The notes below the pieces were generated by a model. That model did not search any database, was not told where the DNA came from, and saw only the letters and a program-made list of their open reading frames with translations. Position numbers and translations under genes: made by a program. Shown piece after piece: positions 1 through 64,000 of a stretch of 64,000 nt of DNA. Source of the stretch: Streptomyces lydicus (lineage in GTDB: Bacteria; Actinomycetota; Actinomycetes; Streptomycetales; Streptomycetaceae); NCBI RefSeq assembly GCF_001729485.1, contig NZ_CP017157.1, positions 5,394,001 to 5,458,000 on the forward strand, written 5' to 3'. How positions within the stretch are numbered: position 1 is the first letter of the stretch; every line of letters starts with the position of its first letter.

Positions 1-879
1 GTCGCGGTTGGTCTCGTTGAGGATCTCGTGGCGGGCGTCCGGATAAGCCCGCCAGGTCAGCTCCCGGATTCCCAGGTAGCGGAAGTCCTCCAGGAGTTCA
101 TGGATCAGGGTCAGTCCCTGGTGGCAGGGGTCCAGCTCGCCCACCGCGACGTGGACCGGCAGCCCGCGCGGGATGCGGGCGAGGTTCTCCGGGTCGTTGA
201 TCTTGCGGATGGCGCGTACCCAGTCCAGGGCGAGGCCCGCGCTGAACGGGAAGCCGCAGTCCTCGTCGGCGACGTAGGCGTCCACCTCGGCCGGGTCGCG
301 GGACAGCCACTCGTAGCCGGTGCGGTGCGGGAAGGCGTCGTTGAAGGAGCTGAAGGTGCGCGGGATGAAGGAGGACGGTGCGGTGCGGCCGTGCTCGGCG
401 CTCTCCCGCTCCAGGTCGGCGACGGCGGACTCGATGTCCAGGCCGGGCAGGGTGCGGAAGGTGCCGCTGAGGATCAGTCCGGCCAGGTCGGCGCCGTACT
501 CCTGGGCGTAGTCGCGGGCCAGCATCGAGCCCATGCTGTGGCCGAGCAGGACCAGCGGGACGCCCGGGTGGGCGGCGGCCACGTGGTTGCCGATGCCCTT
601 CAGGTCGCTGACGATCGCCCGCCAGGCGTCCTCGCCGACCACCCCGCGGCCACCGGTGGAGGGGGCGGTGGCACCGTGCCCCCGGTGGTCGGAGGCGATC
701 ACTCCGTAGCCGTGACCGGCGAGGAAGCGGGCGAAGCGGTCATAGCGCCTGCCGTGCTCGGCTGCGCCGTGGGCGATCTGGACGAGGGCGCGCGGAAGGC
801 CGGACTCGGGGAGCCAGGTGTAGGTGGCGATCCGTGCGCCGTCCGGAGCCTGGTGGAAGTCCTGCTGCAGGGCCTGCAT
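1..879 (-). CDS. alpha/beta hydrolase, monoacylglycerol lipase-like (3' end outside window)
   Basis: Serine hydrolase of the Hydrolase_4/monoacylglycerol lipase type, probably cytoplasmic since no signal peptide is seen. Visible are an oxyanion HG motif (IAHGAAEHG, about residue 37), the nucleophile elbow GHSMGS with Ser115, an acid candidate in VGELDPC and the catalytic His in ARHEILNE (about His284). The frame runs off the left edge after 293 codons, so only the last few dozen residues are missing. The ATG at 879 is preceded by AGGAGA at good spacing. It is divergent from the TolB/amidohydrolase gene. The lipid or ester substrate cannot be told from sequence. Confidence 0.85.
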   Translation of the reverse strand, partial: MQALQQDFHQAPDGARIATYTWLPESGLPRALVQIAHGAAEHGRRYDRFARFLAGHGYGVIASDHRGHGATAPSTGGRGVVGEDAWRAIVSDLKGIGNHVAAAHPGVPLVLLGHSMGSMLARDYAQEYGADLAGLILSGTFRTLPGLDIESAVADLERESAEHGRTAPSSFIPRTFSSFNDAFPHRTGYEWLSRDPAEVDAYVADEDCGFPFSAGLALDWVRAIRKINDPENLARIPRGLPVHVAVGELDPCHQGLTLIHELLEDFRYLGIRELTWRAYPDARHEILNETNRD

Positions 880-950
880 GGCGTCGTCTCCTGACTGCCG
901 GGGTGGTGGCTGACGCGGGGTCGGCGCCCACTCTTCCGCTCCGGACGGCG

Positions 951-1008
951 GCGCGCCACGGGGCGCGCGTGACGGGGTTGACCCGCCGCCCGCGCGGCGT
1001 GACACGAT
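951..1008 (+). promoter_or_regulatory. probable promoter of the TolB/amidohydrolase gene
   Basis: TTGACC at 978-983 resembles a -35 box; 19 nt later CACGAT (1003-1008) can act as -10. Just upstream, GCGCGCC (951-957) and GGCGCGC (962-968) form a 7-bp dyad that could bind a regulator. Inferred from sequence only. Confidence 0.35.
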
Positions 1009-1061
1009 CAGCCGGTTCCTTTCAGCTGCCCGTGCCGCAACTCCCTTCCACAGGAGGATCG

Positions 1062-4000
1062 TTGGACACCATGGACCGTTGTGAGAACCCGTCCGAAGAG
1101 CCCGGCTCCACGGACCCGGCCGGCGCGCCGCACCGTACGCCGCTGTCCCGCCGCCGCTTCCTTCAGGGCACCGCCTCGGCCGCCGCCGCGGCGGGGCTGG
1201 CCGGCGTCACCGCCGCCCCCTCCGCGGCCCAGGAGGCCGGCGGCGCCGTCAGCCGGCTCTCCTTCACCGCCGCCACCAACGGCGCGGCCTCTCTCGCACC
1301 GGCCGGCGACCGGCTCGTCGTCGAGGTCCAGAACGTCCTGTGGTCGCTGCCACGGGCCGGCGGCGACGCGGTGGCACTGACCCCGCCCGATCTGGAACCC
1401 ACCCGTCCGGTGCACTCCCCCGACGGCCGCCACCTCGCGCTGTGCGCCTACCGGGGCGGCAACTTCCACCTGTGGACGCTCGCCCCCGACGGCTCCGGGC
1501 TGCGGCAGCTGACCGACGGGCCCTGGGACGACCGCGGACCCGCCTGGTCGCCCGACGGGACCCGGCTCGCCTTCGCCTCCGAACGGGGCGGCGACGCGGT
1601 GACCGGCAGCCCCTACCGGATCTGGGTGCTGGAGGTCGGAACGGGCCGGCTGACCCGGGTGACCGGACTGCCCGGCCAGGACGGCCCCCAACAGGACGGC
1701 TCCTGGGAGGACTTCGACCCCTGCTGGTCACCGGACGGGGCACGGATCCTCTTCGTACGGGGACGGGTGTCGGGCAGCGTCCTGCTCTCCCGCACGGTGG
1801 CCTCGGTGCCGGCCGACGGCGGCGGCGCGGCGCGCGTCGAGCACACCGAGACGGCGACCGCCCAGGTGATGGTGCCGACCCTGTCCCCCTCCGGGCGGCT
1901 GGCCTATCTGCGGACCACCGACTACCCGGGCCCCACCTGCACGCTCGTGGTGGACGGCGAGCCGGTCGCGGTCGACGGCGACGTGGAGCCGGTACCGCCG
2001 CGCTGGATCTCGCGGGACGCCCTACTGCTGACGGTCGGCGGGCAGTTCCGCATCATCCGCCCCGACGCGCCGCAGCCGGCCGAGACCATCCCGTTCACCG
2101 CGCGGCTGCCGCTGGACCGCCCCCGGTACCGCGTCAAGGACTACGGATTCGAGCGGACGGCCGAGGGCCCGGTGCGCGGGGTGCATCTGCCGGCGCTCTC
2201 CCCCGACGGCCGTCAGGTCGCCTTCGCCGCCCTCAACGCCCTGTGGCTGGCGCCCACTTCGGGCCGCGGCGCGCCCCACCGGATCGTCCGGACCGCCCCC
2301 ACCCGGTACGTCCTCGCGCCGAGCTGGTCGCGCGACGGGCGGTCGCTGCTGTACGCGGACGACCGGGACGGGCTGTTCGCGGTGCGCCGCCGGGACATCG
2401 CCTCCGGCGAGGAGACGGTGCTGGCCACCGGGGGCCGGGTGCAGCCCGCGCTGTCCCCGGACGGCGGGCGGCTGGCCGCGCTCGACATGTCGGGGAACCT
2501 CGTGGTGCGGACGCTTGCCGACGGTGCGGAGCGGGTGCTGGCCGCGCCGCTCGGGGCCGGCGGACTGCCCGGCCGCCCGAGCTGGTCGCCGGACGGCCGC
2601 TTCCTGGCGTACTGCGACCGCAACCGCCTCAACCGCCGCTTCCGCGAGGGCTACAACGTCATCCGCGTCCTGGACGCCGCGACCGGCGAGGGACGGCTGC
2701 ACCCGGTCGCCGAGCACGTCTCGATCGCCGACCGCTACGACTCGGGGCCGGTGTGGTCGCCGGACGGGCGCTGGATGGCGGTGATCGCGGAGTCCGCGCT
2801 GTGGGTGCTGCCGGTGCGGCCGGACGGCACCCCCGACGGCCCGGCGCGGCAGCTGACCGAGGAGTGCGCCGACCACCCGTCGTGGTCCGGTGACTCGACG
2901 ACGCTCCTGTATCTGTCGGCGGGCAAGCTGCGGCTCATCGGGGTGTCCGGCGGCCCGGCGCGGACCGTACCGCTGTCCCTCGACCACCGTCCGTCCCGGG
3001 CCCGGGACACCGTCGTCCACGCCGGCAAGTTCTGGGACGGCACCGGCGACACGGTGCGTGAGGACGTCGACGTGCTGGTGCGGGACGGGCGGATCACCGC
3101 CGTCCGGCCGCATCGCGCGACGCGGACCGGCGCGGCCCGCCGGGTGGACGCCTCCGCGCGGACCGTGCTGCCCGGTCTGTGGGACGCGCACACCCACCCC
3201 TGGCAGACCACCTACGGCGGCCGGCAGACCGCTCTGCAACTGGCGTACGGGATCACCACCGCGGTCTCCTGCGGCGGCTTCTCCTACGAGCAGGCCCGCC
3301 TGCGCGAGGCCGTGGCGGCCGGGGTGCTGGCCGGGCCGCGGCTGCTGACCTGCGGGGAGCTGCTGGACGGCGGGCGGGTCGCGTACAGCATGGGGCGGGC
3401 GCACCGCACCCGCGCGGGCCTGCGCCGGTCCCTGGAGCGCGGCGCCGCCCTGGACTGGGACTTCGTCAAGACATACGTACGGGCCCCGGGCTGGGTGATG
3501 ACGGAGGCGGCGCGCTTTGCCCACGAGCGGCTCGGGGTGCGCGCGGGCAGCCATCTGCTCACGCCCGGGGCACAGCTCGGCCAGGACCTGACGACGCATC
3601 TCCAGCCCACCCAGCGGCTGGAGTTCGGGCACGCGGTCAGCAGCTCGGGCCACGCCTACCAGGACGTGGCGGAGGTCTACACCGCCGGCGGTTTCCACCT
3701 CCTCGCGACCCCGTTCTCCGCCGCCGCGCTGCTCGGGGAGGACCCGGCCCTGGCCGACGACGTACGGGTGGCGCGGCTGATGCCGCCCTGGGACACCGCG
3801 GTCGTCCGCGAGAACGCCGGGCACCGGCCCACCCCGGCGCAGCTGGCCGACATCCGGACCGAAGTGGGCGTCTACCGCGCGGTGTTGGACGGCGGCGGGC
3901 TGGTGGCGCTGGGCACCGACCAGCCGCTGGTGCCGGTGGGCCTGGGCCTGCACCTGTGCCTGCGGGCGCTGCACCGGGGCGGCCTGAGCGTGAGCCGGAC

Positions 4001-4295
4001 GCTGCGCACCGCGACCGCGCTGCCCGCCCGGGTGTTCGGCGCCGAGCGGGACCTGGGGACGCTGGAGGTCGGCAAGCTCGCCGACATGACGCTGGTGGAC
4101 GGCGATCCGTTCAGCGACTTCGACACGCTGGTGCGGACCCCGGCGGTGCTGCGTGGCGGGCGCCTCTTCGAGCAGCGGGAGCTGGTCGACGCGTTCCCGG
4201 CGCCCGCCGCCCGCGCGCTGCGGGCGCCGGCAACGGACTGGCTGGAGGTGGGCCGGCAGCAGCGCCGCGAGTCCTGCTGCGGTCCGGCGCACTGA
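1062..4295 (+). CDS. Tat-exported TolB/PD40 beta-propeller fused to amidohydrolase
   Basis: About 1077 residues, predicted extracytoplasmic. The N terminus carries a twin-arginine signal (SRRRFLQ, then an Ala-rich stretch). Residues of about 60-640 hold repeated PD40/TolB blades marked by SPDGR, WSPDG and WSRDG. The last 400 residues are an amidohydrolase barrel: DAHTHP supplies the HxH metal ligands, later GSH and EFGH give further His ligands and GTDQP the barrel-end Asp. The family covers prolidase- and imidazolonepropionase-like hydrolases. TTG at 1062 lies 4 nt after AGGAGG; the ATG at 1071 is an alternative. The gene stands alone and ends in strong hairpins. Substrate unknown. Confidence 0.85.
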   Translation: MDTMDRCENPSEEPGSTDPAGAPHRTPLSRRRFLQGTASAAAAAGLAGVTAAPSAAQEAGGAVSRLSFTAATNGAASLAPAGDRLVVEVQNVLWSLPRAGGDAVALTPPDLEPTRPVHSPDGRHLALCAYRGGNFHLWTLAPDGSGLRQLTDGPWDDRGPAWSPDGTRLAFASERGGDAVTGSPYRIWVLEVGTGRLTRVTGLPGQDGPQQDGSWEDFDPCWSPDGARILFVRGRVSGSVLLSRTVASVPADGGGAARVEHTETATAQVMVPTLSPSGRLAYLRTTDYPGPTCTLVVDGEPVAVDGDVEPVPPRWISRDALLLTVGGQFRIIRPDAPQPAETIPFTARLPLDRPRYRVKDYGFERTAEGPVRGVHLPALSPDGRQVAFAALNALWLAPTSGRGAPHRIVRTAPTRYVLAPSWSRDGRSLLYADDRDGLFAVRRRDIASGEETVLATGGRVQPALSPDGGRLAALDMSGNLVVRTLADGAERVLAAPLGAGGLPGRPSWSPDGRFLAYCDRNRLNRRFREGYNVIRVLDAATGEGRLHPVAEHVSIADRYDSGPVWSPDGRWMAVIAESALWVLPVRPDGTPDGPARQLTEECADHPSWSGDSTTLLYLSAGKLRLIGVSGGPARTVPLSLDHRPSRARDTVVHAGKFWDGTGDTVREDVDVLVRDGRITAVRPHRATRTGAARRVDASARTVLPGLWDAHTHPWQTTYGGRQTALQLAYGITTAVSCGGFSYEQARLREAVAAGVLAGPRLLTCGELLDGGRVAYSMGRAHRTRAGLRRSLERGAALDWDFVKTYVRAPGWVMTEAARFAHERLGVRAGSHLLTPGAQLGQDLTTHLQPTQRLEFGHAVSSSGHAYQDVAEVYTAGGFHLLATPFSAAALLGEDPALADDVRVARLMPPWDTAVVRENAGHRPTPAQLADIRTEVGVYRAVLDGGGLVALGTDQPLVPVGLGLHLCLRALHRGGLSVSRTLRTATALPARVFGAERDLGTLEVGKLADMTLVDGDPFSDFDTLVRTPAVLRGGRLFEQRELVDAFPAPAARALRAPATDWLEVGRQQRRESCCGPAH

Positions 4296-4308
4296 CCCTC
4301 CCACCCGG

Positions 4309-4370
4309 CCCGTCGCGGGACGGGGAGGCGTGGGGTGGCGCGGTTTCCGGGGGCCCGGAAGCCGCGCCAC
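4309..4370 (+). terminator. terminator hairpins after the amidohydrolase gene
   Basis: A 6-bp hairpin (4309-4324, CCCGTC/GACGGG) is followed by a 16-bp stem (4335-4350 pairing with 4355-4370, one G-U pair, 4-nt loop). There is no U tract, as is usual in streptomycetes. Confidence 0.7.
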
Positions 4371-4438
4371 GGGCGTTCCGGAACGGGGGGTGGTGCGGGG
4401 TTGTTCCGCACTCCAACTCCGCGTACGAAGCACGCCAG

Positions 4439-4468
4439 TTGACGTTTTGCGCGCCCCGCAGCAGGTAT
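4439..4468 (+). promoter_or_regulatory. possible promoter of the acyl-CoA dehydrogenase-like gene
   Basis: TTGACG (4439-4444) and AGGTAT (4463-4468) are 18 nt apart in the 299-nt gap ahead of the gene. The -10 is weak. Confidence 0.3.
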
Positions 4469-4594
4469 GCCAACGGGTGTTGCGCGCGGTAGGCAACGGA
4501 TCACGTTCCGGCACGACCACTGCAGACGGCGCCTCCCGAGCCGTCCCGAGGCGGGGCGCGATCAGCGCGGGGAGAGCGCGAAGGAGGGCTCGTC

Positions 4595-5923
4595 TTGCAC
4601 CGCTACTTCACCGACCAGCGGCATGAAGCACTCCGGCAGCGGGTGCGGGACTTCGCCGAGAGCGAGGTCCGGCCCCGGATCGCCGAGATGGAGGCGAGCC
4701 GTACCGTTTGCCATGACCTTTCGCGCCGGATCGCCCGCCAGGGGTGGATCGGGGCGACCGTGCACCGCGCGTACGGCGGGATGGGAGCGGGCCACGTCGC
4801 CAAGACCCTCGTCATCGAGGAACTCTCCCGGGTCAGTGCCGCGATGGGCGCGATGGTGCAGGCGTCCCAGCTGGGCGTGGCGAAGATCGTCCACTTCGGC
4901 AGCGAGGAGCAGAAGAAGACCTGGCTGCCGGCCGTCGCGTCCGGCGACTGCCTGCCGACGATCGCGGTCACCGAGCCGCAGTCCGGCGGCCATGTGCTGG
5001 GCATGGCCTCCACAGCCGTCCGCGACGGCGACGCCTACGTCCTCAACGGCCGCAAGAGCTACGTCGGCAACAGCCACGTCGGCGATCTGCACGGCGTCGT
5101 CGTCCGCACCGGCGAGGGCTCCACGGGCCTGTCGGCCTTCCTCGTCGAGTCCGGCACCCCCGGCTTCCGGGTCGGGCCGCAGCGGCCCGCCATGGGCCTG
5201 CACGGCTTCAGCTTCGGCGAGCTGTTCTTCGACAACTGCCGGGTCCCCGAGGCGAATCTGCTGGGCCGGGAGGGCGACGGCCTTGCCGTGGCGTACTCCT
5301 CCAGCGTGCTGTACGGACGGCCCAATCTGACCGCCGTGTCCCTGGGCATCCACCAGGCCGTGCTGGACGAGACCTCGGCGTTCTGCGCCGAGCGGCAGCG
5401 CTACGGCAAGCCGCTGGCCGACCTGGCCAACATCAAGCTCAAGCTCGGCCGCATCCAGTCCCGGCTGCTGCTGGCCCGGCTGTCCGCGTACCACGCGGTG
5501 CATCTGCTGGACCAGGGACTGCCGTGCGACGCGGAGCTGATGAACGCCAAGCTGGTCAACGTCGAGTCGGCGCTGGAGTCGGCGCGCGACGCGATGGACA
5601 TCCACGCCGCCTCCGCGCTGTTCACCGACCGGCCGATCGAACGATTCCTGCGCGACGCGCACCACATCTTCGCCCCGGCCGGGACCTCCGACGTCCAGCT
5701 GCTGCGCCTGGGCGAACTGGCCCTGGGCCGGGCGAAGGGCGAGTGGTCGAGCCGGCTCGCGGAACTGCTGCGGCTGGAGCCGTCGGAGTGGCCCGAGGAC
5801 GGCCACGACGGCGCCGCCACGGACGCCCCGGCCGGCTCACCGGTCGAGGAGGAGCGGACCACGGTCCCGGGCCGGCGCACCGCCCCGGCCCGGCAGCGTT
5901 CCTGGTTCGCCCGCCTCAGGTGA
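4595..5923 (+). CDS. acyl-CoA dehydrogenase-like flavoprotein
   Basis: A 442-residue protein with the usual order of an N-terminal helical domain, a middle beta domain (TIAVTEPQSGG is the FAD-contacting region) and a C-terminal helical domain (RQRYGKPLADLANIKLK). The family oxidises acyl thioesters with FAD. The loop that normally carries the catalytic Glu (YEGT) reads FAPAGT, with Ala362 at the base position, and the alternative helix position used by isovaleryl-CoA dehydrogenases is Gly. Ordinary dehydrogenation is therefore doubtful. About 60 C-terminal residues are a low-complexity extension. TTG at 4595 follows AAGGAGG by 7 nt. It is monocistronic; an ACP-bound or secondary-metabolite substrate is possible. 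Confidence 0.82.
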   Translation: MHRYFTDQRHEALRQRVRDFAESEVRPRIAEMEASRTVCHDLSRRIARQGWIGATVHRAYGGMGAGHVAKTLVIEELSRVSAAMGAMVQASQLGVAKIVHFGSEEQKKTWLPAVASGDCLPTIAVTEPQSGGHVLGMASTAVRDGDAYVLNGRKSYVGNSHVGDLHGVVVRTGEGSTGLSAFLVESGTPGFRVGPQRPAMGLHGFSFGELFFDNCRVPEANLLGREGDGLAVAYSSSVLYGRPNLTAVSLGIHQAVLDETSAFCAERQRYGKPLADLANIKLKLGRIQSRLLLARLSAYHAVHLLDQGLPCDAELMNAKLVNVESALESARDAMDIHAASALFTDRPIERFLRDAHHIFAPAGTSDVQLLRLGELALGRAKGEWSSRLAELLRLEPSEWPEDGHDGAATDAPAGSPVEEERTTVPGRRTAPARQRSWFARLR

Positions 5924-5941
5924 GCCGCCGGGGACGCCGAA

Positions 5942-5981
5942 GGGGCCGCGGTCACCGGCGGTGCGCCGGTGCCGCGGCCCC
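5942..5981. terminator. bidirectional terminator between convergent genes
   Basis: GGGGCCGCGG (5942-5951) plus CACCGGC (5953-5959) pair with GCCGGTG and CCGCGGCCCC (5965-5981), giving 17 pairs with one bulged T. It separates the flavoprotein gene from the convergent conservon operon. Confidence 0.75.
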
Positions 5982-6016
5982 CTGGCCGCCCCGCCGGGCC
6001 GGCCGCTGCGGCCGGT

Positions 6017-6622
6017 TCAGCGGGCCTCGCGCTGCTGCTGCTCCATCTGATGGATCTGCTCGACGAGTTCGGCGGCCATCGCCTTGATGGTCGCCAGCCC
6101 CTCGCGCCCCCAGGGCCGCGGTTCGAGGTCCACGACGCAGACGGTGCCGAGCGCCATGCCCGTACGGTCGATCAGCGGCGCGCCGAGGTAGGAGCGGATG
6201 CCGATCTCGTCGACGACGGGGTTGCCGGCGAACCGCGGGTAGTCGCAGACGTCCTCCAGCACCAGGGCCTTGCGGCGGACGATGACGTGCGGGCAGTAGC
6301 CGTGGTCGCGGTCCATCACCCGGCCGGGCCGGGCGCTGGCGGGCGCCGGGCCCAGCTCGACGGCCCGGTCCTCGGCGGGCGTGTAGAGGCCGGCGAAGTA
6401 CTGCCGGTGCTCGTCGATGAAGTTGACCATCGAGTAGGGCGCCCGGGTGGTGTGGGCGAGTTTGCGCGCGAACCGGTCGAACGCGGGCAGCGGGTGGTCC
6501 CCGATACCCAGAGCGCGCAGCCGGGCCACGCGCGCCGGGGCCTCGTCGTCCTGAGGCGTGAGCAACAGATGCCGCGTCGGGTCGTAGGAGACGTACGGGA
6601 CGCGGGAGGCGGGGTGGTTCAC
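6017..6622 (-). CDS. GAF-domain protein at the end of the conservon operon
   Basis: A 201-residue protein with one GAF domain (about 40-180; SMVNFIDEHRQYFAGL, FCRDHGY-like region DRDHGYCPHV, SYLGAPLID and GTVCVVD). GAF domains bind small ligands or mediate protein contacts; no catalytic module is attached, so it is likely a sensor or adaptor for the conservon. The GTG start at 6622 overlaps the stop of the upstream GTPase gene (GTGA), indicating translational coupling. It is the fifth and last gene of the cvn operon, in a position where some conservons carry other accessory genes. Confidence 0.8.
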   Translation of the reverse strand: MNHPASRVPYVSYDPTRHLLLTPQDDEAPARVARLRALGIGDHPLPAFDRFARKLAHTTRAPYSMVNFIDEHRQYFAGLYTPAEDRAVELGPAPASARPGRVMDRDHGYCPHVIVRRKALVLEDVCDYPRFAGNPVVDEIGIRSYLGAPLIDRTGMALGTVCVVDLEPRPWGREGLATIKAMAAELVEQIHQMEQQQREAR

Positions 6623-7233
6623 GGCAGCTCCGGGGTCGCGGCGAGGGCGGGGGTGAGCAGGTGCTGGACCAGCGAGACCAGGACGTGGGTGGCCGAGCCG
6701 CACCGGCGGGCGTCGCAGAGCACGACGGGGGTGTCCGGCGAGAGGTCCATGGCGGTGCGCACCTCGTCCGGGTCGTAGTGGTGGGCGCCGTCGAACTCGT
6801 TGACGGCGACGACGAAGGTGATGCCGCGCCGTTCGAAGAAGTCGACCGCGGCGAAGCACTGGTCCAGGCGCCGGGTGTCGGCGAGGACGACCGCGCCGAG
6901 CGCACCGTTCGACAACTCGTCCCACATGAACCAGAACCGCTGCTGGCCGGGTGTCCCGAAGAGGTACAGGATGTGCTCGGGGCCGAGCGTGATCCGGCCG
7001 AAGTCCATGGCGACGGTCGTGGTGCGCTTCTCCTCGACGCCCGCCAGATCGTCGGTGCCGACGCTGACCTGCGTGAGGAGTTCTTCGGTACTGAGCGGTT
7101 CGATCTCGCTGACCGCGCCGACGAAGGTCGTCTTGCCGACCCCGAAGCCGCCCGCCACCAGGATCTTCAGTGCGGAGGGGAAGAGGTCGGGCGAGCGGGC
7201 CCCCTGGGGGTCACAGTCGTGTGCGAAGTCCAT
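6619..7233 (-). CDS. cvnD: conservon GTP-binding protein CvnD
   Basis: A 204-residue small Ras-like GTPase of the CvnD family. P-loop GGFGVGKTT at about residues 28-36, a switch region with VEEKRTTTVAMDFG, DxxG-type motif FGTPGQQRF and a guanine-specificity motif (VNEFDG, a variant of NKxD). CvnD proteins cycle GTP/GDP in a membrane complex with the CvnA kinase, CvnB and CvnC. It starts inside the 3' end of cvnC (23-nt overlap) and overlaps the GAF gene by 4 nt. Confidence 0.92.
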   Translation of the reverse strand: MDFAHDCDPQGARSPDLFPSALKILVAGGFGVGKTTFVGAVSEIEPLSTEELLTQVSVGTDDLAGVEEKRTTTVAMDFGRITLGPEHILYLFGTPGQQRFWFMWDELSNGALGAVVLADTRRLDQCFAAVDFFERRGITFVVAVNEFDGAHHYDPDEVRTAMDLSPDTPVVLCDARRCGSATHVLVSLVQHLLTPALAATPELP

Positions 7234-7612
7234 TCAGCACCGCCTCCAGCAGGTCTCGGTCGGTACGGGACGCGGGTCCTGCCGAAACGGCCGCGGGGGC
7301 CCGCGCAGTGAGCGCCCCGCAGTCGACGAGGTCGGCGAGGAGCACTTTGGTGACCACGGCGGGCAGCCGTATGTGCGCGGCGATCTCGGCGACCGAGACC
7401 GGGCCGCCGCACAGTCCCAGCACCTGGGCGTGTTCGGGGCCCTGGGCGGCCACGGGGCGGCGGCCGGTGGCCATCACCATGGTCAGCAGGTCGAAGTGCG
7501 CCGTGGGACGGGTCCGGCCGTTGCTGATGGTGTACGGGCGGACCAGCCGGCCCGCCGCGTCGTCGAACCACGGTTCCCCGCCGCGCCGTCCGCGGCGCAC
7601 GGTCACGGTCAA
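7211..7612 (-). CDS. cvnC: conservon DUF742 protein CvnC
   Basis: A 133-residue DUF742 protein. The family signature VRPYTISNGRTRP is near residue 24, followed by a winged-helix-like region (GPVSVAEIAAHIRLP, VTKVLLADLVDCGAL). CvnC links CvnB to CvnD in the conservon complex; the molecular role is poorly known. The frame opens with TTG at 7612, overlapping the cvnB stop as TTGA; a GTG two codons later is an alternative start. No strong ribosome site is seen, so coupling to cvnB is likely. Confidence 0.9.
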   Translation of the reverse strand: MTVTVRRGRRGGEPWFDDAAGRLVRPYTISNGRTRPTAHFDLLTMVMATGRRPVAAQGPEHAQVLGLCGGPVSVAEIAAHIRLPAVVTKVLLADLVDCGALTARAPAAVSAGPASRTDRDLLEAVLNGLRTRL

Positions 7613-8058
7613 CGACCGCCCGCGGACGCCTGTTGGCGCGCGGGGGTGGCCAGGTACGGCCGCACGCTCTTGACCAGCATGGACATCTCGTATCCGAGCA
7701 CCGCCACATCGGCCTCGCGGCCGGCGAGCACGGCCAGGCAGGCTCCCGACCCGGCGCTGGAGACGAACAGGAAGGTGGACTCCAGCTCGACGACGACCTG
7801 GAGGACGTCGTCGCCCTCCCCGAAGCGGGCGCCGGCGCTGCGGGCAAGGGAGTAGAGACCGGAGGACAGCGCCGCCATGTGGTCCGCGCTGTCCGGATCG
7901 AAGCCGTGGGCGGACTTGACGAGGCCGTCCGAGGACAGCAGGAGGGCGCTCCGGGCGTGCGGCACCCGCTGTACGAGGCCGGTCAGCAGCCAGGACAGAT
8001 CGGTGTGTTGACTGCCCTGCAACTGCACCTGCGCCTGCGCACGCACATCACTCACCAT
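7609..8058 (-). CDS. cvnB: conservon roadblock/LC7 protein CvnB
   Basis: A 149-residue roadblock/LC7 protein (LSWLLTGLVQRVPHARSALLLSSDG, ASGLYSLAR-like helix, CLAVLAGREADVAVLGYEM). The family resembles MglB/Ragulator components that modulate small GTPases, matching a role as regulator of CvnD. I chose the ATG at 8058 (MVSDVRAQ) over the longer frame up to 8127 because the length fits the family, GAGGAG lies upstream, and it overlaps the cvnA stop by only 11 nt. Confidence 0.9.
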   Translation of the reverse strand: MVSDVRAQAQVQLQGSQHTDLSWLLTGLVQRVPHARSALLLSSDGLVKSAHGFDPDSADHMAALSSGLYSLARSAGARFGEGDDVLQVVVELESTFLFVSSAGSGACLAVLAGREADVAVLGYEMSMLVKSVRPYLATPARQQASAGGR

Positions 8059-10096
8059 GGTTGCGGTCGTCTCCTCGGGGGCGGGCCGTCGGGGCCTCGT
8101 GGTCACGGTCGTGGAGCGGGAGGTCACCGGCCGGGCCGCTGGGGTCGCCGCCCTGGGCCGGGATGATGCCGTCGGGGCCGGTGGGGCTGCCGGTGTAGGT
8201 GTCGTCGGCGAGGCTGAAACCCCGTCGGAAGGCCGCCATGAGGCCGGGGTCGTGCTCGGGCTCGGGCCCCGTACGGCGCGTGGCGGACGGCAGGATCGGG
8301 TCGCCGCGCAGCTCGGGGACGAGGTGCGTCTGCTTGTGCCGCCGGGGGAGCCGGGGACGGGCGCCGTGGTCCACGACGGGGGGTGCGGGCGGCAGCACGA
8401 CGGGGCCGGGGTCGGCGGGCCGCCCGGCCGGGGCGGGCTCCGGTGCGTCGGGGGTGGACACCTCGGCCGGGGAGACTTCGGTGGTGTGGCTGACCGGCGT
8501 GTGGACCTGGACCCGCCGGCGGGAGCCGGAGCCGGCCTCGGCGGGGGTCAGGGCGGGCTCGGGGGGCGTACCGCCGGCACGGCCGGGCCGCGGGGGGCGG
8601 GGAGCGTCGTCGGGAGCGGCGGCCGGTCCGGGGATGGCCGCGGTCCGCGGTCCGTCGGGTCCGCGGTCGAGCGGGGCGTGCGGGTCGTGGCGGTCGTGGG
8701 CGCGGTCGCCGTCGGGGGCGTAGGGGTTGTCGTGGCCTCCGTGCTCGCGCGCCGGATCGCTGTCCGGGGAGCCGCGGCGCGCGGTGTCCGCGCCGTCCGC
8801 CGCCCCGGCGGACGACTCCGCGCCCAGCACGGCCTGCGGCACGATCAGCACGGCCTGCACCCCGCCGTAGATGTTGCTCTGCAGCCGGACGACGATTCCG
8901 TGCCGCCGGGCGAGCGAGGCGACCACGAACAGCCCGATCCGCCCGTCACTGAGCAGTTCGGCGACATCGACGTGGTCGGGGTCGGCGAGCAGGCCGTTCA
9001 TCCGGTGCTGCTCGTCCGCCGACATGCCCAGGCCGCGGTCCTCGACCTCGACCGCGAGGCCGGCGGTGACGAGCTGGGCGCGCAGCAGGACCGGCGTCTG
9101 CGGGGCGGAGTAGATCGTGGCGTTCTCGACGAGCTCGGCGAGCAGGTGGATGACATCGGCGACGGCGTGCCCGCGCAGGGTGCCCTCGATCGGCGGCACC
9201 AGCTTGATCCTGGGGTACTGCTCGACCTCGGCGATCGAGGAGCGCAGCACCTCGGTCATGGAGACCGGGCGGCTCCACTGGCGGCGGGAGACGGCGCCGC
9301 CGAGGACGGCGAGGTTCTCGGCGTGCCGGCGGATGCGGGTGGCCAGGTGGTCGACGTGGAACAGGCCCTTGAGCAGGTCGGGGTCCTCGACCTGGTTCTC
9401 CAGCTCGTCCAGCAGCTCGATCTCGCGGTGCACCAGGGACTGCAGGCGGCGGGCGAGGTTCACGAAGACCTCGACCTTCTGCTCGCTGCCGCTGGCGTTG
9501 CTGCGGGCGATGGCGACCGCGTCGACGACGGCGGCCTCGGCGGCCCGGCCGGCCGCGGCCACCTCGTGGGCGAGCAGGTCGAGGGTGTCGCCGATGGGCA
9601 CCAGGGCCGGCTCGGGGTCGCGGCGCTGGAGCCATTCGCCCTGGCGCACCCGGTCGAGCAGGTCGTAGAGGTCGGACTGGCTGCGGGCGCAGACCTGGCG
9701 CAACCGGGCGTAGCGGGTGACGGCGGCACGGGCCTCGGAGTTGGCGGCCGCGCTCGCGGTGAGCACGATGACGCACACCATGGCGAGGCCGCCGCAGAGC
9801 ACTACCCATTCACGGCCGGTGACCCGTGCGCCGCCGGACTGGACGACGAAGGCGGCGACGGCGGTGCAGACGACGGCGGTGAGCAGGGACGGCACGGCGG
9901 TGAGCCGGACCAGCCGGGACCGTATCGCCGAGTCGGCCGCCGACTCGGGGAACGAGGCCCGTCCGTGTCGTCCGCCCTCACGCTCCCGCCGCCGGGCGGA
10001 GGCGGGTACGGGAGCGGCCCCCGGGAAGCCCGGTGTCCCTGGGGACCTCTGAGCCGCCTGGGACGTCTGGGTCCCCTGGGGGAATGCGGTAGGCAT
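8048..10096 (-). CDS. cvnA: conservon sensor kinase-like ATPase CvnA
   Basis: A 682-residue membrane protein. Two hydrophobic segments at about residues 65-86 and 97-118 flank a very short external loop, followed by helical linker sequence and a HATPase domain (ELVENATIYSA N box, EDRGLGMS G1 box, SDGRIGLFVVASLARRHGI). A long Pro/Asp-rich tail covers about residues 425-682. CvnA proteins resemble histidine kinases but work with CvnB-D rather than a response regulator. ATG at 10096 has GGAGGG 5 nt upstream. It is the first gene of the five-gene operon; a 12-bp palindrome (10160-10171) lies about 65 nt upstream. Confidence 0.9.
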   Translation of the reverse strand: MPTAFPQGTQTSQAAQRSPGTPGFPGAAPVPASARRREREGGRHGRASFPESAADSAIRSRLVRLTAVPSLLTAVVCTAVAAFVVQSGGARVTGREWVVLCGGLAMVCVIVLTASAAANSEARAAVTRYARLRQVCARSQSDLYDLLDRVRQGEWLQRRDPEPALVPIGDTLDLLAHEVAAAGRAAEAAVVDAVAIARSNASGSEQKVEVFVNLARRLQSLVHREIELLDELENQVEDPDLLKGLFHVDHLATRIRRHAENLAVLGGAVSRRQWSRPVSMTEVLRSSIAEVEQYPRIKLVPPIEGTLRGHAVADVIHLLAELVENATIYSAPQTPVLLRAQLVTAGLAVEVEDRGLGMSADEQHRMNGLLADPDHVDVAELLSDGRIGLFVVASLARRHGIVVRLQSNIYGGVQAVLIVPQAVLGAESSAGAADGADTARRGSPDSDPAREHGGHDNPYAPDGDRAHDRHDPHAPLDRGPDGPRTAAIPGPAAAPDDAPRPPRPGRAGGTPPEPALTPAEAGSGSRRRVQVHTPVSHTTEVSPAEVSTPDAPEPAPAGRPADPGPVVLPPAPPVVDHGARPRLPRRHKQTHLVPELRGDPILPSATRRTGPEPEHDPGLMAAFRRGFSLADDTYTGSPTGPDGIIPAQGGDPSGPAGDLPLHDRDHEAPTARPRGDDRNHGE

Positions 10097-10308
10097 CGGT
10101 GCCCTCCGGATCGGCCGTTGGCTGTTCGCGGAGCACGCACGCTAGTTGTTGCAGGGGTGGGGTCCGGACCCACTTCGGGGTTTCGCTACCCCACGCCACC
10201 TCCTTGGGTGGACGGCCCGCGCACATCAGTACGACGCAAACCGAACGACCGTTCCGCAAGGGCGAGTTGAGGCCACGAGGCGTGGCGTCGCACAGGTTCA
10301 CGAACGGC

Positions 10309-10353
10309 GCTCGCCGGCTCCCGCGCGCCGGGCGGGCGCAGGGGCCGGCGAGC
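10309..10353 (-). terminator. terminator of the SapA-like gene
   Basis: GCTCGCCGGC (10309-10318) and GCCGGCGAGC (10344-10353) form a perfect 10-bp stem just after the stop codon of the SapA-like gene. Confidence 0.6.
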
Positions 10354-10362
10354 CGTGGCGGT

Positions 10363-10800
10363 TCAGCCGCAGTGGCCGTCCTTGGTCACGTACTGGTCGG
10401 CGATCTGCCCCCGCCAGGTGACGCAGGCGAAGCGCGCGGGAATGTACACCGGCCCGGCGTAGGAGGTGTAGGCACCCGAATCGGAGGCGCTGACCTGGGT
10501 GTTGCCGGTCTGGAACACCTTGGCGTGCATATAGACCGCCGCACCCGGCCCGGTCCGCACGGTCACCGCGCAGTTCTCCCCGGTCGTGGCGTTCCACGTC
10601 AGGTACGCCGTCCCCAGACTGCCGATGTTGCCGAAGTCCACCACCTTGTACCCGGCCCCGCACACCCCGTTGTACGCGGCCACGGCGGACTCGGCGGTGC
10701 CGGCCGCCGCGGCGGAGGCAGGCACCGCGAAGGCGGTGGCACCGACCGTCGCCGCGGTCGCCAGCGCGGTGACGACGGCAGCCCTGCGCATGCGCTTCAT
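10363..10800 (-). CDS. secreted SapA-like (spore-associated protein A) protein
   Basis: A 145-residue exported protein. The start MKRMRR, a hydrophobic Ala/Val stretch and a cleavage site near ASAAAAG form a Sec signal. The mature part is rich in Gly, Thr, Ser and Tyr and has four cysteines (VCGAGYKVV, NCAVTV, ACVTW, HCG), probably two disulfides. The pattern of CGAGYK near the mature N terminus, TAYLTWNATTGENCAVTVR in the middle and YTSYAGPVY followed by CV.W near the end matches streptomycete spore-associated protein A as I remember it. Mature function is unknown. ATG 10800 was chosen over a longer in-frame start because it begins the signal peptide. Hairpins stand on both sides. Confidence 0.7.
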   Translation of the reverse strand: MKRMRRAAVVTALATAATVGATAFAVPASAAAAGTAESAVAAYNGVCGAGYKVVDFGNIGSLGTAYLTWNATTGENCAVTVRTGPGAAVYMHAKVFQTGNTQVSASDSGAYTSYAGPVYIPARFACVTWRGQIADQYVTKDGHCG

Positions 10801-10889
10801 GACACTCCCCGGTTCACTCAGGGGCGCTTCCTGCACCCGCAGAGGAAGACCACCGGGGCCCCCGGGGAGTTGTGGCGTGAAGTGTCACC

Positions 10890-10922
10890 GGTGCGTCACC
10901 GTGTCCGGCGCGGTGACGCACC
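10890..10922. promoter_or_regulatory. 12-bp inverted repeat upstream of the SapA-like gene
   Basis: GGTGCGTCACCG (10890-10901) and CGGTGACGCACC (10911-10922) form a perfect dyad with a 9-nt spacer, 90-120 nt before the SapA-like start. It could be a second terminator or an operator. Confidence 0.45.
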
Positions 10923-10930
10923 GCCACCCC

Positions 10931-10952
10931 GTGGCCTCCGGCCGGAGGCCAC
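10931..10952 (-). terminator. terminator of the metallo-hydrolase gene
   Basis: A perfect 22-bp palindrome (half-site GTGGCCTCCGG), 28 nt after the stop codon of the metallo-beta-lactamase-fold gene. Confidence 0.6.
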
Positions 10953-10980
10953 GGTCAAGGCACCTCCCCCGCAGGCGCGT

Positions 10981-12156
10981 TCACCGCTCCGCGGCGAGGT
11001 CGGCGCCGGCGGGCGAGACCACCGGCGGCCATGCGGGCCACCCCTGCACAGGGGGTACCGCGATCGCCCGCCACCAGGGGGCGACGACCGGCGGGTCGGC
11101 GGGCTCGAAGGGCTTGCCGGGCGGGGGCGCGGCTATCTGTGCGCCGGCCCGCCGGCCCGCCATGACCGTCCGCTCCACGGGCTCGGACCAGGGGTGCGGA
11201 GCGAGGTTGAAGGTGCCCCAGTGGATGGGCAGCAGCACGCCTTCCGGGGTTCCGCCGGACAGGTCGACATGGGCCCGCAGGCCCTCCTCCGGGGTCATGT
11301 GGATGTCGGGCCAGAAGTCGCTGTACGCGCCGATCTGCATCATCGTCGCGTCGAACGGGCCGTGGGCCGCGCCGATCTCCGCGAATCCGGGGAAGTAGCC
11401 GGTGTCGCCGCTGTGGTAGACGCGGTGTTCGGGCCCCGCGACCACCCAGGAGGCCCACAGGGTGTGCTGCGGACCGCGCAGACCGCGGCCGCAGAAGTGC
11501 TGGGCGGGGGTGGCGGTGAGGGTCAGGCCGCCGGTCCGGGTGGACTCGTGCCAGTCGAGTTCGGTGATCCGCTCCGCCGGCACGCCCCAGAACTCCAGGT
11601 CCGCACCGATCCCGAGCGGTACGACGAAGGCGGCACCGGTGCGGATCAGGCCCCGGACGGTCGACATGTCGAGGTGGTCGTAGTGGTCGTGCGAGATCAC
11701 CACGACGTCGACCGGCTCCAGCTCGTCCAGCTCGACGGGCACGGGATGCATCCGCTTGGGGCCGGCCCAGGTGACCGGCGAGCAGCGCTCCCCCCACACC
11801 GGGTCGAACAGCACCCGCCGGCCGTCGATCTCGACCAGCACGCTCGAATGCCCCATCCAGGTGAGCCGCAGCCCGGACGCGGGCGGCCGGCGCCGGTCCT
11901 CGGGGGCCTGCCGGTGCACCGGGATCGGACCCACCGGGGCGCGGCGCAGCCGGCCCTCACGGCTCAGCTGGGTACGCGCCATCGGCAGCGCGGAGCCGTG
12001 CAGCAGCTGTCTGGTGGGCACGGGATTGCGGAACTGGCCGTCCACGAACTGCGGAGACCTGCGCATCCTGGCCAGCCGTTCCCCGGTGGGCACGGCGCCG
12101 AAGCTCGCGGGCCGCAGCGCGGACAGGCCAATACGGCGGGATCGGAAACCGGTCAC
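10981..12156 (-). CDS. metallo-beta-lactamase-fold hydrolase, NAPE-PLD/UlaG-like
   Basis: A 391-residue metal-dependent hydrolase of the Lactamase_B_2 group. WMGHSSVLVEIDG and the dinuclear metal motif SHDHYDHLD are seen, with further ligands in TPAQHFCGR, YHSGDTGY and LPIHWGTFNL. This architecture is shared with N-acylphosphatidylethanolamine phospholipase D and UlaG-type enzymes, so a phosphodiester or lactone substrate is plausible but not shown. The GTG at 12156 follows GGAGG by 4 nt; longer in-frame starts lack such a site. No signal peptide. It is followed by a palindromic terminator. Confidence 0.85.
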   Translation of the reverse strand: MTGFRSRRIGLSALRPASFGAVPTGERLARMRRSPQFVDGQFRNPVPTRQLLHGSALPMARTQLSREGRLRRAPVGPIPVHRQAPEDRRRPPASGLRLTWMGHSSVLVEIDGRRVLFDPVWGERCSPVTWAGPKRMHPVPVELDELEPVDVVVISHDHYDHLDMSTVRGLIRTGAAFVVPLGIGADLEFWGVPAERITELDWHESTRTGGLTLTATPAQHFCGRGLRGPQHTLWASWVVAGPEHRVYHSGDTGYFPGFAEIGAAHGPFDATMMQIGAYSDFWPDIHMTPEEGLRAHVDLSGGTPEGVLLPIHWGTFNLAPHPWSEPVERTVMAGRRAGAQIAAPPPGKPFEPADPPVVAPWWRAIAVPPVQGWPAWPPVVSPAGADLAAER

Positions 12157-12327
12157 GGCACCTCCATGTACGGGGCAGTCGCGAAGTGAACGGGCCGCGC
12201 GAGCGGTGAGTTCCGGCCGACCGGACCACGCGGCGCCGCCGTGCTGCAAGCACCACCGCGACACCCGGACTCACACCATCCACCCGCGGCAGGAACCGCG
12301 CGACCGGCGGTGACCGAACCGGCGGAA

Positions 12328-13170
12328 CTACTCGAACTCAAGTACGAGATAATCCTCCACCGGCCGATAGCCCAGCCGCCGGTACAGCGCGTTGCTGGTG
12401 CGGTTGGCCAGGTCGGTGAAGAGCAGCACCTCCTGCGCACCGGAGTCCGTGGCGGCCTGCGACACGGCGGCCGTCACCGCCCCGGCGTAACCGCGTCCAC
12501 GCAGCTCGGGCGGGGTGTACACGGGCGCGACGCGGACCGTGTCGACGAGCGTGCGGGTGATCCCGGCCATCGAGACGGGCCGCCCGCCGGCCTCCCACAG
12601 CAGACACCGCCCGTCGGCGATCCGGGCGTCGAGCGCGCGGGCGCCACGGGGCGCCGCGGCACCGATGTCCTCGGCGAAGGCGGCGAACCACCCGCGCAGC
12701 AGCTCCCGGTCGGCGGGGGTGGCGCGCCGGGCGGCCCCGGGTGGCGCGGGGTCCGGCGGCGTCAGTTCCGTCAGCCGGTGGAGCCGGCGGCGAGCGGCGG
12801 TGCGCACCGTTCCGTGCCGGCGCCAGGCCGCGGCGAACGCCTCGGCGGCCGCCCGGCCGGCGTTGACCCCCGGCACGCCGGCCCGCGCCGCGGCCAGCAC
12901 GTCCGCCAGGTCGGCCGCGGCCCCGTCCGGCATCGGCGAGAGCAGCACCGGCCGCGGCGGCGTCCAGACGTACGCGGCATCCACCGCGACCCGTCCGCCG
13001 CACCGCCGCCAGCCGAACGACGGGGCGTCCTCGCCGTACGCATCCGCCCCGAGCGCCCGCAGCGAGGACACCACCGACAGCAGCACGGTGTGCTCGGCCG
13101 GCCGCGCACGCAGGAAGTCCCCGGCCGCCGCCTCGAACGCGTCGAGGTCCCGGGTCGTCGTCCACGTCAT
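12328..13170 (-). CDS. GNAT-family N-acetyltransferase
   Basis: A 280-residue protein with a C-terminal GNAT domain (about residues 145-280). The acetyl-CoA binding motif A reads YTPPELRGRGYAGAVTAAV, and the last strand/helix gives TDLANRTSNALYRRLGYRP. The N-terminal half is a divergent, possibly degenerate second GNAT-like lobe (HTVLLSVVSSLRALGADAYG). The acceptor substrate is unknown. ATG at 13170; the gene follows the FAD oxidoreductase after 66 nt on the same strand and may be co-transcribed. Confidence 0.85.
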   Translation of the reverse strand: MTWTTTRDLDAFEAAAGDFLRARPAEHTVLLSVVSSLRALGADAYGEDAPSFGWRRCGGRVAVDAAYVWTPPRPVLLSPMPDGAAADLADVLAAARAGVPGVNAGRAAAEAFAAAWRRHGTVRTAARRRLHRLTELTPPDPAPPGAARRATPADRELLRGWFAAFAEDIGAAAPRGARALDARIADGRCLLWEAGGRPVSMAGITRTLVDTVRVAPVYTPPELRGRGYAGAVTAAVSQAATDSGAQEVLLFTDLANRTSNALYRRLGYRPVEDYLVLEFE

Positions 13171-13236
13171 GCCGCATCCTCTCCCGGGCCGAGGCCGTCC
13201 GCAGCCGGTTTCCGGTGCCGCGCCCCGTCGCGCGGT

Positions 13237-14637
13237 TCAGAGCGGCTCGACGGTCGGGGGCGGGGCCGGCAGGCCGGGGCGGCGGGGCCGCAGGAGGGTG
13301 CGCAGCACGATCCTCGGGGCGAGCAGCCGGGCGGGCGGGGCGGTGAGGCAGAAGACGTCCCGGAAGGCCGCGCCCACGACGGCGTCGACGGCGGCCCGGG
13401 CGTGCAGCCGGTCGATGTACCAGGTGCTCAGCCGCTCCACCGGCCGCGCCGTCCGCTGCCCGGAACCGGCGTACGGGCGGTCCGCGCCGACCGCTGCCAG
13501 CCAGGCGGGCTCCGCGGCCCGGGCCACCGCCCGCTGCGCCGCGGCGGCGCTCCCCGGGCGCAGCCCGCCGGCGGCGTCGAGCGCGCCGCGCACCGCCAGC
13601 GCCCCCAGCGCGGCGACCGACATGCCCTGCCCGTAGACGGGGTTGAAGGTGCAGCCGGCGTCCCCGAGGACCAGGAAGCCCTCGGGCAGCGCGCCGGGCC
13701 GCTCGAAGTGCCGGCGGCGGTTGCAGGTGTCGTGGAAGCCGTACACCGGCGAGAGCGGCTCGGCGTACCCGAGCAGCTCGTGGACGTACGGGTCGCCGAT
13801 CGTGGCGCTGAAGGCGGTGAACTCCACGGCGTCCGTGGGCGGATGGTGGCCGCGCACCCCGGACAGGGTCAGCAGCCACGCGCCGTCCTCGACGGGGACG
13901 TAGGCGGCGCCGCGCGGGCACTCGGGCCAGCCGGGGACGTTGACGCCGACCGCGGGGGCGGTGTCCGGGTCCTTGGGACGGTACATCCGGGTGGCGTACG
14001 CCAGCCCCGCGTCGACGATCTCCTCCTGGGGCGCGCTCCGGCCCAGTTCGGCGTACCAGTGGGGCGCGCGGGAGCCGCGGCCCGAGGCGTCGACGACGAG
14101 GGCCGCCGGCAGGTCCCGCCGGGCGCCCCGCCCTCCGTCGCGCGCGCGGACGCGGACCCCGGTCACCCGGTCGGCGTCCCCGGTGAGCCCGGTGACCTCG
14201 GTCGCTTCCAGGACCTCGACGCGGGTGGACGAGCCGGCGGCGGCCCGCAGCGCGCGTTCGCGTACCACCGCGTCCAGCACCGGACGGGTGACGCTCAGCG
14301 TCCGGTGCCGCCGCTCGTCGAAGCGGCGCTGCCACCCGGTGGGCGTACGGGTGAGCAGGTCGCGCGGCAGATAGAGGCTGCGCGCGCCCGCCTCACCGAG
14401 CGCGGCGGCGGTGCCGGGCAGCAGCTCCTCCAGGGCGCGCTGACCGCCGCTGAGGAGGATGTGCAGATGGCGGGCCTGCGGGACGCCCTTGCGGAAGGCG
14501 CGCCCCTCCGGATAGCGGTCGCGCTCGACGACGGTGATCGCCTCGACGTGTCCCAGCAGGGCGGTCACGGCGAGCATCCCGGCGAGTCCACCGCCGATCA
14601 CGATCGCGGTGCGCCCGCCATTGGAGTGCTCTGCCAT
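13237..14637 (-). CDS. FAD-dependent oxidoreductase, monooxygenase/epoxidase-like
   Basis: A 466-residue flavoprotein with an N-terminal Rossmann motif (VIGGGLAGML, about residues 12-21), the ERDRYPEGRAFRKGVPQARHLHILL segment typical of group A monooxygenase and halogenase-like proteins, DASGRGSRAP, and the FAD pyrophosphate motif GDAGCTFNPVYGQG. The family hydroxylates or epoxidises hydrophobic substrates; I see no halogenase WxWxIP motif. ATG 14637 (MAEHSNGG) is used because it sits directly before the Rossmann strand; a longer frame to 14733 is possible. Divergent from the PfkB kinase gene. Confidence 0.83.
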   Translation of the reverse strand: MAEHSNGGRTAIVIGGGLAGMLAVTALLGHVEAITVVERDRYPEGRAFRKGVPQARHLHILLSGGQRALEELLPGTAAALGEAGARSLYLPRDLLTRTPTGWQRRFDERRHRTLSVTRPVLDAVVRERALRAAAGSSTRVEVLEATEVTGLTGDADRVTGVRVRARDGGRGARRDLPAALVVDASGRGSRAPHWYAELGRSAPQEEIVDAGLAYATRMYRPKDPDTAPAVGVNVPGWPECPRGAAYVPVEDGAWLLTLSGVRGHHPPTDAVEFTAFSATIGDPYVHELLGYAEPLSPVYGFHDTCNRRRHFERPGALPEGFLVLGDAGCTFNPVYGQGMSVAALGALAVRGALDAAGGLRPGSAAAAQRAVARAAEPAWLAAVGADRPYAGSGQRTARPVERLSTWYIDRLHARAAVDAVVGAAFRDVFCLTAPPARLLAPRIVLRTLLRPRRPGLPAPPPTVEPL

Positions 14638-14981
14638 CCCTGCCTCGCTCCCCCGGGGCCCGTTGCCGGTGCCGCCCCATCCGCTCACGGTCGGCCCTGG
14701 CGCTGCAGGGCACCCGTCATGGTGCCAACTCACCTTGCGGCGGCCCGAGTCGGGGCCCCCTCCGGTTCACCGCCGGCCCCCCTCGGCCGTCCGCGCACCA
14801 CCGGCAACGACCCTCCTGTGCGGCTTCTTGCGCGCCCGTTGTCCCCTCGTGCCACCCCCGTCCCCGACATCCCGATTTGCGGCGGGCCTGCGTCTAGACT
14901 CCCCGCAGCGGACGCTCCTCGTCCGCAAACGGTCTCACCGGCAAGGGATTCGCCTCACCAGCAAGGGATTCAGGGACGCTT
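14638..14981. other. divergent intergenic region with a 20-bp tandem duplication
   Basis: 344 nt between the FAD oxidoreductase and PfkB genes. TAGACT (14894-14899) could be a -10 box for pfkB but has no clear -35. Two imperfect 20-bp copies sharing GCAAGGGATTC lie at about 14936-14975, directly before the pfkB ribosome site. No gene is seen. Confidence 0.5.
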
Positions 14982-16016
14982 GTGACATTCCAGCAGGTTT
15001 CTGAGCCGTATGACGCATATGACGTACTCGTCGTGGGCGGGTCGGGCGTGGACACGATCGTGCAGGTCGGCGCGCTGCCCGTGCCGCTCGCCGATTCCCA
15101 TCCGGTCCCGCCCATCCATGAAGGGGCGGGGCACACCGGCACCGGCGTCGCGCTGGGCTGCGCGGCCCTCGGGCTGGCCACCGGTTTCGTGGACTTCATC
15201 GGCGACGACCACGCCGGCACCCTGGTCCGTGAGCGGCTGGCCGGCACCGGCGTCGACTTCCGCCCGCTGATCTCACCGCGGGGCACTCGGCGCGCGGTCA
15301 ACCTCGTCGCCCCCGACGGACACCGGATGTCCTTCTTCGACGCCCGCGACCCGGACGATCTGCGGATGCCGCCGGAGCACTACCTCCCGGTGCTGAGCCG
15401 GGCCCGGCACGTCCATCTGTCGATCACGAACTTCGCCCGCCATCTGTACGACGACATCGAGGCGCTCGGGCTCCCCGTCTCGACCGATCTGCACGACTGG
15501 GACGGCCTGACGGACCATCACCGGGAGTTCGCGCTCCGCTCGGACCTGGTGTTCCTCAGCACGGCCGGGGCGGGTGAGCGGATCGGGCCGGTGATGCGGG
15601 AGATCCTCCGCACCGGGCGGGCCGAGGCGGTGATCGCGACGGCCGGTGCGGGCGGCGCCTACCTCCTGGCGCGGGAGGACCGCACCCCGCGGCTGGTGCC
15701 GCCGGCGGTCCCGCCCGGGCCCGTGGTGGACACCAACGGTGCGGGCGACGCCTTCACCTGCGGCTTCCTCTACGGGCGGCTGGCCGGCCGGCCGCTGGAG
15801 GAGTGCGCACGGCTCGGCGCGGTCGCGGGCGCGTACGCGTGCACCACGCCGGGCACGCACAGCAGCCTCGTCGGGCCGGACGACCTGCGCGCGGCGCCGG
15901 CCGGCACCGCGGCGCCCGCGAGCCCCGTTCCGCCGCCCCCGGCCGCCTCCCCGGCCGAAGGCCCCGGCCTGCCGGAGCCGCCCGCGCCCCAGCAGGTCAC
16001 CGCCACGGGGGTGTAG
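14982..16016 (+). CDS. PfkB-family carbohydrate kinase
   Basis: A 344-residue ribokinase-like kinase. GGSGVDTIVQVG begins the substrate domain, GHTGTGVALGCAALG is the first PfkB signature, and DTNGAGDAFTCGFLYGRL is the second, with the catalytic Asp and anion-hole glycines (about residues 250-262). The family phosphorylates sugars, nucleosides or related alcohols; the substrate is unknown. A Pro/Ala-rich tail of about 45 residues follows the domain. GTG at 14982 lies 5 nt after AGGGA. Monocistronic and convergent with the methyltransferase gene only 25 nt away. Confidence 0.85.
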   Translation: MTFQQVSEPYDAYDVLVVGGSGVDTIVQVGALPVPLADSHPVPPIHEGAGHTGTGVALGCAALGLATGFVDFIGDDHAGTLVRERLAGTGVDFRPLISPRGTRRAVNLVAPDGHRMSFFDARDPDDLRMPPEHYLPVLSRARHVHLSITNFARHLYDDIEALGLPVSTDLHDWDGLTDHHREFALRSDLVFLSTAGAGERIGPVMREILRTGRAEAVIATAGAGGAYLLAREDRTPRLVPPAVPPGPVVDTNGAGDAFTCGFLYGRLAGRPLEECARLGAVAGAYACTTPGTHSSLVGPDDLRAAPAGTAAPASPVPPPPAASPAEGPGLPEPPAPQQVTATGV

Positions 16017-16041
16017 GCCACCGGCCGGGACGGCGGGGTGC

Positions 16042-16947
16042 TCAGCCCTTGCGGCCCACCGCACCGTAGAAGATGGTGTCGTTGAGCTCCACGGCGCTGG
16101 GCACCGCGCCGTCCGGCCGCCACAGCGGAACCCGTACGACGCCCGGCTCCAACAGGGCGAACGGCCCGAAGAGCGGCTCGATGCCGGCCTTCGGCCGCAG
16201 GTTGAGGGTGGCGGTGGCGCTCTTGTAGACGTCCTCCACCCCGGCCCGCGCCACCTCGTCCGTGCGGCCGCCTTCGTACGCCTCGTACGGCTCACCGGTC
16301 GCGTGCGACAGGACCAGGTGGCTGCCCGCGGGGAGCGCCTCGGCGAACGCGGCGACCAGGCCGGCGGGGTCCTCGTCGTCCCGGATGAAGTGCAGTACGG
16401 CGACGAGCAGCAGCGCGACCGGACGATCGAAGTCGATCAGCTCGCGGACGGTCGGGTGGTCCAGGATCGCGCGGGGCTCGCGGACGTCACCGAGCACGAA
16501 TCCGGTGTGCGCGGTGTTGGTGAGCCGGGCCCCGGCGTGGGTGGCGACGATCGGGTCGTTGTCGACGTAGACGACGCGGGTGTCGGGGGCGGTCTCGCGG
16601 GCCACCTCGTGGGTGTTGGGCGAGGTGGGAATGCCGGTGCCGATGTCGATGATCTGGCGGACGCCGTCGCCGACCAGGGTGCGCACCGCGCGCCGCAGGA
16701 AGGCGCGGTTGGCGCGGGCGCTCAGCCGTACCTGGGGGTGGACCTCGATGACGCGCTCCGCCGCCACCCGGTCGACCTCGTAGTTGTCCCAGCCGCCGAG
16801 GTAGTAGTCGTACATCCGGGCCGGGTGCGGCCGGCTGGTGTCGATCTCCGCGGCGGCGAACCCGGTGTGCTCGGGTCCGGGGGCGTACGGGCCGATCGCG
16901 GCGGCCGCCGGGTCCGGGGCCGCGGCGGAGGTCTCCTGCTCGCTCAC
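16042..16947 (-). CDS. SAM-dependent methyltransferase of the DUF574 type
   Basis: A 301-residue protein of the actinobacterial DUF574 methyltransferase family. Seen are the PHPARMYDYYLGGWDNYE signature, the SAM site IIDIGTGIPTSPN (motif I), VVYVDNDPIV (motif II) and FDRPVALLLVAVLHF. Such genes are very common in streptomycetes next to XRE/DUF397 pairs; the substrate is not known. GTG at 16947 follows GGAGG by 6 nt and overlaps the DUF397 stop by 4 nt, so the three genes XRE-DUF397-methyltransferase form one coupled operon. Confidence 0.88.
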   Translation of the reverse strand: MSEQETSAAAPDPAAAAIGPYAPGPEHTGFAAAEIDTSRPHPARMYDYYLGGWDNYEVDRVAAERVIEVHPQVRLSARANRAFLRRAVRTLVGDGVRQIIDIGTGIPTSPNTHEVARETAPDTRVVYVDNDPIVATHAGARLTNTAHTGFVLGDVREPRAILDHPTVRELIDFDRPVALLLVAVLHFIRDDEDPAGLVAAFAEALPAGSHLVLSHATGEPYEAYEGGRTDEVARAGVEDVYKSATATLNLRPKAGIEPLFGPFALLEPGVVRVPLWRPDGAVPSAVELNDTIFYGAVGRKG

Positions 16948-17222
16948 GCCGTCCTCCGTTCGGTGCACCGGCCGGGCGCGGCGGCGAGCAGGAAGTCGGC
17001 CTGGCCGGCCTTCGCGCCCTCGATGAAGCTCACCATCTCGCCGTGGGTGTAGATCAGCGCCGGGCCGTCCGGGTCGGTCGACTGGCGCAGCGCGACCCGG
17101 CCGTCCCCCAGCCGCATGGCCTCGACGCACTCGCCGCCGTTTCCACCGCTCCACGGTTTGTGCCAGCCGTCGGTGCCCAGCTCCTTGGCGGGCATGCCGT
17201 TGTAGATGCGTATGCGATCCAT
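16944..17222 (-). CDS. DUF397 (BldB/WhiJ-partner) protein
   Basis: A 92-residue DUF397 protein: WHKPWSGGNGGECVEAMRL near the start and VALRQSTDPDGPALIYTHGEM at the core. Typical DUF397 partners are 60-80 residues, so this one has a short C-terminal extension. In S. coelicolor such proteins work with WhiJ-like XRE regulators in developmental control, probably as an antitoxin-like or co-regulator protein. ATG at 17222; AAGGAG lies about 12 nt upstream. It begins 7 nt after the XRE gene stop and overlaps the methyltransferase start. Confidence 0.88.
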   Translation of the reverse strand: MDRIRIYNGMPAKELGTDGWHKPWSGGNGGECVEAMRLGDGRVALRQSTDPDGPALIYTHGEMVSFIEGAKAGQADFLLAAAPGRCTERRTA

Positions 17223-17229
17223 GGGGGGT

Positions 17230-18096
17230 TCAGATCTCCTTGCGAAAGCCACCCAGAATGGCCTCGGTGGTGTGTGCCGGCGCGGCCTGCGCACACATCC
17301 GGTCCAGGGCCTCCAGGAACTGCGAGACGTCGTTGCGCTGGTCGAAGTACACGGCTCCGACGAGGCTTTCCGCGTAAGCGATGTCCGGGAGTTCCGGGAT
17401 CGGGAAGCGGAAGATGTGGAAGGGGCCGTACATGGCGGGGTGCGGACCGGCGGCGAAGGGGATGATCTGCAGCCGCACGTTCGGCAGCGCGGTGGCCTCC
17501 ATGAGCCGGGTGAGCTGGTCGCGCATCACCTTGGGCCCGCCGATCGGGCGCCGCAGGACGGTCTCGTCCATGACCACCCACAGCATCGGCGCGTTGTCGC
17601 GGGTCAGCAGGGACTGCCGCTCCATGCGCAGCGCGACGATGCGGTCGATGTCGGCCCCGGAGGCGTGCGGCATACCGGCTCTGAGCACCGCGGTGGCGTA
17701 CCCCTCGGTCTGCAGCAGGCCGGGGACGTAGTGCGGCTGGTAGGCGCGGATGAGGTTGGCCTCGCCCTCCAGGCTGACGAAGGCGCTGAACCACTCGGGC
17801 AGCACATCGCGGAAGCGGTGCCACCAACCGGGTTTGTTCGCCTCGCGGGCCAGGGAGAGGAAACCTTCGATCTCCTCCTCGTCGATGACGCCGTAGGTCG
17901 CCAACAGCTTCTCGACGTAGGGGAGTTTGAGTCCTACCTCGGCCTTTTCCATGCGCCGAATCGTGGCGTGGGTCACATCGAGGGCCGCCGCGGCCTGTTC
18001 GAAGGAGAGTCCCGCCTTCTCGCGCAGGTCCTGCAGTCGCTTGCCCAGCACCACCCGCAGGACGGTCGGCGCACCTGCCGACCGTGGGTCCGCCAC
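17230..18096 (-). CDS. XRE-family regulator with DUF5753 domain (WhiJ-like)
   Basis: A 288-residue regulator. Residues of about 15-70 are an XRE helix-turn-helix (LGKRLQDLREKAGLSFEQAA, VTHATIRRMEKAEVGLKLP). The rest is DUF5753 (YQPHYVPGLLQTEGYATAV, IVALRMERQSLL, FDQRNDVSQFLEALDRM). WhiJ-like proteins pair with DUF397 proteins and repress development genes. GTG at 18096 follows GGAGG by 9 nt. It is divergent from an RsbW-like ATPase gene; a perfect 15-bp palindrome in the shared promoter region is a good candidate operator. Confidence 0.9.
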   Translation of the reverse strand: MADPRSAGAPTVLRVVLGKRLQDLREKAGLSFEQAAAALDVTHATIRRMEKAEVGLKLPYVEKLLATYGVIDEEEIEGFLSLAREANKPGWWHRFRDVLPEWFSAFVSLEGEANLIRAYQPHYVPGLLQTEGYATAVLRAGMPHASGADIDRIVALRMERQSLLTRDNAPMLWVVMDETVLRRPIGGPKVMRDQLTRLMEATALPNVRLQIIPFAAGPHPAMYGPFHIFRFPIPELPDIAYAESLVGAVYFDQRNDVSQFLEALDRMCAQAAPAHTTEAILGGFRKEI

Positions 18097-18175
18097 GTCC
18101 GATCGCCTCCAACTGACTTCAGTGTGCAGCAGTGTGTCATGCCGTCAGCACGAACGAACAGACTGCACTTACGAT

Positions 18176-18190
18176 TCTGCAAATTGCAGA
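18176..18190. promoter_or_regulatory. 15-bp palindrome, candidate operator of the WhiJ-like regulator
   Basis: TCTGCAA-A-TTGCAGA is a perfect odd palindrome in an AT-richer stretch between the XRE gene and the divergent ATPase gene. GTGCAG (18124-18129) and CTGCAC (18163-18168) nearby form a related dyad. Its position next to the ATPase start suits repression. Confidence 0.5.
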
Positions 18191-18206
18191 GTGATCCTTG
18201 CCATCG

Positions 18207-18698
18207 GTGACCAACATCGCACATAGTTACGTCGTGGCTTCCCCCAACAACGCTCCCTCGTTAGGGCGCTGCGGCGGCTTTGTCGCCCAGTACCCGCAGG
18301 ACGCGTTCCACTTGCCGGCGCGCTCCACGTCCGTCGCCGAGGCACGCAGACGCGTCAGCGCGCTGCTGCGCGAGTGGGGCGCGGATCAACAAGTCCGCGA
18401 CGATGTGGAGTTGGTGGTCTCCGAGGTCTTCACCAACGCGATCCGGCACACCGACAGCGAGAAGATCGGCTGCGAGGTCGCCCTCGTCGGGGCGCACATA
18501 CGCATAGAGATCACGGACGAGGGCGGACCGGGGGCTTCGGCGCCGCACGTCCAGCCCGGCAGCGTGGACAAGGAGTGCGGACGGGGGCTGTTCCTCGTCG
18601 GCGCGCTGTCCGACGGCTGGGGCTCGCGCCCCACCGGCAACGGCCGGGGCCGGGTGGTCTGGGCCGACCTGCCGTACACCGGTACCGCCACGCGTTGA
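18207..18698 (+). CDS. RsbW-like ATP-binding regulatory protein (AbaA-cluster type)
   Basis: A 163-residue single-domain HATPase of the anti-sigma/RsbW kind. VELVVSEVFTNAIRHTDS holds the N box, ITDEGGPG the G1 box and CGRGLFLVGALSDGWG the G2 box. Such proteins act as serine kinases or protein-binding switches in developmental control. With the divergent XRE and DUF397 genes it matches the WhiJ/BldB-like/RsbW-like sets known from streptomycete development loci. No clear ribosome site exists for GTG 18207, TTG 18198 or GTG 18234, so the start is uncertain. Its stop codon overlaps the terminator hairpin. Confidence 0.85.
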   Translation: MTNIAHSYVVASPNNAPSLGRCGGFVAQYPQDAFHLPARSTSVAEARRRVSALLREWGADQQVRDDVELVVSEVFTNAIRHTDSEKIGCEVALVGAHIRIEITDEGGPGASAPHVQPGSVDKECGRGLFLVGALSDGWGSRPTGNGRGRVVWADLPYTGTATR

Positions 18699-18732
18699 GG
18701 CCCCGCTCCGCCACCGGCGGAATCGGGGCCTC
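18697..18732. terminator. bidirectional terminator
   Basis: GAGGCCCCG (18697-18705) pairs with CGGGGCCTC (18724-18732), extended by TCCGCC/GGCGGA inside, ahead of the convergent SGNH hydrolase gene. Confidence 0.75.
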
Positions 18733-18780
18733 CGTCATGCCGCGGGGGACTCCCGCCCCACCCTTCCCTCGCGCCGCGTG

Positions 18781-19623
18781 CTACAGCGGCAGCAGATCGG
18801 GCCGCTTGGGCTCGACGTGGTCACCGGAGGACTCACCGCGCAGCCGGCGCCCGATCCACGGGACGAGGTGCTCGCGCGCCCAGTGGATGTTGTCCCGCCG
18901 CGTGTCGGCGGCCGAGCGCTCCGCCTCCGGGGGCCAGGGCTGGTCCGGGTCGGCCGGCACCCGCAGGCCGAGCACCTGCGCCGCGCGCAGCGCCACCCGG
19001 GTGTGACCGTCGGGCGACAGATGCAGCCGGTCGTCGCTCCACGCCCGCCGGTCCTGCACCGACTTCAGCGACCACAGGTCCAGGACCGGGCAGCCGTGCC
19101 GGTCGGCGATGGCCCGGACGTGTGCGGTGTACGTCGCGATCTTGCCCCGCAGGTGCCGCAGCACGGGGACACCGCGGGTGTCGAAGCCCGTGCAGAGCAG
19201 GACCGTGCCGACCGAGGTGAGCAGGTCGGCGACCGCCGCCTCGTAGCGCTCGGCGACCGCGTCCGGGTCGGAGCCGGGCCGCAGGATGTCGTTCCCGCCG
19301 GCACAGAACGTCACGAGCGCGGGCGCGAGGGCCTTGGCCCGGGGCACCTGCTCCTCGACGATCTGGTCCAGCAGCCGCCCCCTGACGGCGAGATTCGCGT
19401 ACCGGAAGTCCCCCTCCGCCTGCTGGTCCGAGAGCAGCACCGCGAGGCGGTCCGCCCAACCGATGTACACCCCGTCAGGGCCGGGATCCCCGACCCCCTC
19501 CGTAAAGCTGTCCCCGACGGCTGCGTACGACCCGATGGCGCCGCGGGCGCCCTTGATGATGTCCTTCGACTCATCTGCAGCGCTCCTGGCGCCACTGCTG
19601 ATGTTCTTCGAATCGTCTGCCAC
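18781..19623 (-). CDS. SGNH/GDSL hydrolase
   Basis: A 280-residue SGNH hydrolase. Block I is GSYAAVGDSFTEGVGD (nucleophile Ser), block II contains LAVRGRLLDQI, block III FCAGGNDILRP, and block V SDDRLHLSPDGHTRVA with the catalytic Asp/His. The family cleaves acyl esters; here no signal peptide is seen. The N-terminal 30 residues contain two copies of a 14-residue unit (ADDSKNISSGARSA and ADESKDIIKGARGA), unusual for the family. GTG at 19623 has only weak ribosome-binding sequence, so the true start could be downstream of the duplicated segment. Confidence 0.85.
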   Translation of the reverse strand: MADDSKNISSGARSAADESKDIIKGARGAIGSYAAVGDSFTEGVGDPGPDGVYIGWADRLAVLLSDQQAEGDFRYANLAVRGRLLDQIVEEQVPRAKALAPALVTFCAGGNDILRPGSDPDAVAERYEAAVADLLTSVGTVLLCTGFDTRGVPVLRHLRGKIATYTAHVRAIADRHGCPVLDLWSLKSVQDRRAWSDDRLHLSPDGHTRVALRAAQVLGLRVPADPDQPWPPEAERSAADTRRDNIHWAREHLVPWIGRRLRGESSGDHVEPKRPDLLPL

Positions 19624-19885
19624 GTCAGGACATACTTCACCTTGAGAAGTGACCTACGCCACCGTAACCAGGGGTTGACGAGGCGTGATTAATGCCACCA
19701 GGTCAAATTCTGCTCAAGTTGGAATAATGATTGCGCAGACACTGGCACCCAGGCGCCGCAATACGCTTCTCCACGCCTCCATTGCGGCCTGATTGCCTAT
19801 TGCATCAATGTCGTATCGTCGACAGGTGCCCCGCCTCGCCGACAGGAGCGTCGGCGGCCGCCACAGCCGACACGAAGGAGTGCCC

Positions 19886-20692
19886 GTGACGCAGACGCCG
19901 CAGGTCCCCCAGGCCCAGCCGGAGCTCGCGGAGGTCCGCAACTTCCGTGACGTCGGCGGACTGCCGACCGTGGACGGGCGTCGTGTACGGGAGGGCCGGC
20001 TCTATCGCAGCGGCCACCTCGCCCATGCCACGGAAGAGGACGCGGCGTTTCTGGCCACGCTCGGGCTGCACACCGTCTTCGACTTCCGCAACGCGGCGGA
20101 CATCAAACTGGAGGGCCCCGACGTCGCGCTGCCGGGCGTGCGCAACGTCAACATTCCGCTCACCGACCCGGCCGACGGCGCCGAGTTCTGGACGATGGTC
20201 CGCGACGGCGAGCTCGACCAGCTGCGCTCCGCGCTCGGTGACGGCAAGGCCGCGGCCCGTATGGCCCTGACCTACCGCCACATCATCACCACGCGCACCG
20301 CGGATCACAGCCGGGTGCTGCACGAGCTCGCCGACGACAGCGTTCCCGCGCTGATGCACTGCGCGGCCGGCAAGGACCGCGCGGGCCTGTCGGTGGCGGT
20401 GACCCTGCTGGCGGTCGGGGTGGAGCGCGACGCCATCGAGGCGGACTACCTCAAGTCCAACGACCCACACCGCCGCTACAAGATCCGCCGCTCCGACAAC
20501 TCGGCGGTCGGGATGTCGCCGGAGATCATGGAGCTGCTCTCGCCGCTGTTCGGGGCGCACGCCGACTACCTCACGGCCGCCTACGACGCGATCGAGCAGA
20601 GCTGGGGCTCCACGGAGAAGTACCTCACCGAGGGCCTGAAGCTGTCGCCCGCCACCCGCGAGCGGCTGCGGGACCAGCTGCTGGAGGGCTGA
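19886..20692 (+). CDS. tyrosine-protein phosphatase (Y_phosphatase3 family)
   Basis: A 268-residue protein tyrosine phosphatase. NFRDVGGLPTVDGRRVREG and LYRSGHL form the N-terminal signature, and HCAAGKDRAG is the CX5R loop with nucleophile Cys159 and Arg165. The family includes mycobacterial PtpB-like enzymes that also hydrolyse phosphoinositides. GTG at 19886 follows AAGGAG by about 6 nt; the frame continues upstream but without a better start. The 262-nt gap before it is AT-richer than the surroundings but has no confident promoter. Convergent with the hopanoid operon. Confidence 0.88.
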   Translation: MTQTPQVPQAQPELAEVRNFRDVGGLPTVDGRRVREGRLYRSGHLAHATEEDAAFLATLGLHTVFDFRNAADIKLEGPDVALPGVRNVNIPLTDPADGAEFWTMVRDGELDQLRSALGDGKAAARMALTYRHIITTRTADHSRVLHELADDSVPALMHCAAGKDRAGLSVAVTLLAVGVERDAIEADYLKSNDPHRRYKIRRSDNSAVGMSPEIMELLSPLFGAHADYLTAAYDAIEQSWGSTEKYLTEGLKLSPATRERLRDQLLEG

Positions 20693-20720
20693 CACCGGGC
20701 CGGGCCGCACCGCGCGTTCC

Positions 20721-20736
20721 CACGGGCACGCCCGTG
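20721..20736. terminator. possible terminator at the end of the hopanoid operon
   Basis: CACGGG-CACG-CCCGTG is a 6-bp hairpin between the convergent phosphatase and aminotransferase genes. Confidence 0.4.
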
Positions 20737-20786
20737 CTGGTCGCGGCCGGCGGCCACCGCGCCGCCGAACGGCCCTCCCGCGCCCC

Positions 20787-22169
20787 TCAATGGGTCTGCA
20801 GGGCCTGCTTCACCAGGGTGCGCCCGAAGTCCCACATCAGGCCGCCGCCCCCGTGGGCGTCGTCCATGACGGCCGTGAACGCCTCGACGAAGCGGTCCAC
20901 CTCCCGTTCGCCGATGATCAGCGGCGGAATCAGCTTGATGACCTCCAGGTGGTCGCCCGAGACCTGGGTCAGGATGCGGTGCCGCTGCAGCAGCGGCACC
21001 ACCACCATCTGGGCGAACAGCCCCTTGCGGGCTGCCTGGAGCATCGTCCAGCGGCTGCGCAGGACGAGCGACTTGGGGCGGCCGAACTCGATGCCGATCA
21101 TCAGGCCGCGGCCCCGGACGTCGTGCAGCAGCTCGTAGCGCTCGACCAGTGCGGCCAGGCGAGAGCGCAGCAGCTCGCCGGTGTGCCGGGCGTGGGCGAC
21201 GGTCTCCTCGTCCTCCATGACCGTGAGCACCGCGAGGCCGGCGGCCATCGCCTGGGCGTTGGCACCGAAGCTGGCGGAGTGCACCAGCACCCGGTCCATC
21301 GACGAGTAGACCTTCTTGAAGATCCAGTCCTTGCCGAGGGTCGCACCGACCGGGACGTAGCCGCCGGACAGCGCCTTGGCCACGCACACCAGGTCCGGTT
21401 CGACGCCGTCCTCGTGCTGGTAGGCGAAGAAGTCACCGGTGCGGCCGAGGCCGGTCTGCACCTCGTCGGCGATCAGCAGGGCCTTGTGCCGGTGCAGCAG
21501 CTCCTGTGCGGCGCGCAGGAATCCGGGCGGGGTCGGGTGCACGCCCTTGCCCTGGATCGGCTCGACCACGAATCCCGCCACGTCGCCACGCTTCACCTCC
21601 CGCTCCAGCGCGGCCAGATCGCCCAGCTCGATCGCGGTGTCCGGCAGCAGCGGCGCGAAGCCGTCGCGGAAGCCGTCCTCGCCGTTGACGGAGAGCGAGC
21701 CGGTGGTCAGGCCGTGGAAGGCGTGGGTGCAGTAGACGATGCGTGGTTTGCCGGTGGCGTAGCGGGCGAACTTCAGGGCGGTCTCGACGGCCTCGGTGCC
21801 GCTGTTGCCGAAGAACACCCGGTCCAGGTGCGGCGCGTGGCCGAGCAGCTTCTCGGCGAGCAGCCCGGGGAGCGGCTGGCAGTCGAAGCGGGTGAGGTCG
21901 GCGAGGCCGGCGTCCAGGACGTCGTGCAGTGCCTTCCGTACGACGGGGTGGTGCCGGCCGAGGCCCATCACCCCGAACCCGGCGAGCATGTCCAGGTAGT
22001 CCCGGCCCTCGCGGTCCCAGAAGTAGGCGCCCTCGGCCCGGTCGTAGACCTTGTCGAAGCCGATGGTGTGCAGCATCCGGGGCAGCTGGTGGTTCAGGTG
22101 GCGGGCGTGCAGGTCGTAGCGCTCGTCCCCGCGTTCGGCGAGCAGTGCGGTCAGGTCGAATCCGGTCAC
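20787..22169 (-). CDS. hpnO: class III aminotransferase HpnO, hopanoid side-chain amination
   Basis: A 460-residue PLP enzyme of the acetylornithine/ornithine aminotransferase fold. [41 protein letters not shown] (PLP-contacting Asp) and [13 protein letters not shown], with the Schiff-base Lys in [10 protein letters not shown]. HpnO homologues convert ribosylhopane-derived intermediates to aminobacteriohopanetriol, and the location as last gene of the hpn operon supports that. GTG at 22169 overlaps the dxs stop by 4 nt. Confidence 0.88.
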
Positions 22170-24073
22170 GAGAGGCTCTCCTTACGGGCCGGCGCGGCAC
22201 AGATCCGGCCGGCGATCTCGGCCGGCGTCAGCCCGAGGTCGGCCAGCAGCTCACCACGTTTGGCGTGCGGCAGGAACCGCTCGGGAATGCCGAAGGTGCG
22301 CAGCGGCACATCGACGTGCGCGTCCCGCAGCGCCTGCCCGACGGCCCAGCCGACGCCCCCGTTGACGCTGTTGTCCTCGACGACGGCCACCATGGCGTGC
22401 CGCGCGGCGAGCTCGGGGACGGCGGCGTCGACCGGCTTGACCCAGCGGGGGTCGATGACGGTCGCGCCGACGCCGCGCGCCGCGAGCAGTTCGGCCACCC
22501 GCAGGCAGACCGGCGCCATCACGCCGACCGCGATCAGCAGCACGTCCGGGTGCGGGGCGCGGTGCAGGACGTCGACGCCGCCGATCCGGTCGAGGGCCGG
22601 CACGGGATCGTCCACCGACGCCTTGGGGAAGCGCACCACGGTGGGCGCGTCGGCCACGTCCAGCGCTTCCCGCAGCTGTGCCCGGAGCTGGTCGGCGTCG
22701 CGCGGTGCGGCGATCCGCAGTCCGGGGACGACGCCCAGCACCGACAGGTCCCACATGCCGTTGTGCGAGGCGCCGTCGGTGCCGGTGACCCCGGCCCGGT
22801 CGAGGACGAAGGTGACCCCGCACTTGTGCAGCGCGACGTCCATCAGGACCTGGTCGAAGGCCCGGTTGAGGAAGGTGGCGTAGACCGCGACGACCGGGTG
22901 CAGGCCGCCGGTGGCCAGTCCGGCCGCGGTGACGACCGCGTGCTGTTCGGCGATCCCCACGTCCCACACCCGGTCCGGGTACGCCTCGGCGAACCTCCCC
23001 AGGCCGACCGGGCGCAGCATCGCCGCGGTCAGGGCGACGACGTCCGGGCGCTCGGCGCCGATCCGCACCATCTCGTCGCCGAAGACGGACGTCCACGAGG
23101 GCGCGCCGGGCGAGGTGACGAGTGCGCGGGTCCGGGGGTGCTCCTCCGCGGTGGCGGGGGGCGGGTCCAGCACGCCGACGGTGTGGAAGCGGTCCGCCTC
23201 GTCCTCCAGGGCGGGCGGGTAGCCGCGGCCCTTCTCGGTCAGGCAGTGCACCAGCACGGGCCCGTGGAAGCCGGCCGCGCGGCGCAGCGCCGACTCGACC
23301 GCGGCGATGTCGTGGCCGTCGATCGGGCCGACGTACTTCAGGCCCAGGTCCTCGAACATGCCCTGCGGGGCGAAGGCGTCCTTGAAGCCCTTCTTGGCGC
23401 CGTGCAGGGACTCGTAGAGGGGTTTGCCGACGACCGGGGTGTGCTCCAGCACGTCCTTGCCCCAGGCCAGGAACTTCTCGTAGCCGTCGGTGGTGCGCAG
23501 GGTGGCGAGGTGGTCGGCCAGGCCGCCGATGGTCGGCGCGTAGGAGCGCTCGTTGTCGTTGACGACGATGATCAGTGGGCGGTCCTTGGCGACCGCGATG
23601 TTGTTGAGCGCCTCCCAGGCCATTCCGCCGGTCAGCGCGCCGTCACCGATGACGGCGACGACATGGTCGTCCTTGCCGCGCACCTGGTTCGCCTTCGCCA
23701 GGCCGTCGGCCCAGCCCAGCACCGTCGAGGCATGGCTGTTCTCGATGACGTCGTGCGCCGACTCGGCCCGCGAGGGGTAACCCGACAGCCCGCCCTTGGC
23801 CCGCAGCTTGGAGAAGTCCTGCCGGCCGGTCAGGAGTTTGTGCACGTACGACTGGTGGCCGGTGTCCCACAGGATGCGGTCGGCGGGCGAGTCGAAGACC
23901 CGGTGCAGGGCGATGGTCAGCTCGACCACGCCCAGGTTGGGGCCCAGATGGCCGCCGGTTCGGGCGACGGCCCGGATGAGGAAGTGCCGGATCTCCTCGG
24001 CGAGTTCGGGCAGGCGGCCCTCGGGAAGCGCCTTGAGGTCGCGCGGTTCCCTGATCTGTGCCAGCAGGGTCAT
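22166..24073 (-). CDS. dxs: 1-deoxy-D-xylulose-5-phosphate synthase
   Basis: A 635-residue TPP-dependent synthase making DXP from pyruvate and glyceraldehyde-3-phosphate, the first MEP-pathway step. [34 protein letters not shown], the TPP motif [16 protein letters not shown] and VVDN-like [14 protein letters not shown], and [16 protein letters not shown] with the catalytic Glu are all present, so it looks active. A pathway-specific dxs inside an hpn operon raises isoprenoid supply. ATG at 24073. It overlaps hpnO by 4 nt and is separated from hpnH by 82 nt containing a hairpin. Confidence 0.95.
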
Positions 24074-24112
24074 GGGCGGTCGGTCCCCCTCTGTGGTTCG
24101 GCTGACCGTGCG

Positions 24113-24142
24113 CCGGGGAGCCGCTGGCGGCGGGCTCCCCGG
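24113..24142 (-). other. intra-operon hairpin between hpnH and dxs
   Basis: CCGGGGAGCC (24113-24122) pairs with GGCTCCCCGG (24133-24142), 10-nt loop. It could attenuate transcription, protect the upstream mRNA or mark a processing site. Confidence 0.5.
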
Positions 24143-24155
24143 CCGTCTCAACGGC

Positions 24156-25181
24156 TCACCCGCGGTTTCCCGCGACGGTCTCCCGGGCGGCGCGGAGGGA
24201 CTCCTTGAGGGAGCCCATGGTGGCCAGGACGGCGGTGGGCTCGTAGCCGCAGTGCGCCATGCAGTTGGCGCAGCGGGGGTCCTTGCCGCGGCCGTACTTG
24301 TCCCAGTCGGTCTCCTCGATGAGCTCCCGGTACGTGGGGACGTAGCCGTCGCTCATCAGGTAGCACGGGCGCTGCCAGCCGAACAGCGAGTAGTTGGGGA
24401 TCGCCCAGGCCGTGCACGGGAAGTCCGCCTTGCCCTCCAGGAAGTCCAGGAAGAGCGGGCTGTGGTTGAGCCGCCAGCGGCGCCGGTTGCCGCCGGCGAA
24501 CGCCTTCTTGAACAGCTCCCGGGTCTGCTCGACGCCCAGGAAGTGCTCCTGGTCGGGGGCCTTCTCGTAGGCATAGGCGGGCGACAGCATCATCTCGTCG
24601 ACCTGCAGGTCGTCATTGAGGAAGTTGAGGACCTCGATGATGGTCTGCGGGGTGTCGGTGTTGAAGAAGGTGGAGTTGGTGGTGACCCGGAAGCCGCGCC
24701 GCTTGGCCTCCTTGATCGCCGCCACCGCCTCGTCGAAGACGCCTTCCTTCGCGACGGATTCGTCGTGCCGCTCGCGCATTCCGTCGATGTGCACCGCGAA
24801 CGCGAAATACGGCGAGGGGGTGAACAGGTCCATCTTCTTGCGCAGCAGCATCGCATTGGTGCACAGGAAGACATATTTCCGCTTCGCCACCAACTGCCGC
24901 ACGATCTCGTCGATCTGCGGATGCATCAACGGTTCGCCACCGGCGATGGAGACCATCGGCGCCCCGGACTCCAGCACCGCCCCGACCGCCTGCGCGACCG
25001 GCATCCGCTGCTTGAGCACGCCCGCCGGGTGCTGGATCTTCCCGCAGCCCTCGCATTTCAGGTTGCACGCGAAGAGCGGTTCCAGCTCGACGATGAGCGG
25101 GAACTTCTCGCGCCGGCGAATCATCTTCTGTTCAAAGAGATAGGTCCCGACCCGAATGGACTGACGGAGCGGCATGGCCAT
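24156..25181 (-). CDS. hpnH: radical-SAM adenosyl-hopene transferase HpnH
   Basis: A 341-residue radical SAM enzyme adding the 5'-deoxyadenosyl radical to diploptene to make adenosylhopane. The cluster motif CNLKCEGC gives Cys39, Cys43 and Cys46 (CX3CX2C), followed by [13 protein letters not shown]-terminal Cys-rich part ([13 protein letters not shown]) is typical of HpnH. ATG at 25181 (MAMPLRQS) follows GGAGG by 8 nt; a 13-codon longer frame lacks a site. It begins 5 nt after hpnG, with its ribosome site inside the hpnG end. Confidence 0.95.
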
Positions 25182-25186
25182 CTGGC

Positions 25187-25855
25187 TCACCTCCAGGGAA
25201 GCAGCAAAGAACGGTGCCATTCATGGAAAACGGGTAGTACGGAGCGCAGCACTTTGAAGGCTGATATTCCACCGCGCACGGTGCCGATGCGTACGAGCTC
25301 ATGTTCTGGAGCGTCCACGACCACCCGGACGGCCGCAACCGGGCGGCCGCCGGCGAGCTGTGCCGCACGCAGCGTGGCGGCGGACTCCATGTCCACCGCC
25401 ACCGCCCCCGCGGCGTGCAGCTCGGCCCGCTCCGCGCCGCGTACGACGTGGTCGGAGCCACGCAGCAGGCCGCTGTGCACGGTCAGGCCGCGCTCACGCA
25501 GCGCGCGCAGCAGCGGGCCGTTGTCGCGGCAGGTGACGTCCGGGACGTCGGGGCGGTGATCGCGGGTGGCCTCGGCGACGACCACGTCCCCGGGGCGCAT
25601 GCCCGGGGCCAGGCCGGCGCAGAAGCCGCTGGCGACGACCGGCGAACGCTGGGTGCGCGCGCCCTCACCCAGCGCTCCGGCCAGGGCCCGCTCGGCCGCC
25701 TGGGGGCCCATGCCCGTACGGAGCACGACCAGGTCGGGGCGCCCGCCGGGCGCCGCTGCCGCGCGCTGCCCGCCGCGCAGCGCGAACCGCTCGATGCCGA
25801 GCGCACAGGCGACCAGCAGCGGTGGCTCCGCGTCCGCGGGGGGCCGGGACGGCAT
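25187..25855 (-). CDS. hpnG: hopanoid nucleoside phosphorylase HpnG
   Basis: A 222-residue member of the MTA/SAH nucleosidase (PNP_UDP_1) family. VLRTGMGPQAAERAL and VVASGFCAGLAPGMRPGD are the N-terminal signatures; AVAVDMESAATLRAA carries the ribose-binding Met-Glu. HpnG releases adenine from adenosylhopane to give phosphoribosyl- or ribosylhopane, after HpnH. ATG at 25855 shares one base with the shc stop codon (TGATG). No signal peptide. Confidence 0.92.
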   Translation of the reverse strand: MPSRPPADAEPPLLVACALGIERFALRGGQRAAAAPGGRPDLVVLRTGMGPQAAERALAGALGEGARTQRSPVVASGFCAGLAPGMRPGDVVVAEATRDHRPDVPDVTCRDNGPLLRALRERGLTVHSGLLRGSDHVVRGAERAELHAAGAVAVDMESAATLRAAQLAGGRPVAAVRVVVDAPEHELVRIGTVRGGISAFKVLRSVLPVFHEWHRSLLLPWR

Positions 25856-27900
25856 CAGGCCCCCACCGCGGCCGGTCCCCCGCCCAGATAGCGGCCCAGG
25901 GCGGTCAGCGGGAAGACCTGGCGGTAGAGGTGGTAGTTGATGGAGAAGTCCCAGGGGAAGCCCGTACCGGTGAAGTACGGCTCGTCCCAGGAGCCGTCCT
26001 CGCGCTGGGTGCCGGTCAGCCAGCGCACCCCGCGGCGCACCGCCTCGCTCTCCCGCTCCCCGGCCGCGAGCAGCGCCATCAGCGCCCAGGCGGTCTGCGA
26101 GGCGGTCGAGACGCCGCGCCCGGCCCACCGTTCCTTGTCCTGGTACGACCGCTGGTCCTCACCCCAGCCGCCGTCGTCGTTCTGCACCGTCTGCAGCCAG
26201 CGCACGGCCCGGCGGACGGCGGGGTGCGAGCCGGGGATGCCGGCCGCGGCGAGCGCGGGGAGCACCGACCCGGTGCCGTAGACATAGTTGGTGCCCCAGC
26301 GTCCGAACCAGGCGCCGCTGGGCTCCTGTTCGGCCAGCAGCCAGGCGATGCCGCGGCGGGTGCGCGGGTCGTGCGCGCGGCCGACGTCGGCGAGCATCTC
26401 GACGACGTGGGCGGTGACGTCGGCCGACGGCGGGTCGATGACCTCCCCGAAGTCGCAGAAGGGCAGGCGGTTGGGGAACGGGCTGGTGTTGTCGACGTCG
26501 AAGGCGCCCCAGCCCCCGTTCCTGGACTGCATGCCGAAGTTCCAGCGCACCGCGCGGTGCACCGCGTCCTCGACCCGCTGGGGGTCGGGGTGCCGGACGC
26601 GGCGCAGCGCCAGCACCACCTCGGCGGTGTCGTCGATGTCCGGGTAGTTGTCGTTCTCGAACTCGAACGCCCAGCCGCCGGAGGGGAGTTGGGGGCGCTG
26701 CACGCTCCAGTCGCCGGGCCGGCGGATCTGCTCGGCGAGCATCCAGTCCGCGGCCTTGACCAGCTGCGGGTGGTCGGCGGGCACACCGGCGTCGGCGAGC
26801 GCGATGGTGGCCAGGCAGGTGTCCCAGACCGGGGACTGGCACGCCTCGATCATCCGGGTGGGGGCGCTCCCCCCGGCGTCGCCGGGGGAACCGCCGTCCT
26901 CACGCCATACCGCGAAGCGGTCCAGCGACGCGAGGCCCGTACGCAGCACCGGATGGTCGAGGTCGTATCCCAGGAGGTGCAGGGCGATGACGGAGTAGAC
27001 GGCGGGGGGCTGGATGCCGCCCCAGCAGCCGTCGTTCTCCTGCCGTTCGATGATCCAGCGGGCGGCGGAGCGCATCGCCGCGCCGCGCAGCTTGCGCAGC
27101 GCCACCCTGTGGTACAGGTGCAGCGCCTTGTCGAGGCGCTGGAAGAGGCCGTCCCAGCTGGTGGCCGGGGCGAGCGGGCGCGGCGGGGCCGGCCGGCGCG
27201 GATCGACGTGCAGCTCGTCCAGGGCGAACGGCGCGGGGCGCACGGGGCGTTTGGCCGAGACGACGGTCAGCGGCACGATGGTCTGCCGCGCCCAGCAGCC
27301 GAAGTCGTAGATGTTGAGCGGGAACCACTTGGGGAGGTAGAGGAGCTCCGGCGGCAGTTCGGGCAGGTCGTCCCACTTCCACCAGCCGAAGAGCGCCAGC
27401 CAGATGCGGGTGAAGACCCGGGTGGCGGCGACTCCGCCCTGCTCGCGGATCCAGGCCGAGGCCCTGGCCATGTGGGGCGCGTCGGGCGCGTCGCCGGCGA
27501 GCCGGAGGGCGACGTACGCCTCGACGGTGGCGGACAGTTCACCGGGCCCGCCGTAGAAGGTGGCCCAGGTGCCGTCCGGTCGCTGCTCGCCGCGGATGTG
27601 GCGGCCCGCGGCCTCGGTGGTCCTGCGGTCCTGGATTCCCAGGAACTGACGGAGCAGCAGGTCCTCTGCGTCCATCGTGACGTTGGTCTCGAGGTCGCCC
27701 TTCCACCATCCGGCGGGGTCCTGGAGGGACAGCAGGTGGTCGGTGGCGCGGGCGGTCGCGCGGCGGGCCGCTTCCGCCGTGTCGTCGAGGACGGCGGTGC
27801 GGATTCTGTCGGTCGGTTCGGTTGTCTCAGCGGTGGCATCGCTGGCCGAAGGGGCCCGGGGCGGCAGCGCCCCGGTGCTTCCGTCGGTCGTCGCTGTCAT
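25855..27900 (-). CDS. shc: squalene-hopene cyclase
   Basis: A 681-residue class II terpene cyclase, close to the usual length of about 630-680. The protonating DXDD motif is DIDDTA (Asp421-Asp424). Several QW repeats occur, e.g. QNDDGGWGEDQ, QEDGSWDEPYFTG and QRPDGTWATFYG. It cyclises squalene to hopene/hopanol at the membrane. The first 30 residues are an unstructured Ser/Thr/Ala leader. ATG at 27900. The stop overlaps the hpnG start; 107 nt separate it from the prenyl synthase gene. Confidence 0.97.
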   Translation of the reverse strand: MTATTDGSTGALPPRAPSASDATAETTEPTDRIRTAVLDDTAEAARRATARATDHLLSLQDPAGWWKGDLETNVTMDAEDLLLRQFLGIQDRRTTEAAGRHIRGEQRPDGTWATFYGGPGELSATVEAYVALRLAGDAPDAPHMARASAWIREQGGVAATRVFTRIWLALFGWWKWDDLPELPPELLYLPKWFPLNIYDFGCWARQTIVPLTVVSAKRPVRPAPFALDELHVDPRRPAPPRPLAPATSWDGLFQRLDKALHLYHRVALRKLRGAAMRSAARWIIERQENDGCWGGIQPPAVYSVIALHLLGYDLDHPVLRTGLASLDRFAVWREDGGSPGDAGGSAPTRMIEACQSPVWDTCLATIALADAGVPADHPQLVKAADWMLAEQIRRPGDWSVQRPQLPSGGWAFEFENDNYPDIDDTAEVVLALRRVRHPDPQRVEDAVHRAVRWNFGMQSRNGGWGAFDVDNTSPFPNRLPFCDFGEVIDPPSADVTAHVVEMLADVGRAHDPRTRRGIAWLLAEQEPSGAWFGRWGTNYVYGTGSVLPALAAAGIPGSHPAVRRAVRWLQTVQNDDGGWGEDQRSYQDKERWAGRGVSTASQTAWALMALLAAGERESEAVRRGVRWLTGTQREDGSWDEPYFTGTGFPWDFSINYHLYRQVFPLTALGRYLGGGPAAVGA

Positions 27901-28007
27901 GGCTTCCCCTTCGGCAGTGAACTGTCAAAGCGTGCTCAGGGATTCCGTCGGCCGATGCCCGGCTGGCACCGGCCGGCGACTGCGATCTATTCGGAGTCGG
28001 TGGCGAA

Positions 28008-29072
28008 TCATCTCTCGCGTACGACGACGAAGTCCGCGAGGGCGACGAGCTGTGCGCGGACCTTTTCCGGCATCTCGATCTCGTCCAGCGCGGCGATGGC
28101 GGTGGCGTGCTGGCGGCGGGCCTCCTGGGAGGTCCACTCACGGCCGCCGGCCTCCTCGATGAGGGCCGCCCGGGAGGCGAACTCCTCCTCGGTGAAGTCG
28201 GCGATCTCGGTCTCGCTCTTCTTGGCGTCGGCGGCCAGGATCCGGGCCAGCCGCTCGGAGGCCGGGCCGCCGGCGTCGAGCGCGGCGACGACCGGCAGCG
28301 ACTTCTTGCGCTGGCGCAGATCGCTCCAGGTCTGCTTGCCGGTGGCCTCCGGGTCGCCCCAGATGCCGAGCAGGTCGTCGACGGCCTGGAAGGCGAGCCC
28401 GAGGTGGTAGCCGTACTTCTCCAGGGTGTCCGCGGTGCGGTCGTCGGCGCCGCCGAGCACCGCTCCGATGGAGACGGCGCAGGCCAGCAGCGCGCCGGTC
28501 TTGTTGCCCTCCATCTCCAGGCACTCCTCGACGGTGACCCGCTCGCGGTGCTCGTAGGAGATGTCCTGCGCCTGGCCGTCGATCAGCTTGCGGGTGGCCA
28601 GGGTGAGCCGGCGGGTGGCGCGGCCGGCGTCGACCGTGCCCAGTTCCAGCAGTATTTCGTTGGCGAGCGCGAACAGCGCGTCCCCGACGAGGATGGCCTG
28701 CGCGGGGCCGTGCACCTTCCACACCGTGTCGCGGTGCCGGCGCTGCTCGTCGCCGTCCATGAGGTCGTCGTGCAGCAGCGAGAAGTTGTGCACCAGCTCG
28801 ACGGCGACCGCGCCGGGGATGCCGACCTCGGGGGCCGCGCCGGCGGCCTCCGCCGACAGCAGGGCGAGCGCGGGCCGCACCGCCTTGCCGCTGTCGCCCG
28901 AGCTGGGGTTGCCTTCGGCGTCGATCCAGCCGAAGTGGTACGCGGCGACGGTGTCCATGGGAGGAGCGAGCCGGTTGACGGCGGCACGCAGCACGGGAGT
29001 GGCGAGTGTCCGCCCACGCTCAAGCAGCGCGGTGACGCTCGCGGTGTCGATAGCTGGGGAAGCCGGATTCAC
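28008..29072 (-). CDS. polyprenyl (farnesyl) diphosphate synthase
   Basis: A 354-residue trans-isoprenyl diphosphate synthase. The first Asp-rich motif is LLHDDLMDGDEQRRH (DDxxD), the second region QAVDDLLGIWGD, with GKAVRP and GNKTGALLACA. In the hpn operon it most likely makes farnesyl diphosphate for HpnD. I chose the GTG at 29072, which has GAGGAG 5 nt upstream. An in-frame ATG at 29129 overlaps the hpnE stop and also has AGGAGG, but the 19 extra codons use A/T third positions unlike the rest of the gene. Confidence 0.9.
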   Translation of the reverse strand: MNPASPAIDTASVTALLERGRTLATPVLRAAVNRLAPPMDTVAAYHFGWIDAEGNPSSGDSGKAVRPALALLSAEAAGAAPEVGIPGAVAVELVHNFSLLHDDLMDGDEQRRHRDTVWKVHGPAQAILVGDALFALANEILLELGTVDAGRATRRLTLATRKLIDGQAQDISYEHRERVTVEECLEMEGNKTGALLACAVSIGAVLGGADDRTADTLEKYGYHLGLAFQAVDDLLGIWGDPEATGKQTWSDLRQRKKSLPVVAALDAGGPASERLARILAADAKKSETEIADFTEEEFASRAALIEEAGGREWTSQEARRQHATAIAALDEIEMPEKVRAQLVALADFVVVRER

Positions 29073-29125
29073 GGTTTCTCCTCTGTTTCCGATGCTCGTG
29101 CTCGTGCGAGCGCTCGTACTCGTAG

Positions 29126-30535
29126 TCATGCCGCCTCCTGAGGCAACTGGCCCTGGGGGAAGCCGAGTTCGGTGAGTGCCTCGCGAGCGGCGGCAGTGCC
29201 GCTGCGAACAGCGCTTTCCATGGTCGCGGGCCACCCGGTGGCGGTCCACGCACCGGCCAGGAACAGGCCGGGGGCTTGGGTGCGGGCGGCGGGGCGGAGC
29301 CTGCCGACGCCCGGTGCGGGCGCGAAGGTCGCGGTGCGCTCGCGGGTGACGAAGAAGTCGCAGATCCGGGCGCCGCGCGCGGCGGGCAGCAGTCGCTCCA
29401 GCTCGGGCAGGTAGCGGGCCCGGAGCTTGCCGACCGGGTGGTCGATCTCGTCCTGCGCGGCGGACTGCGAGACGGCCAGGTACTGGCGGCCCTCGCCGCC
29501 CTCGGCGCGCGTCAGTCCCGAGCCGTCGGTGCGGTCGAAGACCCATTGGACGGGTGAGCCGACCGCGGCGAAGAAGGGGCGGCGCAGCACCTTGCGGTCG
29601 TAGACGACGTGGAGGTTCAGGATCGGTGCGGTGCCGATGTCCAGCAGGCGGTCCTGCCCGTCCAGCGCGCCGTCGGGCAGCAGGGCGTGCGCCTCGCGCT
29701 GCGGTACGGCGAGGACGACGGTGTCCGCGGCGAGTTGCTCGCTGCCGTGCGGGCCGTTCTCCACCGCGACCCGCCAGCCGCCCTCCGTACGCTCGACGGC
29801 CGCGGCGCGGGTGCGCAGCGCGATGCGGACGCCGGCCTTCTCCAGCGCCGTGCGCGCGAGGGTGTCGTGGACGTCGCCGAGCGGGACGCGGGACCAGCCG
29901 ATGTCGGCGGCGCCGGGGGCGGACAGCAGGCCGGTCTTGAAGACCTTGGCGGCCAGGCCCAGCGAGGCGTCCGCGGCGCGGGCGTTGAGGGTGGCGATGC
30001 CGACCAGGTCCCACAGGGCCTCGACCGCGCGGGCGGACTGGCCGTGACGACGCAGCCAGCTGCCGAAGTCGACGCCGTCCAGGGCCGGGTCGGCCGGGTC
30101 CAGGGCCTTGAGCGCGAGGGTGGCCCGCACGACTCCGGCCCGTTCGGCCGGCGACAGGTGCGGGTAGCTCGCGAGGCTCCGGGCGAGGTGCAGCGGGACG
30201 GGCAGGGCGGTGCGGCGCAGCCGGCCCAGCCGCATCCGGTCGGCGTCCAGGACGGGTACGTCCATCCGGTCCTGCAGCGGCACCAGGTGTGCGGCGCCGA
30301 GCCGCTCCAGCAGTTCGCGGTAGGCGGTGCAGCAGCGCAGGTACACGTGCTGGCCGTTGTCGACGCTCAGCTCGCCGGCGGCGCTGTCGCGGCGGAAGGA
30401 GAAGACCAGACCGCCGAGCCGGGGCCGGCCCTCGACGAGGGTGACGCGCAGCCCCGCGCCGGCCAGCGCGAGCGCCGCGGTCGTGCCCGCGAGTCCGCCC
30501 CCGACGACCACCGCCGCGGTGCCGTGCGCTGTCAT
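29126..30535 (-). CDS. hpnE: hydroxysqualene dehydroxylase HpnE
   Basis: A 469-residue FAD-dependent amine-oxidase-fold enzyme reducing hydroxysqualene to squalene, the third step of the HpnCDE route. Rossmann motif VVVGGGLAGTTAALALAGAG at the N terminus, EGRPRLGGLVFSF, DNGQHVYLRCC, and the C-terminal FAD motif LAGAWTATGWPATMESAVRSG. ATG at 30535 follows GGGGGAG by 5 nt. It is 100 nt from hpnD and 53 nt from the prenyl synthase gene (using its GTG start). Confidence 0.93.
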   Translation of the reverse strand: MTAHGTAAVVVGGGLAGTTAALALAGAGLRVTLVEGRPRLGGLVFSFRRDSAAGELSVDNGQHVYLRCCTAYRELLERLGAAHLVPLQDRMDVPVLDADRMRLGRLRRTALPVPLHLARSLASYPHLSPAERAGVVRATLALKALDPADPALDGVDFGSWLRRHGQSARAVEALWDLVGIATLNARAADASLGLAAKVFKTGLLSAPGAADIGWSRVPLGDVHDTLARTALEKAGVRIALRTRAAAVERTEGGWRVAVENGPHGSEQLAADTVVLAVPQREAHALLPDGALDGQDRLLDIGTAPILNLHVVYDRKVLRRPFFAAVGSPVQWVFDRTDGSGLTRAEGGEGRQYLAVSQSAAQDEIDHPVGKLRARYLPELERLLPAARGARICDFFVTRERTATFAPAPGVGRLRPAARTQAPGLFLAGAWTATGWPATMESAVRSGTAAAREALTELGFPQGQLPQEAA

Positions 30536-30635
30536 GTGCTCTCCCCCCGTACGTGTGGCATGGACGCAGGGGTCCGGGGAACGGTTGCCCGCCGAGGTGA
30601 CGCGGGGTCCCCGCCGTCGTGCGTGGCCCGGCGCA

Positions 30636-31589
30636 TCATCCACGCCTCCTGACGGCCTGCCGGCGGCCGATCGCCCGCGCGTCGAGGCCGGACAGTCCGC
30701 GCACCGCGACGAACGCCTTCTCCCGGCCGGGCAGCGAGACCCGGCCGCGCAGCACCGCCTCGGGGTCGGCGGCGATCCGGGTGAGCAGGCGGTGGTAGAT
30801 GCCGGCCATCGCGGCCACGCAGGCGCCGCTGCGCCGGTCGAGCATCGGCAGCAGCCGGAAGCCCTCGGCGAACAGCGCACGGGCCCGCTTGACCTCGTGG
30901 TGCACCAGGCCGGTGAAGTCGGAGCCGGGCGGCGGGACCGCACGGTCGAACCCCGCCGAGCAGCCGAACTTGGCGAGGTCCTCGGCCGGCAGGTAGGTCC
31001 GGCCGTTGCCGGCGTCCTCGCGAACGTCCCTGAGGATGTTGGTGAGTTGGAGGGCGAGGCCGAGGGTGTCGGCGTACTCGGAGGCGTGCTCGGCGTCCGG
31101 CGCGCCGGGGACGGTCCCGAACACGCCGAGGGAGAGCCGGCCGATGGCTCCGGCGACGCAGCGGCAGTAGACCTTGAGCTCGTCCCAGGTCTCGTAGGTC
31201 TCGCCGCGCACGTCCGCCAGCACGCCGTCGATCAGCTCGTCCAGCGCGTCGAGCGGCACCGGGAAGCGGCCGGCGGCATCGGCGAGCGCCACGGCCACCG
31301 GGTCGGTGTCGTCCTCCTCGATCCGGCCGTCCTTGATGCGTGCCAGCAGCGCCCGGGTGTCCTCCAGGCGCTGCTGCTTGGCAGCGTTCTCCAGCGTGCC
31401 GTCGCCGATGTCGTCGACCCGGCGGGAGAAGGCGTAGAGCGCCGACATCGCCTGCCGCTTGTCGGTCGGCAGCAGCCGGATGCCGTAGGCGAAGTTGCGT
31501 GCCTGCTGCCCGGTGACGGCCTCGCAGTAGCGATACGCAGCGAGCACCGGCGCGGACGCGTGTGCGGTTGCCTCCACGGTCCGGCTCAC
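30636..31589 (-). CDS. hpnD: presqualene diphosphate synthase HpnD
   Basis: A 317-residue squalene/phytoene-synthase-family enzyme joining two farnesyl diphosphates into presqualene diphosphate. Both Asp-rich motifs are present: FSRRVDDIGDG (DxxxD, near residue 58) and LQLTNILRDVREDAGNGRTY. The GTG start at 31589 overlaps the hpnC stop (GTGA), so the pair is translationally coupled. Confidence 0.94.
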   Translation of the reverse strand: MSRTVEATAHASAPVLAAYRYCEAVTGQQARNFAYGIRLLPTDKRQAMSALYAFSRRVDDIGDGTLENAAKQQRLEDTRALLARIKDGRIEEDDTDPVAVALADAAGRFPVPLDALDELIDGVLADVRGETYETWDELKVYCRCVAGAIGRLSLGVFGTVPGAPDAEHASEYADTLGLALQLTNILRDVREDAGNGRTYLPAEDLAKFGCSAGFDRAVPPPGSDFTGLVHHEVKRARALFAEGFRLLPMLDRRSGACVAAMAGIYHRLLTRIAADPEAVLRGRVSLPGREKAFVAVRGLSGLDARAIGRRQAVRRRG

Positions 31590-32533
31590 CCCTCTCTTCG
31601 CATTGTCGCCGCCACCTCGCGCAGCAGGCTGAGCTTGGTCGGCTTGGGCGGTCCAGGGAGTACGTCGTGTTCGGCGGCCGCGACCGCCTGGAGTGCGGCA
31701 CGGCCGCCGGCCACGAAACCGGCCAGCAGCAGCTTGAGCCTGCCGTGGACGCTACCCACCAGCGGGGTGCCTTCATTCAGCAGCTCACGGGCGCGTTCCG
31801 CTTCGAACGCGATCAGTGCGCGCACCGATGCGCCCCCGCTGGGGGCGGCCAAATCGGCCTCTGTGACGCCGAAGCGTTTCAGGTCCTCGGCGGGGAGGTA
31901 GACCCGGTCGCGCCCGAGGTCCTCGGCCACGTCCTGGATGTGTTCGACGAGCTGCAGCGCGGTGCACACCGCGTCGGAGCGGCGGATGCGCTCGGGCGAC
32001 GAGGTGCCGGTGATGCCGAGGACGAGCCGGCCGACGGGGTTGGCGGACAGCTCGCAGTAGGCGACCAGGTCGTCGTAGGTGGCGTAGCGGCTGATCCGCT
32101 GGTCCTGGCGGTTGGCCTCGATCAGGCCGAGGAAGGGCTCGGGGGTCAGCTCGCAGCGGCGGACGGTCGGGCCGAGGCGGCGCATCAGGGGGTGCTTGGG
32201 GCCCGGGGCGCGGTCGCTGAAGACACGCCGCAGGTCCGCCTCCAGCGCGTCGAGCAGCGCCGGGCGGTCGTCGTACTGGGCGCGGTCGAGTCCGAGGAGT
32301 ACGGCATCGCCGCCGCCGGGGGCGAGATCGCCGTCGCCGATGTCGTCGACGAGCCGGGCGAAGCCGTAGACGGCCATCAGATCGGCCCGCCACGCGCGGG
32401 GCAGGAAGAACGGCGCGACCGGGAAGTTCTCGTGTGCGGCCTGGTCGAGCACGGTGCGCGTCTGGTCCCGCCCGTCACCCGTCGCCACCCTTCGGAGGAA
32501 GGCGCGACGCGCCCGCTCGTTGTCTCGGCTCAC
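31586..32533 (-). CDS. hpnC: hydroxysqualene synthase HpnC
   Basis: A 315-residue squalene/phytoene-synthase-family protein converting presqualene diphosphate to hydroxysqualene. It has FARLVDDIGDGDLAPGG and LQLVEHIQDVAEDLGRDRVY with the expected aspartates, and NFPVAPFFLPRAWR near the N terminus typical of HpnC. It is the first gene of the hopanoid operon. GTG at 32533 lacks a clear Shine-Dalgarno sequence. Confidence 0.94.
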   Translation of the reverse strand: MSRDNERARRAFLRRVATGDGRDQTRTVLDQAAHENFPVAPFFLPRAWRADLMAVYGFARLVDDIGDGDLAPGGGDAVLLGLDRAQYDDRPALLDALEADLRRVFSDRAPGPKHPLMRRLGPTVRRCELTPEPFLGLIEANRQDQRISRYATYDDLVAYCELSANPVGRLVLGITGTSSPERIRRSDAVCTALQLVEHIQDVAEDLGRDRVYLPAEDLKRFGVTEADLAAPSGGASVRALIAFEAERARELLNEGTPLVGSVHGRLKLLLAGFVAGGRAALQAVAAAEHDVLPGPPKPTKLSLLREVAATMRREG

Positions 32534-32596
32534 CGGGGGCTGCCCGGCGCATTTCGGTGCCGGAGCGAACCAGTAGCCATTGCCGTCACGTCTCCC

Positions 32597-32625
32597 GTTC
32601 TACACCGCCAAGCTAAAACATCCTA
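32597..32625 (-). promoter_or_regulatory. probable promoter of the hopanoid operon
   Basis: On the minus strand TAGGAT (32625-32620), the preferred streptomycete -10 hexamer, lies about 87 nt before hpnC; a second candidate, TAGAAC (32602-32597), follows 17 nt later. No consensus -35 is visible. Confidence 0.35.
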
Positions 32626-32853
32626 TTTCGGACACGCCGCGCCCGGCGACGCGCTCCGATCGAGCTCTCATCACCCTCTTGGATGAGAATTGCCCGACTT
32701 GTACCACTTATGCTGTTCGGTACCCGTACAGCTTACGCCGTACATCTCAGCCACGTCCGAGCGGGTACCGAAGCCCGGGGCAACGATCGGGCCAACAGCC
32801 ACCCGGCGTGAACTACGCCCGACACCGCCGGAGTTGAGCCTTCCGCACCATGA

Positions 32854-32884
32854 AGGCCCCCGCGAGTCCACCTCGCGGGGGCCT
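32854..32884 (-). terminator. terminator of the ABC exporter operon
   Basis: A perfect 13-bp stem, AGGCCCCCGCGAG (32854-32866) with CTCGCGGGGGCCT (32872-32884), 5-nt loop, directly after the ATPase gene. Confidence 0.8.
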
Positions 32885-32900
32885 ACGGGTGCGGGAGGGG

Positions 32901-33704
32901 CTACTTGCCCGTCTCCTTCTCGTACGCCTTGATGACCTCGTCGGTGGGGCCGTCCATCAGCAGTTCGCCGCGTTCCAGCCACAGCACGCGGTCGCAGGTG
33001 TCGCGGATGGACTTGTTGTTGTGGCTGACCAGGAAGACCGTGCCGGCTTCCTTGCGCAGCTCGCGGATGCGGGCCTCGGAGCGCTTCTGGAAGGCCCGGT
33101 CGCCGGTGGCCAGGGCCTCGTCGATCATCAGCACGTCGTGGTCCTTGGCCGCGGCGATGGAGAACCGCAGCCGGGCGGCCATGCCGGAGGAGTAGGTGCG
33201 CATCGGCAGCGAGATGAAGTCGCCCTTCTCGTTGATGCCGGAGAAGTCGACGATGCCGTCGTAGCGCTCGCGGATCTGCTCACGCGACATGCCCATGGCC
33301 AGACCGCCCAGGACGACGTTCTTCTCGCCGGTCAGGTCGTTCATCAGGGCCGCGTTGACGCCCAGCAGCGAGGGCTGGCCGTGGGTGTAGACCTTGCCGC
33401 GCTCGGCGGGCAGCAGCCCGGCCACCGCCTTGAGCAGCGTGGACTTGCCCGAGCCGTTGGAGCCGATCAGGCCGATGGACTCGCCGCGGTAGGCGGTGAA
33501 GGACACGCCCTTGACCGCGTGCACCTCGCGCACACCGGTGGACGGCTTGCGGCGGATGATCCGGTTCAGCGCCGCGGTGGCACTGCCCCGGCCCGCACCG
33601 GTGCCGTAGACGCGGTAGACGATGTGCAGGTCGTCCGCGATCACCGTCGGGATACGCTCCCCCGCCGCCTCGGTCGGCTGGAGGCCGTTGTTCTGCTCAG
33701 CCAC
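32901..33704 (-). CDS. ABC transporter ATP-binding protein, TagH/Wzt-like
   Basis: A 267-residue ATPase of the polysaccharide/teichoic-acid export type. Walker A GSNGSGKST, signature TYSSGMAARLRFSIA, Walker B DVLMIDEALATGD and H loop LVSHNNK. The long N-terminal region before Walker A (VREVHAVKGVSF preceded by about 60 residues) is typical of TagH/Wzt. There is no C-terminal substrate-recognition domain. GTG at 33704 with GAGGAG upstream overlaps the permease stop by 8 nt. Last gene of the seven-gene operon. Confidence 0.92.
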   Translation of the reverse strand: MAEQNNGLQPTEAAGERIPTVIADDLHIVYRVYGTGAGRGSATAALNRIIRRKPSTGVREVHAVKGVSFTAYRGESIGLIGSNGSGKSTLLKAVAGLLPAERGKVYTHGQPSLLGVNAALMNDLTGEKNVVLGGLAMGMSREQIRERYDGIVDFSGINEKGDFISLPMRTYSSGMAARLRFSIAAAKDHDVLMIDEALATGDRAFQKRSEARIRELRKEAGTVFLVSHNNKSIRDTCDRVLWLERGELLMDGPTDEVIKAYEKETGK

Positions 33705-34635
33705 GTCCGTACCGCTCCTCAGCCTTCCAGAAGTACACAAAACCGACGACGCCCATCAGCAGCGCCCATCCGCCGGCGAACGCCCACACGTGCGGCGGCA
33801 GCTGCTTGTGCGTGAAGCTGTCGATCAGCGCGAAACGCATCAGGTCGATGTACACCGCGGCCGGATTGGCGTAGAGCAGGACCTCGACGAACTGCGGGAC
33901 GTGCTTGCCCTTGAGGATCAGGTCGATGCTGAACATCACGCCGGACGCGTACATCCACGTCCGCATGATGAAGGGCATCAGCTGCGCCAGGTCCGGGGTC
34001 TTGGAGCCCAGCCGCGCCATGACCATCGCCAGGCCGGTGTTGAACACGAACTGCAGGGCCAGCGCCGGGAGCACCAGCAGCCAGGACCAGGTCGGCATCT
34101 GCCCGAAGCCGAGCAGGATCAGCACCAGCACGCCCATCGAGAACAGCAGCTGCTGCAACTGCATCAGGCAGAACGACACCGGCAGACACGCCCGCGGGAA
34201 GTGCAGCGCGCGCACCAGACCGAGGTTGCCGGAGATCGCCCGGGTACCGGCCATCACCGAACTCTGGGTGAAGGTGAAGATGAAGACGCCGGTCACCAGG
34301 AACGGGACGAAGTCGGGGACACCCTTCCGCGTACCGATCAGCAAGCCGAAGATCAAGTAGTAGACGAGCGCGTTCAGCAGGGGCGTGGCCACCTGCCAGA
34401 CCTGTCCCAGCTTGGCCTGGCTGTACTGCGCCGTCAGCTTCGCGCTGGCGAAGGCGGAGATGAAGTGCCGCCGCTGCCACAGCTGCCGGACGTACTCCGG
34501 GAGGCTGGGCCGGGCCCCGCTCTGCGCGAGCCCGTACTTCTGGGCCCGCTGGGCGGGCGAGAGCCCTTCGTCGGAAGCTGGCGGGGCACTCATGGCGACC
34601 GCACTGTCGTGCGTGGTCTCGCTCACAGTTGACAC
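33697..34635 (-). CDS. ABC-2 type permease, TagG/Wzm-like exporter
   Basis: A 312-residue membrane protein with six predicted hydrophobic segments, among them LLNALVYYLIFGLLIG, VPFLVTGVFIFTFTQ and the last segment WAFAGGWALLMGVVGFVYFW. YSQAKLGQVWQVATPLLNALVYY is the ABC2_membrane entry motif. With the TagH-like ATPase it should export an undecaprenol- or lipid-linked glycan or polyol polymer. GTG at 34635 follows GAGGA by 5 nt; a GTG three codons later is possible. It is 68 nt after the glycosyltransferase gene. Confidence 0.9.
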   Translation of the reverse strand: MSTVSETTHDSAVAMSAPPASDEGLSPAQRAQKYGLAQSGARPSLPEYVRQLWQRRHFISAFASAKLTAQYSQAKLGQVWQVATPLLNALVYYLIFGLLIGTRKGVPDFVPFLVTGVFIFTFTQSSVMAGTRAISGNLGLVRALHFPRACLPVSFCLMQLQQLLFSMGVLVLILLGFGQMPTWSWLLVLPALALQFVFNTGLAMVMARLGSKTPDLAQLMPFIMRTWMYASGVMFSIDLILKGKHVPQFVEVLLYANPAAVYIDLMRFALIDSFTHKQLPPHVWAFAGGWALLMGVVGFVYFWKAEERYGRG

Positions 34636-34703
34636 TTTCGTCCTCAAGGTGCGCTGCCGGGGCCACGCCCCGGTTCGCGCTGATGCTCTCAGATACGAGC
34701 TTG

Positions 34704-35612
34704 TCAGATGACGGGTGGGCGGCCCAGTCGGGTCAGTCGCCAAACGGTAGCCCACTTCATGGGGCGCCTGGGACCGCACGGGGTCGCCCAGCCCTCCTTG
34801 AAGCCGCCCAGCCAGGCCCGCAGCGCCGGTCGCGACGGCCGGCGGGCGAGGGTGAGCAGAAACCAGACACCGAGATAGACCGGAACCAGCAGGGCGGGGA
34901 GGTTGCGGCGGGCCAGCCAGACGCGGTTCCTGGCCACCATCCGGTGGTAGACCGCATGCCGGGCCGGGGCCGTCGTCGGGTGGAAGAGGACCATGTCCGA
35001 CCGGTAGTCGATCAGCCAGCCCGCGTCCAGCGCCCGCCAGGCCAGGTCGGTCTCCTCATGGGCGTAGAAGAAATCGTCGGGCAGCCCGCCGACCTCCTCG
35101 AACACCTTCGTACGGACCGCGTTCGCGCCGCCCAGGAAGGTGGTCACCCGCGAGGAGCGCATCGGGTCGGACGCGCGCAGCCTGGGCACGTGCCGGCGCT
35201 GGGTCTCCCCGGTCTCCGGATCGGCGATCCGGAAGCTGATGATCCCGAGCCCGGGGTCCTCGGCGAACGCCTTGCGGCACAGCTCGGCGGTGTCCTCCCT
35301 GGCCAGCAGCCCGTCGTCGTCCAGGAACAGCAGGACGTCGACCTCGCTGCCGCCGGGGCCGAACGCCTCGATGCCGACATTGCGGCCCGCCGGGATGCCG
35401 ACGTTCTCCGGCAGCTCGACGGTCCGCACGTCCACACCGGGAACGGCCAGCTCGGGCAGCGGCGAACCATTGCCGACGACGGCGATCGCGATCGGGTCGC
35501 CGTGCTGCTTGGCGACCGAGTCCAGCAGCGCCCGCAGCTCGTCGGGGCGGTTGCCCATGGTCAGGACGACCGCACCGACGCGCATGCTCGTACCCACATC
35601 GGCTCCCGTCAC
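34704..35612 (-). CDS. family 2 glycosyltransferase
   Basis: A 302-residue GT-A glycosyltransferase of the rhamnosyl/galactofuranosyl-transferase-like type. AVVLTMGNRPDELRALLDSV starts the nucleotide-binding fold, LLFLDDDGLLA carries the DxD metal site, and FYAHEETDLAWRALDAG is the acceptor/catalytic ED region. It has no strong membrane segment apart from a possible C-terminal helix (LLVPVYLGVWFLLTLA). The GTG at 35612 overlaps the upstream stop (GTGA); an ATG at 35585 also fits. Donor sugar and acceptor are unknown. Confidence 0.88.
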   Translation of the reverse strand: MTGADVGTSMRVGAVVLTMGNRPDELRALLDSVAKQHGDPIAIAVVGNGSPLPELAVPGVDVRTVELPENVGIPAGRNVGIEAFGPGGSEVDVLLFLDDDGLLAREDTAELCRKAFAEDPGLGIISFRIADPETGETQRRHVPRLRASDPMRSSRVTTFLGGANAVRTKVFEEVGGLPDDFFYAHEETDLAWRALDAGWLIDYRSDMVLFHPTTAPARHAVYHRMVARNRVWLARRNLPALLVPVYLGVWFLLTLARRPSRPALRAWLGGFKEGWATPCGPRRPMKWATVWRLTRLGRPPVI

Positions 35613-36388
35613 TTGAGCCTGCTGGAGGCGAGGATGGACACGAGGTGGAGCAGCGTCTGCAGCAGCGCGATGCCGGCCAGCACGGCAACGCCCAGACGGG
35701 AGAAGAACAGGTCGCCCCGTACCGTGTCCAGGACCGCCAGGACCAGGATCAGCAGGGACGCCTCGACGCCGAGGACGAGCCGGTGGAACTTCAGCGCCGC
35801 GGCCGCCTTGCGGGCCAGCGCCATACCGGACGAGCGCGGCTCGGACGCCGCCTCCTTGACCGGCGGCAGCCCGCCCTGGTGACGGGCCACGCCGACGAGG
35901 TCGGTCTCGGCCTTGATCAGGATGGCGCCGAGGGCCGCGAGGGTGCCGAGGAACGCCCACAGCCAGTCGATCCGCCCCGCGCCCCACAGGTCGGCGGCGC
36001 GCAGGCCGAAACCGACCAGGACCGCGGCGTCGCACAGGTAGGCGCCGACCCGGTCCAGGTACACGCCGCCCAGCGAGAACTGCTTCTTCCAGCGGGCGAT
36101 CTCGCCGTCGACGCAGTCCAGCAGCAGGTAGAGCTGGACCATCAGCACGCCGAGCACGGCGCCCCAGATCCCCGGCACCAGCAGCGCCGGGGCGGCGAGG
36201 ACGCCGAAGACGGTCATCAGGTAGGTCAGCTGGTTGGGCGTGACCCGCGTGTTCACCAGGTGCCGGTCGATGCGCAAGGAGATCTCGCGCATGTAGAGCC
36301 GGCCGGCCCAGTGCTCACCGCTGCGCCGGTCCTTGACACCCGCGGGGTGCACGACCGGGCGGAGTTCAGCTACTGACGGCTTGTGCAT
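35609..36388 (-). CDS. CDP-alcohol phosphatidyltransferase-family protein, final motif Asp replaced
   Basis: A 259-residue membrane protein with about six hydrophobic segments. The family motif reads DCVDGEIAR then GVYLDRVGA: Asp91, Asp94, Gly95, Ala98, Arg99, Gly108 and Asp112 are present, but residue 116, where the fourth Asp (proposed base) should be, is Ala. The family joins CDP-activated alcohols to a second alcohol and releases CMP. Either it is a divergent enzyme or a partner of the second family member encoded upstream. ATG at 36388 lies within the end of the dehydrogenase gene (23-nt overlap). Confidence 0.85.
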   Translation of the reverse strand: MHKPSVAELRPVVHPAGVKDRRSGEHWAGRLYMREISLRIDRHLVNTRVTPNQLTYLMTVFGVLAAPALLVPGIWGAVLGVLMVQLYLLLDCVDGEIARWKKQFSLGGVYLDRVGAYLCDAAVLVGFGLRAADLWGAGRIDWLWAFLGTLAALGAILIKAETDLVGVARHQGGLPPVKEAASEPRSSGMALARKAAAALKFHRLVLGVEASLLILVLAVLDTVRGDLFFSRLGVAVLAGIALLQTLLHLVSILASSRLK

Positions 36389-37427
36389 AGTCGGCGTAAG
36401 CGTCCCTGATCTGGTCGGTGGACAGGTCGAGGTGCTCCAGGATGGTGTAGCGCCCGGGGCGGGTCTTGGGTGCGTACTCGACGGCCTGGACGAATTCCTC
36501 GTCCGTGAAGCCGATCTCACCCGGCGTGACCGGCAGCCCGTGCCGGCGCAACACCTCGACCATCAGGTCCCGGGTCTCCTTGTCCCCGCGCAGATGCGTG
36601 GCGAAGGCGGCGGCGAGGCCGCACTGCTCGCCGTGGCTCGCGGCGCGCTTGGGGAAGAGGATGTCGAGCGCGTGGTTGATCTCGTGGCAGGCGCCGGACG
36701 CCGGACGGCTGTCGCCGGCCACCGACATCGAGATGCCGGTGAGGACCAGGCCCTCGGCGAGCACCTGGAGGAAGTTGTCGTCGCCGACCCCTCCGGGGTG
36801 CCGCAGCACGGCCTCGCCGGCCTGGCGCGCCATGGCGGCGGCCAGCCCGTCGATCGCCTCGCCGGTCTCGCGGTGCGAGAGCTCCCAGTCCGCGACCGCG
36901 GAGATGTTGGAGATCGCGTCGCCGATACCGGAGCGGACGAACCGGACCGGGGCCTCACGGATGATGTCGAGGTCGATCACCACGGCGATCGGGTTCGGCA
37001 CACCGTAGGAGCCGCGGCCCGCGTCGTTGTCCAGCGTGGCGACCGGCGAGCACAGGCCGTCGTGCGAGAGGTTCGTCGCGACGGCGACCAGCGGCAGGCC
37101 GATCCGCGCGGCGGCGAACTTGGCGCAGTCGATGATCTTGCCGCCACCGAGGCCCACGACCGCGTCGTAGTGCCCCTTCTTCATGGCGTCGGCGAGCTTG
37201 ATCGCTTCATCCAGCGTGCCGCCGCCGACCTCGTACCACTCGGCGCCGGGCAGCGCGGGGGACAGCCGCTCGCGCAGCCGCGCCCCCGAGCCGCCGCTGA
37301 TCGCGATGGCGAGCTTGCCGGACGCGGAGATGCGCTGATCGGCCAGCAGGCCCGCCAGGTCGTCCAGGGCGCCGGCGTTGATGTCGACGACGACCGGGGA
37401 CGGAATGAGGCGGGTCAGTACTGGCAT
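36366..37427 (-). CDS. glycerol-1-phosphate dehydrogenase-like iron-containing alcohol dehydrogenase
   Basis: A 353-residue member of the sn-glycerol-1-phosphate dehydrogenase (EgsA/AraM-like) family. GLGGGKIIDCAK is the NAD(P) site; ATNLSHDGLCSP, RSGIGDAISNISAVADW, SRPASGACHEINHALD and SHGEQCGLA carry the expected Asp and two His metal ligands. The family reduces DHAP to G1P, the archaeal enantiomer. Context with a cytidylyltransferase and CDP-alcohol transferases suggests G1P, or a similar polyol phosphate, is activated as a CDP derivative. ATG at 37427; it overlaps both neighbours (13 and 23 nt). Confidence 0.85.
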   Translation of the reverse strand: MPVLTRLIPSPVVVDINAGALDDLAGLLADQRISASGKLAIAISGGSGARLRERLSPALPGAEWYEVGGGTLDEAIKLADAMKKGHYDAVVGLGGGKIIDCAKFAAARIGLPLVAVATNLSHDGLCSPVATLDNDAGRGSYGVPNPIAVVIDLDIIREAPVRFVRSGIGDAISNISAVADWELSHRETGEAIDGLAAAMARQAGEAVLRHPGGVGDDNFLQVLAEGLVLTGISMSVAGDSRPASGACHEINHALDILFPKRAASHGEQCGLAAAFATHLRGDKETRDLMVEVLRRHGLPVTPGEIGFTDEEFVQAVEYAPKTRPGRYTILEHLDLSTDQIRDAYADYAQAVSS

Positions 37428-38152
37428 GCGATGTCACGGCCCTTCGCCAGGTCGTCGTGGTTGTCGATCTCGACCCACTTGACGTCGCCGATCGGGGCCA
37501 CGTCCACCTTGAAGCCGCGGTTGACCAGCTCCTGGTAGCCGTCCTCGTAGTAGAGGTCGGGGTCCCGCTCGAAGGTGGTCTTCAGGGCGTCGGCCAGCTC
37601 GTCGGCGGCCTCGCCCTCGATGAGGGTGACACCGATGTACTCACCGGTCGCCTCGGCCGGGTCCATCAGCTTCGTGATCTTCTGGACGCCCTTGGCGGGG
37701 TCCACGACGACCTTCATCTCCTCGTCGGCGAGCTGCTTGACGGTGTCCAGCGCGAGGATGATCTTCTGGCCGTTGCCGCGGGCGGCGAGCAGGGTCTTCT
37801 CGACGGAGACCGGGTGCACGGTGTCGCCGTTGGCGAGGATCACGGTGTGCTTGATGGAGTCACGACCGCACCACAGGGAGTAGGCGTTGTTCCACTCCTC
37901 GGCCTTGTCGTTGTCGATCAGGGTGAGCTTGAGGCCGTACTTCTGCTCCAGGGCCTCCTTGCGCTCGTACACGGCCTCCTTGCGGTAGCCGACGATGATC
38001 GCGACCTCGGTCAGGCCGATCTCGGCGAAGTTGCCGAGGGTCAGGTCGAGGATGGTCGTGTCCCCGTCGACCGGCACCAGTGCCTTGGGCAGGGTGTCGG
38101 TGTAGGGGCGCAGACGCCGTCCGGCGCCGGCAGCCAGCACGAGGCCGATCAT
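37415..38152 (-). CDS. CTP:phosphoalcohol cytidylyltransferase (LicC/IPCT-like)
   Basis: A 245-residue nucleotidyltransferase. LVLAAGAGRRLRPYT is the NTP signature (GxGxRLxP), LPKALVPVDG carries the Lys, and NGDTVH, YEDGYQELVNRGF and VEIDNHDDL match the phosphocholine/inositol-phosphate cytidylyltransferase branch more than hexose-1-phosphate enzymes. It probably makes a CDP-alcohol for the phosphotransferases beside it. ATG at 38152 overlaps the upstream stop (ATGA). Confidence 0.86.
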   Translation of the reverse strand: MIGLVLAAGAGRRLRPYTDTLPKALVPVDGDTTILDLTLGNFAEIGLTEVAIIVGYRKEAVYERKEALEQKYGLKLTLIDNDKAEEWNNAYSLWCGRDSIKHTVILANGDTVHPVSVEKTLLAARGNGQKIILALDTVKQLADEEMKVVVDPAKGVQKITKLMDPAEATGEYIGVTLIEGEAADELADALKTTFERDPDLYYEDGYQELVNRGFKVDVAPIGDVKWVEIDNHDDLAKGRDIACQY

Positions 38153-39954
38153 GCGGGTTCTCCTTCATCGTGTACGGCGGGTGCTTGGGAGGACACCCAG
38201 AAGCGGATGCTCTCGGCGAGCACCAGCAGCGCCAGGACCACAGCAAGGGCCGTCAGCGCGATTGTGAAACCTGAGGGGGACAGCGCGGCAGCGAGGACGG
38301 TGACCACGAGGATCCGTCCCTCGGCGCCGCCGGTCGCCCGGACCAGCCACCGCGGGGGGGCTCCGGTGCCACCGCGGATGCGGTAGACCGTGTCGTAGTG
38401 ATGGTAGGCGACCGCCGCGACCAGCCCGAACGCCGCGGGCAGGGCCCCGGGGACGTCCGCGCGGGCGGCCAGCACCAGGATCGTGACGTACTCGCCGGCC
38501 CGGAAGAACGGCGGTACGAGCCAGTCGAGGGCGCCCTTGAGCGGGCGGGAGACGGCCGCACCGGCCAGCAGCGCCGAGGCGGCGGCCACGCCGACGGTGA
38601 GCCAGGACGAGGGGTCGTCCTCGAAGATCACCCAGATCAGCAGCACCGCGGCCGAGAGAAACGCCATAGCGGGGGCGAGGTAGGAACCGGTCCGGCCCCG
38701 GCCGCGCGTACCGCGGGCGATCAGCTCGGCGACCGGCCCCGAGTCGGCGAGGTCGGCCAGCGCCTGGGCGGCGCGGTCGGTGCGCCGGGCCCGCCGGGTC
38801 AGCGAGCGCAGCACGCGTCCCGCGGTGGTGTAGCAGGCGGCCAGCGCACAGACGACGAGCAGGGCGTAGAAGACGATGCGCGGGGTGGTGAGGGCGGTGA
38901 GCACGGCGATCATGGCCCAGCGCTCGCCGATCGGCAGCACGATCATCCGGCGTACCCAGACCGTCCAGCCGACGCTGTCGAGCTTGTCGGAGAGCGCGGC
39001 GGTCGGGCTGGTGTTGGCCGTGGCGTCGTGGTTCGCCTCGTTGAAGGAGAAGTCGACGACGTGGCGGCAGGTCTGCAGCACCATCGCGCCGAGCGCCAGC
39101 GCCCATACGTCGTCCCCGCCGCGCGCGGCGCCCAGGGCCAGGCCCGCGTAGTACGCGTACTCCTTGGCCCGGTCGAAGGTGGCGTCCAGCCAGGCACCCA
39201 GCGTCGAGTACTGCAGGGAGTAGCGGGCGAGCTGCCCGTCGGTGCAGTCCAGGACGAAGGAGAAGAGCAGCAGCAGGCCGGCCGCGACGAAGCCGCCGCG
39301 GGTGCCGGTGGCCGCGCAGCCCGCCGCGATCAGCGCGGTGAGCAGCGAGGCCGTGGTGACCTGGTTGGGGGTGAGGCCGCGGCGCGCGCACCAGCGGGCG
39401 AGGTAGCGGGAGTACGGGCTGATGCCGAAGGTCGTGAAGAACCCGTCGCGGGACTTCACGGCGGTGCGCAGCCGTACCGCCTCGTCGTCGACGGCGGCGA
39501 CCGCCTCCCGTGCCTCCTCGCGCCGGGCGGGCGTGAGGGCGACGGTGGCGACCAGGCTGCCCAGCTCGACGCGGTGCAGGCCGACGGCGTCGTGGTCCAG
39601 GGACTCGGTGAGCGTCTCGGTCAGCACGTCCGTGAGGTGGGCGGTGCCGGCGCCGACCGGGATCCGGCCGACCGCGCGGGCCAGCGCGGGTCGCGCCTCG
39701 GGCTGGACGGTGAGCGCACCGGGCACGGCGGCGGCCGGGAAGCGGGGGTCGGTCAGCGCGAGCCGGAGCGCGTGCAGATGCCCCACGAAGCGGGGATCGA
39801 CGACGGCGATCCGCTGCTGCGCGGGCAGGCCGGCGATCAGCTCGGCCACCGACGCGGGGTCGTTCGCCGTACGGACGTCAAAGCCCAGCGTGCGCAGGTC
39901 GGCTTCGAGCGGCGACCCGGCGACCGGCGAACCGGTGAGGATGGCGGTCGACAG
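38149..39954 (-). CDS. CDP-alcohol phosphotransferase with extra N- and C-terminal domains, apparent CTG start
   Basis: A large protein (about 601 residues) whose central part holds a complete CDP-alcohol phosphotransferase motif, LDCTDGQLAR followed by GAWLDATFDR, with all four aspartates (first at about residue 236). The first 150 residues look like a soluble nucleotidyltransferase-related or DUF5941-type domain; the C terminus has several more membrane segments. GTG 39849 would drop residues STAILTGSPVAGSPLE that read as good coding sequence; upstream of them a stop at 39963-39961 leaves only CTG 39954 as start, 9 nt after AAGGAG. First gene of the operon. Confidence 0.85.
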   Translation of the reverse strand: MSTAILTGSPVAGSPLEADLRTLGFDVRTANDPASVAELIAGLPAQQRIAVVDPRFVGHLHALRLALTDPRFPAAAVPGALTVQPEARPALARAVGRIPVGAGTAHLTDVLTETLTESLDHDAVGLHRVELGSLVATVALTPARREEAREAVAAVDDEAVRLRTAVKSRDGFFTTFGISPYSRYLARWCARRGLTPNQVTTASLLTALIAAGCAATGTRGGFVAAGLLLLFSFVLDCTDGQLARYSLQYSTLGAWLDATFDRAKEYAYYAGLALGAARGGDDVWALALGAMVLQTCRHVVDFSFNEANHDATANTSPTAALSDKLDSVGWTVWVRRMIVLPIGERWAMIAVLTALTTPRIVFYALLVVCALAACYTTAGRVLRSLTRRARRTDRAAQALADLADSGPVAELIARGTRGRGRTGSYLAPAMAFLSAAVLLIWVIFEDDPSSWLTVGVAAASALLAGAAVSRPLKGALDWLVPPFFRAGEYVTILVLAARADVPGALPAAFGLVAAVAYHHYDTVYRIRGGTGAPPRWLVRATGGAEGRILVVTVLAAALSPSGFTIALTALAVVLALLVLAESIRFWVSSQAPAVHDEGEPA

Positions 39955-40535
39955 ACGAACTCACTCCTTGGATGCTGACAAGGCAGCACGGGCCGGTTCG
40001 CAGTCGATCCGCATTCGATACGAACTACCCGGGCAGCGGGCGTGGCACACCTGGCGCCCGGTGGGCTGGGGTGGCACGTCGGCAGAGGCTATCGGATCGC
40101 CGGATGCGGCCGTTCACCGCACATTCACCGCACGATCGAGTGACCGACGGCTGCGCCTGCCGCGATCATCATGGTGGATCGGGGGGCGCATGAACAACTG
40201 GCCAGGGGCCCGGCGTCCGATCCGGTGCCGGTTATGAGCGGGCTGGTCACAGGGCGGGCGGGTTGTGCCGGGGCAGGTGCGGCACCAGCCGTCCCGGGCC
40301 CGGCAAAGATCATCGCTCCCGCCGCGGCCGGCGGGCCGCGCCACCCGGCGCCGGCCGCACCCGACGGGCCGGCGGGCGCGAATGTGGCCCCTTTCACGGC
40401 GGACGCACAGCGGTTCGCCGACGGGCGCGCGCGGCGTACGGCGCGCGGGCGGTGTGGCGCCGCGCACCCGCTGTGCCGCTGATCAGGGCCCGGCTAGGGC
40501 AGACTTGACGTCGTAGACCGACGACAAGGATGGGC
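39955..40535. other. divergent intergenic region before idi
   Basis: 581 nt between the seven-gene operon and idi. It contains two direct copies of TTCACCGCAC (40113-40122 and 40124-40133, 11-bp period) and a GTGCCG/CGGCAC dyad (40265-40285). Frames here have no recognisable protein features. TTGACG (40504-40509) and TAGACC (40513-40518) overlap the idi 5' region but are not spaced as a promoter. Confidence 0.5.
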
Positions 40536-41147
40536 ATGCCGATCACACCTGCCAACGGACAGACCACCGCGAACGCGGCGGTGACCACACCGGGCGGCGC
40601 CGCCGAACCGATCATGCTGGAACTGGTCGACGAGGACGGTCGGACGATCGGCACCGCGGAGAAGCTCGCGGCGCACCAGCCTCCGGGCCAGCTGCACCGG
40701 GCGTTCTCGGTCTTCCTCTTCGACGAGAAGGGCCGGCTGCTGCTCCAGCGCCGGGCGCTGGGGAAGTACCACTCCCCCGGTGTGTGGTCCAACACCTGCT
40801 GCGGTCACCCCTACCCCGGTGAGGCGCCGTTCGTCGCCGCGGCCCGCCGCACCACGGAGGAGCTGGGGCTCGCCCCCGCGCTGCTGGCCGAGGCGGGCAC
40901 GGTGCGTTACAACCACCCGGACCCGGACTCCGGGCTCGTGGAGCAGGAGTACAACCACCTGTTCGTGGGGCTGGTGCGGACCGAGCCCGCGCCGGACCCC
41001 GAGGAGGTCGGCGAGATCGCGTTCGTGACGCCGCAGGAGCTGGCCGAGCGGCACGCCGCGGCGCCGTTCTCCTCGTGGTTCATGACCGTGCTGGACGCGG
41101 CCCGTCCGGCGGTGCGTGAACTCACCGGGCAGTCGGCGGGCTGGTAG
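40536..41147 (+). CDS. idi: isopentenyl-diphosphate delta-isomerase, type I
   Basis: A 203-residue Nudix-fold isomerase interconverting IPP and DMAPP. NTCCGHPYPGE holds the catalytic Cys and metal His, and VEQEYNHLF the ExE metal/catalytic glutamates; LLLQRRALGKYHSPGVW precedes them. It supports the hopanoid and other isoprenoid pathways. I use ATG 40536, with AAGGA about 6 nt upstream; an ATG two codons earlier is in frame. The 3' end overlaps the convergent ATPase gene by 26 nt. Confidence 0.95.
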   Translation: MPITPANGQTTANAAVTTPGGAAEPIMLELVDEDGRTIGTAEKLAAHQPPGQLHRAFSVFLFDEKGRLLLQRRALGKYHSPGVWSNTCCGHPYPGEAPFVAAARRTTEELGLAPALLAEAGTVRYNHPDPDSGLVEQEYNHLFVGLVRTEPAPDPEEVGEIAFVTPQELAERHAAAPFSSWFMTVLDAARPAVRELTGQSAGW

Positions 41148-41676
41148 CGAGCGGGGTGAGCGGGAGTTCGGCCCAGATGGCCTTGCCTCCGTTCACCGTG
41201 TGCTCGACGTCGCATTTGCCGCCCGCCTCGGCCGTGAGCGTCTTGACCAGCCACAGCCCGCGGCCGCCGACATCCCCCTCCTCCGCCTCCAGCGCCTTGG
41301 GGCGGTAGGGGTGGTTGTCCTCGACCGCGACCCGGAGCCAGTTCGCGCCGATGGTGACCTGCACGGCGATCTGCGGCGAGAGCAGGGCGGCGTGCCGGAC
41401 GGCGTTGGTGACGAGTTCGGAGACGATGAGCAGCAGGCCGTCCATGATCTCGGCGGCCACGGGCACGCGCTGTTCGGCGAGCAGGTCCCGGACCGCGTGG
41501 CGGGCCTGGGGCACCGAAGCCTCCAGTGCCGGGGCGGTGAACCGCCAGACGCCTTCGTACGCGAGCGGGGAGGTCAGCTCTTCAGGGGGTTCTGCGGGGG
41601 GTCCGGAAGGCATCCTCACAGGAAGAGTGTTGAGAATGCGTTGGTCCGTACCGGCCTGCTGAACGCAAGTCAGCAC
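41122..41676 (-). CDS. RsbW-like ATP-binding protein
   Basis: A 184-residue single HATPase domain. LLLIVSELVTNAVRHAALL is the N box, VAVEDNHPYRP a G1-box variant without the DxG glycines, and VGGRGLWLVKTLTAEAGG the G2 box. Likely an anti-sigma-factor-type serine kinase or a binding protein; no sigma factor gene is adjacent. GTG at 41676 has AAGGTG 7 nt upstream; GTG 41619 and ATG 41613 are weaker options. Its tail overlaps the convergent idi end by 26 nt. Confidence 0.83.
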   Translation of the reverse strand: MLTCVQQAGTDQRILNTLPVRMPSGPPAEPPEELTSPLAYEGVWRFTAPALEASVPQARHAVRDLLAEQRVPVAAEIMDGLLLIVSELVTNAVRHAALLSPQIAVQVTIGANWLRVAVEDNHPYRPKALEAEEGDVGGRGLWLVKTLTAEAGGKCDVEHTVNGGKAIWAELPLTPLATSPPTAR

Positions 41677-41836
41677 CTATCGACACCTTGTGGCCGATTC
41701 GGAGTGATTTGATCGGCGAGGTGACCGATCCTGTCCTCTTTGTTCCTGCTTCACGGAACCCCCAGGAAGAGCGACCGTACGATCCACGCCATCGGGACGC
41801 ACCGGAGCCTTCCGGTCACAGCAGCCGCACACAGCA

Positions 41837-41870
41837 CAGCAGGCCCGGTGCCTGAGCACCGGACCTGCTG
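41837..41870 (-). terminator. terminator of the initiator tRNA gene
   Basis: CAGCAGG-C-CCGGTGC pairs with GCACCGG-A-CCTGCTG around a CTGA loop, directly downstream of the tRNA on the minus strand. Confidence 0.75.
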
Positions 41871-41880
41871 TACACATCAG

Positions 41881-41954
41881 TAGCGGGGACAGGATTTGAA
41901 CCTGCGACCTCTGGGTTATGAGCCCAGCGAGCTACCGAGCTGCTCCACCCCGCG
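41881..41954 (-). tRNA. initiator tRNA-Met (CAT)
   Basis: The minus strand folds as a 74-nt tRNA starting CGCGGGG and ending CCCCGCTA, with anticodon CAT in the loop CTCATAA. Three consecutive G-C pairs flank the anticodon loop (GGG/CCC) and position 1 is unpaired with position 72 (C/T), both marks of initiator tRNA. The CCA end is not encoded. Confidence 0.95.
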
Positions 41955-42037
41955 TCGGTTGCCCCTACCTTACGGGTCGGCGACCTCAGGACCAAATCGA
42001 TAATCACAACGGGCGTACGGAGAGGCTCCGTGCCTGG

Positions 42038-43681
42038 TCAGACGGCCCGGTCGGTGATCCTGCCGGCCTCCACCCCGATCCGGCGCGTGGTGTGCACCGC
42101 CTTGAGCATCCGGCGGTCGTGCGTGACCAGCAGCAGGGTGCCCCGGTACGACGCGAGCGCGGACTCCAGCTGCTCGATGGCGGGCAGGTCGAGGTGGTTG
42201 GTCGGCTCGTCCAGGACCAGCAGGTTGACCCCGCGGCCCTGAAGGAGCGCCAGCGCGGCACGGGTGCGCTCCCCCGGCGACAGGGTGCGCGCCGGGCGCA
42301 GCACATGCGCCGCCTTCAGCCCGAACTTGGCGAGCAGGGTGCGCACATCGGCCGGCGAGAGGTCGGGGACGGCAGCCCGGAAGGCGTCCATCAGGGGCGC
42401 GTCGCCCAGGAACAGCCCCCTGGCCTGGTCGACCTCGCCGACCACCACACCGGGGCCGAGCGTGGCCTGCCCGGTGTCCAGCGGCAGCCGGCCGAGGAGG
42501 GCGGCGAGCAGGGTGGACTTGCCGGAGCCGTTGGGACCGGTGATGGCGACCCGGTCGGCCCAGTCGATCTGCAGGTCGACCGGCCCGAAGGTGAAATCAC
42601 CGCGTCGGACGCCGGCGTCCCGGAGGGTGGCCACGACCGCGCCGGCGCGCGGCGCGGCGGCGATCTCCATCCGCAGCTCCCACTCCTTGCGGGGCTCCTC
42701 GACGACCTCCATCCGCTCGATCAGGCGCTGGGTCTGCTTGGCCTTGGCCGCCTGCTTCTCGGTGGCCTCCACCCGGCCCTTGCGGGCGATCTTGTCGTTG
42801 TCGGTGGCCTTGCGGCGGGCGTTCCTGACGCCCTTCTCCATCCAGTTGCGCTGGATGTGCGCGCGGGTCTCCAGGGCGGCCTTGGTCTCGGCGTACTCCT
42901 CGTACTGCTCGCGTGCGTGCCGCCGGGCCCGCTCGCGCTCCTCCAGGTAGGAGGCGTAGCCGCCGCCGTAGCTGTTGACCTGCTGCTGGGCGAGGTCGAG
43001 CTCGACGACGCGGTTGACCGTACGGGTCAGGAACTCGCGGTCGTGGCTGACCAGGACGGTGCCGGCGCGCAGTCCGGTGACGAACTCCTCCAGCCGCTGC
43101 AGGCCGTCCAGGTCCAGGTCGTTGGTGGGCTCGTCCAGCAGGAAGACGTCGTAACGGGAGAGCAGCAGGGAGGCGAGCGAGGCGCGGGCGGCCTGGCCGC
43201 CGGAGAGCGCGGTCATCGGCTGGTCGAGGCCGATGGAGAGGCCGAGCTGGGCCGCGGTCTCCTCGGCGCGCTCGTCGAGGTCGGCGGCGCCGAGGTCGAG
43301 CCAGCGCGTGAAGGCCGTGTCGTAGGCGTCGTCGGCGCCGGGGCGCTCCTCGGCCAGCGCCTCGGTGGCGGCGTCCAGGGCGCGCTGGGCGTCGGCCACG
43401 CCGGTGCGGCGGGCGAGGAAGGCCCGTACGGTCTCCCCGGGGCGGCGGTCGGGCTCCTGCGGGAGGTGGCCGACGGTGGCGGTGGGCGGGCTGAGGGAGA
43501 GCTTGCCCTCCTCCGGGGTGTCCAGGCCGGCCAGCAGGCGCAGCAGGGTGGACTTGCCCGCTCCGTTGGCGCCGACGAGGCCGATCACATCGCCGGGGGC
43601 GACGACGAGATCCAGGCCGGAGAACAGGACGCGCTCGCCGTGGCCGGCGGCGAGGTCTTTGGCGACGAGAGTTGCTGACAT
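42038..43681 (-). CDS. ABC-F family ATPase
   Basis: A 547-residue soluble protein with two ABC domains and no membrane segment. Domain 1: Walker A GANGAGKST, signature LSGGQAARASLA, LLDEPTNDLDLDGL. A charged linker of about 80 residues (RARRHAREQYEEYAE, KAAKAKQTQRLIERM) follows. Domain 2: GPNGSGKST, LSPGERTRAALALL, LLVLDEPTNHLDLPAI. ABC-F proteins act on the ribosome, some as antibiotic-protection factors. ATG at 43681 has no Shine-Dalgarno sequence; TACGAT about 10 nt upstream suggests a very short or absent leader. Divergent from the enoyl-CoA hydratase-like gene. Confidence 0.92.
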   Translation of the reverse strand: MSATLVAKDLAAGHGERVLFSGLDLVVAPGDVIGLVGANGAGKSTLLRLLAGLDTPEEGKLSLSPPTATVGHLPQEPDRRPGETVRAFLARRTGVADAQRALDAATEALAEERPGADDAYDTAFTRWLDLGAADLDERAEETAAQLGLSIGLDQPMTALSGGQAARASLASLLLSRYDVFLLDEPTNDLDLDGLQRLEEFVTGLRAGTVLVSHDREFLTRTVNRVVELDLAQQQVNSYGGGYASYLEERERARRHAREQYEEYAETKAALETRAHIQRNWMEKGVRNARRKATDNDKIARKGRVEATEKQAAKAKQTQRLIERMEVVEEPRKEWELRMEIAAAPRAGAVVATLRDAGVRRGDFTFGPVDLQIDWADRVAITGPNGSGKSTLLAALLGRLPLDTGQATLGPGVVVGEVDQARGLFLGDAPLMDAFRAAVPDLSPADVRTLLAKFGLKAAHVLRPARTLSPGERTRAALALLQGRGVNLLVLDEPTNHLDLPAIEQLESALASYRGTLLLVTHDRRMLKAVHTTRRIGVEAGRITDRAV

Positions 43682-43723
43682 CAGGCCGCCGATCGTATCC
43701 GGCCGGCACGTCGGTGGTCGCTC

Positions 43724-43738
43724 TAATATCCGGGCATG
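43724..43738 (+). promoter_or_regulatory. -10 element giving a leaderless transcript
   Basis: TAATAT (43724-43729) ends 6 nt before the ATG at 43736, so transcription should start at or next to the start codon. No Shine-Dalgarno sequence is present. Confidence 0.55.
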
Positions 43739-44509
43739 GAACCGGGTCTCACGACGCACGTCAGCGACGGCACAGCGACCGTCACCATCAGCAACACGGG
43801 CAAGCGCAATGCGATGACCGTCCGGATGTGGCGGGATCTGCCGCCCCTGCTGGACCGGCTGGCCGGCGACCGCGCCGTACGGGCGCTGGTGCTGACCGGC
43901 GACGGCGGCACGTTCTGCGCGGGTGCGGACATCGGCTCGCTGCGCGGGGACGCGGCGGGCGAGTCGCAGGGCCTGGCGGTGGCGACCGAGGAGGCGCTGG
44001 CGGCCTTCCCCAAGCCGACGCTGGCGGCGATACGCGGCTACTGCGTCGGCGGCGGCGCCCAGTTGGCGGCCGCCTGCGATCTGCGGTTCGCGGAGGAGGG
44101 CGCGCTGTTCGGCGTGACGCCGGCCAAGCTGGGGGTGGTCTATCCGGCGTCCGCCACCCGGCGGCTGGTCCGGCTGGTGGGGCCGGCCACGGCCAAGTAC
44201 CTGTTGTTCTCGGGCGAGTTGATCGACTGCGCGCGGGCGCTGCGGACCGGGCTGGTGGACGAGGTGCTGGCCGAGGGCGAGCTGGCCAAGCGGGTGGCGG
44301 AGTTCTCGGTCGTACTGGCGAGCCGGTCGCTGCTGACCCAGACCGCGGCGAAGGAGCTGGCCAACGGGACCTGGGACGTGCCGCCCGCCGAGGCCGAGGA
44401 GCGCGGTGCCCACTGGGCCGCGCAGGCGCGCGCGAGCGGCGACACCGCGGAGGGTGCCGCCGCCTTCCTGGAGCGCCGGGCGCCGCGCTTCACCTGGCCC
44501 GCGCCCTGA
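43736..44509 (+). CDS. enoyl-CoA hydratase/isomerase-like protein lacking both catalytic Glu
   Basis: A 257-residue crotonase-fold protein. The oxyanion-hole segments GTFCAGADI and IRGYCVGGGAQLAAACDLR are intact. At the two glutamate positions of true hydratases I read Gln109 (GGGAQL) and Ala130 (TPAKLG), so water addition by the usual mechanism is unlikely; isomerase, thioesterase, decarboxylase or other crotonase chemistry is possible. The start fits a leaderless mRNA. It is divergent from the ABC-F gene and convergent with the DJ-1 gene. Confidence 0.85.
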   Translation: MEPGLTTHVSDGTATVTISNTGKRNAMTVRMWRDLPPLLDRLAGDRAVRALVLTGDGGTFCAGADIGSLRGDAAGESQGLAVATEEALAAFPKPTLAAIRGYCVGGGAQLAAACDLRFAEEGALFGVTPAKLGVVYPASATRRLVRLVGPATAKYLLFSGELIDCARALRTGLVDEVLAEGELAKRVAEFSVVLASRSLLTQTAAKELANGTWDVPPAEAEERGAHWAAQARASGDTAEGAAAFLERRAPRFTWPAP

Positions 44510-44518
44510 CGCGGGACC

Positions 44519-44533
44519 GGCGCCGCGGGCGCC
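44519..44533. terminator. possible terminator between convergent genes
   Basis: GGCGCC-GCG-GGCGCC hairpin in the 39-nt gap between the crotonase and DJ-1 genes. Confidence 0.35.
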
Positions 44534-44548
44534 CCCGGCCGGCCGGGA

Positions 44549-45193
44549 CTACTCCTGGCCGCTCAGCACGAACCGGGTGCGGTCCCGCAGCAGCGCGGTG
44601 ACCTCGGCCGGTGCCTTCTCCGGTGCGCCCGCGTCGTAGGGCGGCTGCGGGTCGTACTCGATGCCGAGCTGGATCGTCTGGGCCACGGTGTCCCCGGCGA
44701 TCCGGCCGGCCAGCCGCAGGCCCATGTCGATGCCGGACGAGACGCCGGCCGCCGTCACGTACTTGCCGTCGAAGACCACCCGTTCCCCGGTCGGCTCGGC
44801 GCCGAGGCCGGGCAGCTGGTCCAGTGCCAGCCAGTGGGAGGTCGCCCGGCGCCCCCGGAGCAGGCCGGCGGCGCCGAGGATCAGCGAGCCGGTGCACACC
44901 GAGGTGGTCCAGGTGGTGCCGGCGTCCACCGCGCGGATCCACTCGTGCAGCGGGCCGTCCGCCATCAGCGCGGTCTGCCCCGGGCCGCCGGGCACGACGA
45001 GGATGTCCGGGGCGGTGACCTCACCGAGCGCGGCGTCGGCGACCAGGCCGAGCGCGCCGAGATCACTGCGGTGGGTGCCGGCGCGCTCGCCGACGAACAC
45101 CGTCTCGGCTCCCGGGATCCTGCTCAGGGTCTCGTACGGGCCGATGGCGTCCAGGGCGGTGAAGCGGTCGTAGAGAAGGATGGCGATCTGCAT
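44549..45193 (-). CDS. DJ-1/PfpI family protein, isonitrile hydratase-like
   Basis: A 214-residue class I glutamine-amidotransferase-like protein. ILLYDRFTALDAIGPYETL is the family N terminus, LVVPGGPGQTAL carries the oxyanion region, and TTSVCTGSLILGAAGLLRG holds the nucleophile-elbow Cys; TSHW follows. Closest in pattern to InhA-type isonitrile hydratases and to the N domain of GlxA regulators. ATG at 45193 has AGGAG 6 nt upstream. It lies 55 nt after a GlxA-type regulator gene that shares the same fold, suggesting duplication and co-regulation. Confidence 0.87.
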   Translation of the reverse strand: MQIAILLYDRFTALDAIGPYETLSRIPGAETVFVGERAGTHRSDLGALGLVADAALGEVTAPDILVVPGGPGQTALMADGPLHEWIRAVDAGTTWTTSVCTGSLILGAAGLLRGRRATSHWLALDQLPGLGAEPTGERVVFDGKYVTAAGVSSGIDMGLRLAGRIAGDTVAQTIQLGIEYDPQPPYDAGAPEKAPAEVTALLRDRTRFVLSGQE

Positions 45194-45248
45194 GTCGGCT
45201 CCTGGTGTCGAGGAATCGCGGAAAGGGTCAGGGGAAGCCCGGCGGGGG

Positions 45249-46220
45249 TCAGACCGGCCGGGGCTGCGGTGCGGCCGGCTGGAAGCGGCGGCGGTACTCC
45301 GCCGGGGAGGCGCCCAGGACCCGCAGGAAGGCGCGGCGCATCGCCTCGGGGGTGCCGTAGCCGCAGCGGCGCGCGACCTGCTCGACGCCGTCGACGGTGT
45401 CCTCCAGGTGGCGGCGGGCCGCCTCCAGCCGCACCAGGTCGACGTAGCGCCCCGGCGTCATGCCGACCTCGTCGCGGAACGCCCGGGCGAAGTGCCGCGG
45501 CGAGAGCCCCGCACGGTCGGCGAGGGCGTCGACGGACAGGTCCGCGGCCGGGTTCTCTGTGATCCAGTGCTGTACGTCGCGCAACGGCCGCCGCTGCGCG
45601 GTCTGGGCCGCCAACTGGGCGCTGAACTGGGTCTGGTTGCCGGGACGCCGCAGGAAGACCACCAGGTGCCGGGCGACGGTCAGCGCGAGATCGCGGCCGA
45701 GGTCCTCCTCCACCAGGGCCAGCGCCAGGTCGATACCGGCGGTCACGCCCGCCGAGGTCGCCAGATCGCCGTCGCGTACGTAGATCGGTTCGGGCTCGAC
45801 GCGCACGGCCGGGAACCGCTCGGCGAGGGTGTCGCAGAGCATCCAGTGGGTCGTCGCGCGGCGGCCGTCGAGCAGGCCGGTCCCGGCCAGCAGCAGCGCC
45901 CCGCTGCACACCGAGACCTTGCGCCGGGCACGGTGGGCGTTCCCCCGCAGCCATGCGGTCAGCCGGGGGTCGGGCGCACGGGTGCCCTCGCCGCCGGGCA
46001 CCAGCAGGGTGTGCGGCGCCGGGGCGTCGGCGAGCGCGAGGTCGGGGACGAGGGTCAGTCCGCTCGTCGTGCGGACCGGAGCGGCGTCGAGGGCGGCGGT
46101 GCGGATCCGGTAGGCACCCGGGGCCGCCCGGTCCGCCCCGTTGAAGACCTCGACCGGGCCGGTGACGTCGAGGGCCTGCACGCCGTCGAAGAGGACGACC
46201 AGCACATCGCGCTGTTCCAT
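45249..46220 (-). CDS. GlxA-family AraC-type regulator with DJ-1 domain
   Basis: A 323-residue regulator. Residues 1-185 are a DJ-1/PfpI domain (LFDGVQALDVTGPVEVF, LLVPGGEG, VSVCSGALLLAGTGLLDG with Cys) acting as a sensor; the C-terminal 100 residues are an AraC HTH pair (LSVDALADRAGLSPRHFARAF and VEQVARRCGYGTPEAMRRAF). ATG at 46220 follows AGGATGGAG. It probably controls the adjacent DJ-1 gene; the ligand is unknown. Confidence 0.9.
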   Translation of the reverse strand: MEQRDVLVVLFDGVQALDVTGPVEVFNGADRAAPGAYRIRTAALDAAPVRTTSGLTLVPDLALADAPAPHTLLVPGGEGTRAPDPRLTAWLRGNAHRARRKVSVCSGALLLAGTGLLDGRRATTHWMLCDTLAERFPAVRVEPEPIYVRDGDLATSAGVTAGIDLALALVEEDLGRDLALTVARHLVVFLRRPGNQTQFSAQLAAQTAQRRPLRDVQHWITENPAADLSVDALADRAGLSPRHFARAFRDEVGMTPGRYVDLVRLEAARRHLEDTVDGVEQVARRCGYGTPEAMRRAFLRVLGASPAEYRRRFQPAAPQPRPV

Positions 46221-46374
46221 GGCTCCATCCTGGGCAGCGGACCGGTTGGCCGCAATGACAGGTTTCCCACCTTTCCTGCCATGCCGCGGCACGGGGAGCC
46301 GGCCGTGCCCGCGGGCGGAGCGGGCCCGGTGCGGCGCCCGGCGCCCTGGCGCCACGCCCATACCGACGGGTCGG

Positions 46375-46390
46375 TACCCTGCCCCGTATG
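46375..46390 (+). promoter_or_regulatory. -10 element of a probable leaderless gene
   Basis: TACCCT (46375-46380) fits TAnnnT and ends 7 nt before ATG 46388; no ribosome site is present. Confidence 0.4.
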
Positions 46391-47257
46391 ACCTCTTCCA
46401 GCGCTCTGCCCGAGCAGGCCGGCCGCGCCTGTCACAACGTCGTCAACCCCTTCCACTCCACGCACTACTTCGCGCCGGAGCTGCCCGCCGAGATGGCCGC
46501 GCTCGGCATCGAGGACCGCAGCGCGAGCTACTTCGCCTGCCGCAGCGCGGCCATGGGCGCGGTCGGCCCCGGCACCGTCACGGCCACCTTCTACAACTTC
46601 AACCACGAACTGATCGCCCGGCACGTACCGCACGTCTGGTCCGTCACCACGCCCGAGCAGGTGCTCGCCGCCCGGCTGCGCGCCGCGGACGCCACGCTGC
46701 GCCGGCTGCTCGGTGACGCGGCGGTGGAGTCGCCGGAGATGGCGGAGGCGGCGAAGCTGGCGCTGCGCGCCACCGAGGGCTGCACCCCGCAGGCCCGGCC
46801 GCTGTACGCCGCGCACGCCGACCTGCCCGTGCCGGACGCCCCGCACCTGGCCTACTGGCACGCCGCGACGCTGCTGCGCGAACACCGCGGCGACGGCCAC
46901 CTGCTGGCGCTGCTGGACGCCGAACTGGACGGACCGGAGGCGCTGGTCACGCACAACGCCAGCGGCCGGGGCATGAGCTTCAAGGGCGTCATGGCCACCC
47001 GCGGCTGGTCCGAGGACGACTGGCAGGCGGCCCAGGAGCGGCTGCGGACCCGCGGGCTCCTGGATGCCGAGGGCGAGTTGACCGAGGCCGGTGTCCAGCT
47101 GCGCAAGGACCTGGAGCGCAGGACGGACCGGCTGGACCGGGGACCGTACGCGCACCTCGGCGCCGAGGGCGTGGCGCGGCTGACCGAGCTGGCCACCGGC
47201 TTCACCACCACCGCCATGAACGCCGGCGCGTTCCCCGCGGTGATGTTCGGCAAGTAG
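46388..47257 (+). CDS. SCO6745-like protein
   Basis: A 289-residue soluble protein matching, from memory, the streptomycete SCO6745 family. [19 protein letters not shown] opens the protein, the middle is helical, and the C-terminal third looks like a MarR-type winged helix ([36 protein letters not shown]). No enzymatic motif is recognised; a DNA-binding or regulatory role is an inference from the helix-wing pattern. ATG at 46388 has no Shine-Dalgarno sequence and is probably leaderless. Followed by two terminator hairpins. Confidence 0.75.
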
Positions 47258-47283
47258 GGCCCTCCGGCAGCTCGGCAGGAAGA

Positions 47284-47331
47284 GCCCGCGGGGGCGGGCC
47301 CGGGGTGTGCGTGCGGCTTCTCACACCCCGG
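47284..47331 (+). terminator. tandem terminator hairpins before tex
   Basis: GCCCGC-GGGG-GCGGGC (47284-47299) is followed by CCGGGGTGTG (47300-47309) pairing with CACACCCCGG (47322-47331). Confidence 0.7.
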
Positions 47332-47420
47332 CGCTCCCGGCCGGGCGGTGCGACACCCCGGGCCGCCAACCGGCACAATGCAGGCTCCAAGCACGAGCTG
47401 GAAGGCGGGACAGGATCAAG

Positions 47421-49874
47421 GTGACGGCATCCACTGAGCCCATCGGGGCCCTCGGGTCCATCGAAGCGCGGATCGCCGGGGAGCTCGGCGTCAAGGAGCG
47501 GCAGGTGAAGGCCGCGGTCGAACTGCTCGACGGGGGCTCGACCGTCCCGTTCATCGCGCGCTACCGCAAGGAAGCGACCGAGATGCTCGACGACGCGCAA
47601 CTGCGCTCGCTGGAGGAGCGGCTGCGCTACCTGCGGGAGCTGGAGGAACGGCGGACCGCGATCCTGGAGTCCGTACGGTCCCAGGGCAAGCTGGACGCCG
47701 CCCTGGAGGCGCAGATCCGCGGCGCCGAGTCCAAGGCCCGGCTGGAGGACATCTACCTCCCGTTCAAGCCCAAGCGGCGGACCAAGGCGCAGATCGCGCG
47801 GGAGGCGGGCCTGGAGCCGCTCGCCGACGGCCTGCTCGGCGACCCGTCGGTGGAACCGGCCGCGGCCGCCGCGGCGTTCGTGGACGCCGACAAGGGCGTC
47901 GCCGACGCGGCGGCCGCCCTGGAAGGCGCCCGGGCCATCCTGACCGAGCGGTTCAGCGAGGACGCCGACCTGATCGGCGAGCTGCGCGAGCGGATGTGGA
48001 CGCGCGGGCGGGTCGCGGCGAAGGTGCGCGAGGGCAAGGAGGAGGCCGGCGCCAAGTTCGCCGACTACTTCGACTTCGCGGAGCCGTTCACCGAACTGCC
48101 CTCGCACCGGGTGCTGGCGATGCTCCGCGGCGAGAAGGAGGAGATCCTCGACCTCACCCTGGAGCCCGAGGACCCGTCGGCGGCCACCGAGGGCCCCAGC
48201 TCCTACGAGCAGTCCCTCGCCCACCGCTTCGGCATCGCCGACCGGGGGCGTCCGGCCGACAAGTGGCTGCAGGACACCGTGCGCTGGGCCTGGCGCACCC
48301 GCGTCCTGGTGCACCTCGGCCTCGACCTGCGGCTGCGGCTGCGGCAGGCCGCCGAGGACGAGGCGGTACGGGTCTTCGCCGCCAACCTGCGCGACCTGCT
48401 GCTGGCGGCGCCGGCCGGCACCCGCGCCACGATGGGCCTGGACCCCGGTTTCCGTACGGGCGTGAAGGTCGCGGTGGTGGACGCGACCGGCAAGGTGGCC
48501 GCCACGGACACCATCTACCCCCACGTACCGCAGCAGAAGTGGGACGCCGCACTGGCCACCCTGACGAAGCTGGCCCGCGAGCACGACGTCGAGCTGATCG
48601 CGATCGGCAACGGCACCGCCTCCCGCGAGACCGACAAGCTGGCGGCCGATCTGATCGCCGCCCAGCCGGAGCTGAAGCTGACCAAGGTGATGGTGTCCGA
48701 GGCGGGCGCCTCGGTGTACTCCGCCTCGGCCTTCGCCTCCCAGGAACTGCCCGAGCTGGACGTCTCGCTGCGCGGCGCGGTGTCCATCGCCCGCCGCCTC
48801 CAGGACCCGCTCGCCGAACTCGTCAAGATCGATCCCAAGTCGATCGGCGTCGGTCAGTACCAGCACGACCTGTCCGAGGTGAAGCTGTCGCGTTCGCTGG
48901 ACGCGGTGGTGGAGGACTGCGTGAACGGCGTCGGTGTGGACGTCAACACCGCCTCCGCGCCGCTGCTCTCGCGAGTGTCGGGCATCGGCTCCGGCCTCGC
49001 CGAGAACATCGTCGCGCACCGCGACAGCAACGGCCCGTTCCGCTCCCGCAAGGCCCTCAAGGACGTGGCGCGGCTCGGCCCGAAGGCGTACGAGCAGTGC
49101 GCGGGCTTCCTGCGGATCCGCGGCGGCGACGACCCGCTGGACGCCTCCAGCGTGCACCCCGAGGCGTACCCGGTGGTCCGCCGGATGGTGAAGTCGGCGG
49201 GCACCGAGGTGGGTTCGCTGATCGGCAACACGTCGGCGCTGCGCGCCCTGAAGCCCGCCGACTTCGTCGACGACTCCTTCGGCCTGCCGACGGTCACCGA
49301 CATCCTGCAGGAGCTGGAGAAGCCGGGCCGCGACCCGCGCCCGGTCTTCAAGACCGCGACCTTCAAGGAGGGCGTGGAGAAGATCGGCGATCTGCAGCCC
49401 GGGATGCTCCTGGAGGGCGTGGTGACCAATGTCGCAGCCTTCGGGGCGTTCGTGGACGTCGGCGTCCACCAGGACGGCCTGGTCCATGTCTCGGCGATGT
49501 CGCGGAACTTCGTCAAGGACCCGCGGGACGTGGTCAAGCCGGGCGACATCGTGCGGGTCAAGGTGCTCGACGTCGACATCCCGCGCAAGCGGATCGCGCT
49601 GACGCTCCGGCTGGACGACGAGCACGGCAACAGCCCCTCCTCGGGCGGCGGTGAACGCCGCGGCGGAGCGGGCGGCGGCCGGGGTCCGCGCGAGGGCTCC
49701 CGGGGCGGTGCGCCGCGCCAGCGGCAGGGCGGCGGCGGCCAGCGGCAGGGTGGCGGCGGCCAGCGTGGTGGCGACCGCCGTGGCGGCGGCCGTGACGCCG
49801 GGCCCGCCAACGACGCGATGGCGGACGCCCTCCGCCGCGCCGGCCTCCTCGGCAAGGAGGGACGCGGGCGGTGA
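47421..49874 (+). CDS. tex: Tex family RNA-binding transcription accessory protein
   Basis: An 817-residue Tex protein. N-terminal helical region ([15 protein letters not shown]), YqgF/RNase-H-like domain ([28 protein letters not shown]), helix-hairpin-helix repeats ([40 protein letters not shown]) and an S1 domain ([30 protein letters not shown]). Tex binds RNA and affects transcription and stress survival. After the S1 domain a tail of about 75 residues is rich in Arg and Gly, ending in [21 protein letters not shown] at 47421 with AGGA about 6 nt upstream. Confidence 0.94.
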
Positions 49875-49907
49875 GCCCGCACCGGGGGTGAGGGGGCGGC
49901 GCTGCGC

Positions 49908-49990
49908 CGCTTCGTGCCGCGGGTGGCGCTTTCCCGCTTCGTGCCGCGGGTGGCGCCTTCCCCTTCGTGCCGAGGGCCGCGCTCGCGTCG
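49908..49990. repeat. 27-bp tandem repeat, about 2.5 copies
   Basis: Two copies of a 27-bp unit beginning CGCTTCGTGCCGCGG differ at a single base; a third, degenerate copy starts at 49962. Confidence 0.75.
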
Positions 49991-49998
49991 TCGGCGCT

Positions 49999-50037
49999 CC
50001 CCCCGCCCCCTCCCCCTTCGGGGGAGGGGGCGGGGGG
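49999..50037 (+). terminator. terminator of tex, about 18-bp stem
   Basis: A C-rich arm (49999-50016) is exactly complementary to the G-rich arm (50020-50037), including one T-A pair (50011/50025), with a TTC loop. Confidence 0.75.
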
Positions 50038-50121
50038 TGGGTTCGGGGTGGGGGGTGCCACGGGCGGCGAAACTCATCGCGAGCCGGGCGAGTGCCGCGA
50101 CGGCCCGCGCCGGTAATTGCG

Positions 50122-50151
50122 TGGACGAGCCGCGCCTCGTCTCGTTAGCCT
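50122..50151 (+). promoter_or_regulatory. promoter of the leader peptide and MFS exporter
   Basis: TGGACG (50122-50127) and TAGCCT (50146-50151) are 18 nt apart; the -10 ends 6 nt before the leader-peptide ATG, so the mRNA is probably leaderless. Confidence 0.5.
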
Positions 50152-50157
50152 GCGCGC

Positions 50158-50187
50158 ATGTCCAGCCCCGAGGCGTCAAGACGCTAG
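50158..50187 (+). CDS. nine-residue leader peptide of the MFS exporter
   Basis: ATG 50158 opens a 9-codon frame, MSSPEASRR, ending at TAG 50185-50187. It begins 6 nt after a -10 element, lies about 300 nt before the exporter start, and its last codons and stop lie inside a stem-loop. Chloramphenicol exporter genes of actinomycetes are known to be induced through short leader peptides by attenuation, which is the model suggested here. Confidence 0.5.
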   Translation: MSSPEASRR

Positions 50188-50216
50188 CCACCGGCCGTCC
50201 GGTGGCTCCTCGCGTC
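50173..50216 (+). promoter_or_regulatory. candidate attenuator hairpin after the leader peptide
   Basis: GACGC (50180-50184) can pair with GCGTC upstream (50173-50177) or downstream (50212-50216). The downstream form is extended by GCCACCGG/CCGGTGGC (50187-50194 and 50199-50206). A ribosome paused at the leader end would block the large stem. Confidence 0.45.
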
Positions 50217-50484
50217 GGCCTGCCGTAGCCGCATCCTCGGGTGCGCCGGCCGGCCGCGCTCGCCTGCCCTCGGATCGCCGTGCCGCGGCCTGTCTTTGCG
50301 ACCTGTTCGGTGCCGGTCCCCCGGCGTCCCGGTCGTTCGGGCGGTAGCCGCACGGGCCCGCCCGGCTGGACGCATCTCACGCAACTCCCCGGCCCCACAG
50401 GTCTCGCTGTGTGCTGCCGCCGCATCCCGTCGATTCCCGGTCGACCCACCCGGTCGATCCCTTCCGTGGTTGCGGAGCATTCCT

Positions 50485-51720
50485 GTGCCCTTTTTCGTCC
50501 CTCTGCTCGGACTGGCGGTCTTCGCGCAAGGCACCTCCGAGTTCATGCTGTCCGGTCTGCTGCCGGACATCGCCGCCGACCTGCGCGTCCCGCTCTCTGC
50601 GGCGGGGTCGCTGACCTCGGCCTTCGCCGTGGGAATGAGTGTCGGCGCCCCGCTGATGGCGCTGCTGAGCCTCCGGTGGCCGCGCCGCCGGGCCCTGCTG
50701 ACGTTCCTGATCTCCTTTCTGCTGGTCCACGTGGTCGGCGCGCTGACCACCAGTTACCCGGTGCTGCTCGCCACCCGCGTCGTCGCGGCGCTGGCCAATG
50801 CGGGGTTCCTCGCGGTGGCCCTGGCGACCGCCACCGCCGTGGTCGCGCCGGACGCCAAGGCCCGGGCGACCTCCGTCCTGCTCGGCGGCACCACCATGGC
50901 CTGTGTCGCGGGTGTGCCGGCCGGCGCGTACCTCGGTGAGGTGTGGGGCTGGCGTGCGGCCTTCTGGGCGGTGGCAGCGGTATCGCTGCCGGCCGTCGCG
51001 GCGATCGTGTGGGCCGTACCGGCCGACGGCGGCCGGGGGCCGGGCGGCGGTGCGGGTGCCGACGGCGTACCGCCCGCCGGCGCACGCGGTGAACTGCGGG
51101 CCCTGCGCAGCCGCCGGCTCCTGGTGATCCTCCTCCTGGGCGCGCTGGTGAACGGCGCCACCTTCTGCACCTTCACCTACCTCGCACCCCTGGTCACCGA
51201 GGTCGCCGGCATCGGCGCCGGCTGGGTCCCCGTCATGCTGGCGCTGTTCGGGCTGGGTTCCTTCGTCGGGGTCGGTGTCGGCGGCCGGCTGGGCGATGCC
51301 CGCCCCGTACCGCTGCTGGCCGTCGGGGGACCCGCCCTGCTCGTCGGGTGGGCCGTCCTCGCGTGGGCGGCCGGCAGCCCGGCGGCGGTCGTCGTCCTGG
51401 TCTTCGTCCAGGGCGCCCTGTCGTTCGCGGTCGGCTCCACCCTCGTCTCGCAGGCCCTGTACGCGGCGGCCGGGGCTCCGACCCTGGCCGGCGGATGCGC
51501 GACGGCCGCGCTGAACGTCGGCGCGGCGCTCGGTCCCTGGCTGGGCGGGGCCGCGCTCTCCACCCACCTCGGCTACCGCGCCCCGGTGTGGGTGAGCGCC
51601 TCGCTGCTGGTGACGGCTCTGCTCGCGGCGGCGGTGGCCGCGGCGAGGTCCCGGGCCCCGTGGCGTAGGGCCGGGGACGGCGGGGACGCGGAGCGGACGG
51701 AGCAGACGGCCGGCGCCTGA
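50485..51720 (+). CDS. MFS exporter of the Cmx/CmlR chloramphenicol type
   Basis: A 411-residue major facilitator with 12 hydrophobic segments. LAVFAQGTSEFMLSGLLPDI, LTSAFAVGMSVGAPLMALL and LRWPRRRALL reproduce the start of the actinobacterial Cmx/CmlR drug:H+ antiporters, and the protein has the usual length. A Gly-rich cytoplasmic loop lies between helices 6 and 7. The GTG at 50485 has GGAG 8 nt upstream. Expression is probably controlled by the leader peptide and hairpin ahead of it. Drug specificity rests on family resemblance only. Confidence 0.85.
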   Translation: MPFFVPLLGLAVFAQGTSEFMLSGLLPDIAADLRVPLSAAGSLTSAFAVGMSVGAPLMALLSLRWPRRRALLTFLISFLLVHVVGALTTSYPVLLATRVVAALANAGFLAVALATATAVVAPDAKARATSVLLGGTTMACVAGVPAGAYLGEVWGWRAAFWAVAAVSLPAVAAIVWAVPADGGRGPGGGAGADGVPPAGARGELRALRSRRLLVILLLGALVNGATFCTFTYLAPLVTEVAGIGAGWVPVMLALFGLGSFVGVGVGGRLGDARPVPLLAVGGPALLVGWAVLAWAAGSPAAVVVLVFVQGALSFAVGSTLVSQALYAAAGAPTLAGGCATAALNVGAALGPWLGGAALSTHLGYRAPVWVSASLLVTALLAAAVAAARSRAPWRRAGDGGDAERTEQTAGA

Positions 51721-51780
51721 GCCCCGTCCGGCGGTCGCCACGGCCTGCCGCAGCGAAAGGAGGGCGGGGCGGGCGGTGGT

Positions 51781-53766
51781 TCAGCCGGTGCCCGCGTAGC
51801 CGCGGATGTGTTCCAGTTCCGCGGCGACGTCCGTGAGCGTGGCGCAGTCCGGCACCGGCCGGAGATCGGGGTCGGGTACGGGGGTGCCGCGCCGCCGCGG
51901 GTCCTCCAGGGCGTCGGCCATCGCGGCGAGCGCCCGGCACAGCCGCTCGGCCTCGTCGAGGGTCGGGCGGTGGGCGCCGTGGTCGAGGCGTACCGCGCAG
52001 GCGGTCGCGGCGTCCACGATGCGTTCGGCGGCGGAGACCACCGTCAGCCAGTCGGGGTTGCGGTCCCGTGCCGCGAGCAGCTCGGCGGCGGCGGTCTCCG
52101 CCGCCGCCCTGGCCTCCCCCAGCGCCCGATAGGCGGCGCGGCGCAGCGCCCGCCGCTCGGTGGTGTCCGCCCCCGGTTCCGCCTCCAGTACGTGCCGCAG
52201 GAACCGCTCGGTGGCCCGCAGCGCCGAGGTGACGCGCTGGCCGACGCGTCGCCGGGGGTCGGCGAGGCGCGGCAGATGGCCGACGACGAGGACGATGACA
52301 CAAGCGATGGAGGTGTCGACGATCCGCTCGGTGGCGGCTTGCCGGGCCCCGCCGGCGTACACGAACGACAGCACCATCAAGGTGATCGCGACCGTCTGCA
52401 GCGCGAAGTGGCGGGTGGCGAACGGCAGCAGCGCGCCGCCCGCACCGGCCACCAGCGCCGGCCACCACGAACCGGTCAGCAACTCGCCCGCCCCGGCGAA
52501 GACCAGCACCCCGGCCAGGGTCCCGGCAAAGCGGTTGACCGTACGGGAGAAGAGGGGGCCGAGGTCGGGCTTGACGAGGAAGGTGGCGGTCGCGGGGAGC
52601 CAGTACCAGTGGTCGGCCCGCAGCAGCAGGGCCACGGCGGCGCTGGCGGCGATGCAGACCGCCACCCGCAGGCCGTAGTCCCGCCCGGCGGGGCCGAACA
52701 GCCCCCGCCCGGGCCGCGACCGGCCGCCGAGGGCCCGGAGCGCCTCCCGGGCCGCGGATACCGGACCCGGCTCCGCCGCCCCCTGTGCCGGCGACTGTGC
52801 CGGCGACGGTTCCCGGCGGGCGAACGCCACCGCGGCGTCCAGCAGCGCCTGGTCGAAGGCGCCGCGGCCCGGTGTGCTGGTCTCCGGTGCGGACAGCCGG
52901 CCCGGCGGCTGCCCGGTGCGCAGCGCGTCGGCGAACCTGCGGGGGCTCTCGGCGACCCGGGCCGGCAGCGGGCGGGCCTCCCACAGCAGCGCGACGCTGG
53001 CCTCGCACAGCGCGGTGGCCGCGGCGAACCGCTCGTCCAGCAGCAGCTCTTGGGTACTGGCGGGGCGGCGCAGCAGCCGGCCGGTCAGCCGCCGCAGCCG
53101 CAGTGCTTCGTCGGCCCGGTCCAGGGCGGCGGTGAGTCGGCGCCTGGCGGCCTCGGCGCCGGGGCCGCCGGCCGCGGCCAGGGCACCGGACAGCGCGTCG
53201 AAGACGGTGGCGACGGCCGCCCGCTCGCCGCTGAGGGCACCGCCGGCGGGCCGCGGTGAGCGCACGACGAGGCGCAGCAGGAGCAGCCAGAGGCAGCCGG
53301 CGAGGACGTAGAGCGCCTTTGCCCAGGGCGCGCCGGGCAGCGGCATACCGGCGCCCAGGACGGTGGTGGCGAGCATCTGCATGCCCGCGTTGGAGCGCAC
53401 CGGCCCGGCCACGCTGCCCGCGCCGGACACGAAGCCGACCGCGAACAGCGCCGGCACCACCCACCAGCCGGCGTCGGCGGTCCGCAGCGAGGCGCCGATC
53501 AGCATGCCGAGCGCGGAGGCGAGGGCGGGCAGTCCGATGTGGACGATGCCGGTGCGGCGGGTGCCGGGGCGGTCGTTGACGCCGGCGAGCATCGAGCCGA
53601 GCCCGGTCAGCACGCCGGGTGCCGGATGGCCGGTCGCGATGCCCGCGCCGAGCAGCGGCCCCGCGCACAGCGCACCACGGGCGACGGCCGCCCAGGGCAC
53701 GGGCAGCCGCTGCCAGCGGAAGGGGTGCGCCAGCCAGGCGGGAACGGCGCGCGGCGCGCGGATCAT
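51781..53766 (-). CDS. FUSC-family membrane transporter
   Basis: A 661-residue FUSC (aromatic acid/fusaric acid exporter-like) protein. Two blocks of membrane segments at about residues 25-165 and 330-480, each followed by a helical cytoplasmic domain. The second block has YWLPATATFLVKPDLGPLFSRT and RFAGTLAGVLVF, which is the typical FUSC signature. Substrate unknown; the family exports aromatic acids or toxic organics. ATG at 53766 follows GAGGAG by 4-5 nt. TAGGCT on the minus strand (53849-53844) may be its -10. Convergent with the MFS exporter gene. Confidence 0.87.
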   Translation of the reverse strand: MIRAPRAVPAWLAHPFRWQRLPVPWAAVARGALCAGPLLGAGIATGHPAPGVLTGLGSMLAGVNDRPGTRRTGIVHIGLPALASALGMLIGASLRTADAGWWVVPALFAVGFVSGAGSVAGPVRSNAGMQMLATTVLGAGMPLPGAPWAKALYVLAGCLWLLLLRLVVRSPRPAGGALSGERAAVATVFDALSGALAAAGGPGAEAARRRLTAALDRADEALRLRRLTGRLLRRPASTQELLLDERFAAATALCEASVALLWEARPLPARVAESPRRFADALRTGQPPGRLSAPETSTPGRGAFDQALLDAAVAFARREPSPAQSPAQGAAEPGPVSAAREALRALGGRSRPGRGLFGPAGRDYGLRVAVCIAASAAVALLLRADHWYWLPATATFLVKPDLGPLFSRTVNRFAGTLAGVLVFAGAGELLTGSWWPALVAGAGGALLPFATRHFALQTVAITLMVLSFVYAGGARQAATERIVDTSIACVIVLVVGHLPRLADPRRRVGQRVTSALRATERFLRHVLEAEPGADTTERRALRRAAYRALGEARAAAETAAAELLAARDRNPDWLTVVSAAERIVDAATACAVRLDHGAHRPTLDEAERLCRALAAMADALEDPRRRGTPVPDPDLRPVPDCATLTDVAAELEHIRGYAGTG

Positions 53767-53874
53767 GGGGCTCCTCAGACGACGGCGGACGGACGGCGGC
53801 AAGCGGGATCCGAGGGGCGACATCGGCCGACGGTGCTGCTACCAGCCTAAAGGTGCGGCTTCCCACGGCGACGG

Positions 53875-53925
53875 GCGTCAGGCGGGTGCCGGGCGACGCC
53901 TCCGGGTGCGGGCGCCGCCTGACGC
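53875..53925 (-). terminator. inverted repeat, possible terminator of the HTH regulator gene
   Basis: GCGTCAGGCGG (53875-53885) and CCGCCTGACGC (53915-53925) form an 11-bp perfect dyad with a 29-nt loop, between the regulator gene and FUSC. Confidence 0.4.
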
Positions 53926-54048
53926 GTGGGGGCGTCGCGGCGGGGAGAGGTGACGGGGCCGGGTGAAGGGGGCGCCCTGACGAGAAAGACGGGACTGACG
54001 GCGGGCTGCGTCACAGCGCGGCGCGGCCTGCGGGCCGCGCCGGCCCCG

Positions 54049-55014
54049 CTAGAGCCAACCGCGCCGGGCCGCCTGGACGCCGGCCTGGAAGCGGGTGGTG
54101 GCGCCCAGGCGCGTCAGCAGCGCGGAGACCCGGCGGACCACGGTGCGGCGGCCCAGCCCCAGGCGGCGGGCGATGGCCTCGTCGGTGGCGCCGCTGGCCA
54201 TCAGGGTGAGGATCTGGCGGTCGCGGGCGTCGATCTGGGTGCCGATTCCGGCCGTCGAGGCCGGAACGGCCAGCCGCCACAGTGCCTCGAAGACGTTGGA
54301 CAGCGCCCGGAACAGGCCGGAGGGGCGGACCAGCAGCGCGATCACCTCGGCGCGGTCGTCCCCGGCGAGCGTGAGCACCGCCAGCTCGTCGTCGCCGAAG
54401 GCCAGCTTCAGCGGCGCCTCGTCGAGAGTCCGGGCCTGCTCGCCGGCCTCGATCATGCGCGCCATGTTGGGCCCCGCGATCGGGTCGTCGTAGGCGGAGC
54501 CGTGGTAGATGACGCGGTAGGCGATGCCGGCGGCCATCCGTTCGCGCTGGAGGTCCTCCTGGCTCGGGTAGTAGTCCGGCGCGCCGGTGTACGGCGGCAC
54601 ATCGATGACCCGGACCTCGCGCCGGGCGGAGAACTGCAGCCGGCGGACGGCCGCCAGCACGCGCGACGCGCCCTCGACGACTTCCAGCGCGCCGTACTGG
54701 CCGCTCTCCCGCCGGGCCACCCGGTAGAGCCGTTCCAGCTCCGCCCCGGCCTGGCGGAGGCCGGTCCGCCGCGCGGCCTCACGCTGGAGCAGCGACTCCA
54801 CGACGTACAGCGGCGACAACGCCTCCCAGCCGTCCGGTTCCTGATCGGTCGTCACCACGACGTCGGCGGCGGCCAGTTCCGCCAGCAGCTTCCGGACCGC
54901 GTGCTCGCTCAGACCGGTGCTGGCCGCGAGCGCACCGGCCGGTGCGCCCGGGTGGCTCACCAGGGACCGGTAGATCCGTCCGCGCTCGGAATCCGGGTCC
55001 AGAACGTCGTACAC
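54049..55014 (-). CDS. LuxR-type regulator with TrmB-like N domain
   Basis: A 321-residue one-component regulator. Residues of about 10-75 resemble a TrmB/ArsR winged helix (GALAASTGLSEHAVRKLLAEL), the middle resembles a phospholipase-D-like ligand domain (REVRVIDVPPYTGAPDYYPS), and the last 65 residues are a LuxR HTH (ARDRQILTLMASGATDEAIARRLGLGRRTVVRRV). GTG at 55014 has a G-rich ribosome site. It is divergent from the secreted lectin-toxin gene and may control it; a 17-bp-period direct repeat lies between them. Confidence 0.87.
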   Translation of the reverse strand: MYDVLDPDSERGRIYRSLVSHPGAPAGALAASTGLSEHAVRKLLAELAAADVVVTTDQEPDGWEALSPLYVVESLLQREAARRTGLRQAGAELERLYRVARRESGQYGALEVVEGASRVLAAVRRLQFSARREVRVIDVPPYTGAPDYYPSQEDLQRERMAAGIAYRVIYHGSAYDDPIAGPNMARMIEAGEQARTLDEAPLKLAFGDDELAVLTLAGDDRAEVIALLVRPSGLFRALSNVFEALWRLAVPASTAGIGTQIDARDRQILTLMASGATDEAIARRLGLGRRTVVRRVSALLTRLGATTRFQAGVQAARRGWL

Positions 55015-55388
55015 GACACCCCCAGTCGCGTTCGTGTCGAAAGCGGATTCGACGTCCGGAGCGTACCTCCTGGTGGGCGTATGTGCGCCAGTGGCCCAGT
55101 TGCGCCACCGAACCGTATGGCGCTGCCGGGAGCGCCTTCAGGAGACTGTCGCCGACCGGTCGCACGGACCGTTCGTCCCCTGGCGACCACCGACCCGAGG
55201 ACCTGCGACGGCGGGCACAGCGGCGGGCGCCGGGAGCAGGACCTGACCGACCACGCGCCGCGCCTGGAGGCGGCGTTCGCCGCCGGCTGCGCCGAGGTGG
55301 CCGCCGCGCCGCGATGACCCCGCGCCCGACTCCCACGGCCGGCCGCGTGCCCCGACGAGAGACGAAAGACGAGAGAGGACCTCCCTAC
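55015..55388. other. divergent regulatory region of the lectin-toxin gene
   Basis: 374 nt. Contains direct repeats TGCGCCA at 55084-55090 and 55101-55107. No gene or clear promoter boxes are seen. Confidence 0.4.
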
Positions 55389-56495
55389 GTGACCTCAACG
55401 CCACGCCCCAGACGCACCGCTCTGCTGCTGAGGCTCCTGGCGGCCGCGCTCGCCGCGTGCTGCACGGCATTAGGCATGGCGGCCGCCCCCGCGGTGGCCG
55501 CACCGCACGCCCGCAGCGGCAGCGCCCCCGCGCTCGACAGGCTGACCTTCACCTCGCTGAGCAACGGCCGCAATCTCGATGTGCAGAACGGCAACACCGG
55601 TGACGGCGCCTACATCGTCACCAACTCCTCGCCCGGCTACCACCAGACCTGGCACCTGAACGTCGACAAGTCCGACTCGTCGTTCACCATCGTCAACAAC
55701 GACACCGGGAAGTGCGTCGACCTCGCCTGGCTCACCCCCGCCCTGCGGCAGCAGACCTGCCGGGGCGCGGCCAGCCAGAAGTGGTACCTGCAGCCGGTCG
55801 GGGCCGCCAAGGACACGTTCATGATCCGGCACCAGGGCGACAACACCTGCCTGGACCTGCTGATGGGCGCCAACTACGACGACGCCTGGACCGACCAGTA
55901 CACCTGCAACAACACCCGGCCCCAGCAGTGGACGACCGGCTCCGCCACCGCGCTGGACGCGTGGAACCTCGCCGTGGACCACGCCGCCAAGCAGTGCCAG
56001 AAGGACACCGCCACCTGCTCCTGGGCGACCCGGACCGAGTCCCCGGCGGCGCCGCTGCCCAAGGTCTGCGCGTCCTCGGTGTGGTTCAACAACACGAGTG
56101 ACACGGTGCAGCAGGGCTTCGCGGTGACCGACACCAGCGGCTGGCAGAACAGCATCGGCGTCGACATGGGTACGCAGATCGCGGCCAGTGCCGGAACCCC
56201 CGGCGGGGGCACCGAACTGCAGACGACGGTCAGCTCCACGCTGCACGCCACGCACGTCTGGGAAGGCTCCCGGGCGGTCAACAACCAGGTGACGGTCAAC
56301 GTCCCCAGCAAGCAGTACGGCTGGGTGACCCTCTCCGAACTGGCCAAGAAGGTCACCGGCACCTGGACCTTCGACACCACCGGCTTCCCCTGGACCGCCG
56401 ACGACACCATCACCGTCCCGCTCAAGGACGACCCCAGCGGCGGCGCCACCCTCTACATCGCCAACACCAGCCCGAACTTCACCTCCTGCACCTGA
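55389..56495 (+). CDS. secreted ricin-type lectin with aerolysin/ETX-MTX2-like pore-forming region
   Basis: A 368-residue exported protein. A Sec signal (about 1-38, cleaved near AVAA) precedes a beta-trefoil RICIN domain (about 45-165; NGRNLDVQNGNTGDGAYIV, DTGKCVDLAW, QKWYLQPVG, NTCLDLLMG, QQWTTG). The C-terminal 150 residues are rich in Ser/Thr/Gly (SSVWFNNTSDTVQQGFAVTD, TTVSSTLHATHVWEGS, NQVTVNVPSKQYGWVTL) in the pattern of aerolysin/ETX-MTX2 beta-pore formers. This suggests a glycan-targeted membrane toxin. GTG at 55389 with AGGA about 10 nt upstream. The pore-forming assignment is by pattern only. Confidence 0.75.
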   Translation: MTSTPRPRRTALLLRLLAAALAACCTALGMAAAPAVAAPHARSGSAPALDRLTFTSLSNGRNLDVQNGNTGDGAYIVTNSSPGYHQTWHLNVDKSDSSFTIVNNDTGKCVDLAWLTPALRQQTCRGAASQKWYLQPVGAAKDTFMIRHQGDNTCLDLLMGANYDDAWTDQYTCNNTRPQQWTTGSATALDAWNLAVDHAAKQCQKDTATCSWATRTESPAAPLPKVCASSVWFNNTSDTVQQGFAVTDTSGWQNSIGVDMGTQIAASAGTPGGGTELQTTVSSTLHATHVWEGSRAVNNQVTVNVPSKQYGWVTLSELAKKVTGTWTFDTTGFPWTADDTITVPLKDDPSGGATLYIANTSPNFTSCT

Positions 56496-56564
56496 GCCGC
56501 GCGGCGCCCGACGGTGCGGTCGCCGGGGGCGGGCGGACCGGGTGCCACCGCGGCCGGAAAAGGC

Positions 56565-56595
56565 GTGACCCCGGGACACGGAGTCCCGGGGTCAC
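56565..56595. terminator. bidirectional terminator
   Basis: GTGACCCCGGGAC (56565-56577) pairs perfectly with GTCCCGGGGTCAC (56583-56595), 5-nt loop, between the lectin-toxin gene and the convergent small peptide gene. Confidence 0.85.
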
Positions 56596-56611
56596 GTGGC
56601 GCAGGCGGCTG

Positions 56612-56830
56612 TCAGAAGCCGGTGGTCTGCACGGAGACGAGACCGTTGGCCGGCACGCCGGGCACGGCGGGGGCGAGGGACTGGGCGGTGCCCACGACGT
56701 CGCCGACGTTCACGGTGGCGCCGTGGCCGGCGATCTCGCCGCCGAAGCTGGCGAGGCCGCCGGAGATGTTGTCCAGCTCGCTGTCGGAGATCTCGGAGGT
56801 GCCGATCTCAGGGGTGAAGCCGTTACGCAT
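56612..56830 (-). CDS. orphan double-glycine-leader peptide (type A2 lantipeptide-like precursor)
   Basis: A 72-residue peptide. Residues 1-25 form a leader ending SDSELDNISGG, the acidic ELxxISGG pattern of class II lanthipeptide and bacteriocin precursors. The 47-residue core is Gly/Val/Ala-rich with five Ser/Thr-containing turns and no Cys. Streptomycete genomes contain similar stand-alone genes, often labelled type A2 lantipeptide. No modifying enzyme or peptidase-ABC transporter gene is in the window. ATG 56830 has AAGAAGGG 8 nt upstream and fits better than ATG 56869. It ends in a shared terminator and lies beside an AT-richer 500-nt gap. Confidence 0.65.
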   Translation of the reverse strand: MRNGFTPEIGTSEISDSELDNISGGLASFGGEIAGHGATVNVGDVVGTAQSLAPAVPGVPANGLVSVQTTGF

Positions 56831-57336
56831 GGCGTGCCCTTCTTCAATGCTCTGATTTATCCGGACCAATGTCGGACGGGATTACCGAAATGGCCACCCG
56901 ACCAAATTCACGCCCTACCGGTATCCGCAGGGAGAACGAATACCCGGCGGCGCGTGTCGCAGGATGCAACCACGCCGGCGGGCCTTGCGGCAACTCGCCT
57001 TCCGGTGCCCTCCGGGCCGTTCTCGCCTTTGGCGCACTCCCCCTTCCACCTGCGTTTTCCTCGCTCTTTTTGTTACTTGCCCGCCGCGCATTACATCCGG
57101 CGCACAATCACCTCGGAAAATTCACACCGATCCCCGGTGAGCCATATCTGCATTTACGACTCCCCGAAAACCTCCGTGCGCCGAGATGCTGCGAGATGTC
57201 GGATCTTTCAGGTATCGGCCGCATCGTGCGCGGCGGGCACATCGAGAGGGGTGCCGCTTTCCGGGCGAAACCGAAAGGGAATTCAGCGGTGACCGGGTGC
57301 CTTCCGGTCACACCGGACGGCTCGTAGCATCCCGGC
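56831..57336. other. AT-richer intergenic region
   Basis: 506 nt with clearly lower GC than flanking genes. Short frames on both strands show no codon bias or domain. It must carry the promoter of the GG-leader peptide and, at its right end, that of the D-amino-acid oxidase. Confidence 0.55.
57289..57330 (+). promoter_or_regulatory. promoter and operator-like dyad of the D-amino-acid oxidase gene
   Basis: TAGCAT (57325-57330) ends 6 nt before ATG 57337, predicting a leaderless mRNA. GTGACCGG (57289-57296) and CCGGTCAC (57304-57311) form an 8-bp dyad over the -35 region. Confidence 0.5.
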
Positions 57337-58324
57337 ATGACGATCGGCGCAGGTGACGTATGGGTGGTCGGTGGCGGGGTGATCGGCCTGACCTCGGCGA
57401 TCGCGCTGGCCGAGGACGGGCACCGGGTGCGGGTGGTGAGCCGGGACGCGGCGGCGGACACCACGTCCGCGGTGGCCGGCGGACTGTGCTGGCCGTACCG
57501 CATCCGACCGGGCCGTGCGCTGGGCGGTCCGGTCCTTCGAGGTGTTCGCCGAGATGGCCCGGCGGCCGGCGGAGACCGGCGCCCGGATGAGGACCGGGAC
57601 CATGACGTCGACCGACCGCCCGGGAGCGCCGGACGACGGGCTCGCCGCCTGGTACGCGGCCGTGCCCGGCCTGCGGCGGACCCGCGCGGACGAACTCCCC
57701 GAGGGTGACCTGTCGGGGTGGCGGGCCCGTACGCCGCTGGTGGACATGGCGGCCCATCTCCGTTACCTGGAACGGCGGTTGGCGGCGGCGGGTGGCACGC
57801 TCGAACGGCGCGAAGTGGGGTCGCTGGAGGGTGTCGGCCGCCCCGCGGACGTGCTCGTCAACTGTGCGGGACTGGGCGCGCGCCGTCTCGTCCCGGACGA
57901 CGCGGTGCACCCGGTCCAGGGCCAGCTGGTGGTCGTGGAGAACCCCGGTATCGAGGAGTGGTTCGTGGCCGCGGAGCCCGGCGGGACGGACACGACGTAT
58001 GTGCTGCCGCAGCCGTACGGCCTGGTGCTGGGCGGTACGGCGCGGGAGGGCGCCTGGTCGCGGCGGCCCGATCCGGCGGTGGCGGCGGCGATCGTGGCGC
58101 GCTGCGCAGAGCGCTTCCCGGAGGTGGCGCGGGCCCGGGTGCTGGCCCACAAGGTGGGGCTGCGCCCGGCCCGGCCCGCGGTCCGGCTGGCGGCGGAGCG
58201 GCTGCCCGACGGCACCCGGTGTCTGCACAACTACGGGCACGGCGGTGCGGGCGTGACGGTGGCGTGGGGGTGCGCGGACGAGGTGGTGCGGGGGGTCCGG
58301 GAGGCCCTGGGCGACTCCCGCTAG
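57337..58324 (+). pseudogene. frameshifted D-amino-acid oxidase-like gene
   Basis: Two frames together make one DAO family flavoenzyme of about 328 residues. The first (from ATG 57337) has the Rossmann motif VVGGGVIGLTSAIALAEDG and SAVAGGLCWPYRI; the continuation DRAVRWAVRSFEVFAEMA is in the next frame, which runs to 58324 and carries NCAGLGARRL, PVQGQLVVVENPG, YVLPQPYG and NYGHGGAGVTVAWG. The shift lies between 57500 and 57508. Both halves keep normal codon bias, so the event is recent or a sequencing error. The promoter looks leaderless. Intact, it would deaminate D-amino acids with FAD. Confidence 0.8.
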
Positions 58325-58327
58325 GCG

Positions 58328-58362
58328 GCCGTGGAGGGCCAAGTCACCCGGCCCTCCACGGC
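58328..58362. terminator. bidirectional terminator
   Basis: GCCGTGGAGGGCC (58328-58340) pairs perfectly with GGCCCTCCACGGC (58350-58362), 9-nt loop, between the DAO gene and the convergent BCCT gene. Confidence 0.85.
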
Positions 58363-58373
58363 ACCGCCGTCCG

Positions 58374-60119
58374 CTACCGCTCGGCCTCGGCCTCGGCCGC
58401 ACCGACCGGGTCGCCACCGGCGTCGGACGCCCCGTTGCCGGGCCCGATCCGGATCTCGAAGTCCCCGTCGTAGCGCTCGTGCCCGGCGATCACCGCCATC
58501 TCGACGACCTCCTCGCCCTTCAGCCCCCGGACGATCAGCGGATCGCTGCGCAGGTCGCGCATCAGGGCCCAGCACATCACGATCATCACGACCATGAACG
58601 GCACCGCGACCAGGATGGTCAGATTCTGCAGTCCGGTCAGCGCGTCGCCCGATCCGCCGCCGATCAGCAGCATGATCGCGGCGACCGCGCCGGTCACCAC
58701 GCCCCAGAAGACCACCACGAGCCTGCTCGGCTCGAAGGTCCCCCTCTGCGACAGGGTCCCCATCACGATGGACGCCGCGTCGGCACCGGACACGAAGAAG
58801 ATGCCGACCAGGATCATCACGAGGATGCTCATGACCGTCGCGAGCGGGTACTGGTGCAGTACGTCGAAGAGCTGCCCCTCCGGGGTGTGCGAGCCGTGCA
58901 GCTGCTTGTCCCCCTGAAGCTTGATGGCCGAGCCGCCGAAGACCGCGAACCACAGCAGGCTCACCACGCTCGGCACGAGGATGACCCCGCCGATGAACTG
59001 GCGGATCGTCCGGCCGCGGCTGATCCGGGCGATGAACATGCCCACGAAGGGCGTCCAGGAGATCCACCACGCCCAGTAGAAGACCGTCCAGCTGCGCAGC
59101 CAGCTGCCCACGTCGGCGCCGCTGGCGGCCTCCGTCCGGCCGGCCAGCTGCGGCAGTTCGCCGAGGAAGGAGCCGAGGGAGGTCGGCAGCAGGTTGAGGA
59201 TGAGGACGGTCGGGCCGACCACGAAGACGAAGACCGCCAGGATCAGCGCCAGCACCATATTGATGTTGGACAGCATCTGGACGCCCTTGGCGATGCCGGA
59301 GACCGCGGAGAGGATGAACGCGACGGTCAGCACGGTGATGATGACGACCAGCAGGGTGGTGCTGACGCTGTCCATCCACCCCAGCACCTTGATCCCGCTG
59401 CCGATCTGCAGCGCGCCGAGCCCGAGCGAGGCCGCGGAGCCGAAGAGGGTGGCGAAGATGGCCAGGATGTCGATGACCTGACCGCCCCAGCCGTTGGCCC
59501 GCCGGGCGCCGATCAGGGGGGTGAACACCGCGCTCATCGTCTGCCGTCTCCCCCGCCGGAAGCAGCTGTACGCGATGGCCAGCCCCACGACCGCGTAGAT
59601 GGCCCACGGGTGCAGCGTCCAGTGGAACATCGTGGTGGCCATCGCGGTGTCCATGGCCTGGGCGGCGTCCTTGGGGTCCGTGCCCGGCGGCGGGGTGGTG
59701 AAGTGCCCCAGCGGCTCACTGACGCCGTAGAACATCAGACCGATGCCCATGCCGGCGCTGAACATCATCGCGATCCACGACACGGTGCGGAATTCGGGCT
59801 CCTCGCCCTCCTTGCCGAGCGTGATCCGGCCGTACTTGCTGACGGCCAGCCAGATGGCGAAGATCACGAAGCCGGAGGCGGAGAGGACGAACGCCCACCC
59901 CCCGTTGTCGATCACCCAGTTCAGCATCGAGGTCGATACGTTCTTGAGCGAGGTGGTGGAGGCCGCTCCCCAGGCGATGAAGGCGAGGGTGAGCACCGCG
60001 GTCACGCCGAAGACCACACGGTCGGTCTGCGGGGGCCCGGTCGGCCGCGGGCCGTCGGGGAGGTCCGTCACGGATGACGTGCCACCCCCGTCTTCGGCCT
60101 GTCTGGCTGTGTCCGTCAC
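58374..60119 (-). CDS. BCCT-family betaine/choline transporter
   Basis: A 581-residue transporter with about 12 membrane helices. GMGIGLMFYGVSEPLGHF and the family signature TVFYWAWWISWTPFVGMF followed by IARISRGRTIRQF are intact; a Trp-rich substrate box is present. The family imports betaine, choline or carnitine with Na+ or H+, mostly for osmoprotection. Acidic N- and C-terminal tails are cytoplasmic. GTG at 60119 lies 3 nt after the stop of the peptidase gene, with AAAGG inside that gene, so the two are co-transcribed. Confidence 0.92.
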   Translation of the reverse strand: MTDTARQAEDGGGTSSVTDLPDGPRPTGPPQTDRVVFGVTAVLTLAFIAWGAASTTSLKNVSTSMLNWVIDNGGWAFVLSASGFVIFAIWLAVSKYGRITLGKEGEEPEFRTVSWIAMMFSAGMGIGLMFYGVSEPLGHFTTPPPGTDPKDAAQAMDTAMATTMFHWTLHPWAIYAVVGLAIAYSCFRRGRRQTMSAVFTPLIGARRANGWGGQVIDILAIFATLFGSAASLGLGALQIGSGIKVLGWMDSVSTTLLVVIITVLTVAFILSAVSGIAKGVQMLSNINMVLALILAVFVFVVGPTVLILNLLPTSLGSFLGELPQLAGRTEAASGADVGSWLRSWTVFYWAWWISWTPFVGMFIARISRGRTIRQFIGGVILVPSVVSLLWFAVFGGSAIKLQGDKQLHGSHTPEGQLFDVLHQYPLATVMSILVMILVGIFFVSGADAASIVMGTLSQRGTFEPSRLVVVFWGVVTGAVAAIMLLIGGGSGDALTGLQNLTILVAVPFMVVMIVMCWALMRDLRSDPLIVRGLKGEEVVEMAVIAGHERYDGDFEIRIGPGNGASDAGGDPVGAAEAEAER

Positions 60120-60122
60120 GCG

Positions 60123-61535
60123 TCAACCTTTCAATTGGCCATATTTTCCCTGGCCTTTACCCCCTTTGATGCCTGGGCAGACGTCCAGCGGCGTCGCGGC
60201 CGTGAGGTGATACGCCGCCCGCTGGTCGAGCAGGAGCGGGACGAGGCCGCGCAGCGACTGCCGCAGCGGGACGACCGCGCCGCCGTCCCGGGCCCGCTGC
60301 CACCGCACGCCGTGCAGCGCCAACTCGCCCTCGACCTGCGCGAACTGTGCCGGGTCGAGGCGGTAGGCGCAGGGCGGGTCGGCCAGCACCTGGTCGGCGG
60401 CCGGGGGGTCGTTGTCCGCGCCGCCGAGGTGGACCGGGCCGCGGTCGGCGTAGCCGGCGAGCCGGGCCGCGGTGGTGGCCGCCTCGATGCGGGCCCGGTG
60501 CCGGTCGAGGAAGGTGAAGGCGCCGTGCAGCGCCGCCATGTGGGAGGCGACCCGGCGCCGGTTGTCAGCCGCCGGACCGCTCTTCCCGGTGGCGGCGAGC
60601 GCGGTGCCGGCGCGACCTCCCCCGCCGGGGGCCGGGAGGGGGTCGACCCGGCTCTCGACGAGCAGCCCGATGGAGCCCTTCACGCCCGCGGTGTTGCGCA
60701 GGATGCGCTCCTGCCCGTCGCCGGCGACCTGCTTGACGGGCTCGCCGGTCTCCGGATCGGTCCAGATGCCGTAGACACCGGTGCTGAATCCGGCCCGCTG
60801 GACGGCCGGTTCGACGAAGTCGTGGGACAGCGCGGTGGACTCGCGGTGCACCGGGTCGGCGGTGTTGAGGTTCCGCGGCCACAGCGACAGCAGGTCCTTC
60901 ACGTAGTACGGGGCGGTGGGGCTGTATTCATGCAGGTCGTAGACGGTGTCGGGGCGGTAGTCGCGGAGCACCGCGGCCATGGCGCGGGCCTCGGCGGTGC
61001 GCAGCGCGAGGTGGTCGCGGTTGATGTCGACACCGTCGGAGTTGGTGCGGGTGTCAGCGGCCCGGCCGTCGGGGTTCGCGGTCGGTAGAACCAGCACGCT
61101 GGTACGGGCGAGGAGGCGTCGGGTCGCCCGGTCCTCGGCGTAGGCGAGGTCGCGGACGGTGGACAGGCACGCCTCGCGTCCGGCCGGCTCGTCGCCGTGC
61201 TGGGAGCAGATCAGCAGCACGGAGTTGCCGCGCCGTACGTCCTCGGCGCTCCGGGGGGCCGGGGCGCCGATGCGGACGAGTTGCAGGGGGCGGCCCTGCG
61301 CGGTGGTGCCGATCCGCTCGACCCGTACCCGGGGGCTGGCGCGGTCGACGGCGGCGAGGAAACTCTGCTCCTCCGGCTGGCTGGTCCAGCGGGCGCCGTG
61401 GCTGGTCTCGAACCCCGTACGGGGCGGGCCGGCGGCGCTGGCGCCGGCGGGCGAGGCGGGCAGGCTTGTGCCGAGGGTGGCGGTCAGGCCGAAGGCCAGG
61501 GCCCCCAGGGCGAGTCGGCGGGAGCGGAGCATCAC
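60123..61535 (-). CDS. secreted M14-family zinc carboxypeptidase
   Basis: A 470-residue exported protein. Signal peptide at 1-34 (SRRLALGALAFGLTATLG, ending near AGASA). The zinc carboxypeptidase domain has QHGDEPAGREA (HxxE zinc ligands), NPDGRAADTRTNSDGVDINRD and DLHEYSPT with the third ligand; GLLVESR may carry the catalytic Glu. The C-terminal part is less conserved. GTG at 61535, with ATG directly next, follows GGAGG by 9 nt. It is upstream of and coupled to the BCCT gene. Confidence 0.87.
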   Translation of the reverse strand: MMLRSRRLALGALAFGLTATLGTSLPASPAGASAAGPPRTGFETSHGARWTSQPEEQSFLAAVDRASPRVRVERIGTTAQGRPLQLVRIGAPAPRSAEDVRRGNSVLLICSQHGDEPAGREACLSTVRDLAYAEDRATRRLLARTSVLVLPTANPDGRAADTRTNSDGVDINRDHLALRTAEARAMAAVLRDYRPDTVYDLHEYSPTAPYYVKDLLSLWPRNLNTADPVHRESTALSHDFVEPAVQRAGFSTGVYGIWTDPETGEPVKQVAGDGQERILRNTAGVKGSIGLLVESRVDPLPAPGGGGRAGTALAATGKSGPAADNRRRVASHMAALHGAFTFLDRHRARIEAATTAARLAGYADRGPVHLGGADNDPPAADQVLADPPCAYRLDPAQFAQVEGELALHGVRWQRARDGGAVVPLRQSLRGLVPLLLDQRAAYHLTAATPLDVCPGIKGGKGQGKYGQLKG

Positions 61536-61626
61536 GGGGAGGTGCCTCCCTTGGGCAGTGGGGGTGGGGGGACGTACTGCCCACGGGGGTGGGCTGCCCG
61601 CGGAGAGATGCTGCCGCGGTGGGTAC

Positions 61627-61651
61627 GGGGCCGCCCGGGGAGGGCGGCCCC
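61627..61651 (-). terminator. terminator of the S15 peptidase gene
   Basis: GGGGCCGCCC (61627-61636) and GGGCGGCCCC (61642-61651), perfect 10-bp stem with a 5-nt loop. A weaker GCCCAC/GTGGGC hairpin follows at 61579-61594. Confidence 0.7.
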
Positions 61652-61658
61652 GGGGTGG

Positions 61659-63635
61659 TCAGCCCGCGTGCGGCAGCCGGCCGGGCGCGTGCGGGGTGAT
61701 CCCGTCCAGCACCGTGCCGCCCGTCCGTGGCGGGGTGCCCGGCGTGGTGGCCCGGGCGAGGGCCGGGGCGCCGCCGGTCAGCGGCAGCCGGGCGGAGGTG
61801 CGGGCCAGGTCCAGGGCGAGCTGCGGGCGGGACGCGGGCGGGTCGATCAGGCCGGCGTCGGTCCCGGCCACGATCAGCCCGAGCCGGTGTCCGGCGGGCA
61901 CGATGTGGTCGGTGGCGGCCAGGTCCAGGGTGAGGGTGTAGGGCTTGCCGGGGGTGAGCGGGCGGCCGTGGTGGGGGTCGGCGTAGTTGCCGAGGTCGGC
62001 CCAGCCACGGCTGAAGACGGTGTGCGCCACCTGCTCGGTGTCGGCCGCGGTCTCCTTGAAGCAGCCGGTGTCGCCCGGGATTCCCGCCCCCCAGCAGGTG
62101 CGCTTGTCGAGGGTGGTGATGCCCTCGCCGTCGGCGGCGTAGTTGCGGATGGTGGCGGGGCCGAGGTCCACCAGGACGGCCGACAGGTGGGCGGTGGAGG
62201 TACTGGGCGTGACGGTGACGGTCACCGTGCCGGAGCCGGACAGCCGCAGCGGCGCGCGCAGCGGCCCGGTGGCGAACCCGGCCTTGGCGGGCGTCGATCG
62301 GTCGATGTGTGCCGCCCAGTCGGCCTCGTTCAGCTTCGGGTCGTCGGTGAAGGTCTCGGTGGTCCCCCGCGGCGCACGGGCGGTGCCGAGGGCGCCGACG
62401 CCGGGGGCGCTGCCGGCGCGGGGCCGCAGGGTGGTGGCCGAGGTGCCGGGCGCGGGCCACTGCGGATCGGTGGACCAGGTGCCGGGCGAACGCTCGATGT
62501 CGGCCATCGGCGCGCGCTCGATGCCGTTGTCGTAGCCCATCAAGTAGTGGTCGAACCAGTGGTGCAGGGTTTTGACCCAGGCGCCGCGCCGGTAGTCGAA
62601 GGGGTCGACGTGTCCGGTCTGGGAGAGCCAGACCTTGCGTTCCACGCCGTGCCGGGCGAGCGCGTCCCACCACTGGCCGGCGTGCCGGGTACGGACGTTG
62701 AGGTCCTGCAGGCCGTGCACCAGGAAGACGCTGGCGCGGACCTTGCCGGCGTCGCGGACGTAGTCCCGCTCGGTCCACAGTCCGGTCCAGTCGCCGCTGC
62801 GCGGCGCGCCCTCGACGAGCTTCTGCTGCACGGCGGCGCAGCGCTTGCGCGCGTCGGGGCTGTCGACGAGCTGCGCGAGGGAGTCCGGGCCGGAGTCGTA
62901 GAGCGGGGCGCCCTTGGCGAAGTAGTAGTCGTACCAGGAGGAGATGCCGGCGATCGGGACGATGGTCTTCAGTCCCTTGACGCCGGTGGCCGCGACGCCG
63001 TTGGCGATGGTGGCGTCCCAGCTCTTGCCGATCATGCCGGTGCTGCCGCTGGACCAGCCGGCCGTGACGGGCTTGCCTCCCGTACGGGCCGTATAGGCGC
63101 GGCCTCTGCCGCCGAGCCAGTCGACGACGGCCTTCGCCGACTGGACGTCGGAGCGGCCGCCGACGTCGACGCAGCCGTCGGAGCGGTTGGTCCCCGCCAG
63201 GTCGACCAGGACCGTCGCATAGCCGCGCGGCACGAAGTAGTTGTCGTAGAACAGCGGGAACTGGACCGGGCGGCCCTGTGCGTCGTAGGTCTTCTTCTGG
63301 CTCTCGTTGCCGCGCCCGCAGCAGGAGTAGTACGGGCTGGCATCCATGATGACGGGGACCCGGTGGCCCAGCCGGGCCGGTTCGGACGGCCGCACGACGT
63401 CGACGGCGACGCGGTCGGTCCGCCCGTCCCCGTCGCCGTCGAGCCGGGTGTCCACCCAGACGGATTCGCGTATCGCGCGGTCGTAGGAGTAGACGGGTCT
63501 GCTCTCGCCGGACCGGCTGCCGCCGGGCGCCGCCTGCGCGGCGGCCGGCCCGATCAGGGCGGACAGCAGGGCGGCGACGGCCGCCAGCACGAGCGCTGTG
63601 AAGGGGGTGCGGGGGATCCGCGCAGGATTCGTCAC
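61659..63635 (-). CDS. secreted Xaa-Pro dipeptidyl-peptidase, S15 family
   Basis: A 658-residue exported alpha/beta hydrolase. Signal peptide with cleavage near AAAQAA (about 36). YATVLVDLAGTNRSDGC and GWSSGSTGMIGKSW carry the nucleophile region, LVHGLQDLNVRTRH the Asp and SQTGHVDPF the His. The C-terminal domain is the PepX jelly-roll (SGSGTVTVTVTPS, AGHRLGLIVAGTDAG). The family removes X-Pro dipeptides or acts on cocaine/cephalosporin esters. GTG at 63635 has no Shine-Dalgarno sequence but TACCGT 6 nt upstream, so it is probably leaderless. Confidence 0.88.
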   Translation of the reverse strand: MTNPARIPRTPFTALVLAAVAALLSALIGPAAAQAAPGGSRSGESRPVYSYDRAIRESVWVDTRLDGDGDGRTDRVAVDVVRPSEPARLGHRVPVIMDASPYYSCCGRGNESQKKTYDAQGRPVQFPLFYDNYFVPRGYATVLVDLAGTNRSDGCVDVGGRSDVQSAKAVVDWLGGRGRAYTARTGGKPVTAGWSSGSTGMIGKSWDATIANGVAATGVKGLKTIVPIAGISSWYDYYFAKGAPLYDSGPDSLAQLVDSPDARKRCAAVQQKLVEGAPRSGDWTGLWTERDYVRDAGKVRASVFLVHGLQDLNVRTRHAGQWWDALARHGVERKVWLSQTGHVDPFDYRRGAWVKTLHHWFDHYLMGYDNGIERAPMADIERSPGTWSTDPQWPAPGTSATTLRPRAGSAPGVGALGTARAPRGTTETFTDDPKLNEADWAAHIDRSTPAKAGFATGPLRAPLRLSGSGTVTVTVTPSTSTAHLSAVLVDLGPATIRNYAADGEGITTLDKRTCWGAGIPGDTGCFKETAADTEQVAHTVFSRGWADLGNYADPHHGRPLTPGKPYTLTLDLAATDHIVPAGHRLGLIVAGTDAGLIDPPASRPQLALDLARTSARLPLTGGAPALARATTPGTPPRTGGTVLDGITPHAPGRLPHAG

Positions 63636-63641
63636 GGGCGG

Positions 63642-63647
63642 ACGGTA
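63642..63647 (-). promoter_or_regulatory. -10 element of the S15 peptidase gene
   Basis: TACCGT on the minus strand ends 6 nt before the GTG start; TTACGC 18 nt further upstream may be the -35. Confidence 0.4.
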
Positions 63648-63777
63648 GCGCGGCTCAACTCCCCTGCGTAAGGGTGCAGATGACGACCGCCGTGGCGGAG
63701 GGGGACGGCGGTGCGCCGCGCCCCCGGCGGGACAAAGGGTGGTTCATGTCGGTCATGTGTCAGATCGAGCCATGTCC

Positions 63778-63807
63778 ATGACGCCACGGTGGCGGGCTGC
63801 ATAGGGT
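63778..63807 (+). promoter_or_regulatory. promoter of the M1 peptidase gene
   Basis: ATGACG (63778-63783) and TAGGGT (63802-63807) are separated by 18 nt, about 38 nt before the start codon. Confidence 0.5.
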
Positions 63808-63844
63808 CTCGAACAGAGCCATCCCCCTACGAGTTGGAGGACTC

Positions 63845-64000
63845 GTGCGTCACAGACTCCTCGTGCCGGGCGCGGCCGCGCTCAGTCTCCTGCTGGCGAT
63901 CCCGGCTTCCGCGGCCAGCTTCACCCCCGGCGCTCCGGGCGTGGGCGACACCTACTACCCCGAGAGCGGAAACGGCGGATACGACGTTTCCCACTACGAC
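63845..64000 (+). CDS. secreted M1-family metallopeptidase, 5' part only
   Basis: The first 52 codons of a gene cut by the window edge. GTG at 63845 follows GGAGG by 4 nt. The N terminus is a Sec signal (RHRLLVPGAAALSLLLAIPA, cleavage near SAAS), followed by PGVGDTYYPESGNGGYDVSH, which is the usual start of the M1 aminopeptidase N-terminal domain in streptomycetes. The HExxH zinc site lies outside the window. It is divergent from the S15 peptidase gene. Confidence 0.75.
   Translation, partial: MRHRLLVPGAAALSLLLAIPASAASFTPGAPGVGDTYYPESGNGGYDVSHYD

Follow-up and report, generated by a model that had tools for sequence, protein, structure and literature searches.

An operon of Streptomyces lydicus that may supply and use CDP-activated sn-glycerol-1-phosphate

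Described systems closest to the operon

The handedness of glycerol phosphate is held to divide bacterial from archaeal membranes, and glycerol-1-phosphate dehydrogenase (G1PDH) genes in bacteria are often taken as a sign of archaeal-type lipids. The Bacillus AraM-PcrB system for an archaeal-type lipid shares with the operon described here a bacterial enzyme of the G1PDH family, but in our case no PcrB is found above cut-off and the partner of G1PDH is a cytidylyltransferase-type enzyme. In the CDP-polyol pairs an adjacent reductase and cytidylyltransferase convert a ketose phosphate to a CDP-polyol for a surface polymer, giving CDP-ribitol in Haemophilus influenzae and S. aureus (PMC10918830) and CDP-6-D-glucitol in Campylobacter jejuni (referenced in PMC4873967), whereas our operon has a reductase from the G1PDH family and CDP-1-glycerol as its expected product. 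Wall teichoic acid synthesis by TagD, TagB/F and TagGH resembles the operon in its CDP-glycerol donor (predicted in our case), its TagGH exporter and a TagF that is here encoded elsewhere in the genome; the operon differs in lacking TagD and TagF among its seven genes, in carrying CDP-alcohol phosphotransferases instead, and in the sn-1 rather than sn-3 glycerol phosphate that we expect. In Archaeoglobus AF2299 and the IPCT-DIPP synthase a cytidylyltransferase-type domain is joined to a CDP-alcohol phosphotransferase whose donor is small and polar (PMC4634129, PMC8633023), whereas the operon has separate genes, adds a dehydrogenase, a GT2 glycosyltransferase and an exporter, and contains one transferase without the fourth Asp of the family signature.

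In vitro, CDP-1-glycerol can be made or used by some bacterial enzymes of the TagD type and some capsule polymerases resembling TagF (PMC8262930, PMC5974469), but their natural substrate is sn-3 and they have no known source of glycerol-1-phosphate (G1P), whereas the operon includes G1PDH. A 2021 paper considered CDP-1-glycerol likely to be absent in bacteria. The neighbourhood of the operon is already published, as a 2026 study of 929 Streptomyces genomes describes a syntenic region with crtB, tagH, tagG and araM, which it classes with teichoic acid biosynthesis and secondary metabolism (PMC13118837). Within the open-licence literature, the sections of that study drawn on here give no pathway, product, CDP-1-glycerol or missing Asp. 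Nor is the operon mentioned in the sections consulted of a paper dealing with the wall polymers of Streptomyces (PMC11481543) and of one about acyltransferases that use G1P (PMC13400652).

Layout of the operon and its predicted enzymes

The window, that is the whole stretch of 64,000 nucleotides analysed, contains seven genes on the minus strand at 32901-39954 in the 5' to 3' order CAPT2-CTPT-G1PDH-CAPT1-GT2-TagG-TagH, and profile matches recover every domain named for them in the first-pass annotation. That annotation also described nearly all the genes as overlapping, which is borne out at five of the six junctions (CAPT2/CTPT 4 nt, CTPT/G1PDH 13 nt, G1PDH/CAPT1 23 nt, CAPT1/GT2 4 nt, TagG/TagH 8 nt), while a gap of 77 nt separates GT2 from TagG. 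The single terminator it placed at the end stands in part: a GC-rich hairpin at 32854..32884 (minus strand; 13-bp stem, -31.8 kcal/mol, z -3.5, equally good folding in 2 of 200 shuffles) is a probable terminator, but it has no T-run and is not among the terminator-scan matches. Inspection of locus L031 by eye shows a similar hairpin in the same position.

The first gene, CAPT2 (38149..39954, minus strand), encodes an uncharacterised N-terminal region, a canonical CDP-alcohol phosphotransferase domain (Pfam PF01066, 36.1 bits) and a C-terminal DUF5941 (315.8 bits; scored on 38149-39849). Its end coordinate, 39954, fits a non-ATG start, a CTG at 39954-39952 behind an AAGGAG ribosome-binding site (39964..39969, minus strand); the corresponding GGAG box (GGAGTGAG) lies ahead of the start codon in all 12 CAPT2 homologues printed, and in all 68 homologues matched as far as the N-terminus the codon at this position is CTG (42) or TTG (26). 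All 22 aligned copies, that of the window among them, keep the signature DxxDGxxAR(x8)GxxxDxxxD. CAPT2 is ruled out as the essential transferase, being absent from six of seven Kitasatospora and all three Streptacidiphilus loci.

CTPT (37415..38152, minus strand) is a LicC/IPCT/PntC-type nucleotidyltransferase that would make CDP-1-glycerol. It has the nucleotidyltransferase fold (PF00483), its best solved relative by sequence is LicC, and its nearest fold is that of the phosphonate-specific PntC, followed by IPCT and LicC; folds missing from the match lists, for CTPT as for CAPT1, carry no evidential weight. Sugar pyrophosphorylases have the same fold. Because CTPT scores highest in NCBIfam with a UTP-glucose-1-phosphate uridylyltransferase (66 of 400 bits, far under the cut-off) and the nearest fold is PntC, CTP is a substrate that we infer for this enzyme. 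Activation of choline, as by LicC, is not favoured; the fold does not reveal the substrate.

The EgsA/AraM-like G1PDH (36366..37427, minus strand) clears the PF13685 (Fe-ADH_2) gathering cut-off with 98.9 versus 28 bits, and reaches 242 bits with the NCBIfam G1PDH model, compared with 88 and 71.5 bits with the models for glycerol dehydrogenase and glycolaldehyde reductase. It lies under the PRK00843 equivalog cut-off (242.3 versus 413 bits); of the 14 genomes in the control set for that model, 13 have a match to the family, B. subtilis among them, and only three pass the cut-off. The top five PDB matches are, by name, four G1PDH, among them the best, and one glycerol dehydrogenase. Alignments with the 4rgq G1PDH and with 13 homologues show the motifs GxGD, SRPxSGxxHxxxH and HG, which we take to be the metal and substrate sites; the latter two are kept in all 13 aligned copies, and GxGD becomes GxGE in one.

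CAPT1 (35609..36388, minus strand), the CDP-alcohol-phosphotransferase-fold protein of the core operon, is predicted to have the six-helix fold of the family, and its closest fold is AF2299, the crystal of which contains CDP-glycerol (PMC4634129). Its signature at 36041..36118 (minus strand) reads D91..DG..AR........G...D...A116, with Ala at the place of the fourth Asp and the acidic D120 one turn later. Among 120 loci surveyed (in nine of which nothing matched CAPT1 at the threshold chosen, L115 also lacking a match), Ala or His occupies this place in all 110 homologues examined, with Ala in 58 and His in 49 of 107 pattern matches and Ala in three copies read by eye. The pattern requires a set context that odd copies may escape, and these three come from the 13 loci it left unmatched. 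An acidic residue follows four places later in all 110, and the Asp is kept in seven of the eight PF01066 proteins of the same genome, one with shifted spacing. The occurrence of Ala or His at this place is a new observation. The fourth Asp is the proposed catalytic base of CDP-alcohol transferases, and a D-to-N mutation leaves a PIP synthase with almost no activity (PMC4634129), so CAPT1 might lack activity or have another role.

The remaining genes, all on the minus strand, encode a GT2 glycosyltransferase with a GTG start (34704..35612; PF00535, 42.2 bits), a TagG/Wzm-like ABC-2 permease (33697..34626; PF01061, 45.1 bits) and a TagH/Wzt-like ABC ATPase (32901..33704), for which TagH PRK13546 is the top-scoring NCBIfam family although its 176.8 bits are under the cut-off of 320. 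The earlier enzyme assignments hold, with the additions that CTPT lies near LicC, PntC and IPCT and that CAPT1 lacks the presumed catalytic-base Asp.

Conservation of the operon and its association with TagF

CTPT, G1PDH and TagG occur together in 16 of 16 genomes of the genus, and the full seven-gene order, which the first-pass annotation had proposed to look for across genomes, is intact in all 11 primary same-genus loci (20 kb read); such conservation of gene order is far beyond chance. SCO6753, presumably one of the S. coelicolor locus numbers concerned, is named in print. The core CTPT-G1PDH-CAPT1-GT2 is found in other Actinomycetes at 40-71% identity. CTPT and G1PDH form the tightest pair, adjacent in 37 of 40 loci; in that survey no CTPT was found in L035 and L067, and L061 ends at a contig end. 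In two of the three Streptacidiphilus loci, and in 15 of the 40 loci surveyed, the core has no TagGH next to it.

Two squalene/phytoene-synthase genes, identified by domain matches, adjoin the operon, and to this extent the hopanoid neighbourhood reported earlier is confirmed, but it is not shared by all relatives. Embleya hyalina and Streptomyces sp. NBS 14/10 have all seven genes, and Streptacidiphilus jeojiense six of them, in stretches from which the synthase genes are absent, and none of 27 loci outside the genus has them; hpnE matches in the synteny survey mark position only and are uncounted (the query was out of frame, with four stops). The hopanoid role of these neighbours is an earlier reader's naming, which we take as given, and a functional tie to the operon looks incidental.

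What the genomes show is the content, order and conservation of the operon, its predicted folds, and that it occurs together with TagF and TagGH and in places lies beside them. In the S. lydicus genome a second TagGH adjoins a GT2-TagF gene (identity 82-84% for TagG, 94% for TagH). A second TagG is present in 15 of the 16 genomes of the genus, one having only the operon copy, and in 14 of these 15 it lies roughly 11 kb or less from a PF04464 match. The TagF family PF04464 is found in 45 of 47 genomes with G1PDH versus 45 of 150 others (Fisher p 9e-17, kinship ignored), and at E<=1e-40 in 43 of 47 versus 22 of 150, or 27 of 31 versus 22 of 150 minus the genus itself; these counts, like those for TagD, combine genome lists copied by hand (n=197). 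One selected example, L158, has codirectional genes for CTPT, G1PDH, TagG, TagH, a GT2-TagF protein and a glycosyltransferase of GT1 type, and TagF-like genes are present in 5 of 120 other loci.

TagD (TIGR01518) is above cut-off in none of the 197 genomes. Matches of at least 100 bits occur in 13, none of them with G1PDH, so that a clear TagD is found in 0 of the 47 genomes with G1PDH. Within the genus seven of 16 genomes have no match whatever and nine have diverged TagD-like matches of 31-69 bits; that of S. lydicus lies in a separate glycan-type cluster, adjoining a CDP-alcohol transferase, and the protein could make CDP-3-glycerol. A strong PF04464 without G1PDH occurs in 22 genomes, only six of which have a clear TagD, so that other donors exist.

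Proposed pathway and its alternatives

On balance we favour, with some reserve, a model in which the operon both supplies and consumes CDP-activated G1P, serving a teichoic-acid-like glycopolymer or a short phosphoglycolipid; every substrate, stereochemistry, acceptor and product in it is what we infer from the genes. G1PDH would reduce dihydroxyacetone phosphate to G1P, and CTPT would join G1P and CTP to give CDP-1-glycerol, or the two steps might be reversed, with CDP-dihydroxyacetone as the intermediate. In the membrane CAPT1, together with CAPT2 where present, would transfer glycerol-1-phosphate from CDP-1-glycerol to an acceptor such as a lipid-linked sugar, GT2 would add a sugar and TagGH would move the product outward. 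The glycerol phosphate of this product would have the opposite handedness to that of ordinary wall teichoic acid, and CDP-1-glycerol probably also supplies TagF-family polymerases encoded elsewhere in the genomes.

An unlikely alternative is that CTPT activates another phospho-alcohol, such as inositol phosphate, phosphocholine or a phosphonate, and that G1P is the acceptor, giving an X-phospho-glycerol solute or head group like DIPP or glycerophosphoinositol. The kinship of CTPT to PntC, IPCT and LicC fits this, as do CDP-alcohol transferases known to act on soluble substrates (PMC4634129) and the weak matches of CTPT (50.1 bits), CAPT2 (45.9) and CAPT1 (55.5) to the IPCT-DIPP synthase model NF041135, scored here as separate proteins and below the cut-off of 580 bits, which is set for the fused protein. 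Against it are the GT2 and polysaccharide-type exporter of the operon, the contiguous CTPT-G1PDH-TagG-TagH-TagF run in L158, and L040, where a CTPT-G1PDH pair is present with no CDP-alcohol-transferase motif found within 20 kb. It is quite unlikely that the dehydrogenase is some other enzyme in vivo, reducing glycerol, glycolaldehyde or another carbonyl, or that ordinary G3P and CDP-3-glycerol are the intermediates of the pathway: the score under the curated equivalog cut-off would allow this, and a haloarchaeal relative annotated as G1PDH turned out to be a glycolaldehyde reductase (PMC9700705), but the far lower scores for the two other functions, the PDB matches and the invariant SRPxSGxxHxxxH and HG motifs argue otherwise.

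Family similarity to archaetidylinositol phosphate synthase and PIP synthase leaves a slight chance that the two transferases form a phospholipid from CDP-diacylglycerol and a head group, be it G1P or another, with CTPT serving something else. Slighter still is the chance that G1PDH supplies archaeal-type ether lipids via GGGPS/PcrB, as in Bacillus. Streptomyces is among the genera with species having orthologues of all three archaeal lipid genes (PMC6431249), but PcrB/GGGPS (PF01884) is above cut-off in 0 of 197 genomes, and an archaeal-type lipid role is rejected for those sampled. At E<=1e-3 it is found in none of the 16 genomes of the genus, S. lydicus being without a match, and 14 weak, partial matches elsewhere (19-23 bits) all fall outside genomes with G1PDH.

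Three products had been suggested at first pass. The association with TagF and TagGH, the L158 run and the lack of a clear TagD and of PcrB favour a G1P-based teichoic-acid-like polymer or exported glycolipid, and a DIPP-like solute less so. The odds are a little under even that probably hundreds of actinomycete species make CDP-sn-glycerol-1-phosphate and, from it, an archaeal-handed surface polymer or glycolipid by means of a CAPT1 able to work without the catalytic Asp of its family. Were CAPT1 active, a residue described as absolutely conserved would be shown to be replaceable. The proposal, if true, would explain G1PDH in many bacteria without PcrB/GGGPS. The G1PDH gene here, beside a cytidylyltransferase-type enzyme and a polysaccharide exporter and with no GGGPS, points to cell-envelope polymers. 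If the proposal is right, Streptomyces-type bacteria would have mirror-image teichoic acids.

Organisation and conservation of the operon

The operon (32901–39954, minus strand) runs CAPT2, CTPT, G1PDH, CAPT1, GT2, TagG, TagH. The first-pass annotation had described seven genes, nearly all overlapping, that end in one terminator. Five of the six junctions do overlap, GT2 and TagG being separated by 77 nt, and TagH is followed by a GC-rich hairpin with a 13-bp stem and no T-run, a similar one being visible by eye in one relative. CAPT2 (38149–39954, minus strand), a CDP-alcohol phosphotransferase with a C-terminal DUF5941, is the first gene and begins at a CTG at 39954; of the homologues aligned as far as the N-terminus, 68 of 68 start with CTG or TTG. 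Its N-terminal ~190 residues have no Pfam match in a search begun at 39849, inside the gene start at 39954. CTPT is a LicC/IPCT/PntC-type nucleotidyltransferase, and CAPT1 is a second protein of the CDP-alcohol-phosphotransferase fold, both on the minus strand. An idi-like NUDIX gene (40530–41147) points away from the operon, with a tRNA-Met at 41880–41954, about 0.7 kb past it. The genome, a single 8.2-Mb contig, has one G1PDH match.

Relatives of G1PDH, counted at E ≤ 1e-20, occur in 47 of 197 genomes of the class, including 16/16 Streptomyces, and 40 of the 51 match places were read in stretches of up to 20 kb. Among these 40 loci, the seven-gene order, whose conservation had been proposed as a check, is intact in all 11 primary same-genus loci. 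Each is flanked upstream by a NUDIX/idi-like gene, and two squalene/phytoene-synthase genes lie on the downstream side (at greater distance in one locus, L032). The remaining four same-genus genomes have CTPT, G1PDH and TagG at the expected spacing. Two same-genus loci hold second copies: L040 has CTPT and G1PDH next to rplU and obgE, and L035 (genome G133) has G1PDH alone, with two TagF genes within 10 kb. Beside each second G1PDH lies a long open frame, of 1,404 aa at L040 (where rplU and obgE come after it) and of 1,113 aa at L035.

Outside the genus, CTPT-G1PDH-CAPT1-GT2 is found again at 40–71% identity, partly with more distant TagGH. Across the 40 loci CAPT1 is present in 31, and a TagG or TagH relative in 25 and not seen in 15. 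The best 80 of 590 stretches, some ended by contig ends, come chiefly from Streptomyces and allied genera; they contain CTPT in 80, CAPT1 in 79, GT2 in 78, TagG and TagH in 75 each, and CAPT2 in 63. Among these 80, CAPT2 is absent from 6/7 Kitasatospora and 3/3 Streptacidiphilus loci, and TagGH was also not found in two of the latter three within the stretch covered. From these counts CTPT-G1PDH-CAPT1-GT2 forms the core, which TagGH usually accompanies in this family; CAPT2 is an optional addition, as are the hopanoid neighbours. The hopanoid adjacency noted earlier holds in the primary same-genus loci but is not general, the first synthase gene occurring in 70 of the best 80 stretches.

In two of the compared loci (L052, 8656–9375; L056, 10439–11158) the gene after CTPT-G1PDH encodes, instead of CAPT1, a CDP-alcohol phosphotransferase of a third type, whose signature is canonical. 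The G1PDH of L071 (CALQPL010000023.1), a contig labelled as a Bifidobacterium breve MAG, shares 98% identity with the one from actinobacterium acAMD-2 (L072), and the organism label looks wrong.

Enzyme assignments

G1PDH scores 242 bits against the NCBIfam G1PDH model (cut-off 413), compared with 88 for glycerol dehydrogenase and 71.5 for glycolaldehyde reductase, and of the five solved proteins that match it best, four carry the name G1PDH. The best solved relative of CTPT by sequence is LicC; by fold (predicted structure, pLDDT 95.5) the nearest is PntC, then IPCT and LicC. Both results agree with the earlier EgsA/AraM-like and LicC/IPCT-like assignments. UDP- and dTDP-sugar pyrophosphorylases also score 25–27 in the fold comparison, and therefore the fold does not fix the CTPT substrate.

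The predicted structure of CAPT1 (pLDDT 81) is nearest to AF2299, which was solved with CDP-glycerol (PMC4634129, PMC8633023). CAPT1 deviates from the CDP-alcohol transferase signature, which has been termed absolutely conserved. Of 107 CAPT1 homologues, 58 carry Ala and 49 His in place of the fourth Asp; three further homologues and the copy in the window have Ala there. In all these copies an acidic residue, Asp or Glu, lies one helical turn downstream. Because this Asp is replaced, and because a D-to-N change at the same position in a PIP synthase left activity almost gone and binding unharmed (PMC4634129), CAPT1 would use another base, act in a different mode or be non-catalytic. Its conservation disfavours decay.

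An archaeal-type lipid role for G1PDH is ruled against by PF01884 (PcrB/GGGPS), which has no match over cut-off in any of the 197 genomes; at E ≤ 1e-3 there is none in 16/16 Streptomyces genomes, while in the control set B. subtilis and four archaea were among the positives. A 2019 study (PMC6431249) counts Streptomyces among the genera in which some species may produce archaeal-type lipids, a suggestion that may hold for single species.

Link to teichoic acid genes

The TagF family (PF04464) is present in 45/47 genomes with G1PDH versus 45/150 without, an association that persists at E ≤ 1e-40 with Streptomyces left out (27/31 versus 22/150); these counts take genomes as independent and ignore kinship. 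TagD is over cut-off in 0/197 genomes; matches of at least 100 bits occur in 13, none of which has G1PDH, and TagD-like matches in Streptomyces reach 31–69 bits in 9/16 genomes and are lacking in 7/16. The window's own genome has an apparent exopolysaccharide cluster (L187, G000:C1:4517000-4528000) in which a diverged TagD-like gene (69 bits, PF01467) and a CDP-alcohol phosphotransferase of canonical type are neighbours (4986–6210), a second pairing of cytidylyltransferase and CDP-alcohol transferase.

At L158 (genome G068), picked because it had a TagF place near its G1PDH, genes for CTPT, G1PDH, TagG, TagH, a GT2-TagF protein and a GT1-type glycosyltransferase are consecutive on one strand; an unselected scan found TagF-like genes in 5/120 loci (L035, L062, L070, L073 and L077). 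The window's own genome also carries a second TagG (84% identical to the operon's) and TagH (94%) adjoining a GT2-TagF gene (L154, G000:C1:1000000-1019900, 8932–14661). The TagH identity is unusually high for a within-genome pair, which suggests that the pair was duplicated recently or underwent gene conversion. Of the 16 Streptomyces genomes, 15 have a second TagG, which in 14 of them is no more than about 11 kb away from a PF04464 place and in G153 is on another contig; in G089 the operon TagG is the sole copy.

A putative CDP-1-glycerol route

We infer the substrates, stereochemistry and product of the operon throughout. G1PDH would convert DHAP to G1P, and CTPT would join G1P with CTP to give CDP-1-glycerol, from which CAPT1 and CAPT2 are predicted to move glycerol phosphate onto an acceptor; GT2 would add a sugar and TagGH export the product. 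The CDP-1-glycerol donor could also serve TagF polymerases. The CDP-ribitol pathway likewise uses a reductase-cytidylyltransferase pair; the CDP-6-D-glucitol pathway reverses the order of steps, which is possible for the operon too (PMC10918830).

The first-pass annotation knew of no characterised bacterial pathway for this gene set. PMC13118837 (2026) had already found the neighbourhood by synteny and linked it to teichoic acid biosynthesis, with no pathway put forward in the passage on this region. Reading the operon as a source of CDP-1-glycerol would thus make a testable and surprising stereochemical prediction.
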